Shown here: positions 1-41,006 of the stretch, one piece after another
Position numbering within the stretch: the stretch's first letter is position 1
How the letters are laid out: each line of letters starts with the position of its first letter
Source: Magnetospirillum fulvum MGU-K5
Lineage (GTDB): Bacteria > Pseudomonadota > Alphaproteobacteria > Rhodospirillales > Magnetospirillaceae
NCBI RefSeq assembly: GCF_000442515.1
Contig: NZ_AQPH01000028.1
Coordinates: 1-41,006, forward strand
DNA length: 41,006 nt
Direction of reading: 5' to 3'
The notes under the pieces: generated by a model
The model's database searches: none
The model's input: the letters and a program-made list of their open reading frames with translations, nothing else
What the model was told of the DNA's origin: nothing
Program-made: the position numbers and the translations under genes

Positions 1-15
1 TACACCAAGGAAATC

Positions 16-46
16 AAGGCGTTAGCTGAAAAGCTAACGCCTTTTT
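16..46 (+). terminator. Rho-independent terminator of an upstream gene
   Basis: A perfect 12-bp stem (16-27 with 32-43) encloses a GAAA tetraloop and runs into a T tract at 42-46. This is the classic intrinsic terminator form for transcription entering from the left edge. The gene it serves lies outside the window. The first bases end in ACCA, which could be a tRNA tail, but too little is visible to say. Confidence 0.85.
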
Positions 47-193
47 CGCGTTCCATCCCCGGCACAGGTAACACATAGGTAACGGACGAAAGCGTATTTG
101 GTGCGGGAATCCTCCCGCCGTCCCCGCTTGACCCCGTCCCGTCTCCGCTGCCAAGGTCGCCCGATTTCCGAATTTCGAGCGGGACGGAACCCC

Positions 194-1591
194 ATGGCCG
201 GCAAGACCTCTCTTTCTCCTGAATCCCTGATCGCCCTGGGAACGGACGTGCTCGCCCGGTTGATCCTGGAGGAGGCGGAGGGCAACCCGGCTTTTCGTAA
301 GCGGGTCAAGGCTGCCCTGGCCGGGACCAAGGGGCCGGCCGCCGTTGCCGCCTTGATCGATCGCCGTCTCGCTGCGCTGGAGCGGGGGAGGGCGATGATC
401 GCCTGGGAAAAAGAACGCGCGCTCGCCGAGGATCTGGCTGCCACCCTCCAGACCATCCGCGTCGATCTTGCCGAGCTTGATCCCGCCGCTGCCGTCCAGC
501 GGCTGCTCCGCTTCATCGACAGCCATGCGTCGCTGTTCGAGCGGATCGACGATTCCAGCGGGCGGATTCAGGATGTCTACTGGCAAGCGGCCGAGGCATT
601 GCCGGAATTGGTCGAACGGATGCAACCACCCGACCAGGCGATCGTCCCGGATCGCCTGGTCGTCAGTCTGTCCAAGGCGACACATCCATATGCGTGCCAG
701 ATGGCGGTCGCGGTGGTGCCGCTGCTGTCGGCTCCGGTGCTCGATGGTTGGGATCAAACCCTCGCGCGGCTGGTGGAAAACGACTCCATTCTCGAGGTGC
801 GCCAAGCCATCGCCGTGGCCCGACAGACCCTCGATCTCTATCTGGAGCTCGAGCAACGGCGCCCCACCTGGCAGCAGAATCCTGTTCGGGTGGCCGAAAC
901 TCTGTTCGCCGCCGGCCGGCTTGACGACGCTTTGGCCTGGGTCCGGCGAGAGGATGGGAAATCCCGCTGCCGCGTTGTCGCGGTCGGCGAAGACAGTTTA
1001 CCCAGCGGACGCCTGCATGATGTCGAGCGGATCGCCCTTGAAACGCGGATTCTCGACGCCCGGAACGAACGGGCCGCCGCGCAGACGCTCCGCTGGGAGT
1101 GTTTCGCCGCCACTCTCTATCCCCAGATGCTGTGCGACTACCTCCGCAAGCTGGAGGATTTCATCGAGTACGATGAGCAGGATCGGGCTTTCGCCCTCGC
1201 CGAGGACTTTCGCAATCCCTATGGCGCACTCGATTTCTTTATCGGCTGGCCCCGCCTCGACCGGGCGGCGGCGCTGGTGCGGTCGCATCGGGCGGACTGG
1301 GACGGGCGTCATTACAGTTGCCTGGTTCCGGCGGCTGAGGCCCTGGCCGAAGCCCACCCCTTGGCCGCGACCATCCTCTATCGCGCGCTGCTCGCCGACA
1401 TCCTGGCCCGCGCCAAGTCGCCGGCCTATGGGCATGGGGCCCGCCATCTCGCCCGGCTCGATGCCCTGGCATCGGATATCAATGATTGGGACGGGCTCGA
1501 TCCCCATGACGCCTACCGGCTCGCGTTGCGTCAGTCCCATGGTCGGAAGACCGGCTTCTGGGCTCAAGTCGCCGCCCAAGGTGCAGGCTGA
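194..1591 (+). CDS. DUF6880 family hypothetical protein
   Basis: A soluble protein of 465 residues with no signal peptide or membrane segment. The N-terminal region (start MAGKTSLSPESL, then a helical stretch with RRLAALERGRAMIAWEKERAL and a FERIDDSSGRI motif near residues 115-125) matches my recollection of the DUF6880 family, which has no known biochemical function. The rest is helical and repeat-like, probably TPR/HEAT-type. The ATG at 194 is preferred because GGGACGG lies 6-13 bases upstream; the frame is open back to a TTG at 98 with no good ribosome site. It is monocistronic between a terminator and a CRP-like site. The family assignment is from memory of sequence style; the function is unknown. 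Confidence 0.8.
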   Translation: MAGKTSLSPESLIALGTDVLARLILEEAEGNPAFRKRVKAALAGTKGPAAVAALIDRRLAALERGRAMIAWEKERALAEDLAATLQTIRVDLAELDPAAAVQRLLRFIDSHASLFERIDDSSGRIQDVYWQAAEALPELVERMQPPDQAIVPDRLVVSLSKATHPYACQMAVAVVPLLSAPVLDGWDQTLARLVENDSILEVRQAIAVARQTLDLYLELEQRRPTWQQNPVRVAETLFAAGRLDDALAWVRREDGKSRCRVVAVGEDSLPSGRLHDVERIALETRILDARNERAAAQTLRWECFAATLYPQMLCDYLRKLEDFIEYDEQDRAFALAEDFRNPYGALDFFIGWPRLDRAAALVRSHRADWDGRHYSCLVPAAEALAEAHPLAATILYRALLADILARAKSPAYGHGARHLARLDALASDINDWDGLDPHDAYRLALRQSHGRKTGFWAQVAAQGAG

Positions 1592-1620
1592 GCGAGGATT
1601 TAGGCGTATTCTCGCGGCCG

Positions 1621-1636
1621 TGTGATCTGCATCACA
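1621..1636. promoter_or_regulatory. Perfect CRP/FNR-family operator palindrome
   Basis: TGTGATCTGCATCACA matches the CRP half-site consensus TGTGA-N6-TCACA in both arms. It also contains TGAT-N4-ATCA, the core of FNR/FixK-type sites, so the protein that binds it is uncertain. It lies 62 bases upstream of the lipoprotein start at 1698, a plausible activator position, and just after the stop of the DUF6880 gene. Confidence 0.6.
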
Positions 1637-1697
1637 ACCAAAAGAAATAAAAGCACATAAGCTGTATCTTCATGTGAGATATTGCCGAGGCGTCTCC

Positions 1698-2012
1698 ATG
1701 TCGCATCGGGGGCCGGATCGTCTGGTTGTGGCGGCTATCCTCGGGATGGTCGCTGCCTGCGCGACTCAGCCGCCCCCCGTACCGGAGCCGGCTCCGGAAC
1801 CGGTCGTGCCGTCGCTGATTCTTCCGCCCCCCCCTCGTCCAACGCCGCCGCCAAAACGCCCCGCGGGTCCGCCGATTCCGGATTTGCGGATGGAGCAGTT
1901 CAAAACCCTCACGCCCGACGATGTGGAGGGTTTGCTTGGGCCGCCGTCGGTCGTGACGGCTCGGGGCATGGCGACGATCTGGGAATATCGCGGCAAGGCG
2001 TGCACTTTCTAT
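1698..2012 (+). pseudogene. Small SmpA-like lipoprotein, 3' end removed by IS insertion
   Basis: The product starts with a lipoprotein signal (MSHRGPDRLVV, lipobox MVAAC, so lipidation at the Cys about residue 20), followed by a long Pro-rich linker. It then has a domain reading LTPDDVEGLLGPPSVV and ATIWEYRGKACTFY, which resembles the start of SmpA/OmlA (BamE)-like envelope lipoproteins. The match to that fold stops at the TAT codon ending at 2012, where the IS left end begins; translation continues only to a stop at 2048 inside the IS repeat. No recognisable remainder of the domain follows the IS on the other side. An upstream ATG at 1674 is in frame, but 1698 puts the signal at the N-terminus. 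The gene is probably non-functional. Confidence 0.7.
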
Positions 2013-2052
2013 GGTAATCCCCCCATTTTTAACGGGGGTTGGACATAGAATT
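2013..2052. repeat. IS left terminal inverted repeat
   Basis: Forty bases that match the reverse complement of 3159-3198 at 27 of 40 positions when aligned by eye. The strongest blocks are the outer GGTAAT plus a C run and the inner GGACATAGAATT, which is GGACGTAGAATT at the other end. The last codon of orfB lies at its inner edge. Confidence 0.75.
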
Positions 2053-2842
2053 CAGGCGGCCAATTTCAGCTTCTGGGCGGGTGTGATACCGCCGATGCCC
2101 ATATTGGGGCGGTCGTTGTTGTAGGTCCAGAGCCATTCTGTCGCGTGATCCTGCACCTCCGCGATGGTTTCAAAGAGGATTTGCCCCAGCCATTCATGCC
2201 GAACCGTCCGGTTGTAACGCTCGACATAGGCGTTCTGCTGCGGCTTGCCGGGCTGGATATGTTGGAGGCCGATGCCGTGCGTTTCGGCCCATTTCATCAG
2301 GGTGCCGCTGATATATTCGGGACCGTTGTCGACCCGAATAGCGCCAGGTTTGCCGCGCCATTCGATGATCTGGTTCAGTACACGCACGACCCGTTCGGCG
2401 GGCAGAGAGAAATCGACTTCGATGCCGAGCCCCTCCCGATTGAAATCATCCAGCACGTTGAGCAGCCGGAAAGCCCTGCCATCCTCCAGACGATCTGCCA
2501 TGAAATCCATCGACCAGACCTGGTTGGGGGCGTCTGGCACCGTCAGTTCGTCGGGCTTGTCGCATTTGAGCCGCTTTCGGGGTTTGATCCGCAGGTTCAG
2601 TTCCAACGCGCGATAGACCCGTTTATGGTTCCAGCCATGCCCTTGAATATTGCGCAGATACAGGAAGCAAAGGCCGAACCCCCAGGTCTTTCTGGCCTGG
2701 GTGAGACCAACCAGAAGGTCGGCGATCTGCTGTTCTCGTCGGAGAGCCTCGGGCTGTAGCGATAGCACGTCTCACTCAGCCCAAACGTCCGGCACGCCAA
2801 CGCAATACTGGTCCCTCGTCGCGCCACGGCTGTCTCGGCCAT
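2052..2842 (-). pseudogene. IS3 transposase orfB, frameshifted
   Basis: This is the catalytic subunit of an IS3-family transposase. The N-terminal part begins MAETAVARRGTSIALACRTF (2842 downward) and reads to SDEN. About 2730-2735 one base is missing relative to the expected SDEN-EQIADLL continuation, and the rest reads in the next frame to KLKLAA at 2052. The rve integrase core keeps its acidic triad: Asp in WSMDFMADR, Asp in VDNGPEY, and Glu in [11 protein letters not shown] second small lesion is the sequence [12 protein letters not shown], which lacks about three residues compared with the form I remember for this family. Without correction of the frameshift the element should be unable to move by itself. 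Confidence 0.85.
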
Positions 2843-2865
2843 CTCCCGGCGCTGGGATGGCCGGG

Positions 2866-3129
2866 TTATTTTTTTGCGAGAGCCTCACGTAGCAATTCAT
2901 TCTGCATGCTGAGCTCGGCGAACATCTTCTTCAGCCGCCGGTTCTCGTCCTCAAGTCCCTTCATCTCCGAGATCATCGAGGCGTCCATGCCGCCGTATTT
3001 TGCCCGCCATTTGTAGAACGTCGCGCTGCTCATCTGGTGCTCGCGGCGCAGCGTCAGGACCGGGATACCGTCCTCCGCCTGACGCAGGATCCCCATGATC
3101 TGGGCATCCGTGAACCGACTCTTCTTCAT
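2866..3129 (-). CDS. IS3-family transposase orfA (helix-turn-helix)
   Basis: An 87-residue DNA-binding subunit. MKKSRFTDAQIMGILRQAE begins the helix-turn-helix (HTH_Tnp_1) and a leucine-zipper-like stretch (EDENRRLKKMFAELSMQNELL) closes it. Just before its stop is a run of seven A residues (minus strand, 2869-2875). A -1 slip there would continue into KKITRPSQRREMAETAVA and so produce the usual OrfAB fusion. OrfA itself appears intact. Confidence 0.92.
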   Translation of the reverse strand: MKKSRFTDAQIMGILRQAEDGIPVLTLRREHQMSSATFYKWRAKYGGMDASMISEMKGLEDENRRLKKMFAELSMQNELLREALAKK

Positions 3130-3158
3130 CCGAATCTCCTCGTTCGCAAGACCGAGAA

Positions 3159-3198
3159 AATTCTACGTCCACATCCCTTATTTCCAGGGGGTATTACC
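3159..3198. repeat. IS right terminal inverted repeat
   Basis: Partner of the repeat at 2013-2052. It ends in ATTACC and is followed directly by the leader region of the cobalamin riboswitch, with only about 50 bases between the IS end and the start of the aptamer. Confidence 0.75.
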
Positions 3199-3249
3199 CA
3201 GTACAGAACGGGCGAGAAACAGTTTTCCAGCGTCGATTGACAGCCCTGA

Positions 3250-3428
3250 CGGTGCAGGGTAAATCAGGTGCCAGCAGCGGTCCCCGGAGACGGGGTTCAA
3301 AAGGGAACACGGTGTAAGTCCGTGACTGTTCCCGCAACTGTAAGGGGGGAGGTCCTTCCCACGACGCCACTGGGTAACCGGGAAGGCGGGATAGGACCAG
3401 CGATCCCTTAGTCAGGAGACCTGCCGTT
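3250..3428 (+). promoter_or_regulatory. Cobalamin (AdoCbl-type) riboswitch
   Basis: The conserved elements occur in the right order: AAAAGGGAACACGGTG (about 3299-3314), CCGTGACTGTTCCCGCAACTG (about 3320), GCCACTGGG followed by GGGAAGGCGGG (about 3366-3390), and the B12 box AGTCAGGAGACCTGCC at 3410-3425. This is the standard cobalamin aptamer and it precedes a BtuB-like receptor gene. High adenosylcobalamin is expected to shut off the operon that follows. The aptamer boundaries are approximate. Confidence 0.95.
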
Positions 3429-3723
3429 GCCAGTATCACCCATCCGTCGGGCGGGATACCCGGTCGGAGCGATTATTGTCGCCTCGTGGTGGTGCGCTGT
3501 TGCGTCGCTGCGGGGGTGGTTATGATATTCGGCCTGAACAGACACTGACCAATGAACCGGCGGGAGTGATCCCTGTCCGGCCGTGATTCCGCGTCTTTTG
3601 CGCGGAAGACGAGTCTGTTTTGCCGAGTAATCGATCCGTTCGCACGACGCGTGAGCATGGCGTTTCGCCCGATGGGGCGAGGCGTCGTCGGCAACGCATG
3701 GGTCGTAAGGGCGTGAACGTACG
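3429..3723 (+). other. Long leader between riboswitch and btuB
   Basis: There are 295 bases between the B12 box and the receptor start, with no convincing gene. A 7-bp hairpin (TTCCGCG at 3587-3593 with CGCGGAA at 3601-3607) is followed by a short T-rich stretch (GTTTTGCC) and could be part of the expression platform. No strong U-tract terminator is visible, so control may act on translation or through Rho. AAGGG about 12 bases before the ATG is the only ribosome-site candidate. Confidence 0.45.
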
Positions 3724-5691
3724 ATGAGGATGACGCAGAACGGGCGGATGGCGCATCTGTTGGTGACGGGGGCTGTTCTGGCCACCTGTCCCGCTTGGGC
3801 CGAAACCGAAGGCTCGATGGACGAGATGCTGGTGACCGCCACCCGCGTCGCCACGCCGGTCGATCAGATCGGTAGCTCGGTGACGGTGATTACGCGCGAC
3901 GAGCTTGATGCCCGCCAGACTCCCAAGGTCGACGAGGTTCTGAAAAGCGTTCCTGGGCTGTCGGTGACCCGGCAGGGCGGCATGGGATCGACCGCGCAGG
4001 TCAGGATACGCGGCGCCGAAACCAACCATACCCTGGTGTTGATCGATGGCCAGAGGGTCAATTACCAGGACACGATGTACAATTTCGATTTCGATTGGAT
4101 GGTCACCGACGATATCGAGCGGATCGAGGTTTTGCGAGGCCCCGCCGCCGGACAGTGGGGGTCGGACGCGGTCGGAGGCGTCATCAACATCGTCACCCGC
4201 AAGGGCAAAGGCCCGATGACGGTGACGGCTCAGACCGAACTGGGCAGTTACGACACCAACCGCGAGAATGTCGCGGCCCGAGGCGGTGGAGACTCTTACG
4301 ATTATTCCTTTGGCTGGTCGCGCTACCGCACCGCCGGATGGTCGATCGCTTCCCAAGACCGGGGAATGGGGACCGAGCGCGACGGGGCACAAAACAACAC
4401 CTTCAACGGCAAGGTGGGTTTTTCGCCCTCGGACAATTCCGAGATCGAGATCCGAGGCTCGCACACTGATTTCTGGGCGGAATTGGACGGCAGCAAAACC
4501 GGGGCCGGCACGCTCGACACCAACCGCTCGAAGGCAAAACACACCGACACCGGAGCGATCAAAGGCTCACTCGCCTTGTTGGACGGGATCTGGACCCAGA
4601 CCGTCAATGCCAGTGCGATTCGAAACGATCAGTGGAACATGGGGGGGACATCCTCGGGCTGTACCGTGGGCTCGCCGCTCTGTGCGGCTTACCTTGGCAC
4701 AACCGTCAACGCCTCGTGGCAGAACGATCTGCGCTTCAATAAGGACCATGTGACGACGATCGGCTACGAGGATAACCGCGACTATTACTGGCAGCGGCAG
4801 TATCAGCAGAAAAGCAAGATCACCAGTTCGTCGATGAAATCGACCGCGCCGTTCTTCCAGCATCAGGCCCACCTGTTCGACCAACTCGATCTGGGGGGAG
4901 GCTGGCGCGGCACCGATCACGACGTGTTCGGCTGGAATCCGACCTGGTTCACCACCCTGGCCTGGCACCTGCCCACCGATACGACGCTGAAGGGCTCGTA
5001 TGGCACGACGTTCAAGGCTCCGCTTCTCTTCCAGATATATTACCCGTCCGGTCTGTCCAATCCCGGACTGAAGGCAGAACAGGGGCGCGGCTGGGATGTC
5101 GGAATCGAACAGAAGCTGTTGGGCGGCGCGGCCAAGAGCGGGGTGACGTGGTTCCGCAATGACATCGACAACCTGATCAATTACGTCCCCATCGGCAATA
5201 CGGGACAGTACCAGAACACGGCAAAAGCGACGACGTATGGCGTCGAGACCTTCTTTACCTGGACGATCTTCAACGATGACGACGGGTCGCTGGAGGTCTC
5301 GCCCAGTTATACCTACACCCAGGCCTATGACCGGGCGACCTGGGCGGAATTGCCGCGCCGCCCGCGCCATAAAGTCGCCAATGATCTGTCCTGGCGCTTT
5401 CTGGAGAAGAAGGCCCGTCTGACGGTTTCGACGATCTACGGTTCCGACTTCCAGGAAAGTCGTTCGACCTCGGCGAAGGTTCCGAATCGGATGGGACAAT
5501 ATGTCCAGCTCGACATTTCTGGCAGTTACGATGTGACCGAGCAGGTTCAGCTCTATGGCCGGGTCGAGAATCTGGCCGAGGATTATCACGAATCCGCCTA
5601 TGGCTATGCCGAGACCGGGGGCCGCGCGTTCTTTACCGGGGTCAAGGTTGCGTTCCAGCCGCTCACCCTGGCTCGCGAGGCGATGAAATGA
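3724..5691 (+). CDS. btuB: BtuB-like TonB-dependent cobalamin receptor
   Basis: A 655-residue outer-membrane receptor that imports corrinoids using TonB energy. A signal peptide ends at CPAWA (about residue 26). The TonB box DEMLVTATR is near 33-41, the plug runs from about 45 to 160 (TLVLIDGQRVN, IERIEVLRGPAAGQWGSDAV, GGVINIVTR), and the rest is a 22-strand-type barrel. The last residues are RAFFTGVKVAFQP followed by a short tail; the chain does not end on the usual aromatic. The upstream riboswitch and downstream B12-type importer support a cobalamin substrate over a siderophore. A second ATG lies two codons in. The stop overlaps tonB by four bases. Confidence 0.9.
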   Translation: MRMTQNGRMAHLLVTGAVLATCPAWAETEGSMDEMLVTATRVATPVDQIGSSVTVITRDELDARQTPKVDEVLKSVPGLSVTRQGGMGSTAQVRIRGAETNHTLVLIDGQRVNYQDTMYNFDFDWMVTDDIERIEVLRGPAAGQWGSDAVGGVINIVTRKGKGPMTVTAQTELGSYDTNRENVAARGGGDSYDYSFGWSRYRTAGWSIASQDRGMGTERDGAQNNTFNGKVGFSPSDNSEIEIRGSHTDFWAELDGSKTGAGTLDTNRSKAKHTDTGAIKGSLALLDGIWTQTVNASAIRNDQWNMGGTSSGCTVGSPLCAAYLGTTVNASWQNDLRFNKDHVTTIGYEDNRDYYWQRQYQQKSKITSSSMKSTAPFFQHQAHLFDQLDLGGGWRGTDHDVFGWNPTWFTTLAWHLPTDTTLKGSYGTTFKAPLLFQIYYPSGLSNPGLKAEQGRGWDVGIEQKLLGGAAKSGVTWFRNDIDNLINYVPIGNTGQYQNTAKATTYGVETFFTWTIFNDDDGSLEVSPSYTYTQAYDRATWAELPRRPRHKVANDLSWRFLEKKARLTVSTIYGSDFQESRSTSAKVPNRMGQYVQLDISGSYDVTEQVQLYGRVENLAEDYHESAYGYAETGGRAFFTGVKVAFQPLTLAREAMK

Positions 5692-6503
5692 GGCCGGTCC
5701 CCGCCGTCAGCCCCCGCCAGGGTGCCGTCGGTGGGGGGCTTTCGCTGGCCCTTCATGCCGGGGGGCTGGCGCTGGCGCTGTGGGGAATGGGGCAGGCCGC
5801 GTTGCCACCCGCCGAGACGGTGGTCGAAATCGCCCTGGTCAGCGCAGCCGACGGAGCGGCCCAGTCGGAGTCCGGGGGGCAATCCCCGTCCGCTCCCGCA
5901 GCGACGGCGGCGCCCGTTCCCTCCGTGCCTGCGGCGGTTCCCGCTCCGGTCGTCGTGCCGCGAAGTCCCGTCAAGCTCACCCGTCCGGTCCGACCGGACG
6001 CCGTGTCTAGGCCCGTTCCAGCTCCGGTCCCGGCGCCGTCGGCCGCGCCGGTGTCCGCCGCTCCAACCGCCGAGGCGACATCGGCCACCGGCGAATCCGG
6101 ATCGGGCGGACCCGGTCCAAGCGGGCCGGGGGAAGGGAAGGCGTCGGCGAGCGAGGGCGGTGCCCCGGCGGGCGACCCAAACGCTCACGGCAGCGGGGGA
6201 CGGAGCGACGACCGACAGGCCGAGCCGCTGGACGCACCGCCGCCTTCTTATCCGCTGTCGGCACGGCGGCGCGGGCTCGAAGGCCGGGTTCAGCTTCGAA
6301 TTGCCATTGATGCCAACGGTCGGGTCGAAACGGTCGATGTCGCTGCCTCCAGCGGGTCCGAGACCCTTGACGACGCGGCGGTCGAAGCGGTGCGGCGCTG
6401 GCGGTTTCGCCCGGAGCGGCGGGGCGGCGAGACCCGTGCCGCGACGATCGTGGTTCCAATCCGGTTTCAACTGGGCGGCGTTGTCGTTGCCCGCAGCGAA
6501 TGA
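5688..6503 (+). CDS. tonB: TonB energy-transducing protein
   Basis: A 271-residue inner-membrane-anchored protein that couples the proton motive force to outer-membrane receptors. Residues about 15-38 form a single N-terminal membrane anchor (GGGLSLALHAGGLALALWGM). A long Pro/Ala/Val/Ser-rich periplasmic spacer follows (about 60-180). The C-terminal TonB domain (about 185-265) contains PPPSYPLSARRRGLEGRV, FRPERRGG and VVPIRFQL, the usual YP and WRF signatures. It overlaps btuB by ATGA, so it is probably dedicated to this receptor. No exbB or exbD is present in the window, so those partners must come from elsewhere. Confidence 0.92.
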   Translation: MRPVPAVSPRQGAVGGGLSLALHAGGLALALWGMGQAALPPAETVVEIALVSAADGAAQSESGGQSPSAPAATAAPVPSVPAAVPAPVVVPRSPVKLTRPVRPDAVSRPVPAPVPAPSAAPVSAAPTAEATSATGESGSGGPGPSGPGEGKASASEGGAPAGDPNAHGSGGRSDDRQAEPLDAPPPSYPLSARRRGLEGRVQLRIAIDANGRVETVDVAASSGSETLDDAAVEAVRRWRFRPERRGGETRAATIVVPIRFQLGGVVVARSE

Positions 6504-6514
6504 GAGGGGACCGC

Positions 6515-7363
6515 ATGAACCGCCTGACGATCCTTTCCATCCTGATCCTGAGCCTGGCCGGTCCGGCGGGGGCCGGGGATAAGGTTCGGGTGATGTCGAT
6601 CGACAATTGTGCCAACCAGTTGATTCTGGTGCTGGCTGACCGCGATCAGATCGTCTCGCTGGCCAAGGGGGGGGAAGTGACCACCTTGCCCGAGATCAAG
6701 GCCCTGGCCGAAGGCTTGCCCCGCAACGAACGCAGCGCCGAGGAGATCATCCGGGCGCGTCCCGACGTGCTGTTCTACGGCACCTGGACCGGATCGACCG
6801 CGATGACGGTCAAGCGGCTGGGGATTCGGGCGATACGGCTGGAACCGCCCCGCGATGTCGAGCAGGCGAAGCAACAGATCGTCGATATCGCCAAGATGCT
6901 GGGCCATGAAGAGCGCGGCCGTGCCCTGGCCGCCCGCATCGCCCATCAGCAGGAAGACGCCGCCGCGCGCAGGCCCGAGACCCACCTGCACGGGCTGGTC
7001 TATCGCAGCGGCGGCTATGCCTATGGGGCGGACACCCTGGTCGATTCGATCATGCAGACCGCTGGAATCGACAATGTTGCGGCCCGACTGGGGCAAAGGC
7101 TGGCCGGAACGATCGAGATGGAAACGGTGCTGATGGCAGCCCCCCAGGTGCTGCTCGACGATCAACTCCGCGACCGTGCCGACCCTCGGATCGCTACCGA
7201 TTTTCTCGCTCACCCGGCGCTGCGGCGCGGGTTGCCGCAAGTCGCCCGCATTCAGTTTCCGATGGCGTTCTGGTTGTGCGGCGGGGCCGCGACACCGATC
7301 GCCATCGACACCCTGTCGACCCTGGTCGACACGCATCGCGCCACTCTGGAAGGAAGACGATGA
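6515..7363 (+). CDS. btuF: BtuF-like periplasmic corrinoid-binding protein
   Basis: A 282-residue solute-binding protein of the BtuF/FecB fold that captures substrate in the periplasm for the adjacent permease. The signal peptide is MNRLTILSILILSLAGPAGAG. Family-like stretches include RVMSIDNCANQLILVLAD, ARPDVLFYGTW and QTAGIDNVAAR, and the length fits the class. The ATG at 6515 is preferred because GAGAGGGGA sits just upstream; an ATG at 6500 overlapping the tonB stop is possible but lacks a ribosome site. The substrate (cobalamin or another corrinoid) is inferred from the riboswitch and receptor. No lipobox is seen. Confidence 0.85.
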   Translation: MNRLTILSILILSLAGPAGAGDKVRVMSIDNCANQLILVLADRDQIVSLAKGGEVTTLPEIKALAEGLPRNERSAEEIIRARPDVLFYGTWTGSTAMTVKRLGIRAIRLEPPRDVEQAKQQIVDIAKMLGHEERGRALAARIAHQQEDAAARRPETHLHGLVYRSGGYAYGADTLVDSIMQTAGIDNVAARLGQRLAGTIEMETVLMAAPQVLLDDQLRDRADPRIATDFLAHPALRRGLPQVARIQFPMAFWLCGGAATPIAIDTLSTLVDTHRATLEGRR

Positions 7364-8385
7364 GGTCGATTTTGTCCGCCCGCCCCTCGGGACTGGCTTC
7401 GTTCACCGCCCATGACGGTCGCCTGCTCCTGCTGCTGGGCGGGCTGGTCGCGATACTGGCCGTGCTGTCGATGGTGATTGGTCCCGCCGACGTGCCGCTG
7501 TCGGCATTGTTCGCTCCCGGCGATGATCCGACGACGATCATCATGCAGGAATTGCGTCTGCCGCGTGTCCTGCTGGCGATCTGTGTCGGCGGTACGCTGG
7601 GCCTGTCCGGCGCGGCGTTGCAAGGCTTGCTGCGCAATCCGCTGGCCGAACCCGGTCTGGTCGGGGCCTCCTCGGCGGCGGCGCTTGGGGCGGTGCTGGT
7701 GCTGTATTTCGGCCTCTATACCGCCTTTCCGCTGGCGTTGCCGGTCGCGGCGATTGTGGGCGCCCTACTCGCCATCGCCCTGGTTTATCTGCTGGCGGGG
7801 CGCGATCCCGGCGTGCTGACCCTGATTTTGGCCGGAACCGCGGTCAGTTCGCTGGCCGGGTCGGTGATTTCGTTGGCAATCAACCTGTCGCCGAACCCGC
7901 ATTCGGCATCGGAAATCGTCTTTTGGCTGATGGGGTCGCTGAAGGATCGCAGCCTCGACCATTTCACGCTGTCCTTGCCGTTCATGGCGGTGGGAGCGGC
8001 GTTGCTGCTGTCGTCGGGCCGAGCCCTCGACGCCCTGGCCTTGGGCGAGGATACCGCGCGGACCCTGGGCTTTTCGCTGGGGCGGGTGCGGTTCTTCCTG
8101 GTCGCGGGCACCGGTCTCGCCGTGGGGGCCGGGGTGGCGGTGACGGGCGCAATCGGTTTTATCGGCCTCGTTGTGCCGCATCTGCTGCGCCCGTTCGTCG
8201 GCCATCAGCCGCGCCGGTTGCTGCCCGCCAGTCTGCTGGGGGGTATGGCGCTGCTGTTGGCCGCCGATATCGGGGTGCGCCTGATCCCGACCCAGCTTGA
8301 ACTGAAGCTGGGCGTGCTGACCGCGCTGGTCGGGGCTCCCTTCTTCCTCGCTTTGGTGCTGAAGACCCGCAAGGTGATGGCATGA
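7360..8385 (+). CDS. btuC: BtuC/FecCD-type ABC transporter permease
   Basis: A 341-residue polytopic membrane protein with about ten hydrophobic segments, the inner-membrane channel of a vitamin B12/siderophore-type importer. Typical FecCD sequences are present: LRLPRVLLAICVGGTLGLSGAALQGLLRNPLAEPGLVG near 65-105 and GFIGLVVPHLLRPFVGHQPRRLLP near 265-290. The latter holds the coupling region that contacts the ATPase. The ATG at 7360 overlaps the btuF stop (ATGA) and follows AAGGAAG. An in-frame start at 7276 would overlap btuF heavily and is rejected. Confidence 0.93.
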   Translation: MRSILSARPSGLASFTAHDGRLLLLLGGLVAILAVLSMVIGPADVPLSALFAPGDDPTTIIMQELRLPRVLLAICVGGTLGLSGAALQGLLRNPLAEPGLVGASSAAALGAVLVLYFGLYTAFPLALPVAAIVGALLAIALVYLLAGRDPGVLTLILAGTAVSSLAGSVISLAINLSPNPHSASEIVFWLMGSLKDRSLDHFTLSLPFMAVGAALLLSSGRALDALALGEDTARTLGFSLGRVRFFLVAGTGLAVGAGVAVTGAIGFIGLVVPHLLRPFVGHQPRRLLPASLLGGMALLLAADIGVRLIPTQLELKLGVLTALVGAPFFLALVLKTRKVMA

Positions 8386-9164
8386 TCCTCGAAGCCACCG
8401 GTCTGTCGTTCGTCCGCGACGGTGCCACGATCCTGCACGATGTCGATTTCCGCCTCGATCCGAACGAGGTGGTCGGGCTGATCGGCCCCAACGGCGCGGG
8501 GAAGACCACTCTGCTGCGCTGTCTGATCGGTCTGGCTCGCCCGGAACGCGGCGACATCCGTCTGGACGGACGGTCCTTGGCCGAGTGGCCGTCGCGTGCC
8601 CGCGCCGGGGCGATGGCCTATCTGGCGCAAAATCCCGATTGCCACTGGCCGATGAGTGTCGAGCGGGTGGTGGCGCTGGGGCGTCTGCCCCACCTCGACC
8701 CCTGGCAGGCGATTGCTCCGGGCGATATCGCGGCGATTGAACGGGCAATCCAAGCCACCGATATCAGCCACCTGCGCGATCGGTCGGTGACCAGCCTGTC
8801 GGGGGGAGAGCGAGCGCGGGTGTTGCTGGCCCGTGCCCTTGCGGTCGAGGCTCCGTTTCTGTTTGCCGACGAACCGGTCGCCGGGCTCGATCCCGGTCAT
8901 CAGATTCAGGTGATGGATTTGCTGCGCCGGTCGGCCGGACGCGACCGGGCGGCGGTGGTGGTGCTGCACGATCTGACCCTGGCGGCGCGGCATTGCACCC
9001 GGCTGGTTCTGCTGGCCGAAGGGCGGGTGGTGGCCGATGGTCCGCCGGGCGAGGTGCTGACCGCCCCTATTCTGGCCCGGATCTATGGCATCGCCGCCCG
9101 GATCGAAACCCATGACGGAGCCTTGATGGTGGTGCCGGAAGGGCTGGCCCAGGTCGATGCCTGA
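8382..9164 (+). CDS. btuD: BtuD/FecE-type ABC transporter ATPase
   Basis: A 260-residue cytoplasmic ATPase that powers the importer. It has Walker A GPNGAGKTT (about 35-43), a Q-loop at LAQNPD, the signature LSGGERARVLLARAL (about 140), Walker B FLFADEPVAGLD, and the switch His in VVLHDLTLAARHC. It overlaps the permease gene by four bases and the radical SAM gene by eight, so translational coupling is likely. The set of BtuF, BtuC and BtuD is complete in this operon. Confidence 0.93.
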   Translation: MILEATGLSFVRDGATILHDVDFRLDPNEVVGLIGPNGAGKTTLLRCLIGLARPERGDIRLDGRSLAEWPSRARAGAMAYLAQNPDCHWPMSVERVVALGRLPHLDPWQAIAPGDIAAIERAIQATDISHLRDRSVTSLSGGERARVLLARALAVEAPFLFADEPVAGLDPGHQIQVMDLLRRSAGRDRAAVVVLHDLTLAARHCTRLVLLAEGRVVADGPPGEVLTAPILARIYGIAARIETHDGALMVVPEGLAQVDA

Positions 9165-10162
9165 GACCATGCCTCGTCCCGGGCTTGATCTGTTGGTGGT
9201 GTGGGTAACCACGCGGTGCCAATTGTCCTGCCGCGCCTGTTATCGTGGGGGCCGGGCCGGTGGGCGAGGATCTCGACCCCGCTTTGGCCGGGCGGGCCAT
9301 TGCCGCTCTGGGGCTTGCGCCGGGTGCGCAAGTCCAGATTGCCGGGGGCGAGCCGGGGCTGGTGCCCGATATCGTCAATCAGGTCGCGTCTCTGGCTCGG
9401 GCGGCTGGCGCCGGGCGGATCGCGATTCAGACCAACGGTCTGGCCATCGACGACCGCTTCATCGCCCTGGTGCGTCGGCATCGCCTGGGGGTCGGGGTCA
9501 GTCTCGACGGCCCGCCGCCGCTCAATGACCGGGTGCGCGGACAGACGGCGCAGGTACTGGCCGGGCTGCATCGGCTGGAGGCGGAGGGGATCGCGTTCGG
9601 AGTAACCGTCACTCTGTCGGCGGAAACGCTGCCCGGTCTGGTCGATCTGGCCCTGATGCTGGGCGGGTTCGCGATGGCCCGTTCGCTCGGGCTCGACATC
9701 CTGCGTCCGCTCGGGCGGGGGGCCGACATCGCCTTGCCGCGCCCCGCCGATCTGGCGCGGGCCTATTCGGCGCTGGTCGAAGCTCTCGACTGGGTCAATC
9801 GCCGCCGCCAAAAGCCGCTGGTCCTGCGTGAAGCGGGAATGGTCGGCTGCGGCCCCACCGAGTCCTACTGCGCGGCGGAACGGGGACGCGCCGCCGTGCT
9901 GGTCCCTGGCGGTGGGCTGTGGCCCTGTTCCAGTCTGGTCGGACAAGATGGGTTCAGCCTGGGCAACGTCGATCACCCGGACCTTTCCGCGTCCGCTTTG
10001 CGTCCGAGCCGCACCCTCTGCGGGGCTTGCGCCGTGTCCGGTTGCCGGGGGCGGTGTCCGGCCCGCGCCATCGTTTCGTCCGCCGCGTCGGCGCTTGATT
10101 GCGTTCTGCGCCGCGCCGCCCATCATCCTTCCGCTTCGGAGTCGATCCGTGTCCCAGCCTGA
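9157..10162 (+). pseudogene. Radical SAM/SPASM-like protein, frameshifted
   Basis: Two frames together make one radical SAM enzyme of about 334 residues. The first frame gives MPETMPRPGLDLLVVWVTTR, then the CxxxCxxC cluster motif (CQLSCRACY, from 9217). The second frame, from about 9245, gives VGEDLDPALAGRAIAALG, the SAM-binding AGGEP motif, IAIQTNG and VSLDGPP. A Cys-rich C-terminus (PTESYC, GLWPCSS, TLCGACAVSGCRGRCPA) suggests a SPASM-like auxiliary Fe-S cluster. The break lies in the G/C-rich run at about 9245-9251; removing one G restores the frame. It could be a sequencing error or a real mutation. The substrate is unknown. Its position suggests a corrinoid or chelatase role, but that is inference. 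Confidence 0.75.
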
Positions 10163-13100
10163 ATCCCTGATCGTCGTGATCGATTCGACCGGTTCCTCTC
10201 TGGGCAATCTGGGACAGGCGGTGCGAACCGTCGGACCCGGATTGGGGCTGGCGGTGGCAGCGCGGTCGCGTGACGATCTGTTCGACCGTGCCGCGATCGA
10301 GCGGGCGGCGGCTCTGGTCGCGACGGCCCATGCCGTCATCATCTTGCCCCATGGCGGGACCGAATCGATTCCTGGGTTCGAGACGATCATTGCGGCGGCG
10401 GCCGGGCGGCTGGTTCATGTCCAGCCCGCGCCCGCCTCGCCCGAGGGGATGGCGATCGCCAAGGATCATTCCAGCGATTTCGGCAGCCCGGCCTATCGCC
10501 GCCGCACCGCCTATCTGGCTCAGGGCGGGCCGGAGAATCTGGCCAACCTGCTGCGCTTTGTGAGGGGGGACGAGGACGCGCCGCCGCCTGCGCCGGTGCC
10601 GATTGATGGGGTTTACCATCCCGCTTATGCCGGTCCCTCCGACCCGGACAGCTATCTTGCCTGGGCGCGTGGGCGCTTTGCCGACGGAGAAACCCGCCCG
10701 GTGATCGGGCTGTGGTTCTATCGCCCGCATTGGCTGTCGGGCGATCTGGAGACCTACGATGCCCTGATCGCCGAGATCGAAGGGCAGGGAGGGCTGGCGC
10801 TGGCCCTGTTCCACGTCCGGGCCGGTGGCGCGACCCAGGGCGGATTGTCGGTGCCCGATCTGGTCGCACGCTGGTTCGCCGGACGGATCGGAGCATTGCT
10901 GTCGCCGCTCAGTTTCTCGCTGGCGCAATTGGGGGCCGACACGGCGCGGGTGCTGGGCGATCTCGACGTGCCGGTGCTGCAACTGATCCTGACCGCCAAT
11001 CCGCGCGCCGAGTGGGAGGACAGCCTTCAGGCGGTGACTCCGCTCGACGTCTCTGCCAATGTCGCCCAGCCGGAATTCGACGGTTGTTTGATCGGCAGCG
11101 TCGTTGCCACCCGCGAACATGCCGAGCCGGATAGATCGACCGGAACCCGGCTGATCCGCCGTCGCCCGGTGGAGGAGCGGTGCCGTCACGCCGTCTCGCT
11201 GGCGTTGAACTGGGCGCGGCTGCGCTCGGTTCCACCGCCCGAGCGCAAGGTGGCGATTCTGTTCCACCATTATCCGCCCCGCAACGATTGCCTGGGCTCG
11301 GCGGTGGGGCTGGACAGTTTCGAGAGTGTCCGGGCGATTCTCGACCGTCTCGCCGCCGAGGGCTATCGGCTCGACCATTCCTATCCCGATGGCGAAAGTC
11401 TGGCCCACGATCTGCTGTCACGGCTGACCAACGACCGGCGCTATCTGCCGCCCGCCCAGATGTCGCAGAAGGCGGCGGCACGGATCAATCGCGACACCGC
11501 GATCCGCTGGGATGGCGAGCGAAACGACACATTGCGGGCCGAGATCGCCGCCAAATGGGGCGAGCCGCCGGGGCGAACCTTCGTCCATGATGGCGAGATC
11601 CTGGTCGGCGGGCTGATCAACGGCAACGTCTTCATCGGTATGCAGCCGCCGCGCGCCCGGATGGACGATGGCGATGATGCGGTGGCGCAGCCGGACGGGA
11701 AGGCGGTGCACGATCCCTTCCTGCCCGCGACCCATCATTACCTCGCTTATTACCGCTGGCTGCGCGACGGGTTCGGCGCCCAGGCGGTGTTTCACATCGG
11801 CACCCACGGCACGCTGGAATGGATGCCGGGCAAAAGCGTCGGTCTGTCGGATTGGTGCCATCCCGACGCGGCGATCCGCGATCTGCCCAACCTCTATCCT
11901 TATAATGTCGGGATCATCGGCGAGGGGACGCAGGCCAAGCGGCGGTCCTATGCCTGCATTCTCGACCACATGATTCCGGCGCAGACCAGCGCCGATCTGT
12001 CCGAGCCGCTGGCCCGGGTCGAGACCCAGATCGAAACCGCTTATTTCACCGCTCAGGAAGACCCGGCCAAGCTGCCGTTGGTGTTCGACCGGCTGTGGGA
12101 AGCGATCGAAGCCGCTCATCTCGACCGCGACATGGGGCTGACGCGCGCCGATTTCGACCATGACGCGGCCGAGGCGTTGGGGCGGCTGCACGGCTATTTG
12201 AGCGAAATCGAGGTTACCGCGATCAATGACGGGCTCCACGTCTTCGGCCGCCCGCCCGAGGGGGACCGGCTGGTCTCGACCCTGGTGCATCTGACCCGGC
12301 TGCCCAATGGCGCGGGCGGCTCGCTGTGGGAGGCGATCGCCGCCGCTGCCGGTCTTGATCTGCTTGAACTGACCGACGATCCCGGCGGAGCCTTGCCGGG
12401 CGGCGGCACCAAGGGACAGGCCATCGCCCGGATGATCGACAGCGCCGAAGCGGCCTTGGCGGCGCTCGATGCCGCCGGGTGGAGCGACGCGGCGCTCGAC
12501 GACGCCGTCGCCGAGCGGTTCAACGGATCGGCTCGGGTGGCCCGTGCGCTCCGCTTCGTTCGCGACGATGTCCGCCCCCGTGTCCTTGCCACCACCGACG
12601 AACTGGAATTTGCCGCCCGTGGTCTGGCCGGGCGGTTCGTTCCCCCCGGTCCAGGCGGGGCACCGACGCGAGGCGCGATCGATGTTCTGCCGACCGGGCG
12701 CAATTTCTATTCGCTCGACCCACTGAAGATTCCCTCGGCCGAGGCATGGGTGTCGGGCCAAGCGATGGGTGACGCCCTGGTCGAGCGCTATCGCGCCGAT
12801 CACGGGCGCTGGCCGGAACAGATCGGCATGGTGTTGTGGTCGAGCCCGACGATGCGGACCCGGGGCGACGATGTCGCTCAAATTCTGTATCTGATCGGGG
12901 CGCGTCCGGTGTGGGAGGCCGGCAGTGGACGGGTCAGCGGGGTCGAGCCGATCCCGTTGGAGGAACGCCGCTTTCCCCGGTTTGACGTCACGGTGCGGGC
13001 CAGCGGTCTGTTCCGCGACACCTTCCCCAATGTGATGGAGCTGATCGACACGGCAACGCGGATGATCGCCGCTTTGGCCGAGCCGCCGACCCTGAATATG

Positions 13101-13922
13101 CTGGCCCGCAATGTCGCGATCGAGACCGCCGAATTGCGCGCCGCCGGGCTGGGCGAGGACGAGATCGCGCGGCGGGCCGCCTTTCGCGTGTTCAGCGACC
13201 GGCCGGGCTGTTACGGCGCCGGGGTCAACGCCCTGTTGCGCGATGGCGGCTGGGAAACCGCCGCCGATCTGGGCGAGATCTATCTGCATTGGGGCGGCCA
13301 TGCCTATGGGGCCGGAACCTATGGCGAGGAAAGCCGCGAGTCCTTCCGCCGCCGGATGGGCGCGCTCGATCTGACCGTGAAGAATTCCGACACCCGCGAA
13401 CACGACATCTTCGTCAGCGACGATTACAACGCCTATCACGGCGGGATGAACGCGGCGGTGCGGGCGGCGGGGGGTGGCACGGTTGCCAGTTATACCGGCG
13501 ATTCCAACGATCCCCGCCGTCCGCGCGTGCGCTCGACCGCCGAGGAAGGGCGCTTCATCTTCCGCACGCGGGTGCTGAACCCGAAATGGATCGAGGGGAT
13601 GATGCGCCACGGCTACAAGGGCGCGGGCGACCTCGCCAAGCTGGTCGAGTATTGCTTCCAATGGGACGCGACCAGCAACATTCTCGACGATTGGCAATAT
13701 GCCGAGATGGCGCGGACCTACGCCTTCGATCCGAAGATGCGCGACTTTTTCGCCCGTCATAATCCCCATGCCCTTCACACCATCGCCGAACGCCTGCTCG
13801 AAGCGATCCGGCGCGGCCTGTGGGCCGAGCCGGGTGCCGATCGCGACCGGCTGGAAACCCTGTTCCTGGATGCCGAAGGGCTGATCGAGGACACGATGTC
13901 GTCCCCCGGAGAGTCCCGATGA
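10149..13922 (+). CDS. cobN: Cobaltochelatase large subunit CobN
   Basis: A 1257-residue chelatase H-type subunit that binds the corrin ring and cobalt in the aerobic route. The diagnostic motif FHIGTHGTLEWMPGK is at 548-562, followed by the GEGTQAKRRSYACILDHM region. Near the C-terminus are HAYGAGTYGEESRESF and DDYNAYHGGMNAAVR, both typical of CobN/BchH. The length is close to the roughly 1275 of classical CobN. The start is taken as GTG at 10149, with CGGAG upstream and a 14-base overlap with the radical SAM gene; the frame is open further upstream but would overlap that gene by over 300 bases. It probably works with the ChlD- and ChlI-like subunits downstream. Classical CobS/CobT are absent here. 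Confidence 0.93.
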   Translation: MSQPESLIVVIDSTGSSLGNLGQAVRTVGPGLGLAVAARSRDDLFDRAAIERAAALVATAHAVIILPHGGTESIPGFETIIAAAAGRLVHVQPAPASPEGMAIAKDHSSDFGSPAYRRRTAYLAQGGPENLANLLRFVRGDEDAPPPAPVPIDGVYHPAYAGPSDPDSYLAWARGRFADGETRPVIGLWFYRPHWLSGDLETYDALIAEIEGQGGLALALFHVRAGGATQGGLSVPDLVARWFAGRIGALLSPLSFSLAQLGADTARVLGDLDVPVLQLILTANPRAEWEDSLQAVTPLDVSANVAQPEFDGCLIGSVVATREHAEPDRSTGTRLIRRRPVEERCRHAVSLALNWARLRSVPPPERKVAILFHHYPPRNDCLGSAVGLDSFESVRAILDRLAAEGYRLDHSYPDGESLAHDLLSRLTNDRRYLPPAQMSQKAAARINRDTAIRWDGERNDTLRAEIAAKWGEPPGRTFVHDGEILVGGLINGNVFIGMQPPRARMDDGDDAVAQPDGKAVHDPFLPATHHYLAYYRWLRDGFGAQAVFHIGTHGTLEWMPGKSVGLSDWCHPDAAIRDLPNLYPYNVGIIGEGTQAKRRSYACILDHMIPAQTSADLSEPLARVETQIETAYFTAQEDPAKLPLVFDRLWEAIEAAHLDRDMGLTRADFDHDAAEALGRLHGYLSEIEVTAINDGLHVFGRPPEGDRLVSTLVHLTRLPNGAGGSLWEAIAAAAGLDLLELTDDPGGALPGGGTKGQAIARMIDSAEAALAALDAAGWSDAALDDAVAERFNGSARVARALRFVRDDVRPRVLATTDELEFAARGLAGRFVPPGPGGAPTRGAIDVLPTGRNFYSLDPLKIPSAEAWVSGQAMGDALVERYRADHGRWPEQIGMVLWSSPTMRTRGDDVAQILYLIGARPVWEAGSGRVSGVEPIPLEERRFPRFDVTVRASGLFRDTFPNVMELIDTATRMIAALAEPPTLNMLARNVAIETAELRAAGLGEDEIARRAAFRVFSDRPGCYGAGVNALLRDGGWETAADLGEIYLHWGGHAYGAGTYGEESRESFRRRMGALDLTVKNSDTREHDIFVSDDYNAYHGGMNAAVRAAGGGTVASYTGDSNDPRRPRVRSTAEEGRFIFRTRVLNPKWIEGMMRHGYKGAGDLAKLVEYCFQWDATSNILDDWQYAEMARTYAFDPKMRDFFARHNPHALHTIAERLLEAIRRGLWAEPGADRDRLETLFLDAEGLIEDTMSSPGESR

Positions 13923-16900
13923 TCCGCGTCACTTTTCTGTTCAGTCACCCGGTGCTTGACCGCGTCTGGGACCGGGCCGCCGCCCGTCTTGCCGTGCGGG
14001 GGATCGCGGTTCGCGTCCTCAGCCAGTCGGCCGCGATCGATTGGACGGCGTTTGCCGAGGACTCGGTGGCCCTGGCCGATGCCGCCTGGGTCGAGGTCAC
14101 CCGCGCCTCGGCCGGGTTCGGCGCGGTGATCGCAGCGGCGCAACGCTGTCCGTTCGCCGTCGCCGCCGGGCTGGAAAGCCGGGCCGCCCTGGGCGATGCG
14201 CGTGCCGCCTGCCGGACGATGGTGTCGTCCTATCTGCGCGCCGGGACCGAGGCGGACCTGGAAAATGCGGTTCTGGCGCTGCTCCAGGGGGCCGGTCGGA
14301 TCGATCAAAGGCCGCCGCCGCCGACCGAGCCGCTGCTGCTGGGAATCCATCATCCCGCCGCATCCCAGCCCTGGGACGATTCCGCAGCTTATCTCGACTG
14401 GGCCGCCTCGCGTCTTGCCGCCGAGGCTCCGGCAGTGGCGATATTGTTCGACCGCAATGCCTGGCTGAACGACGATCTGGCGGCGATCGATGCTCTGATC
14501 AGTGGGCTGGAGGAGGCAGGGCTGGTCCCGGTGGCGCTGTTCTGTGCCTCCGATCTGGCGCGCGGCTGGGGGCGGCCCGATCATCCGCTGTCGCTTGGGC
14601 TGGAGGTACTGGGGCCACGGCTGGCCGCGATCTGGAACGCCGCCGGTCTGCACGGAGCCGACATCGAGTCCGATCCCTTCACCCCCCACGCCGTGCCGGT
14701 GATTCAGCTTCTGCGCGATTGGAGCCATGACGAGGAAGGCTGGCGCGCCGATGAGCGGGGGCTCAATCCGGTTTCGGTGATCTTTGGCCTGACCCGGCCC
14801 GAGATGATGGGCACCACCGATCCCACCTTGTTCGCCTGCACCTGGCGCGGCGACGGAGAAATCCGCCGCGCCGTTCCCGTCGCCGATCAGATCGCCCGGC
14901 TGGTTGGCCGGACCCGCGCCCTGATCCGCCTGCGCGAGCGCGAAAACGCCGACAAATCCGTCGCGATCCTGCTGCACAATCCGCCCTGCAAAGGAATGGA
15001 AGCGACGATCGGCTCCGCCCCCGGCCTTGATGCCCTGGACAGCGCGGTGCGGCTGCTCCATCGCTTGGGAGACGAAGGCTACGATGTCGGCACGCCTCCC
15101 GCCGACGGCGCGGCCCTGCTCAATCTGATTCGTGACCACCGCGCGGTGCAGGAATTCCGCTGGACCACGACGGGCGAAATCATCGCCCGGGGTGGTGCGT
15201 TGGCTTTGATCGACGAAGCGAGCTACCGCGCCGATTTCGCATCCTTGCCCGAGCCGGTGCGAACCGCGATCGACGCCGCCTGGGGAGCCTTTCCCGGTCA
15301 GGCGATGGTGGCGCCCGCCTCGGTTGGCGGCGGTCCCGCCCTGGTGATCAGTGGTTTGCGCTTTGGCAACATCCTGGTGATGACCGAACCCAAGCGCGGC
15401 TGTCACCGGGCGCGCTGCGACGGCGAGGTCTGCCGCATCCTCCACGATCCGCAAATTCCGCCGCCGCACCATTGGCTGGCGACGTTCTGGTTCCTGCGCC
15501 GCACAATCGATGCCGTGGTGGTGATGGGCAGCGAAAGCCCGCTCGAATATCTGCCGGGCAAGCGCACCGCTTTGTCCGAATCGTGCTACCCCGTTCTCAG
15601 CCTGGGCGATCTGCCGGTGATCCAGCCATCGCTGATTTCGGCGATGGGCGAGACGATGATGGCGCGTCGTCGCGGCCGTGCCGTGACCATCGGCCATCTT
15701 GGTGCCCCAGTGGCGCGCGCCGACAGTCTGGGCGGCGATTGGGACGAACTGGAAGAGATCACCCGTCAGTATCAAGGGGCCGAGGGCGCGCGCCGGGGCG
15801 AACTGGCGGCGCGGTTGAGCCTTGCTCTGCGGGCGATGGGACTGATCGGGGACGCGCCCGCCGCCGCCGAATTGGACACCGCAATCGAGTCCCTGCCGCG
15901 CCGATTGCGCAGCCTGCGGGCGCGAACCCTGGCGCTCGACCCGCATGTGTTGGGACGGGTGCCGGACGATACCGTCGCCGGGCTTTATGTCGCGGAGGCG
16001 CGGGGGACAAACGGTCGGCCGGTTGATGAGGATCGTCTCCGCGCCGCCCTGGCCGAGAGCGGAGGCGAACAGGACGCGGTGCTGGCGGCTCTGTCCGGCC
16101 GGTTCGTCACCCCCGGTCCCGGTGGGCATCTGTCGCGAGGTCGGGTTGAGTGCCTTCCCACCGGGCGCAATCCGTTCGGGGTCGATCTGCGCCGCATTCC
16201 GACCGAAGCCGCCTGGGCGGTGGGGGCGCGGATGGGCGAAAAGCTGCTCCGGGCCTGGAGCACCGACAGTGACGAGCCGTTTCCCCGCACCGTCGGCCTG
16301 TCGCTGTGGTCAAGCGATGCCTTCCAGGCGGATGGGGAAACCATTGCTCAGGCTTTGTGGCTGCTGGGCTGCCGCCCCTGTCGCGATGCCAATGGGCGGG
16401 TCGAGGGGGTCGAGCCGATCCCGCTGGCCGATCTGGTGATCGTCGATCCCGATGGCTCGGTTCGGCCTCGTCCCCGCCTTGATGTGGTGGTGCAGATCAG
16501 CGGCGTGGTGCGCGACACCCTGCCGGGGCTGTGCGGGCTGATCGACCGCGCCGTCGCCCTGGTCGCCGCTCTGGACGAGCCGCCCGAGCGCAATCTCCTG
16601 CGCGCCCATGTCGAGGAGCGTCTCGCGGTTCTGGCCAAGACGATGAGTGCGGAGCGGTCGGTGCTGCGCCGTCTGGCCCAGGCCCGCGTGTTCGGTCCGG
16701 CCGAGGGCGGCTATGGCGGCGCGATGGGACTGGCGCTTGATGCGTCGGCCTGGGACAGCGATGCCGATCTGGCCGAAATCGTCGTCAACCGCGCCGGACA
16801 GGCCTATGGCGCGGGCGGCGTCGCGCTGGCCGGGGGCGAGGCGATGCTGGGCGAATATGCCGAGGCGTTGCGGCGGACCGATCTGTGGTGCCAGCGCCAG

Positions 16901-17503
16901 GGATCGCCCGAAGCTGATTTGCTGTCGAGTTCCTGCGGAATCGAGGGCGGCGGCGCGGCGGCGGCGGCGCGACGTGGTCTGGGCGGGGGCCGGATGCGGC
17001 TGTTTTGGTCGGACAGTCAGACCGGTCCCGAGGGCGAGGTCCGCTCGCTGGCCGAGGAACTGACCCAGTCGCTGGCGTTGACCCTGCTCAATCCCGCCTG
17101 GCTGGCCCGGACCAGGACACAAGGCTATGGCGGCGCCCAGGCGATGAGCGACCGAGTTAACCGGCTGTTCGGCTGGTCGGCGACCGCTCATGCCGTCAGC
17201 CGGGCGCAGTTCGACGCGGTGCATGATCGTCTGGTCGGCGATAGCGCCACCCGCGACTGGCTGATGCAAACCAACCCGCATGCGCTGGACGAGATCGTTC
17301 GCCGTTTGCTCGAAGCCCAGGCGCGCGGCCTGTGGCAGATCGACGCGGCCCGGCTATCGGCGCTTCAGGCGGCGATGCTGGCGGTCGAAGGCGATCAGGA
17401 AGAGCGGCGCGGGACTGTCGAGGGCGAGTTTCAGGGCGGCGCGGTGACGATCCTGACCGAGAGCGCTGTCAAGGAGTGGACCCATGTCTTTCGTGTCCGA
17501 TAG
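13919..17503 (+). CDS. Divergent second CobN/BchH-like subunit
   Basis: A 1194-residue paralogue of the preceding CobN, joined to it by ATGA. The overall CobN fold is recognisable: HHWLATFWFL, LEYLPGKRTALSESCYP, ALWLLGCRP, VQISGVVRDTLPGL and QAYGAGGVAL. However, the position matching HIGTHG reads MGSESP (about 536-541), and the late DDYNAYHGGM motif reads SSCGIEGGGA. Upstream it carries Cys495-x4-Cys500-x4-Cys505 (CHRARCDGEVC), absent from the first CobN. I recall similar Cys motifs in CobN proteins of anaerobes, but cannot verify this here. It may be a regulatory, metal-delivery or differently specific subunit. It overlaps the ChlD-like gene by 20 bases. Confidence 0.85.
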   Translation: MIRVTFLFSHPVLDRVWDRAAARLAVRGIAVRVLSQSAAIDWTAFAEDSVALADAAWVEVTRASAGFGAVIAAAQRCPFAVAAGLESRAALGDARAACRTMVSSYLRAGTEADLENAVLALLQGAGRIDQRPPPPTEPLLLGIHHPAASQPWDDSAAYLDWAASRLAAEAPAVAILFDRNAWLNDDLAAIDALISGLEEAGLVPVALFCASDLARGWGRPDHPLSLGLEVLGPRLAAIWNAAGLHGADIESDPFTPHAVPVIQLLRDWSHDEEGWRADERGLNPVSVIFGLTRPEMMGTTDPTLFACTWRGDGEIRRAVPVADQIARLVGRTRALIRLRERENADKSVAILLHNPPCKGMEATIGSAPGLDALDSAVRLLHRLGDEGYDVGTPPADGAALLNLIRDHRAVQEFRWTTTGEIIARGGALALIDEASYRADFASLPEPVRTAIDAAWGAFPGQAMVAPASVGGGPALVISGLRFGNILVMTEPKRGCHRARCDGEVCRILHDPQIPPPHHWLATFWFLRRTIDAVVVMGSESPLEYLPGKRTALSESCYPVLSLGDLPVIQPSLISAMGETMMARRRGRAVTIGHLGAPVARADSLGGDWDELEEITRQYQGAEGARRGELAARLSLALRAMGLIGDAPAAAELDTAIESLPRRLRSLRARTLALDPHVLGRVPDDTVAGLYVAEARGTNGRPVDEDRLRAALAESGGEQDAVLAALSGRFVTPGPGGHLSRGRVECLPTGRNPFGVDLRRIPTEAAWAVGARMGEKLLRAWSTDSDEPFPRTVGLSLWSSDAFQADGETIAQALWLLGCRPCRDANGRVEGVEPIPLADLVIVDPDGSVRPRPRLDVVVQISGVVRDTLPGLCGLIDRAVALVAALDEPPERNLLRAHVEERLAVLAKTMSAERSVLRRLAQARVFGPAEGGYGGAMGLALDASAWDSDADLAEIVVNRAGQAYGAGGVALAGGEAMLGEYAEALRRTDLWCQRQGSPEADLLSSSCGIEGGGAAAAARRGLGGGRMRLFWSDSQTGPEGEVRSLAEELTQSLALTLLNPAWLARTRTQGYGGAQAMSDRVNRLFGWSATAHAVSRAQFDAVHDRLVGDSATRDWLMQTNPHALDEIVRRLLEAQARGLWQIDAARLSALQAAMLAVEGDQEERRGTVEGEFQGGAVTILTESAVKEWTHVFRVR

Positions 17504-19427
17504 CGTCTATCCCTTCGCCGCGTTGTGCGGTCAGGAGCGGATGAGGTTGGCGCTGGTGCTGGCGGCAATCGATCCCGCCATCGGCGGAGTGCTGATCCGG
17601 GGCGAGAAGGGGACCGCCAAATCGACCGCCGCACGGGGTCTGGCCGCGCTGCTGCCCCGGCTTGCCGAGGGACGGGCGGCCCCGTTCGTCGATCTGCCGC
17701 TGGGGGCCACCGAGGATCGGGTGATCGGCTCGATCGATCTGGAGGCGGCCCTGGCCGAGGGGCGGGCCCGTTTCCAGCCGGGTCTGCTGGCCCGCGCCGA
17801 TCAGGGCATTCTGTATATCGACGAGGTCAATCTGCTCGATGATCATCTGGTCGAATCGATCCTTGATGTTGCCGCAAGTGGGGTGAACCGGGTCGAGCGC
17901 GAAGGCCAAAGCCTGGTCCATCCCGCCCGGATTACCCTGATCGGCACGATGAATCCCGAGGAAGGCGACCTGCGCCCGCAATTGCTCGACCGTTTCGGGC
18001 TGGCGGTCGCGGTGAGCGGGGAGAGCGATCCCGCCATCCGTGTCGCCCTGATGCGGGCGCGGGAATCGTTCGAGCAGGACGGCACCGCTTTCGCCCAGGG
18101 CTGGGCCGAGGCTCAAGCCGTCCTGGCCGGGCGAATCGTTCGCGCCCGGGCCGCTTTGCCCCAGATTACCCTGCCGCGTCCGATGCAGGGATTTATCGCC
18201 GAAATCTGCCGCCGTAATCATGTTGCCGGTCATCGCGCCGATCTGGCGATCGCCCGCGCCGCCCGCGCTCATGCTGCCTGGGACGGTCGCGACATCGTCA
18301 CCGCCGAGGATGTTACCGAGGTCGCGCCGTTCGCGCTGCTGCACCGGATGCGGGGGGCCACGCCCGATCTGCCCCCGCCGCCGCCGCCGTCCGAGGACCC
18401 TGAGGAATCAGACCAGGACGGGGAGAGCGAGTCTGCGCCGAATTCCGACGGATCGGAGGAACAGGAGGAGAGCGGGGCGGGGGAGGGCGACGATGCGGCG
18501 CCTCCGCCCTCTGATGCCGAGTCGGCGGAGCAAGCCCCTGGCCCTGCCGGGGACGATGGTGATGTTCAGTCCATCGGCACGCCGTTCACGCCGCGTCCGC
18601 TGGGGTCCGAGCCGCGCGATGCATTGCTGCGCACCGGGTCGGGGCGGCGGGCCCGCTCGCTGTCGGCCAGTCGCCAGGGACGGATGGTCGCCAGCACGCC
18701 CCTGCGCGAGCGCGACGATATCGCCTTCGACGCCACCTTGCGCGCCGCCGCGCCGCATCAATTGCGCCGGAGGGACGAGGGGCCGGGGCTGGCCATCCGC
18801 ATCCGTCCCGAAGACATCCGCGAGAAGCGGCGCGAACGACGGGTCGGGTCGTTCCTGCTGTTCGTCGTCGATGGCTCGGGCTCGATGGGAGCACACCGGC
18901 GGATGGTCGAGACCAAGGCGGCGATTCTCAGCCTGCTGCTCGACGCCTATCAAAAACGTGACCGGGTAGCGATGGTGGTGTTTCGCGGCACCGGGGCCGA
19001 AACGGTGCTGCCGCCCACCGGGTCGGTCGAACGCGCCGCCCGCCTGCTGGCCGATCTGCCGGTGGGGGGACGGACCCCGCTCTCGGCCGGTCTGGTCGAA
19101 GCGGCTCGTCTGCTCGACCGGGTCGGCCGTCGCGACCCCGCCACCCGGCCGCTGGTCCTGGTCCTGACCGATGGCCGCGCCAATGCCGGTTTGGGCGGCG
19201 GTCCGCCGCACGAAGAGGCGCTGCGTCTGGCCGCCGCGCTGGGGCAGCGGTTTGCCGCCGCGCGCTTCATTGTCATCGACACCGAGCCGCCCGGCCTGAT
19301 CCGGCTTGATCTGGCCGGGCGGCTGGCCGCCGCGTTGGCCGCCCCCTGCCTGCGTACCGAGGATCTTCGCGCCGAGGATCTTCGCGCCGAGGATCTGGTT
19401 CATTTCGCCAAGGAGTTCCAACCGTGA
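17484..19427 (+). CDS. ChlD/BchD-like chelatase subunit (AAA+ plus vWA)
   Basis: A 647-residue chelatase D-type subunit. The AAA+ domain (about 8-290) has Walker [10 protein letters not shown], Walker [13 protein letters not shown] and [19 protein letters not shown]. An acidic and proline-rich linker follows (about 293-350). The C-terminal von Willebrand A domain (about 455-640) contains the MIDAS motif DGSGSM and [10 protein letters not shown]. Unlike many BchD proteins the N-terminal Walker A is intact, as in ChlID-type partners of CobN. It forms with the ChlI-like protein the ATP-driven motor for the CobN subunit(s). Its neighbours suggest cobalt rather than magnesium; no bch genes are in the window. 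Confidence 0.9.
19359..19396 (+). repeat. 15-bp tandem repeat near 3' end of chlD-like gene
   Basis: The unit GAGGATCTTCGCGCC occurs twice perfectly, followed by a third partial copy. It encodes [13 protein letters not shown] close to the protein C-terminus. The length is a multiple of three, so expansion or contraction keeps the frame. It looks like a recent slippage duplication. Confidence 0.85.
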
Positions 19428-20440
19428 GCCTTATCGACCCCCTCCGTCCGCTCTATCCCTTCGCGGCGATCGTCGGCCAGGAGCGGCTGAAGACGGCGTT
19501 GATCCTTAACGTGATCGATCCCAGCCTGTCCGGCGTGCTGATCCGGGGCGAGAAAGGGACCGCCAAATCGACGGCGGTCCGTGCGCTGGCCGCGCTGCTG
19601 CCCGATATCATTGTGGTCGAGGGCTGCCCGTTCCAGAGCGACCCCGATGATCCCAAGGCGATGAGTTCCGAGGTGCGGGCGCGGGTCGCCGAGGGCGAGT
19701 CTCTGCCCACCGTCACCCGGCGGGTGCGGGTGGTGGAACTGCCGATCAGCGCCACCGAAGACCGGGTGGTGGGCACCCTTGACCTTGAACACGCCCTGAC
19801 CGAGGGCAAAAAGCGGATCGAGCCGGGTCTGCTCGCCGCCGCCCATCGCGGCATTCTGTATGTCGACGAGGTCAATCTGCTCGACGATCATGTCGTCGAT
19901 GTGCTGCTGGATTCGGCGGCGATGGGGGTTAACACCATCGAACGCGAAGGGATCAGCGTCAGCCATCCCGCCCGCTTTACCCTGATCGGCACAATGAACC
20001 CCGAAGAAGGCGAGTTGCGCCCGCAATTGCTTGACCGTTTTGGCTTGTGCGTTCAGGTCGAGGGGCTGGCCGTGCCGGAACAGCGGGTCGAGGTGATCAA
20101 GCGCCGCGCCGCGTTCGAGGCCGATCCCGAATCGTTCGGCCTGGGTTGGGCGAAGGAGACCGAGGCGTTGCGCGTCCGGATCGCCGCTGCGATCGCGCGT
20201 CGTCCCCGCCTTGTCGCGACGGATGCGATTTTGCTCGATATCGCCCATCGCTGCCTTGCGACCGGAGTCGATGGGCATCGCGCCGACATCGTGATGCTGA
20301 AGACCGCCAAGGCTCTGGCCGCCTGGGCTGGGCGCGATGAGGTCATCGCCGCCGATCTGGACGAGGCGCAAACTCTGGTTCTGCCGCATCGGCAGCGCCG
20401 CCGCCCGTTCGAGGATGTGTTCCGCCCCGATGCCGCGTAA
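19424..20440 (+). CDS. ChlI/BchI-like AAA+ chelatase subunit
   Basis: A 338-residue AAA+ ATPase of the magnesium/cobalt chelatase I type. Walker A is [14 protein letters not shown] (about 44-57), Walker B is [16 protein letters not shown] (about 144), and [20 protein letters not shown] is present. The chelatase-type insert [10 protein letters not shown] is also seen. Start is GTG at 19424, overlapping the stop of the D-like gene (GTGA). With the D-like subunit it should form the two-ring motor that drives metal insertion by CobN. It closes the B12-riboswitch operon. The protein is BchI-like in sequence; assignment to cobalt rests on the operon. Confidence 0.9.
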
Positions 20441-20493
20441 CGAGGACCGAAGGGGCGAACACGATCCGGACGCGTTCATGGTGAAATCCTATT

Positions 20494-20516
20494 CGCGGGT
20501 GGATGATCCACCCGCG
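20494..20516. terminator. Inverted repeat between convergent operons
   Basis: A perfect 10-bp stem (CGCGGGTGGA with TCCACCCGCG) around a 3-base loop, about 55 bases after the ChlI-like stop. There is no T run. It lies between convergent genes and probably acts as an RNA-end or termination structure for the chelatase operon, possibly in both directions. Confidence 0.5.
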
Positions 20517-20524
20517 ATGTTGCC

Positions 20525-20546
20525 CCTGGGTCCGATGACGCCCAGG
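20525..20546 (-). terminator. Short hairpin after the GNAT toxin gene
   Basis: CCTGGG (20525-20530) pairs with CCCAGG (20541-20546) directly beyond the stop codon of the acetyltransferase gene. The stem is only six base pairs with no T tract, so this is a weak call. Confidence 0.3.
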
Positions 20547-21098
20547 TTAATATCCGGAAAAGACGCAGTGAATGGATTCGATCGGCATGATCAGGACGCG
20601 CGGCCCCAGCGGGGAGGGGATGAATCCGAGCCGTCGGTAGAATTCGACCGCCCCGTCGTCGATGGCATGCACGATCACGGCGCGGACCCCGGCGATGTCC
20701 GAGGCGGCGAGGCAGCGGCGCAAAGCGTCCGACACCAGGGCGCTGCCCAGACCTGTTCCCTGCCACGCCTGATCGATGGCAAGGCGGCCGATCAGCAGCA
20801 GCGGGATTTCGTCGGGCGTTCCCGACCGAAGCTTTGCGCTGGGTAGAACGAGCCGTTGCTCCATCGCGGTGGACAGCGCGTAATAGCCGACCACTCTCGC
20901 CGGATGGTCGGCGTCGCAGACGACGTAGGTCCGGGCCGAAAGGCCTTCGCTGGCAAGCGCCCGACGTTTCAGCCAATCGTCCAGGGGCTGATGCCGACCA
21001 TTTTGGAACGCGGTCAGATCGTGGTTTGGGGTCAAACGCTCTGGCGAACGAACCCGCCGGGCCGGATTGCGTTCGGATGCCTCCTCTTCCGGCATCAC
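20547..21098 (-). CDS. GNAT toxin of a TacT-type toxin-antitoxin pair
   Basis: A 183-residue GNAT acetyltransferase. The acetyl-CoA loop region is LIGRLAIDQAWQGTGLGSALVSDALRR (about 101-128), with the QxxGxG-type turn QGTGLG, and the C-terminal motif is VEFYRRLGFIPSP. In TacT-type toxins this fold acetylates the amino group of charged tRNAs and blocks translation. The first 20 or so residues (MMPEEEASERNPARRVRSPE) may be an extension; a later start is possible. The ATG overlaps the stop of the DUF1778 gene (ATGA), the standard antitoxin-first order. The toxin role comes from family and pairing. Confidence 0.88.
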   Translation of the reverse strand: MMPEEEASERNPARRVRSPERLTPNHDLTAFQNGRHQPLDDWLKRRALASEGLSARTYVVCDADHPARVVGYYALSTAMEQRLVLPSAKLRSGTPDEIPLLLIGRLAIDQAWQGTGLGSALVSDALRRCLAASDIAGVRAVIVHAIDDGAVEFYRRLGFIPSPLGPRVLIMPIESIHCVFSGY

Positions 21099-21397
21099 CG
21101 CTCCCAGGGAGCCGGGCGGGTCAGGATCTGACGGATTTCGTCGCTTGGCACGGCGGGGGCGTCAAGGATCGCCAGGAACTGCTCGTGCGCGTCGGGTTCC
21201 AGAAAGAATACTCGCTGATCCAGCAACGTTTCCTCGGCCTGACGGCGGGCGCTGTCCAGCATGAATTCCGACAATTTCTGTCCCCGCAACACGGCCGCCC
21301 GGTTCAGCAGGGCCTTGGTCTCGGACGAGGTGCGGATCTGGATCACGTCGCCCTTGCGGGAGAGACTTCTTCCGGTGTGCGGTTTGGCCGACGTCAT
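21095..21397 (-). CDS. DUF1778 antitoxin (TacA type)
   Basis: A 100-residue protein with an N-terminal ribbon-helix-helix (KGDVIQIRTSSETKALLNRAAVLRGQKLSEFML, about 15-48) that binds DNA. A C-terminal extension (FFLEPDAHEQFLAILDAP) should wrap the toxin. The family (DUF1778) neutralises GNAT toxins and represses its own operon. It is translationally coupled to the toxin gene downstream. Confidence 0.9.
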   Translation of the reverse strand: MTSAKPHTGRSLSRKGDVIQIRTSSETKALLNRAAVLRGQKLSEFMLDSARRQAEETLLDQRVFFLEPDAHEQFLAILDAPAVPSDEIRQILTRPAPWER

Positions 21398-21423
21398 CAG
21401 GCACCTTCCTCTCTGACCGTAAC

Positions 21424-21451
21424 CCTATCAGGACTGTACTGACATCTTCAA
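21424..21451 (-). promoter_or_regulatory. Possible promoter of the toxin-antitoxin operon
   Basis: On the minus strand TTGAAG (21451-21446) and GATAGG (21429-21424) are 16 bases apart, followed 26 bases later by the antitoxin ATG. The -35 is good and the -10 is poor. The rest of 21398-21594 shows no gene or clear repeat. Confidence 0.3.
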
Positions 21452-21594
21452 TACATTACCGGCCTCAGGATCGAGGCGATCGCGGCGGCCAGGCCCGGAA
21501 CAGTCCCGGGGAGCCGCCTGCATGAGGGAGGCAGAGCAGCCGTGCCGCCGGTTCGGGGCCGGGACGGGGACGGCGCAGCCATCCCCGCCGCTGT

Positions 21595-22854
21595 TCAGCG
21601 TTTACCTGACCTCTCCCACCACCGCTGCCGCCGATACCGGGGCGTGATCGTCATCGTGCTGGCGTCAGGCCGATAGCGCAGCGATAGGAGTGCCGCCAGC
21701 AGCCCGGCCAGCACTGCCAGCCCGAGTACCCCGCTATAGCCGATCTGGCCGGCTAAAGCGGCTGCGCCCGACATCGTTGCCATCGCGAATAGCATGTTCA
21801 GGCTGTACTGAACGGTGTAATCGGTGGCCGGGCGGTCGGGTGAGGCATGGTCCATCATCAGGGTGGACAGGACCGTCGCCGCCGGATTGTAAAGCAGGAA
21901 ATACAGCAAGACGGCGGTGGTAACGCTGAAGGTTCCCGTCAGGCCGAACACCGGCAGGGCGAGGGCTGCGATGCCGAGAATTTGCAGCAGGGCGGCCCAG
22001 ATCATTCCGCGCCGTCGGCCCAGCCGGGGCAGCAGCCAGCCGGTAATCATCGCCGCCGCCATTCCGGCCAGCGAGCCGAGCACGTTGACGGCGAAGCCGA
22101 TCCGGTCCATCTCCCAACCGGCATCAACCAGGATCGGGATGATCAGGGCGTAGGCCAGGCTGCTGCCGATCGGATAGAGCAGCAGCAGCAGCAGCCACAG
22201 CCGCCCGCCCGGCTGGTTCCAGAAAGCGGCGACGGAACGGAACAGATTGGCCCCGACGGTGGGGACGATGGCCCATTTCGGCTCGCGGTACCACAGCAAT
22301 TGAAGCAGCGAGATGGAGGTCCCGGCAGCGAGGAGCAGCAGGCTGCCCTGCCAGCCGAGATAGGGATAGGTAATCAAAACCACACCGCCGCCCAGCATGT
22401 TGCCGAACAGGTTGCCGGCAATCTGGATGCCGTTGCCGAAGCCGCGATCGGACGGTGCCAGCAATCGGCAGGCTAGGCCATCGACGGCGATGTCCTGCGA
22501 GGCCGACAGCACCGCCACCGCCAACCCAAGCAAATAGATGGTCCAGAACTCGCCGATCACGTCGAACCGTCCCATCGCCGCGAGGGTCAGGGCCAGCCCG
22601 GTTTGGGTCAGCAGCAGCCAGACCCGGTAATGTCCCCAGCGGCCGAACCGGATACGGTCGACCAGCGGCGCCCACAGGAATTTCAGCGGCCAGACCAGCC
22701 CCAGCATGTAGATCAGGCCGATCTGGTCGAGGCTGCCGCCCTGGTCGCGCAGGATCGCCACCAGGGCGACCACCAGGAAGCCGAGCCCGAGATATTGGGT
22801 GGTGTAGAGGCTGGTCAGCAGCCACCACGTCGCCGACGTCGTCTTGCGCTCCAT
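21595..22854 (-). CDS. RhtX/FptX-family siderophore MFS transporter
   Basis: A 419-residue inner-membrane protein with about 12 hydrophobic segments, related to AmpG-like MFS proteins. In the RhtX/FptX family such single-protein permeases carry a ferric siderophore from the periplasm to the cytoplasm, replacing an ABC importer. Landmarks are TQYLGLGFLVVALVAILRDQG, LKFLWAPLVDRIRFGRWGHYR and SASQDIAVDGLACRLL. It starts 12 bases after the receptor stop with AGGAG as ribosome site, and is the last gene of the siderophore operon. Its place beside the receptor and NRPS argues for the import of this locus's own siderophore rather than muropeptides. Confidence 0.85.
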   Translation of the reverse strand: MERKTTSATWWLLTSLYTTQYLGLGFLVVALVAILRDQGGSLDQIGLIYMLGLVWPLKFLWAPLVDRIRFGRWGHYRVWLLLTQTGLALTLAAMGRFDVIGEFWTIYLLGLAVAVLSASQDIAVDGLACRLLAPSDRGFGNGIQIAGNLFGNMLGGGVVLITYPYLGWQGSLLLLAAGTSISLLQLLWYREPKWAIVPTVGANLFRSVAAFWNQPGGRLWLLLLLLYPIGSSLAYALIIPILVDAGWEMDRIGFAVNVLGSLAGMAAAMITGWLLPRLGRRRGMIWAALLQILGIAALALPVFGLTGTFSVTTAVLLYFLLYNPAATVLSTLMMDHASPDRPATDYTVQYSLNMLFAMATMSGAAALAGQIGYSGVLGLAVLAGLLAALLSLRYRPDASTMTITPRYRRQRWWERSGKR

Positions 22855-22865
22855 CCGCGCTCTCC

Positions 22866-25019
22866 TCAGAATTTGTAGCTGGTGCCGAGACCGAGGGTGC
22901 GGCCGCGCGCGAGATTGCCGTAGGTCACGCCGGGATAGGACGAGTCGCCATAGCCATAGAGGTCGTAACGGTCGTTCAGCAGATTGTCGGCCCAGGCATA
23001 GATTTCGGCGCTGGCGACCATCAGGCCGAGATGCAAATCAAGCTTGCCGTAGGGGGCGAGGTTGAAGTGGTTCTGTACGTCGGCGGGGCGGCTGTCGGAC
23101 ACCCGATAGCTGATCCGGGCGTTGATCGCCGGGTCAGGCAGGCCGAGGAAATCGGGCAGATCCTTGATATAGGACAGGGCCAGATTGCCGCTCCAGCGCG
23201 CCACGTCGGGAACCCGGTTCCCGGCGGCGACGTCGCCGCCGCTGACCCCGCTGGCATCGGAGGTGATCTGGGCAAGGGTGTAGGTGACCCCGCCCGACAA
23301 GGCGAGGCCGTTGTCGAACCGCCACGTCCCTTCCAGTTCCGCACCCTTGCTTTCGGTGTCGGCGTTCAGCACCGAGGTGACGAAGGTGGTGCTGTTATAG
23401 CTCATCATGTGGTCGTTCTTAACCCGGGTCAGGAACAGAGCGCCGTTCAGGGTATAGGGCTGGCGGGCGGGCTCGGACTTGAAGCCGACCTCATAGGATT
23501 GCACCGTCGCCGCCTTGTAGGGGACGCCGTCGGCGATCTGAGAAGCGTAATCGTTGAAGCCGGACGATTTGTAACCGCGCGACACCGTGCCATAGAGGTT
23601 GGTGGCCGCCGTCACCGCATAGGACAGGCCCGCGCGGCCGGTCATGTAATTGGCATAGACCCCGCGCTGGTCGGTGCTGTGGTCTCCGGCGGCGGTGACA
23701 TAGTCGGCGTCATAGCTTTTCCAGTCCCAGGAATGGCGTAGGCCGCCGGTGATCTTCAGCGCGTCGGTCAGCGGATAGGTCATCTCGCCGAACAGGCCCG
23801 CGCTGTCGGAGGAGAAACGGCGCTTGGCGTGGCGCGCCCCTTGAGAGACATAGGCGCTGTCGAACGAGCGGTTGGAATGGCTGACATTGAGGCCGGAGAC
23901 CCAGAACACTTTGGCTCCGGGCAGCGAGGTCAGGCGCAGTTCCTGGCTATAGGCCTGTTCGAACGCGGAATCGCGGACCAGCATCTCCATCGGGAAGCCG
24001 AACATCGCCTTGGTCAGGTCGCGATCATAGGCCTTCCAGCCGATGAAATTGGTGGTGGTCGCCGCCGTCACCGAGGTCAGCCGACTGGCGCTCAGATCGT
24101 GGTTGACCTCAAGCGAGGTGCGGCTGTTGCTCTTGCGGTTTTCGTCAAAGGTACCGGGCGTGATGTTGAGCGCGGGATGATCGCCATAGGGGCGCAGCAT
24201 CATGTTGTTGACGCCGCCGGTGCCGCGTTCTCCTTCCGCCGTCAGCAGGGCGTCGGTCCCGGTCCCGCGATCCCACAACAGGCTGCCGCGAACCGCGAGG
24301 TTGGTCATTTGGGTCAGCGGCTTGCCGTCCTCGGCATTATTCACCCAATAATCGGCCCCGGTGCGGCGGACGGCGATGCGGGCGGCGAGGGTGTCGCTGA
24401 CCGGGCCGCCGATCGCACCTTCCTCCAGATTTTGCATCTGCTGGCCGATTTCGCCTCGGACATAGCCTTCCATCACCCGGCCCGGCTTGCGGGTGGTGAT
24501 GTTGATCGCGCCCGCCTCGCTGCTGCGGCCGAACAGGGTGCCCTGCGGTCCCTTCAGCACCTCGACCTGATCGACGTCGAGCGTGCCGAGTGACAGGTTG
24601 CGTGACGACATCGAGACGCCATCGACGTTCAGCACAACCGAATTGTCGTCCATGTTCATCTGATAGAGCGAGCCGACGCCACGGATACGGACGTTGTAAT
24701 CATTGGGGCCGCCCGATGAATTGACGCTGACCCCTGTGACGTTGCGAAGCGCCTCATCGACCGTTTGCATCCGCCCGGTTTCGATCGAGTCGCCATCGAT
24801 CACGGCCAGCCCGAACGGAACGTCCTTGGCTTTTTCCTCACCACGCCGGGCGGTTACCGTCACCGCCGGTAGCGCCACCGCCGCGCTGTCTTCGCCGATT
24901 GTCGTACTTGCGGCCTCCTCGGCCCATGCCAAGGAGGGGAGGGGAAGCTGTACCGACAGGGTAAGCGACAGGGTCAGCGCGCTGAATCGCGCCCGAGTGG
25001 AACCGTGGTTAAACTGCAT
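22866..25019 (-). CDS. TonB-dependent ferric-siderophore receptor (FyuA-like)
   Basis: A 717-residue outer-membrane receptor. A signal peptide ends near LPSLAWA (about residue 33). The TonB box VTVTARRGEEKAKD lies near 53-66, followed by a plug with NVTGVSVNSSGGPNDYNVRIRG, DNSVVLNVDGV and VEVLKGPQGTLFGRSSEAGAINITTRKP. The C-terminus ends in LGLGTSYKF, with the terminal Phe typical of outer-membrane barrels. The style is closest to FyuA, the yersiniabactin receptor, among receptors I know. It lies 74 bases after the NRPS stop in the same direction. The ferric thiazoline siderophore is the likely ligand, inferred from the operon. Confidence 0.85.
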   Translation of the reverse strand: MQFNHGSTRARFSALTLSLTLSVQLPLPSLAWAEEAASTTIGEDSAAVALPAVTVTARRGEEKAKDVPFGLAVIDGDSIETGRMQTVDEALRNVTGVSVNSSGGPNDYNVRIRGVGSLYQMNMDDNSVVLNVDGVSMSSRNLSLGTLDVDQVEVLKGPQGTLFGRSSEAGAINITTRKPGRVMEGYVRGEIGQQMQNLEEGAIGGPVSDTLAARIAVRRTGADYWVNNAEDGKPLTQMTNLAVRGSLLWDRGTGTDALLTAEGERGTGGVNNMMLRPYGDHPALNITPGTFDENRKSNSRTSLEVNHDLSASRLTSVTAATTTNFIGWKAYDRDLTKAMFGFPMEMLVRDSAFEQAYSQELRLTSLPGAKVFWVSGLNVSHSNRSFDSAYVSQGARHAKRRFSSDSAGLFGEMTYPLTDALKITGGLRHSWDWKSYDADYVTAAGDHSTDQRGVYANYMTGRAGLSYAVTAATNLYGTVSRGYKSSGFNDYASQIADGVPYKAATVQSYEVGFKSEPARQPYTLNGALFLTRVKNDHMMSYNSTTFVTSVLNADTESKGAELEGTWRFDNGLALSGGVTYTLAQITSDASGVSGGDVAAGNRVPDVARWSGNLALSYIKDLPDFLGLPDPAINARISYRVSDSRPADVQNHFNLAPYGKLDLHLGLMVASAEIYAWADNLLNDRYDLYGYGDSSYPGVTYGNLARGRTLGLGTSYKF

Positions 25020-25093
25020 GGTCTTGCACCGACATTGAAAGGCCCTCTTCTTTTGATTGTCATTCGGGGCGACGGGACCGGCCCGTCTATGGT

Positions 25094-28000
25094 TCAGATC
25101 GCGCCCATTTCAAATGGTTCCGCCGCTTCCGCCCTGGGGACGGCCGTGGGGCGACCATGGGCAAGATGTTCGCTCAGGCCTGCGGCGAATCCGGCCAAGG
25201 TCGGGTTGGCGAACAACAGCCGCAGCGGTGCAGGCGTGGGTGTCAGGCCATCGCGACACAGCCGCTCGACGATACGGGTGGCGCGGAGGCTGTCGCCGCC
25301 GAGCAGGAAGAAATCGTCGTCGCGGCCGACATGCGGCTGGTCGAGAATCTCGGCCCAGACCGCAGCCAGTGCGGTTTCGAATTGGCCGCGCGGGGCGGAT
25401 ACCCCGGTTGGACGGGCACTCGCCGTGAACCAAGCTTGCACCGCGGCACGATCGACCTTGCCGTTGGCTGAAAGCGGGAGCCGATCAATCGCTTCGAGAC
25501 GGGAGGGGATCATGTATTCGGGCAGGCGGTCGGCTAGACCAGCCCGCAGCCGAGCCTCGATTTCATTGACGCTGGCCGGATCGGGATCGAACACCACCGC
25601 CGCCGCGAGTGCGTGGGGTGTGTCGAGCAGGACCGCGACGGCGTGGCGGACGTTGGGCAGGGAATGCAATGCCGCTTCGATCTCGCCCAGTTCGATGCGG
25701 TGGCCGCGCAGCTTGATCTGGTGGTCGTGACGGCCGAGGAATTCAAGCAGCCCGCTGGGGCGGAAACGACCGAGATCGCCGGTGCGGTACCAGCGCCGAC
25801 CGGCCTGGGTGACGAAACGTTCGGAGGTCAACGCCGGGGCACCGCGATAGCCGACCGCCAGCCCGGCCCCGCCGATCCACAATTCACCCGGCACCCAATC
25901 GGGGCAATCCTGTCCGAGTGCGCCGACCACTCGGTAGGCTTGGTTGGGTAGGGGAACGCCATAGGGGATCGAGGGCCATCCGGCGGGGGCCACACCCTCT
26001 ACCTCGAATTGGTTGGACCAGATCGCCGCCTCGGTCGCGCCGCCGAGCGCAGTGAATCGGCCGGAACCGGCGGTGGCGGCCGTCAGCCGGGGCGGCAGGT
26101 CTAGCCCGATCCAGTCGCCCGACAGCAGGGCCACCCGCAGCGGTAACGGCTCGACCGCGCGTTCGGCTGCCGTCAACAGCATGTCGAGCAGGACCGGCAC
26201 GCTGTTCCACACAGTGACGCGGTGACGGCGGATCAGTTCCAACCAGGCCGTTGCCTCGCGCCGGTCTTCCTCTGACACGACGACGACCGCGCCACCGACA
26301 CCGAGCAGTCCGAAGATGTCGTAGACCGACAGGTCGAAATCGAGCGCCGACACCGCCAGCACCCGGTCATCGGCACCGATGCCGTGCTGGCGGGTGACCG
26401 CGTCGATGGTATTGAGCGCGGCGCGGTGGGTGATCTCCACCCCTTTCGGCTCGCCGGTCGAGCCTGAGGTGAAGATGATGTATGCGCTCTCCTCGCCGTT
26501 GCCGAGGACCGGCCGCTCGAGTGGAACGCGGTCGGCGCTGCTGGCGACGGTGGCGGCGGTGACGATCTGGCGGATACCGGCGGTCGTCAGGATGCGCTGC
26601 CGCCGTGCCGATGGCTGATCGGGGCCGATCGGGACATAGCAGCCCCCGGCCGCCAGTACTCCCAGTACGGCCACGACCTGATCGGCACCGCGTGGCAGCG
26701 ACACCGCGACCGGCTCGCCGCGTTCCACTCCTTCGGCGCGCAGTACGGCCGCCAGCCGCAGGGCACGCCCGGCGAGTTCGCCATAGCAAATCTCGTGTCC
26801 GCCGTCGAACAGCGCTGGCCGTTCCGGTCTGGCCCGAGCCAGATCAAAGAATGCCTGATGCAGCCCGCGTCCGGCTGGGGCGGCACGGGTCTCGACGTGG
26901 GCTTCGCGCCGTGTCCGCTGCCCGGTCGGCAGCAGATCGGGATCGGGCCGGTGCCACGCCGCCGGATCGACAGCCAGCTCTTCCAGCCAGCGGTGCTGCG
27001 CTGCGACCAGTTCGTCGATCAGGCCGGGGGGGAACAGCCCCTCCACCACATCCCAGGTCAGCCGCAGGTCACCGTCCAGTTCGTAAACCTGATGATCAAG
27101 CCACACCTGCGGGGTTTCGGAGAAGCCGCCTGCCGCCAACGCGGGGAAGCCGGTCGGGGGGGCGCGCAGCACCTCGTCGGCGAGACCGAGCGTGCTGGTG
27201 AACACCACCGGCAGGGCGGCAGCCCGGCCGAGGCGGCGGCCACGTTCGCGCTGGACCCAGATCGAGGAGACGGCGCGATGCTCCAGCACCTCGGCCAGTT
27301 CGTCCCGCACTCGCCGCGCCAAGGTCAGCAGGCTGTCGCCCGAACGAGGATGGACCGCCACCGGCGCCAGCGTGGTGAAATCGCCCAGTACCCGGTGGAT
27401 ATCGGGATGAACGTCGCGGCGGTCGAACAGGGTGAGGTTGAGGGTCAGCGCCTCGCCTCCGCTCCAATGGGCCAGGGTGGCGGCATAGACCGTCAGCAGC
27501 AATCCCGATGGGGTCAGGCCATGTTCACGCGCCCGCGCCCGCACGTCCTGCCAGCGTTCGGCCGACAGCCGGGTTTCATGACGGTGGAACCGCACCGGGG
27601 CGAGGGTGGTGGGGTCGGCTGCGAGCGGCAGGGCCGGGGATGGTGGCAGATCGTCGAACCGGGCGCGCCAATAGGCCTGGGCGCGTGCCACGTCCTCGGC
27701 GACAGGGCTGACCTGGAGGACATAATCGCGGAAGGATAGGCCAAGCGGCGGCAGGACGATGGCGGGGTCGCGCATCAGCGTCATCAACTCGCCCAACAAC
27801 AGCTTGACGCTGAAACCGTCGAGCAGCAGGTAATCGATGGCGATGCCGAAGCGGCAGCGCCCTAGGCCATAGCTGATCGCGTGCAGGTCGAAGGGTGGCC
27901 CGTCGCCGCGTTCGGCCGCCCATTGATCCCACCATGCCCGCAAGTGCTGGCTGGCGGCGGCGGCATCGGCTCCGGGCAGTTCCTCGCACGTGACCGTCAC

Positions 28001-31000
28001 CAGCGGGGATTCGGTGCGGATTCGTTGCCGTCCGTCGCTGGTCAGCACCGCGCGCAGCATCTCATGGCGGTCGACCAGCCGTGTCCAGGCTGCCGCGATC
28101 CGGTTCAGATCGACTGTTTCCCCGTCGAATTCCAGCGCGTAGGTGGTGCCGCACGCCAGCGGTAGGCCGGACTCCCGTCCGGTCAGGTATGCCTGCTGCA
28201 CCTCGGTCAGCGGAAACGGTTCGGCGCGGTGGTCGATGTCGGGAAGAAGCGGGGCTGCGTCTCCCACCGGGCTGGCCTCGCTCAGGCCGGTGACGAAATC
28301 GGCCAGTACCGGCTGGGCGAACAGCAGCCGCAACGGCTGGTCGGCCGATAGGCCATGCTGGCCCAGCCGGGCCACCAGCCGGGTCGCCAGCAGGCTGTCG
28401 CCACCGAGCATGAAGAAATCGTCACGGCGGCGGACGCGTTCGAGCCCGAGCACCTCGCACCACAGGGCTGCGACCCGCTGTTCCGTCCCGGGGCGGGGCG
28501 GTTCGCCGACCTCGGGCCGGGTGGCGGCGGCCTCGGTCAGTAGAGCAGCAAGAGCTGCGCGGTCGACCTTGCCGTTTGCCGATAGCGGCAGCGCATCACG
28601 CGCCACGAGGGTGGTGGGGATCATTGCCTCGGGCAGCCGTTCGGCCAGACCGGCGCGGATCGTTGCCATCGCCTCGGCCGGAGCGTCCGGCTTCAGCACC
28701 AGCAGGGCGGCCAGGGCCGGTGGTCGGCCCACCGCCAGCGCAATCGCTTGGCGTATCTCGGGCAAGGCGTGCAATGCCGCTTCGATTTCGCCCAGTTCGA
28801 TGCGGTGCCCCCGGATCTTGACCTGATGGTCCGCACGGCCGAGGAAGTCCAGCGTTCCATCCGGCACGTAGCGGCCGAGGTCGCCGGTGCGATACCAGCG
28901 CTGGCCATCGGCCTGGACGAAGCGTTGCGCCGTCAGCGCCGGATCGCCGCGATAGCCGGTGGCTAAGCCCGTGCCGCCGATCCACAATTCCCCCGTCACC
29001 CAGTCGGGGCAATCGCGCCCGCGCGGATCGACGACCCGGTAGCACTGGTTCTCCAGTGGGGTGCCATACGGGACCGACCGCCACGAACGCGGCGGTGTCG
29101 CGGGCACCTCCTGGGCGTTGGACCAGATCGCCGCTTCGGTCGCGCCACCCAGCGCGACCAGTCGGCCGGTGCTGGCCGTGGTGGCGGCGAGGCGTCCGGC
29201 GAGGTCGAGCCCGACCCAGTCGCCCGAGGCCAGCGCCAGCCGCAGCGGCAATACCGTTTCCGTCCCTTCTGCCGCCGTCAGCAGCATGTCGAGCAGCACC
29301 GGAACCGAATTCCACAGCGTCACCTGATGGCGGTGGATCAGATCGAGCCACGCGGTGGCGTCGCGCCGGTCCTCTTCTTCGACCATCACCACCGCCCCGC
29401 CGACTCCGAGCAGGCCGAAGATGTCGTAAACCGACAGATCGAAATCGAGCGCCGATACCGCCAGAACCCGGTCGGTCGGGCCGATCCGGTAACGGCGGTT
29501 GATGGCGTCGATCGTGTTGGCTGCGGCGCGGTGGGTGACCTCCACCCCCTTCGGCTCGCCGGTCGAGCCCGAGGTGAAGATGATGTAGGCGGGCGAATCC
29601 GGCGCGACATCGACCGGCCGGTCGAGCGGCGGGAGCCGGGTGGCGGCGGCGAGGTCGGTCGGCAGCAGGACATGGCGAATGTCGGCGGTGCGCTGGATAC
29701 GGGCCTGCCGGGTCTGTGGCTGTCCTATCCCGACCGGGACGTAGCAGCCGCCCGCCGCCAGCACCCCCAGCACCGCGATCGCCTGGCCGATGCCGCGCGG
29801 CATCGTTACCATCACCGGGTCGCCCGGCCGCACCCCCCATTCCACCAGCAGGGCGGCGACCTGGAGGGCGTGGCGGGTCAGCGCACTGTAACTCAGCGTG
29901 CCCTGTCGCTCGATCAGTGCCACCTGCTCGGGCCTCTCCCGCGCCAGGGCGAATATCGGGTCGTGCAGCAGGTGCGGCGGCAAAGGCGAGGCGGTGGCGT
30001 TAACCGCCGCCCGCACCGCCCGTTGTTCTGTCGGCAGCGCTATCGCGACCGACTGCTCCCATGCTGCCGGAGTGGCGGCCAGGGTTTCGATGAGTTCGAC
30101 ATAGGCGGCGAACATCGCTGAGATCAGCCCCTCGGGGAACAGATCCTCAACCGCATCCCAGGTCAGCAGCAGCCCGCCTTCCAGTTCGTAAACCTGATGG
30201 TCGAGCCACACCTGCGGCGTCTGCGAGATCATGTGGCCGAGCCGACCGAGCACGGCAGATGCCTCTTCGCCGAGCAACGGGATGCCAAGATTGCAGGCGA
30301 ACACCACCGGGGCGAAGCTCCGCTCCCCCGGTCGCAGTCGGGCGAGGTCGCGCTGCACCCGGACTCCGGAATAGCCCGCATGGGCGATGTCGGCGTGCAG
30401 TCCGGCCTGGAGGGTGCGGGCACGATCGGTGAACGTCTGGTCCGCGCCGCAATCGACCGCGAGCAGGAGCAGATTGGTGAAATCGGCGACAACCTCGCCT
30501 AGCGCCGGATCGCTCCCCTGGCGGTCGAACAATGGCAGGTTGAGCAGGAAGCGCGAGCTTGCGCTCCAGCGCGCCAGGATCTCGGCATAGGCGGTTGCCA
30601 ATGTCAGCGCCGGGGTGAGGCGGTGGCAGGCGGCGTGGTTGCGTAGGTTTTCCCAGGCCGATGGACTCAGCCGGTGCTGATGGCGGCGAACGCGCGGCTG
30701 GGCGATCTCCTCCGGCTGCCGTCGCAGCGGTAGCGCCGGAGCACCGGGCCAATCAGCCAGCCGCCGCTGCCAATAGGCGCGGTCGGCGTCATGGTGAGCC
30801 GCCTTGCGTCGTTCCTCGTCTGCGAGATAGGCGGCGAAGCTCCATCCGGCCGGGGCTGGCGGCGCGGCATCGCGAGCATAGGCGGCGGCGAGGTCGCGCA
30901 GCAGAAGATGCAAGCTGTGGACGTCGGCGACCAGCAGATCGAGGTCGAAATGAATCCGGGTCGCCCCGCCCGGCAGCAGGCTCAGTTCCAGCCCGGCCAC

Positions 31001-31675
31001 CTCGCCCATCTCGACGGCGAGGCGGCGGTGTGACAGGCGGTCTCGGGTAGCGGCGAGGGCCGCGTCCACGGCCTCGGGCGCGTTACCGCGCAGATCATGT
31101 ACCGGTAGCGACGTAACGGCGTGATCAAGCGGGCCGATGCTCTGGCTGCCATCCTCGTGGAAGCGGGCGCGCAGCATGCCATGACTCTGCCGCACTCGCC
31201 CCCATGCCGCCGCCAGCCGGTTTGGATCGACATGACGGCCGTCCAGTTCTAGGTAGGCGTGACACCCGACTCCGCCGAGCGGCTGATCGTCGCGGCGGCC
31301 GATCCAATAAGCGTGCTGGACGTCAGTGAGGGCGAAGGGGGTGCCATCATCCGCGCCGTTGGCCGCGTTGGCTTCGGTTTCCTTGGTCGCAGTCGGGGCG
31401 GTGGCGCTGATCAGCGCCCACCACGCCGCCAGTGTCGGGCGCTCAATCAGGGTGGAGAAGGTGACGGCCACCCCGGCCTGACCCAGGCTGGCGACCAGTC
31501 GCATCACCTGAAGCGAATCCAGCCCGGCCTCGATCAGGTCGTCGTCGTCACCCAGCGCACGGCCGGGATTGGATAGCAGCGGCCGCACCTGGAGCCGCAG
31601 CCAATCGGGGGAGACAGGGGTGGACAACGAGGCGGCGGCCTTTGCCGACGCCCCCAGCGGGAGATCCTGTGTCAT
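25094..31675 (-). CDS. Bimodular NRPS, ArCP-Cy-A(Cys)-PCP-Cy-A(Cys)-PCP
   Basis: A 2193-residue synthetase. Domains in order: aryl carrier protein (Ser54 in GLDSLQ); cyclisation domain 1 (about 113-545, motif D246-x4-D251-x2-S254); adenylation domain 1 (about 565-1045); PCP1 (Ser1094 in GGDSLL); cyclisation domain 2 (about 1152-1580, D1281-x4-D1286-x2-S1289); adenylation domain 2 (about 1600-2070); PCP2 (Ser2129). Both adenylation pockets read DLYNLSLIWK, the cysteine code of PchE/PchF/HMWP2. It should join salicylate to two cysteines and cyclise each to a thiazoline. It resembles PchE and PchF joined in one chain, but lacks their epimerase/methyltransferase inserts and a thioesterase. It overlaps the ligase gene by ATGA. 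Confidence 0.95.
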   Translation of the reverse strand: MTQDLPLGASAKAAASLSTPVSPDWLRLQVRPLLSNPGRALGDDDDLIEAGLDSLQVMRLVASLGQAGVAVTFSTLIERPTLAAWWALISATAPTATKETEANAANGADDGTPFALTDVQHAYWIGRRDDQPLGGVGCHAYLELDGRHVDPNRLAAAWGRVRQSHGMLRARFHEDGSQSIGPLDHAVTSLPVHDLRGNAPEAVDAALAATRDRLSHRRLAVEMGEVAGLELSLLPGGATRIHFDLDLLVADVHSLHLLLRDLAAAYARDAAPPAPAGWSFAAYLADEERRKAAHHDADRAYWQRRLADWPGAPALPLRRQPEEIAQPRVRRHQHRLSPSAWENLRNHAACHRLTPALTLATAYAEILARWSASSRFLLNLPLFDRQGSDPALGEVVADFTNLLLLAVDCGADQTFTDRARTLQAGLHADIAHAGYSGVRVQRDLARLRPGERSFAPVVFACNLGIPLLGEEASAVLGRLGHMISQTPQVWLDHQVYELEGGLLLTWDAVEDLFPEGLISAMFAAYVELIETLAATPAAWEQSVAIALPTEQRAVRAAVNATASPLPPHLLHDPIFALARERPEQVALIERQGTLSYSALTRHALQVAALLVEWGVRPGDPVMVTMPRGIGQAIAVLGVLAAGGCYVPVGIGQPQTRQARIQRTADIRHVLLPTDLAAATRLPPLDRPVDVAPDSPAYIIFTSGSTGEPKGVEVTHRAAANTIDAINRRYRIGPTDRVLAVSALDFDLSVYDIFGLLGVGGAVVMVEEEDRRDATAWLDLIHRHQVTLWNSVPVLLDMLLTAAEGTETVLPLRLALASGDWVGLDLAGRLAATTASTGRLVALGGATEAAIWSNAQEVPATPPRSWRSVPYGTPLENQCYRVVDPRGRDCPDWVTGELWIGGTGLATGYRGDPALTAQRFVQADGQRWYRTGDLGRYVPDGTLDFLGRADHQVKIRGHRIELGEIEAALHALPEIRQAIALAVGRPPALAALLVLKPDAPAEAMATIRAGLAERLPEAMIPTTLVARDALPLSANGKVDRAALAALLTEAAATRPEVGEPPRPGTEQRVAALWCEVLGLERVRRRDDFFMLGGDSLLATRLVARLGQHGLSADQPLRLLFAQPVLADFVTGLSEASPVGDAAPLLPDIDHRAEPFPLTEVQQAYLTGRESGLPLACGTTYALEFDGETVDLNRIAAAWTRLVDRHEMLRAVLTSDGRQRIRTESPLVTVTCEELPGADAAAASQHLRAWWDQWAAERGDGPPFDLHAISYGLGRCRFGIAIDYLLLDGFSVKLLLGELMTLMRDPAIVLPPLGLSFRDYVLQVSPVAEDVARAQAYWRARFDDLPPSPALPLAADPTTLAPVRFHRHETRLSAERWQDVRARAREHGLTPSGLLLTVYAATLAHWSGGEALTLNLTLFDRRDVHPDIHRVLGDFTTLAPVAVHPRSGDSLLTLARRVRDELAEVLEHRAVSSIWVQRERGRRLGRAAALPVVFTSTLGLADEVLRAPPTGFPALAAGGFSETPQVWLDHQVYELDGDLRLTWDVVEGLFPPGLIDELVAAQHRWLEELAVDPAAWHRPDPDLLPTGQRTRREAHVETRAAPAGRGLHQAFFDLARARPERPALFDGGHEICYGELAGRALRLAAVLRAEGVERGEPVAVSLPRGADQVVAVLGVLAAGGCYVPIGPDQPSARRQRILTTAGIRQIVTAATVASSADRVPLERPVLGNGEESAYIIFTSGSTGEPKGVEITHRAALNTIDAVTRQHGIGADDRVLAVSALDFDLSVYDIFGLLGVGGAVVVVSEEDRREATAWLELIRRHRVTVWNSVPVLLDMLLTAAERAVEPLPLRVALLSGDWIGLDLPPRLTAATAGSGRFTALGGATEAAIWSNQFEVEGVAPAGWPSIPYGVPLPNQAYRVVGALGQDCPDWVPGELWIGGAGLAVGYRGAPALTSERFVTQAGRRWYRTGDLGRFRPSGLLEFLGRHDHQIKLRGHRIELGEIEAALHSLPNVRHAVAVLLDTPHALAAAVVFDPDPASVNEIEARLRAGLADRLPEYMIPSRLEAIDRLPLSANGKVDRAAVQAWFTASARPTGVSAPRGQFETALAAVWAEILDQPHVGRDDDFFLLGGDSLRATRIVERLCRDGLTPTPAPLRLLFANPTLAGFAAGLSEHLAHGRPTAVPRAEAAEPFEMGAI

Positions 31676-34659
31676 GCGCGGGCCTCTTCCAGGGCGTGGT
31701 CGTCTTCCTCTGCCGGTGCTGCGGCGATCAGATGGGGCGACACGCTGTTCAGCTTCTCGCAGGTTTCACGGAATTCCCGCTCCGGGGTGGAGAGGGCGAC
31801 CAGCCCGGCTCCGGCCTGGAGCCATGCCCGGTCGCCCCGCCGATAGACAGTGCGCAGCACCAAGGCGGCATCGAGGGAACCGTCGGCATCGGCGATCATG
31901 ACGCAACCGCTGTACAGCCCGCGCGGGCCGGGTTCGTGGCGGCCAATCGCCTCAATCGCCGGGCGTTTCGGGATGCCGGACGCGGTGACGGCCGGGAATA
32001 GGACGGCGAAGGCGTCCCAGGCGGTGCGTCCCGCCGTTAGCCGTCCCGCTACCCGTGAACCGAGATGTTGGACCGAGCCGCGCCGACACACTGACATGAA
32101 GTCGCAGACCTGAACCGAGCCGGGGACGCAGACCGAGTTCAGTTCCTCGCAGGCCAGCTTGACCGACACCGCGTGTTCGGCGATCTCCTTGGCGTCGCTA
32201 AGCAATTCGGCGCGCAGCCGGTCCTCTTCGGCCCGATCGCCGCCCATGGCACGGGTGCCTGCCAACGGCTGGGTGCTGACCGCGCCATCGGCGGCAACCT
32301 CGACCACTGTTTCCGGGCTGAAGCCGATTGCCGCGAAGCCATCACGCCGCAGGAGGAAGGAACGGGCCGGGGTGTTGGCCCGGCGGGCGACCAGATAGCT
32401 GGCGATCAGGTCGGGCGGGGTGGCCAGTTCGACCCGCCGCGACAGGATCACCTTCTGATAATGGCCCTGGTGGATCTCGGTGACAGCGGCGGCGACGCGG
32501 CGGCGATAGGGTTCGGCTTCGGCGGTTTCTACCTCGGCGACCTCAATCCGGGCGGTGGTGGGCCGGTGGGGCGCGGCCTTCAGTTCGAGCGCCTTCACTT
32601 GGCGGGCTAACGCGTCGAGGGTGGGCCGGTCGAGGCCGCGTAACAGGGCCCGTCCCTGGCTGAGGCGGATTTCGCTTTCAGGCAGGACCATATGCAGCAA
32701 CGGCGCCGCATCGGCAGCCAGCGGCAAATCCTGGAACCGACGCGCCAGTTCGAACTGAGCGGTGCCATAGGCGCGCCAACCGGAGAACGGCAGCGCAGAC
32801 AGCGCCTCGGTCATCAGGGCGGCGAGGTTCGGGCCGTCCCATCGCCGCACTTCGTCTCCATTGCGCACCACCAGACCATCGGCATCGGCCAGGATCTCTG
32901 CGGCGCGGCCGAGGCCGATCGACCATTCCCCGCCGCGTTCATAGATCATCAGCGCTTCGGCTGGATCGTTGGCGGCGATCCGCGCTGCCATGTCGAGCGG
33001 ATCGCCAGCCAGCGCCACCTCCATCTCCAGATAAGGGCGGGGCGTGTCGCTCTGGCGGATCAGGGCCTGCTGCGCCAATTGCTTCTTGTCGATTTTGCCG
33101 ATCGCGGTTAGCGGCCAGGAGCGGGCGAATGTGATTTGGTCGGGCCATTTATGGCGAGGCAGGCCGCGATCACGCAGGAAGGCGTGCAGTCGGTCGAGAT
33201 CGGGCGGGTCTTCCGGCGCGATCAGCACCGCGCAACTGCGTTCGCCCAGCCGGGGGTCGGGCACCGCCACCACCGCCGCGTCGCGCACGGCGGGATGGGC
33301 GCGCAGATGCTGTTCGATTTCGGCGGCCGCGATCTTCTCGCCGCCACGGTTGATCTGGTCCTTGACCCGGCCTTCCACGACCAGATTGCCATCAGCGGTA
33401 CGGCGGACGAGGTCGCCAGAGCGGAAAAAGCCGTCCGGGGTGAAGGCGGTGGCGTTGACCGCCTCGGCCCGGAAATAGCCGCGGATAGTGTATGGCCCCC
33501 GTGTCAGCAACTCGCCGGTTTCGCCCGGCGTCACGTCGCGACCCTCGGTATCGACGATCCGCACCTCATCGTCCGGGCTGAGTGGGCGGCCCTGAGTGGC
33601 CAGGGTCACGGTGTCGGGATCGTCCAGCCGGGTGTAGCACAATAGCCCCTCGGCCATGCCGAACACCTGCTGGATCGGGCATCCTAGAGCGGTGCGGATA
33701 TCCGCTGCCGCCGTCGGCTCCAACCGGGCCCCGCCGATCTGGAGCAGGGTCAGGCTGGAGAGATTTTCCTGGTTCCAAGCGCGGGCAGACGCCCACAGCC
33801 GGGCTAACGCAGGGACCAGGGCGGTGTGGGTGACGCCTTCGATGGCGATCAGTGGAAACGCTTCGTCGAAGCCGGGCGTGCGGGCCAGAACCACCCGGCC
33901 GCCTTGGCCGAGGGTGCCGAGCAGGCCAGGGCAACATAATGGGAAATTGTGTGCCAGCGGGAGCGCGGCCAGGGTCACGCTGTCGGGACCGATCCTGCAT
34001 ATTTCCGCCGAAGCACGAGCGGCGTAGGCGTAATCGGCATGGGTGCGAGGAATCAGTTTGGGGGTGCCGGTGGTGCCGCCGGATTGGAGCAGCAGGGCGA
34101 CGTCGCGATGGCTGGGACCGGTGAAGACACGCGCCGCCGGGCGCTCGATCCCCTCCAGCGTCAGATGCCCTCTGCCCGGCGCGCCATCGACGATCAGCAG
34201 GCGCAGCGCGGGGTGGCGGGCGGCAACCTGCTCGGCCATCTGCCGGTAGTCGAAGCCGAGGAAGCGGTCCGGCAGCAGATAGGCGACTGGCTCGGCCAAC
34301 TGGCACAACGCGTCGATCTCGGCCACGCGCTGCGCTGGCATCGCCAGAACCGGCACCACGCCGAGGCGGAACAGGGCGAAGCAGGCGGTGACGAAGCCTA
34401 TGCTGTTGGGCAATTGTACCAACACCCGGTCCCCGGCGGCGAGACCAAGGGCGTGGAACCCGGCTGCCAGCCGGTCGATCCGGGCGTCGAGTTCGGCATA
34501 GGACATTCGCCGCGCCCCATCGACCAGAGCGATGCGGGAGGAGAAGGAAGCGGCCCAGGCGTGGACATGCTGTCCCAGCGTTAGCGGCTGCCAATAGCCT
34601 TTCCGTTCGTACTGTTCTGCCAGATGATCCGGCCACGCATGAAAGGAGGGCTTCATCAC
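31672..34659 (-). CDS. Fused salicyl-AMP ligase and salicylate synthase
   Basis: One 995-residue open frame. Residues 1-535 are an aryl-AMP ligase like PchD/YbtE: A3 motif SGGTTGTPK (193-201), HNFPLCCPG (237-245), SGDL, and the catalytic Lys522 in TAIGKIDKK. Phe239 and the Cys in LCCPG match the salicylate type; the DHB type reads NYPLSSPG as I recall. Residues from about 545 to 995 are a chorismate-utilising salicylate synthase like Irp9/YbtS/MbtI, with PLAGTRAMG, DAKEIAEHAVSV, SVQHLGSRVAGRL, ASGIPKRPAIEAI and GLYSGCV. One protein would thus convert chorismate to salicylate and load it on the ArCP. A Fur box covers its promoter; the ribosome site is AAAGGA. Confidence 0.93.
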   Translation of the reverse strand: MMKPSFHAWPDHLAEQYERKGYWQPLTLGQHVHAWAASFSSRIALVDGARRMSYAELDARIDRLAAGFHALGLAAGDRVLVQLPNSIGFVTACFALFRLGVVPVLAMPAQRVAEIDALCQLAEPVAYLLPDRFLGFDYRQMAEQVAARHPALRLLIVDGAPGRGHLTLEGIERPAARVFTGPSHRDVALLLQSGGTTGTPKLIPRTHADYAYAARASAEICRIGPDSVTLAALPLAHNFPLCCPGLLGTLGQGGRVVLARTPGFDEAFPLIAIEGVTHTALVPALARLWASARAWNQENLSSLTLLQIGGARLEPTAAADIRTALGCPIQQVFGMAEGLLCYTRLDDPDTVTLATQGRPLSPDDEVRIVDTEGRDVTPGETGELLTRGPYTIRGYFRAEAVNATAFTPDGFFRSGDLVRRTADGNLVVEGRVKDQINRGGEKIAAAEIEQHLRAHPAVRDAAVVAVPDPRLGERSCAVLIAPEDPPDLDRLHAFLRDRGLPRHKWPDQITFARSWPLTAIGKIDKKQLAQQALIRQSDTPRPYLEMEVALAGDPLDMAARIAANDPAEALMIYERGGEWSIGLGRAAEILADADGLVVRNGDEVRRWDGPNLAALMTEALSALPFSGWRAYGTAQFELARRFQDLPLAADAAPLLHMVLPESEIRLSQGRALLRGLDRPTLDALARQVKALELKAAPHRPTTARIEVAEVETAEAEPYRRRVAAAVTEIHQGHYQKVILSRRVELATPPDLIASYLVARRANTPARSFLLRRDGFAAIGFSPETVVEVAADGAVSTQPLAGTRAMGGDRAEEDRLRAELLSDAKEIAEHAVSVKLACEELNSVCVPGSVQVCDFMSVCRRGSVQHLGSRVAGRLTAGRTAWDAFAVLFPAVTASGIPKRPAIEAIGRHEPGPRGLYSGCVMIADADGSLDAALVLRTVYRRGDRAWLQAGAGLVALSTPEREFRETCEKLNSVSPHLIAAAPAEEDDHALEEARA

Positions 34660-34683
34660 AGATTCCTTTGCTCACCGGCGGGC

Positions 34684-34711
34684 ATTAAAAGATAATGATT
34701 TTCATTATCAA
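34684..34711 (-). promoter_or_regulatory. Fur box overlapping the ligase/synthase promoter
   Basis: GATAATGATTTTCATTATC (34691-34709) matches the classic 19-bp Fur box at 17 positions. On the minus strand a promoter spans it: -35 TTGATA (34711-34706), 16-base spacer, -10 TTTAAT (34689-34684). Iron-loaded Fur should therefore block transcription of the ligase/synthase, NRPS, receptor and transporter genes. Confidence 0.88.
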
Positions 34712-34851
34712 TTTGGTCGGAAGATTCCCCCCGAAACCGGGCGGAAAAATGCCCGGATCGGGATTATCTGCGTTTCACCAGTGTGGGAGGGGGCAAGGCA
34801 GGCCGCTCTCACCCCGATCAAGGGAGAGTCTAGGGCCGGGGGCCTGGGCGG

Positions 34852-34870
34852 GTGTGGGGGGAGCCCACAC
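34852..34870 (-). terminator. Hairpin downstream of the araC-type gene
   Basis: A 7-bp stem (GTGTGGG with CCCACAC) around a 5-base loop, 13 bases past the regulator stop on the minus strand. There is no T run. It may end the regulator transcript before the Fur-controlled promoter. The rest of 34712-34851 shows no clear feature. Confidence 0.4.
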
Positions 34871-34882
34871 GTGCCTTCACGG

Positions 34883-35794
34883 TTAGTTGGTCAGGCCCTT
34901 GCGCTCGTGGCGGGGCAGGATTCCGAACTGCTTGCGGAAGGCGGTGCTGAAATGGCTGAGGTTGTTGTAGCCCAGCATCAGAGCGGTTTCGGTCACGCTG
35001 TGGCTGCGCAGCAATTGTCGGGCGTATTCCATCCGGTGCTGCTGGAACAGGGCGTAGATGCTTGAGCCGAACAGGGTTTTGAAACCCTGTTTCAGTTTGA
35101 GCTGGTTAAGGCCGATCTCACGCGCCAGTTCGGCGATGGTCGGGGCAGCGCTGAGGTCGCGCAACAGGCGGGCACGCGCCGCGATCAGCCGTTGCCGTTC
35201 GCGCGGCGGGATCGGGTCGGGCGCGCCGCCGCCGAGATGACCGGCGAGGAATTCGAGGGCGGCAGCGTATAAATAAAGACGCTGGCCTTGGGGTGCCTCG
35301 ACATGTTCGGCGAGCCGCAGCGCGGCATCGATCATTCTCTGGCCTGGGGGGGTTCCCTGCATCACGAAGCCGCCGCTGATTTCGTCATCAAGGCCGGACC
35401 CATCGTCCCCGGTCAGTTCCGCCAGCGTTTCCGGCAACAGCATCAGATCGACATGGGCGTAATTCGGGCCATAATCGACCGAGAACCGTTCCCCCGGCGC
35501 GAACACCACATAGCCTTCGCCGATGTCGGGCGACAGATCGTGCCCCCGGACCTGGGTGCGGGATCGGTCCTTCAGCAGGCAGGTGAAATGGACATAGGGG
35601 CTGTTGTTGATCAGATCGGCGTGGGTTTCCTCCTGCCCGGTGCCGCGATACAGCGCGGCTGTCATCCCCGGCCTCAATTCGACGAAGCGGGCGTTGAGGC
35701 GGGGGAGTCGGCCGGTTCCATCCTCGAATAGGCTGTTATAATCGTCGTTACCGCCACCCCCGGACGCGCACCGGGAAGAACCATCCTGCTTCAT
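34883..35794 (-). CDS. AraC-family regulator, PchR/YbtA type
   Basis: A 303-residue regulator. The N-terminal part (about 1-200) is the effector-binding half. The C-terminal AraC/XylS DNA-binding domain (about 205-298) has two helix-turn-helix units: APTIAELAREIGLNQLKLKQGFKTLFG and SVTETALMLGYNNLSHFSTAFRKQFG, ending in LPRHERK. PchR and YbtA, its functional models, sense the ferric siderophore in the cytoplasm and activate biosynthesis and receptor genes. Its location inside the siderophore locus supports the same role. The ATG at 35794 has only a weak ribosome site (AAGGG about 11 bases upstream), so an internal start is possible. Confidence 0.9.
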   Translation of the reverse strand: MKQDGSSRCASGGGGNDDYNSLFEDGTGRLPRLNARFVELRPGMTAALYRGTGQEETHADLINNSPYVHFTCLLKDRSRTQVRGHDLSPDIGEGYVVFAPGERFSVDYGPNYAHVDLMLLPETLAELTGDDGSGLDDEISGGFVMQGTPPGQRMIDAALRLAEHVEAPQGQRLYLYAAALEFLAGHLGGGAPDPIPPRERQRLIAARARLLRDLSAAPTIAELAREIGLNQLKLKQGFKTLFGSSIYALFQQHRMEYARQLLRSHSVTETALMLGYNNLSHFSTAFRKQFGILPRHERKGLTN

Positions 35795-35821
35795 CTTGTA
35801 CGCAGCCCTTCAGCGAAAGCC

Positions 35822-35847
35822 ATCCCCCTCGCCCTGATGAGGGGGAT
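35822..35847. other. Perfect 9-bp inverted repeat upstream of araC-type gene
   Basis: ATCCCCCTC (35822-35830) pairs with GAGGGGGAT (35839-35847). It lies at the expected transcription start of the regulator, or it may be the end structure of the upstream operon. No T tract is seen. Confidence 0.4.
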
Positions 35848-35875
35848 ATTAAGTGCAAATCACTATCACTTGCAA
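35847..35875 (-). promoter_or_regulatory. Promoter and palindrome for the araC-type gene
   Basis: On the minus strand TTGCAA (35875-35870) and TTAATA (35852-35847) are 17 bases apart. An imperfect palindrome with TGCAA/TTGCA arms covers 35854-35874, between and over these boxes. It is AT-rich and Fur-box-like, and could bind Fur or the regulator itself. The stop codon of the glyoxalase-like gene lies inside it. Confidence 0.5.
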
Positions 35876-36597
35876 TTAGAACAAACGGCTGTCGCGGCAA
35901 GACCAGCTGATTGTTCTCGTGCCCGCCGGATCACAGCCCCGTGCAACAGAAGCGGGTCGAGTTCGTGATGCAGTCCGGCCAGTTCGACCGCTTTCACTCC
36001 AGTGACGGCGGCTGGTTCGAGTGCGAAGGTCGGGTCGTCGTCGACCAGCCGGGTCATAGCGGCCTCATCTCCTGCCGCCACTCCCAACCGGACCCGTGCG
36101 ATCCCGCAGGCGCCGTTGCGATGGGTCTGGACGGTAGGATGCTGCGGTGGATCATAGGGGCTGACCAGGAAGGGCAGGCGGGGTTCGACCGGATAGGCGA
36201 ACTGGAAACGGGTGCGCTGTCCGTCCGGCCGCCGCCGCACCCAGCGTACCGCCCGGCCGACTGCCAGCCCGTCGCGGCGGAGGTCGCGTAGCACGGGGTC
36301 CAACTCGGCGGAGGCGCTGACCACCGCCACGTCACAGAATCCTTCGCCATTGCCGCCCCAGCCTGCCATCCGACGTCCGGCGCCGCGTCCAGCGATCAGA
36401 TCGATCAACCAACGGAAGGCGCCAGCATGGCCGGGGGTGGTGAGCAATTCGAGGATAGGACCTTGCGGGAACCAGACATGGGCATGACGGGCATCGCGGG
36501 CGTCGGTGGCGTATTCGACCTCGAAGCCGAGATGACGATAATCCCGCACCGCCCGATGCAGATCCTCGACCCAGACCAGGACATGACTGCACCGCAT
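35866..36597 (-). CDS. Glyoxalase-like (VOC) domain protein
   Basis: A 243-residue cytoplasmic protein beginning MRCSHVLVWVEDLHRAVRDY, the standard first beta-alpha unit of the VOC fold. HAHVWFPQGPILELLT follows at about 39-54. A second, weaker half follows (about 110-225). It looks like the glyoxalase_3-like group (PF13468 as I recall), whose members bind metals or small ligands; the reaction here is unknown. The ATG at 36597 is chosen because GGAAGGAAG precedes it; the frame opens further upstream into the reductase gene. It sits 40 bases after the imine reductase, so it is probably co-transcribed. Siderophore binding or self-protection would be a guess. Confidence 0.75.
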   Translation of the reverse strand: MRCSHVLVWVEDLHRAVRDYRHLGFEVEYATDARDARHAHVWFPQGPILELLTTPGHAGAFRWLIDLIAGRGAGRRMAGWGGNGEGFCDVAVVSASAELDPVLRDLRRDGLAVGRAVRWVRRRPDGQRTRFQFAYPVEPRLPFLVSPYDPPQHPTVQTHRNGACGIARVRLGVAAGDEAAMTRLVDDDPTFALEPAAVTGVKAVELAGLHHELDPLLLHGAVIRRAREQSAGLAATAVCSNCK

Positions 36598-36637
36598 TCT
36601 TCGCTTCCTTCCAATGTCCGCGATCGTTGCGCGGTCT

Positions 36638-37741
36638 CTATTCGGCGGCTCGGACTGCCGCTTCCAGTTCATCGAGCGCCAGTGGCATCGGTTCGGTCGG
36701 GCGGATGATCTCAGGCAGGCCGATCCGTCCGGTCAGGTCGCGCCAGGCCATCGACACGTCGAGCGCCCACGACCCTTCCCGCTGCCGCGCCGCCTGATCA
36801 TCGACGGCCCGCGCCAGCCCGCGCAGGGCGACCAGCACCGCTTCCGGCCAAGTCTGGGCGAACATCTGGTGAAAGCTGGCAGGCGTCTCCCCGCCCAGAA
36901 TCGAGGTGCTGGCCACCGCCAGCCGCTCGGTACCGGGACCGTTCATCCGCAGTCGGCCGGTTGCGTCGCGTGGGGCATGCAGCCGGGGTGTCCACAGCAC
37001 CGGCCCTTGGAGGTCGGCCAGGGTCAGCACTCCGGCGTCGCAGCCGAGTGCGACCCGGTACAGCACGAAGGAATGGTTGTCGGGGTCGTCGGGATGGACC
37101 TGATTCTGCACCCGTAGCGTCAGCGGCACTCCGCCGACCGTGCCAGCCAGGGTAAGGAATGGGGCCATGGGAGCGGGACGTAGTGGTGCATCGTGAAACG
37201 ACCAGGGCCGCAGCCCCCCCACGGCCCGGCCGAGGATGTCGAGGAGGGGATAGGCCAACTGGCTGTTGCAGGCGGCGTCGAGGAAGCGCGGAGGATGATG
37301 TCGGCGCAGATGAGCGGCGGCGGCGAGGAACTGGCGCACGGCGCGGAGGTTGGGGTGCAGGGTGTTGACCGCGTAAGCGGTGTCGCCCAGTCGTGCCGCC
37401 TGGAGTCCGGCGGTGATCTCGGCGACATGAACCGGATGCTCCTGCAATACCGGGATGCCCCGCCGCAACAAGGCTTGGGCCAACTCTGCCCCAGCCCCGC
37501 CTGTTACGCCCGAGCGCACGACCACGCAGGCGAGGTCGATGTCGTTGGGCACTGCCGCGACCGAGGTGTAGAGCGGCACTCCGCGTTCTGTGGCGTGACG
37601 GCGGGATTCCTCGCTCCCCCGCGCCACGATTCCGGCCAGGGTGAATTCGTCAGGGGCCGAGGCGATGGCATCGAGATAGATCCTGCCGAAGGCCGTTCCT
37701 GCGACGACCACCCGCCGGGGCTTGGGCCGGGCCGGGCTCAT
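36638..37741 (-). CDS. Thiazolinyl imine reductase (PchG/Irp3/YbtU-like)
   Basis: A 367-residue oxidoreductase of the Gfo/Idh/MocA type. It starts with an NADPH-binding segment (RRVVVAGTAFGRIYLDAI, about 8-25) and has the family stretch VLQEHPVHVAEI, then NTLHPNLRAVRQFL. Members reduce one thiazoline to a thiazolidine while the chain is on the NRPS (pyochelin ring 2, yersiniabactin ring 2). Its presence predicts that one of the two rings made here is reduced. The ATG overlaps the stop of the methyltransferase gene upstream (ATGA); the longer open frame beyond it is antisense noise of that gene. Confidence 0.9.
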   Translation of the reverse strand: MSPARPKPRRVVVAGTAFGRIYLDAIASAPDEFTLAGIVARGSEESRRHATERGVPLYTSVAAVPNDIDLACVVVRSGVTGGAGAELAQALLRRGIPVLQEHPVHVAEITAGLQAARLGDTAYAVNTLHPNLRAVRQFLAAAAHLRRHHPPRFLDAACNSQLAYPLLDILGRAVGGLRPWSFHDAPLRPAPMAPFLTLAGTVGGVPLTLRVQNQVHPDDPDNHSFVLYRVALGCDAGVLTLADLQGPVLWTPRLHAPRDATGRLRMNGPGTERLAVASTSILGGETPASFHQMFAQTWPEAVLVALRGLARAVDDQAARQREGSWALDVSMAWRDLTGRIGLPEIIRPTEPMPLALDELEAAVRAAE

Positions 37742-39504
37742 GTCGGCTCCTCTCGCCCGGCCTGGGCGAGGAAAACGAGGTGTCCCAGCCGCGCCAGCGG
37801 ATGATCGGGCCGGGGCAGGGTGGCAACCCGGTGCAGTCCGGCCCTGTCCAGCACCGCGTGCCATTGCGGCAGCGACAGGAAGGTCGCGTCGGTGTGGCGG
37901 CGGCCGTCGCGTGCCTCGGCCAGCATGAAGGCTTGCGAGGCCATCACCCACACTTCCTCGATCGTCGGCTCGGTCAGTACCAGCCAGCCGCCTGGGCGCA
38001 GCAATTCGCGCAGCCAGCTGACCGAGGCGTCGGTGTCGCGGGCAGCGTTGAGTGCTCCGCCAGCGATCACGACGTCGAATGAACCGGCGGCGTGGCCCTG
38101 GGCGATCGGGGGGAGGTCGATGTCGTACCGGCAGCGTCGGACGAAGGGATAGGCCGCGAGCCATCCCGCTTCCTGATCGAGGAAAAAGCGCGATACATCC
38201 GTGAACCAGTATTCCAGCGCGCAGCCGGTCGCGGCCAGTGCGGGCAACAGCGTTTCCGAGGTCGCCCCAGTGCCAGCCCCGACCTCCAGCAGCCGCAGCG
38301 GAGCTTGGCCGGACCAATCGGCGGCGATCCGGCTCACCATCGCTGCCGCCATTCGGTGCTGATAGCGGGCGGAGACGGGTTCGCGGTATAGAGCGCAGGC
38401 CAGATCGGTGCGGCCTTCTGGGAACAGCAGATGCACCGCCCGCACCTGACCGGCCATCAGGTCGGGCAGGCATTCGGTGTTGCTGCGGGCATAGGCGATG
38501 GTGCCGTTGCCGCCGGTGTCGATGCGCCAGTCTCGCTCCAGTCCATCCCAGGCCCGCGCCAGCGCGTCGTCGGTATAATCCTCTACCGCTGGTGCCGCCC
38601 GCCATCTCGCGCCGTCGCGGTGCAGCAGACCGTGTTCCTCCAGCACCCGCAGCCAGCGCCGGATCAGCGGCTGGTGCTCCTCTGCCACCTTGGCCCGGAG
38701 CAGGATCTCGGCCGTGTCGTGGCGCGCCTCGGGCCGGGTGAACAGACCGCGCCGCAGTAGCGCGTTCAGCATCGACAGCAGGGCCGTATAGCCCAGCCGC
38801 TCCACCGTGGCCACGGTGGCGGCGAAGTCGAATCCGGCCATATCTGTCTCGACCGCCGCTTCGGCCTCGGCCAGCCAATCCGTCGTCGAGGTGGCGAGGG
38901 GCAGGCCGATCAGGGGGATGTCGCGGTTGCGCCAGGGTGCGGTCTCGGTCGCGCTCAAGGTTCCAGCGTCATGTAATATGTGCCGCAGCGGGCCGAAATC
39001 GGCCAATGCCAGCGCCGGATGGTGCGATAGGGCGCGCAGCAGTGGGGCAGAGAGCGCGGCCACCTCGGTCGGGTTCTGTTCAAGCTGTCGCAGCGCCCGG
39101 CCGGGCGAGGAATCCGCTCCTGGCTGGTGGAGGACGTGGCCGCCGCTGCGCCAGCAGGCCAGCGCGGCATTGCCGCCAAATCCACTTAGCGGGGCAAGCA
39201 GTGTCAATCGGCTGCCGGGTGGAAAATGGTCGCTCAGAGAGCGGATTGCGGTTGCCTCCGGGGGCTGGCCGAGACGCAACGCCGCGAGCCGTGTCGGCAG
39301 AAGGGTCGGATCGTCGGCGGTGGCAGGCGGCCACGGCAGGCTGTCGCCGGGGTGGGAGTCCAGCCGGGCGGTGGCGCTGTCGCACAACGCGGCGAGGTCG
39401 GCACCGCTCCAGTTCCGTTCGCCCGAAGACAAAGCAGGACGTGAGCCCATTTGGCGGAGCGCGGTCAGGATCTGGTCGGGCAGGGATGGGGGGAGGGAGG
39501 TCAT
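37738..39504 (-). CDS. Stand-alone NRPS-type methyltransferase with decayed A-domain remnant
   Basis: A 588-residue protein in two parts. Residues about 10-200 read like a worn-down adenylation domain (SRPALSSGERNWSGADLAAL near the front, LRHILHDAGTLSATE near 173-187), with no intact ATP loop (SGSTGxPKG is missing). Residues about 235-300 form a winged-helix-like part, and about 320-588 a SAM methyltransferase: motif I LEVGAGTGAT (406-415), FTDVSRFFL, FDVVIAGGALNAARD, LLRPGGWLVLTEP. It resembles the methyltransferase inserted in adenylation domains of HMWP2/PchF. It may N-methylate the reduced ring or C-methylate in trans on the carrier. The start overlaps the second methyltransferase stop. 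Confidence 0.85.
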   Translation of the reverse strand: MTSLPPSLPDQILTALRQMGSRPALSSGERNWSGADLAALCDSATARLDSHPGDSLPWPPATADDPTLLPTRLAALRLGQPPEATAIRSLSDHFPPGSRLTLLAPLSGFGGNAALACWRSGGHVLHQPGADSSPGRALRQLEQNPTEVAALSAPLLRALSHHPALALADFGPLRHILHDAGTLSATETAPWRNRDIPLIGLPLATSTTDWLAEAEAAVETDMAGFDFAATVATVERLGYTALLSMLNALLRRGLFTRPEARHDTAEILLRAKVAEEHQPLIRRWLRVLEEHGLLHRDGARWRAAPAVEDYTDDALARAWDGLERDWRIDTGGNGTIAYARSNTECLPDLMAGQVRAVHLLFPEGRTDLACALYREPVSARYQHRMAAAMVSRIAADWSGQAPLRLLEVGAGTGATSETLLPALAATGCALEYWFTDVSRFFLDQEAGWLAAYPFVRRCRYDIDLPPIAQGHAAGSFDVVIAGGALNAARDTDASVSWLRELLRPGGWLVLTEPTIEEVWVMASQAFMLAEARDGRRHTDATFLSLPQWHAVLDRAGLHRVATLPRPDHPLARLGHLVFLAQAGREEPT

Positions 39505-40643
39505 CGGGCACTCTGGGCGAGGAGGAGACATTGCCCGGCGGCGGCCAGGGGCGAGGCCGGGTTGGGTCGGGCGAGACACAGGGTGAAGTCGGCGGCGGCC
39601 AGTTGGTCGGCCCAGCCGGGCGCGTCGAGGAAGGCTTGACCGCATGGGCGTCGGTCGCGGCCGCCTGGGGGTGATCCACCCTGCGGCGGCGATAACAGGA
39701 ATTGCATCGAGGTCAGGATCGCGTCGGTTTCGCGGATCGAATCGGTCAGGATCAGCCAGCCGTTCGGGGTCAGGCTGCGGTGTATCCAGCCCAGGGTCGC
39801 GCCCAGGTCGCGGGCGTTGTGCAGGACGTTGCCAGCCAGCACGATCTCAACCGAGCCCTGGGCAACACCCTGGGCCGCGAAGTCCTCGTCGATGTTGAGC
39901 GGGGCGCAGATCAGCCCCGGCGTGCCAGAGAAACGTCGTTCCGCCGCCACGGTGAACAAGCGCGATACGTCGGTGAAACGGTAGCTGGCAGCCGAGCCAG
40001 CCAAGGCCCGTAACGCCGCCGCCGTGGTCAGGCCAGCCCCGCCACCAAGTTCGAGGAGGCGAGATCGAGGCCGTCGGGCGGCCAGGGCCGCTGCTGCGGC
40101 GTTGAGGGCCGCTGTGAACAGATTATCCTGATAAGCGGCCAGTGCGGTCAGCACGTCACCATCGCGGAACAGCAGGTGTTGCAGGGTGATGTCGTCGCGG
40201 ACCAGCGCCCCCAATCGTTCCAGTGCCGCTCGGTGCGCCGTTGCCATCGTGGGGGGGAAGCCCAGGGCGTGATAGGCCGGGTCCAGTCCGGCCGGGTCGA
40301 TGCCGAACTGTGCTGGCGGAGCGATCCAGCCCAGGCCACCGTCTGCGTTCCGACTGAGCCAGCCACGTCGGATCAGCGCGGCCAGCCAGCGGTGCACCAG
40401 CCAGCCGTGGCGGGATGCCGTGCCCAGACCGGCGACGATTGCTTCGGTCCGGCGGGGCGGTCCCTCGGCAGGCAGGGCGCCACTCCTGGCGAGCAAGGCG
40501 GCGATCGCGCTCAGGCTGATCCGTTCGACCTGCTCCAGCCAGTCGGGCAAGGCGGCGATTGTCTCCGCCGTTGCCCCGCGTGCCGCCAGAGCCGCCGAGG
40601 CGGCCTGATCGGCGATCGCGGCCAGATCGTCTGGCTCTCTCAC
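39501..40643 (-). CDS. Second stand-alone NRPS/PKS-type SAM methyltransferase
   Basis: A 380-residue methyltransferase with a winged-helix-like N-terminal half (about 35-150) and a Rossmann SAM domain: RLLELGGGAGLTTAAAL (about 195-211), FTDVSRLFTVAAERRF, VEIVLAGNVLHNARDLGATLGW and LTPNGWLILTDSI. It is related in layout to the neighbouring methyltransferase but lacks the adenylation-like front. The GTG at 40643 is chosen since AGGAGG lies 7 bases upstream and GTGA overlaps the preceding stop. Its substrate is probably the carrier-bound thiazoline intermediate. Having two separate methyltransferases suggests two methyl groups or alternating substrates; this is inference. Confidence 0.85.
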   Translation of the reverse strand: MREPDDLAAIADQAASAALAARGATAETIAALPDWLEQVERISLSAIAALLARSGALPAEGPPRRTEAIVAGLGTASRHGWLVHRWLAALIRRGWLSRNADGGLGWIAPPAQFGIDPAGLDPAYHALGFPPTMATAHRAALERLGALVRDDITLQHLLFRDGDVLTALAAYQDNLFTAALNAAAAALAARRPRSRLLELGGGAGLTTAAALRALAGSAASYRFTDVSRLFTVAAERRFSGTPGLICAPLNIDEDFAAQGVAQGSVEIVLAGNVLHNARDLGATLGWIHRSLTPNGWLILTDSIRETDAILTSMQFLLSPPQGGSPPGGRDRRPCGQAFLDAPGWADQLAAADFTLCLARPNPASPLAAAGQCLLLAQSAR

Positions 40644-41006
40644 AATGTGCCCTCCTCGCAATCTGCCAGGGCAGAGATCGGGCCGTCGGTTTCGGTCAGG
40701 ACGTCCACCGCTCCGCTCAACACAAGCCGGTCGATCGTCGCGTCGGGATCAAGGATATTGGCCGCGAAATGGCTGCCGGGCGGCACCGCATCGCGGGCGA
40801 CGGCCGCGACGGTCAGCGCCGCCATCACTCCGGTCAGCGCGGCATTGCCGCTGCCGCGCAGCACGATGGTGCGGGTTGTCTGCCGCCCCTGGTACAGGCC
40901 GTCGAGTTGCAGCAGATGCAGCACAAAGCGGGGCTGTCCGCTCAGGTCGAGCTGGCTGGCCTCGCGCAGCAGCCGGGCGCCTGCCTCCGGAGCCAGTCCG
41001 GGAGCC
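40640..41006 (-). CDS. C-terminus of a saccharopine-dehydrogenase-like protein (partial)
   Basis: The last 121 residues of a protein whose start lies beyond the right window edge. The segment RTIVLRGSGNAALTGVMAAL, then VPPGSHFAANILDPD and GAVDVL, resembles the C-terminal part of saccharopine-dehydrogenase-like NAD(P)-binding proteins (G-x-G-x-x-x-T at the start of a helix, then an LPPGxH-type turn). No catalytic part is visible, so this is a weak family guess. It is coupled to the methyltransferase gene by GTGA and so belongs to the siderophore operon. Confidence 0.5.
   Translation of the reverse strand, partial: APGLAPEAGARLLREASQLDLSGQPRFVLHLLQLDGLYQGRQTTRTIVLRGSGNAALTGVMAALTVAAVARDAVPPGSHFAANILDPDATIDRLVLSGAVDVLTETDGPISALADCEEGTL

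Follow-up and report, generated by a model that had tools for sequence, protein, structure and literature searches.

A histidine-less CobN-family protein, possibly a re-tooled H-type subunit, encoded next to an intact CobN in an operon with a cobalamin riboswitch

In the stretch of Magnetospirillum fulvum MGU-K5 DNA analysed here (41,006 nucleotides, hereafter the window), an intact CobN gene, CobN1, is followed in the same operon by a gene for a second CobN-family protein, P2, in which an acidic residue occupies the position of the catalytic histidine. Judging from sequence, and with a probability that we put at roughly 0.42, P2 would be a retained and re-tooled H-type subunit that partners CobN1 and carries the ring or the metal rather than performing histidine-dependent insertion. 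A natural, selected protein with an acid in place of this histidine, encoded with an intact CobN in one operon, offers a direct test of the role of the histidine. The pair is also a test case for H subunits that share one ChlI/ChlD motor, and P2 bears on the purpose of a CobN-like line with four cysteines. The operon reads as follows:

3261..3442, plus strand: RF00174, the cobalamin riboswitch that heads the operon (129.7 bits, E 1.6e-32)
3724..5691, plus strand: BtuB-like TonB-dependent receptor (TIGR01779, TonB-B12, 299.8 bits, below the cut-off of 599.7; Pfam Plug and barrel)
5688..6503, plus strand: TonB (PF03544)
6500..7363, plus strand: BtuF-like periplasmic binding protein (PF01497)
7357..8385, plus strand: BtuC/FecCD permease (PF01032)
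8382..9164, plus strand: BtuD/FecE-type ATPase (PF00005)
9157..10162, plus strand: radical-SAM gene, frame-broken (PF04055, found both in the window's open part and in M. fulvum, whose copy is intact)
10149..13922, plus strand: CobN1, a CobN with canonical motifs, HIGTHG and DDYNAYHGGM (TIGR02257, 898.2 bits, above the cut-off of 822.05)
13919..17503, plus strand: P2, a His-less CobN-family protein (PF02514, 836.9 bits), with four conserved cysteines (357, 495, 500, 505) and Glu539 at the catalytic-His position
14987..14989, plus strand: codon of P2 Cys357 (in HNPPCK), the fourth conserved cysteine (by alignment, in 7/7 P2 and N3)
15401..15433, plus strand: C-x4-C-x4-C, P2 codons 495-505 (stretch placed by hand at Loop I)
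15521..15538, plus strand: VMGSES replacing HxGxHG, P2 codons 535-540 (by alignment)
17484..19427, plus strand: ChlD/CobT-like AAA+ and VWA subunit (TIGR02442, 715.1 bits, below the cut-off of 779.45), its first 20 bases shared with the end of P2
19424..20440, plus strand: ChlI/CobS-like AAA+ subunit (TIGR02442, 489.7 bits, and TIGR02030, 430.2 bits, both below their cut-offs)

P2 begins with an ATG and extends over 1194 amino acids to its stop codon with no internal stop, and CobN1 begins with a GTG and comprises 1257 amino acids (PF02514, 1181.2 bits). The two frames are linked by an ATGA overlap, HIGTHG can be read at residues 549-554 of the CobN1 translation, and both histidines of the motif are missing from P2, all as described in an earlier note on this DNA. 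The ATGA overlap is found at two of the seven CobN1-P2 junctions read (the window and M. fulvum); the remaining five junctions have adjacent genes but no such overlap. Our comparisons used seven distinct P2 sequences, namely that of the window and six others from several genera, which are 52-97% identical to it.

The exchanges at the HxGxHG site of the window's P2 are H535V, H539E and G540S. The earlier note had placed MGSESP opposite HIGTHG; the loss is real, but the register is off by one, as VMGSES (535-540) aligns with the motif and MGSESP (536-541) starts one residue later. The second altered motif, SSCGIEGGGA in the place of DDYNAYHGGM, was likewise recovered in the window (1004-1013), but it differs among the P2 orthologues (for example, GCYVGTHGG and SSYLDIQGG), and what the P2 share is therefore the loss at 535/539 alone. 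Position 539, the second histidine, is Glu or Asp in all seven P2 and an invariant His in the 12 other aligned family rows, and position 535, the first histidine, is changed in six of the seven, being kept by the P2 of G020. Among the listed CobN-family frames of at least 600 aa that matched the motif.E[FWY].PGK in the fetched loci, HxGxHG was kept in 55/55 distinct non-P2 frames and lost in 8/8 P2 lines, the latter consisting of the seven proteins and an incomplete second copy of the G020 gene, which comes from a stretch that overlaps the first. Position 490 is also acidic in every P2 (7/7) and is Gln elsewhere. According to excerpts of the HmuS study, the equivalent His538 binds the cation, the exchange H538A abolishes de-chelation, and the second histidine of HxGxHG is apparently strictly conserved across the superfamily (PMC12583661). 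Among the papers listed in our searches of an open-access library, none dealt with a CobN paralogue lacking the histidine and none showed a clade of active cobaltochelatases with an MGSES-type sequence, the latter having been named in the earlier note as an observation that would speak against a new role.

The remainder of the protein is less altered: 94 columns are invariant in the 12 non-P2 rows, and all seven P2 retain 69 of them. Nine columns are altered in six or seven P2, five of which fall within 485-545, around loop I and HxGxHG (p 0.0014 for this region, which was picked post hoc, and p 0.044 for 470-600). E543 and E578 of P2 are conserved and align with E625 and E660 of ChlH, the two glutamates varied in ChlH structures according to their titles. 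Cys1006 of P2 does not align with the CobN tyrosine but falls in the column of the second Asp of DDY, and as only five of the seven P2 have a cysteine there, we place no weight on it.

In the reading that we prefer, P2 would be a tetrapyrrole-binding subunit of the H type within the CobN/ChlH superfamily. Its gene lies together with those of CobN1 and the ChlI/ChlD motor, and the protein probably derives from a separate four-Cys CobN-like line. Because the operon has a cobalamin riboswitch, P2 is presumably made when B12 is scarce; the gene set is likewise preceded by riboswitches in L038, L045, L047 and L049. Since a carboxylate has taken the place of the axial/catalytic histidine, P2 should not perform the usual His-dependent metal insertion. 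It would most likely bind the corrin ring and/or cobalt and may serve as a carrier, donor or assembly partner of CobN1 at the common ATPase ring. A metal, either structural or redox-active, would sit in the Cys4 cluster of the cleft gate. Among 248 genomes of the order, P2 was found in six and CobN1 in nine, with P2 occurring only where CobN1 was found. CobN1 directly precedes P2 in 7/7 loci, and a ChlD-like gene lies directly 3' of P2 in six of the seven. In G119, the 17 kb read after P2 contain no ChlD/ChlI-like gene, and the shared motor is therefore not encoded beside P2 there. CobN1 occurs without P2 in G041, G190 and G168, indicating that CobN1 can do without P2.

A somewhat unlikely alternative is that P2 has chelatase or de-chelatase activity of its own at a carboxylate site (Glu/Asp539, the acid at 490 and Glu578), acting on another metal or on a ring modified by the radical-SAM protein. 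Such a role would fit the consistently acidic substitutes at 539 and 490, the retained equivalents of ChlH E625 and E660, and the presence of the radical-SAM gene in 6/6 order genomes with P2, all of which also have CobN1. However, the H538A result, as given in excerpts of PMC12583661, indicates that at least one member of the superfamily requires the histidine, and the link to the radical-SAM gene is modest when counted within the nine CobN1 genomes, where the six with P2 are nested in seven with the gene (7/84 = 0.083 by hand count, kinship ignored). Moreover, G190 has the radical-SAM gene without P2, and the window's copy is broken just past CxxxCxxC, its longest open part spanning 9245-10162, and near 9245 it differs in length by one base from the copy in M. 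fulvum L038. Pfam reported no SPASM domain in this protein, and its weak NCBIfam matches are to SPASM-type maturases. Among solved structures it has only four relatives, all weak, and at 1e-35 no match was found in 189 of 190 genomes of the class, the single match being the window's own. The composite proposal, in which P2 would move metal into or out of a corrin-like ring by means of the carboxylate site, the four-Cys gate and a ring or cofactor prepared by the radical-SAM protein, all under B12-riboswitch control, would amount to an unrecognised activity in metal handling or corrinoid remodelling; we regard it as unlikely.

We give still less credence to P2 as a regulator or decoy on the ChlI/ChlD ring, or as a tetrapyrrole sensor, that tunes CobN1 or, where there is one, a Mg-chelatase H subunit. 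P2 does share an operon with ChlI/ChlD, and excerpts of PMC6460266 report that the CobN-like proteins BtuS1 and BtuS2 modulated chelatase activities in B. fragilis extracts, but the conserved acid at 539 and the Cys4 group would be superfluous in a mere decoy. In addition, the PF02514 matches in G020, G119 and G241 are CobN1-type genes and P2, with a canonical CobN as well in G020, and tuning of Mg-chelatase therefore cannot be general.

The C-x4-C-x4-C motif noted earlier in P2 was read at 495-505 as CHRARCDGEVC, and, placed by hand, it falls in Loop I, which gates the cleft of HmuS and ChlH in the excerpted account of PMC12583661. The further claim that P2 had gained this triad did not survive: N3, a CobN-like protein encoded by genome G051, carries the same triad and the equivalent of C357 together with an intact HVGTHG, which rules out the triad as a P2 novelty, assuming that N3 is the sister of P2. 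Because N3 has the Cys group yet keeps HVGTHG, the Cys site probably arose before the histidine was lost. Four-Cys CobN was also sought elsewhere. In a phylum sample of 398, the 16 matches to N3 (E 1e-150 or better) were 34-38% identical to it, with the triad absent among those listed, and NF004646 at 1e-270 matched none of 190 phylum genomes. Two phage records matched at 34% identity or less, IMG/VR gave no match, and 159 plasmid records matched, the 40 matches listed being at 36.2% identity or less and the triad being absent in 5/5 plasmid CobN-like loci examined among those records. G051 encodes both N3 and a radical-SAM protein.

That the radical-SAM protein has the triad and C357 as its substrate or site, for Fe-S or thioether maturation, and that P2 would thereby be a redox protein, is very improbable. 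The radical-SAM gene lies directly before CobN1 in five of the six P2 clusters with flanks read (and about 14 kb after P2 in G241), and its weak NCBIfam matches include peptide maturases; against this, N3, which has this Cys motif too, keeps its His motif intact and comes with a ChlI/ChlD set of its own, and the radical-SAM frame is broken in the window.

The earlier note took a long open frame with lost core residues as a sign of selection, to be contradicted by neutral decay with dN/dS near 1, and here its expectation was borne out. Relative to M. fulvum, dN/dS is 0.154 for P2 and 0.115 for CobN1, so P2 is not decaying; its frame is open, the acid at 539 is present in all seven P2, and a pseudogene could be rejected. 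Although the adjoining radical-SAM gene is frame-broken and the operon of G041, from the same genus, lacks both P2 and the radical-SAM gene, a decaying gene or assembly artefact is scarcely credible in view of the low dN/dS, the absence of stops in 7/7 P2 and the 52-97% identity across genera, a conservation that refutes decay for the family. The P2 of the window and of M. fulvum lie on a longer branch (0.56-0.58) than other P2 and lack the family-invariant residues 569, 674 and 1013, which the other five keep; constraint could be relaxing in this lineage.

P2 is not a recent tandem duplicate of CobN1, as the earlier description of the pair would allow: the two are about 30% identical, compared with 57-98% among CobN1 orthologues, which excludes such an origin. 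In the tree, the closest sampled relative of P2 is N3 (99/99), and 32 residues outside the Cys stretches are common to N3 and P2 and seen in no other row. The tree program flagged that P2 and N3 both have long branches and that these join. A clade of P2 and CobN1 is rejected only when N3 is included (AU p 2.64e-8, compared with p 0.136 without N3 and C32), and the two may therefore still share an ancient origin. In quick trees with N3 and C32 left out, P2 falls outside the CobN and CobN1 rows, beside BchH, and with P2 and C32 left out, N3 takes the corresponding place. These separate placements agree with the joining of P2 and N3, short of proof. A separate ancestry for P2, and not a copy of CobN1, is thus supported but not settled.

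P2 belongs to the CobN/ChlH superfamily. It passes the PF02514 cut-off of 24.5 in two stretches (2-615 and 676-1088 of 1090) and matches 7c6o, 4zhj and 9d26 by sequence. It scores below the cut-offs of TIGR02257, the aerobic cobaltochelatase CobN that CobN1 passes (528.3 bits), and of TIGR02025, the Mg-chelatase H subunit (501.3 bits, cut-off 829). The best NCBIfam model is NF004646, although the three P2 scanned fall short of its cut-off of 1468 (694.6-807.8 bits); this model matches in two control genomes, both methanogens, and exceeds the cut-off in one. An AlphaFold model of P2, run with 10 other rows, had a pLDDT of 64.6 and a pTM of 0.44, with pLDDT below 50 at 490-525 and 527-607, i.e. 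in the active-site region. Foldseek returned 20 matches at E 0.001 or better, all of them CobN, ChlH or HmuS chains, with query TM of 0.29-0.33 and a good fit to C-terminal fragments (TMt 0.86-0.88); the predicted model gives a fold assignment only.

Like CobN (TIGR02257; 7c6o, 9uk9), P2 has PF02514, aligns over nearly its full length, adjoins ChlD/ChlI-type subunits and lies in a B12-riboswitch operon; unlike CobN, it has Glu/Asp for the HxGxHG histidine, the Cys4 group and a separate branch in the tree. The CobN type of NF004646 (PRK05989.2-4) is also the best NCBIfam model for N3 (1395 bits), which shares Cys4 with P2, whereas P2 has lost the histidine and scores under the cut-off. The HmuS/BtuS heme de-chelatases (9d26) belong to the same superfamily and likewise pair a CobN-like protein with uptake genes, two BtuS genes being described for B. 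fragilis in excerpts of PMC6460266, but the HFG(T/A)HG of HmuS is absent from P2 (VMGSES), and the P2 operon is of the btu/cobalamin and not the hmu kind. Finally, BchH/ChlH (TIGR02025; 4zhj, 6ysg) shares with P2 the superfamily and the equivalents of E625 and E660, but P2 has lost the histidine, and the window's genome has a separate BchH-like gene, so labelled from its motif and place in the tree.

P2, the His-less CobN-family protein of the window, belongs to the CobN/ChlH superfamily by the tested profile. By the curated cut-off and the motif tested it is not a CobN, and it is neither BchH nor HmuS by the features tested. It is encoded behind a cobalamin riboswitch, in the gene order BtuB-like receptor, TonB, BtuF, BtuC, BtuD, radical-SAM gene (rSAM), a CobN with the canonical motif (CobN1), P2, ChlD-like and ChlI-like:

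3261-3442, + strand: cobalamin riboswitch (129.7 bits), ahead of the operon genes
9157-10162, + strand: rSAM, one base off relative to the M. fulvum locus (L038) near 9245 and out of frame
10149-13922, + strand: CobN1, GTG start, 1257 residues, HIGTHG at residues 549-554
13919-17503, + strand: P2, 1194 residues without an internal stop, Cys triad at residues 495-505

The CobN1 and P2 frames overlap as ATGA. The loss of HIGTHG from P2, proposed in the earlier note, stands, while its register needs correction: the MGSESP noted there lies one residue off, and the residues aligned opposite HIGTHG are VMGSES (535-540). An integrase-core (rve) gene lies just upstream of the operon (2052-2768, - strand). 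The minus-strand genes at 21595-39645 (an NRPS, an AMP-ligase/chorismate-binding fusion, an AraC regulator and, by eye, a TonB receptor and an MFS transporter) look like a salicylate-type siderophore cluster.

Seven distinct P2 sequences were collected, including those of the window and of genome G051. CobN1 immediately precedes P2 in all seven loci, with an ATGA overlap at two of the junctions, and a ChlD-like gene immediately follows P2 in six; in G119, no ChlD-like gene was found within the 17 kb read downstream. Flanking sequence was read for six P2 clusters: in five, rSAM lies immediately before CobN1, and in G241 it is located some 14 kb downstream of P2. A scan of seven loci showed riboswitches ahead of the gene set in four of them: M. 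fulvum (L038), G020 (L045, where one immediately precedes rSAM), G051 (L047) and G119 (L049). G041 (L053) has a partial one at the locus edge, and none was reported in L051 and L084, whose continuations L052 and L085 lay outside the scan. G119 carries two successive cobalamin riboswitches upstream of rSAM-CobN1-P2 (L049, 7934-8128 and 8532-8729). Two methylmalonyl-CoA-mutase-type genes and a MeaB GTPase gene lie upstream of rSAM in two P2 genomes (L052, 10171-15652, by Pfam; L049, 2460-7863, by similar length and start).

Searches for full-length orthologues of P2 gave 4 positive genomes of 55 in the family and, with at most two candidates scored per genome in the wider searches, 6 of 248 in the order (4 of 101 genera; E 1e-100 or better) and 1 of 385 in the class, which is the genome of the window itself. 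The five named loci are those of Magnetospirillum fulvum DSM 13234, M. aberrantis SpK, Oleispirillum naphthae Y-M2 and two metagenome genomes. CobN1 occurs in nine order genomes (G000, G035, G041, G020, G051, G119, G168, G190 and G241; E 1e-250), and rSAM in seven (E 1e-40), namely the six with P2 and G190. Taking the three 248-genome draws as one same set, these counts nest P2 inside rSAM and rSAM inside CobN1. P2 was not found in G041 and G190 by a Pfam search of eight genomes, nor in G168 by the order search alone. G041, of the same genus as the window, has the operon without P2 and rSAM. The only PF02514 genes found were CobN1 and P2 in G241 (C8) and CobN1 in G190 (C1), which would leave CobN1 as the one large subunit with an intact His motif in each. 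G119 holds a second CobN1-type gene (C16, 2469-6266), and the CobN1-type match of G168 (C32, 14700-18392) carries one in-frame TAG.

BLASTP identity between P2 and CobN1 is 28% in the N-terminal and 36% in the C-terminal part; a recent duplication is excluded, whatever the tree. The nearest sampled relative of P2 is a CobN-like protein of G051, N3, located about 6.5 kb downstream of P2 beside its own ChlI, ChlD, BtuC/D-like and TonB-receptor-like genes:

G051 C94, 114893-118837 (L048, 8894-12838): N3, four-Cys CobN-like protein carrying KRGCAGARCDGTVCRILHDP, NNNPC and an intact HVGTHG

In a 35-row tree, for which the program warned that the P2 and N3 branches are both long, P2 formed one clade (100/100) that grouped with N3 (99/99) and not with CobN1, canonical CobN or BchH. 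Holding P2 with CobN1 was rejected in this tree, N3 included (p 2.64e-8). When it was rebuilt without N3 and row C32, P2 fell next to BchH rather than among the CobN rows, and P2 with CobN1 was no longer rejected by this test (p 0.136); the case for a separate origin of P2 thus depends on its link to N3. In a build lacking P2, N3 occupied the equivalent position. The link is further supported by 32 residues exclusive to P2 and N3 outside the Cys stretches (9-16 for other pairings) and by a common best NCBIfam model, NF004646 (TIGR02257 for CobN1). Plain identity outside these stretches counts against it: three P2 share 30.6-34.5% with N3 and 27-33% with other rows, and the window P2 is slightly closer to a canonical CobN (C37, 31.4%) than to N3. 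N3 scores 1395 bits against NF004646 (cut-off 1468). This model matched two methanogen genomes among the controls, exceeding its cut-off in one of them, and none of 190 phylum genomes at E 1e-270. A passage of PMC12583661 describes the functions of proteins annotated as CobN, in a cluster drawn mainly from such archaea, as unclear. We infer that P2 probably comes from this NF004646-type CobN line. A further CobN-family protein, in G000 (C32, 9371-13621; L056), has an intact HFGTHG, a hydrophobic C-terminal stretch and a TonB receptor gene nearby, and looks like a membrane-anchored BtuS/HmuS type.

P2 is constrained, with a Nei-Gojobori dN/dS of 0.154 between the window and M. fulvum. The neighbouring values are 0.115 (CobN1), 0.127 (ChlD), 0.062 (ChlI), 0.105 (BtuB), 0.165 (BtuF), 0.086 (BtuD), 0 (BtuC, amino acids unchanged), 0.337 (TonB) and 0.364 (open part of rSAM). 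Counting against constraint, the P2 of the window and of M. fulvum sit on a long branch (0.56) and are missing the family residues at 569, 674 and 1013, all kept by the other five. The rSAM break sits right after the CxxxCxxC motif, and the L038 copy is an open 344-codon frame. Given this break and the absence of both genes from G041, P2 and rSAM may together be in the process of being lost from this group; alternatively, the break may reflect an error in the assembly.

We aligned the seven P2 with 12 other family rows. Among 94 columns invariant in the latter, 69 are kept by all P2 and nine are changed in six or seven (113, 490, 525, 529 as a gap, 535, 539, 650, 757 and 913). Five of the nine fall within 485-545, a region picked post hoc that holds 12 of the 94 (p 0.0014; p 0.044 over 470-600). 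In a control with CobN1 as focal group, both groups being judged against five other rows, 12 of 133 columns were changed throughout versus 11 for P2, four common to both, and no CobN1 change lay inside HxGxHG. Hence the amount of change in P2 is ordinary, but its place is not. According to passages of PMC12583661, the second motif His of HmuS (His538) coordinates the cleft cation together with His1209, the H538A variant abolishes de-chelation, M. tuberculosis CobN His522 is the named equivalent, and the residue seems to be strictly conserved throughout the superfamily. P2 has Glu (four) or Asp (three) at this position, 539. Placed by hand from the same text, the Cys triad lies at Loop I, the cleft gate.

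Our best reading, with a probability of about 0.42, is that P2 would be a re-tooled H-type subunit, acting as a ring or metal carrier for CobN1, with the two sharing one ChlI/ChlD motor. The main rival, which we consider less likely, is that P2 would itself be a chelatase with a carboxylate site. Besides position 539, P2 has Glu (five) or Asp (two) at 490, where other rows have Gln, and E543 and E578 of all P2 are, by alignment, the equivalents of ChlH E625 and E660, residues varied in ChlH structures titled E625K and E660D/W.

The open-access literature searched yielded no report of His loss in a co-operonic CobN partner. Two copies of the CobN-like BtuS are described in B. fragilis and Methanosarcina barkeri, in passages of PMC6460266 and PMC10846266, so several CobN-like proteins per organism were already known.
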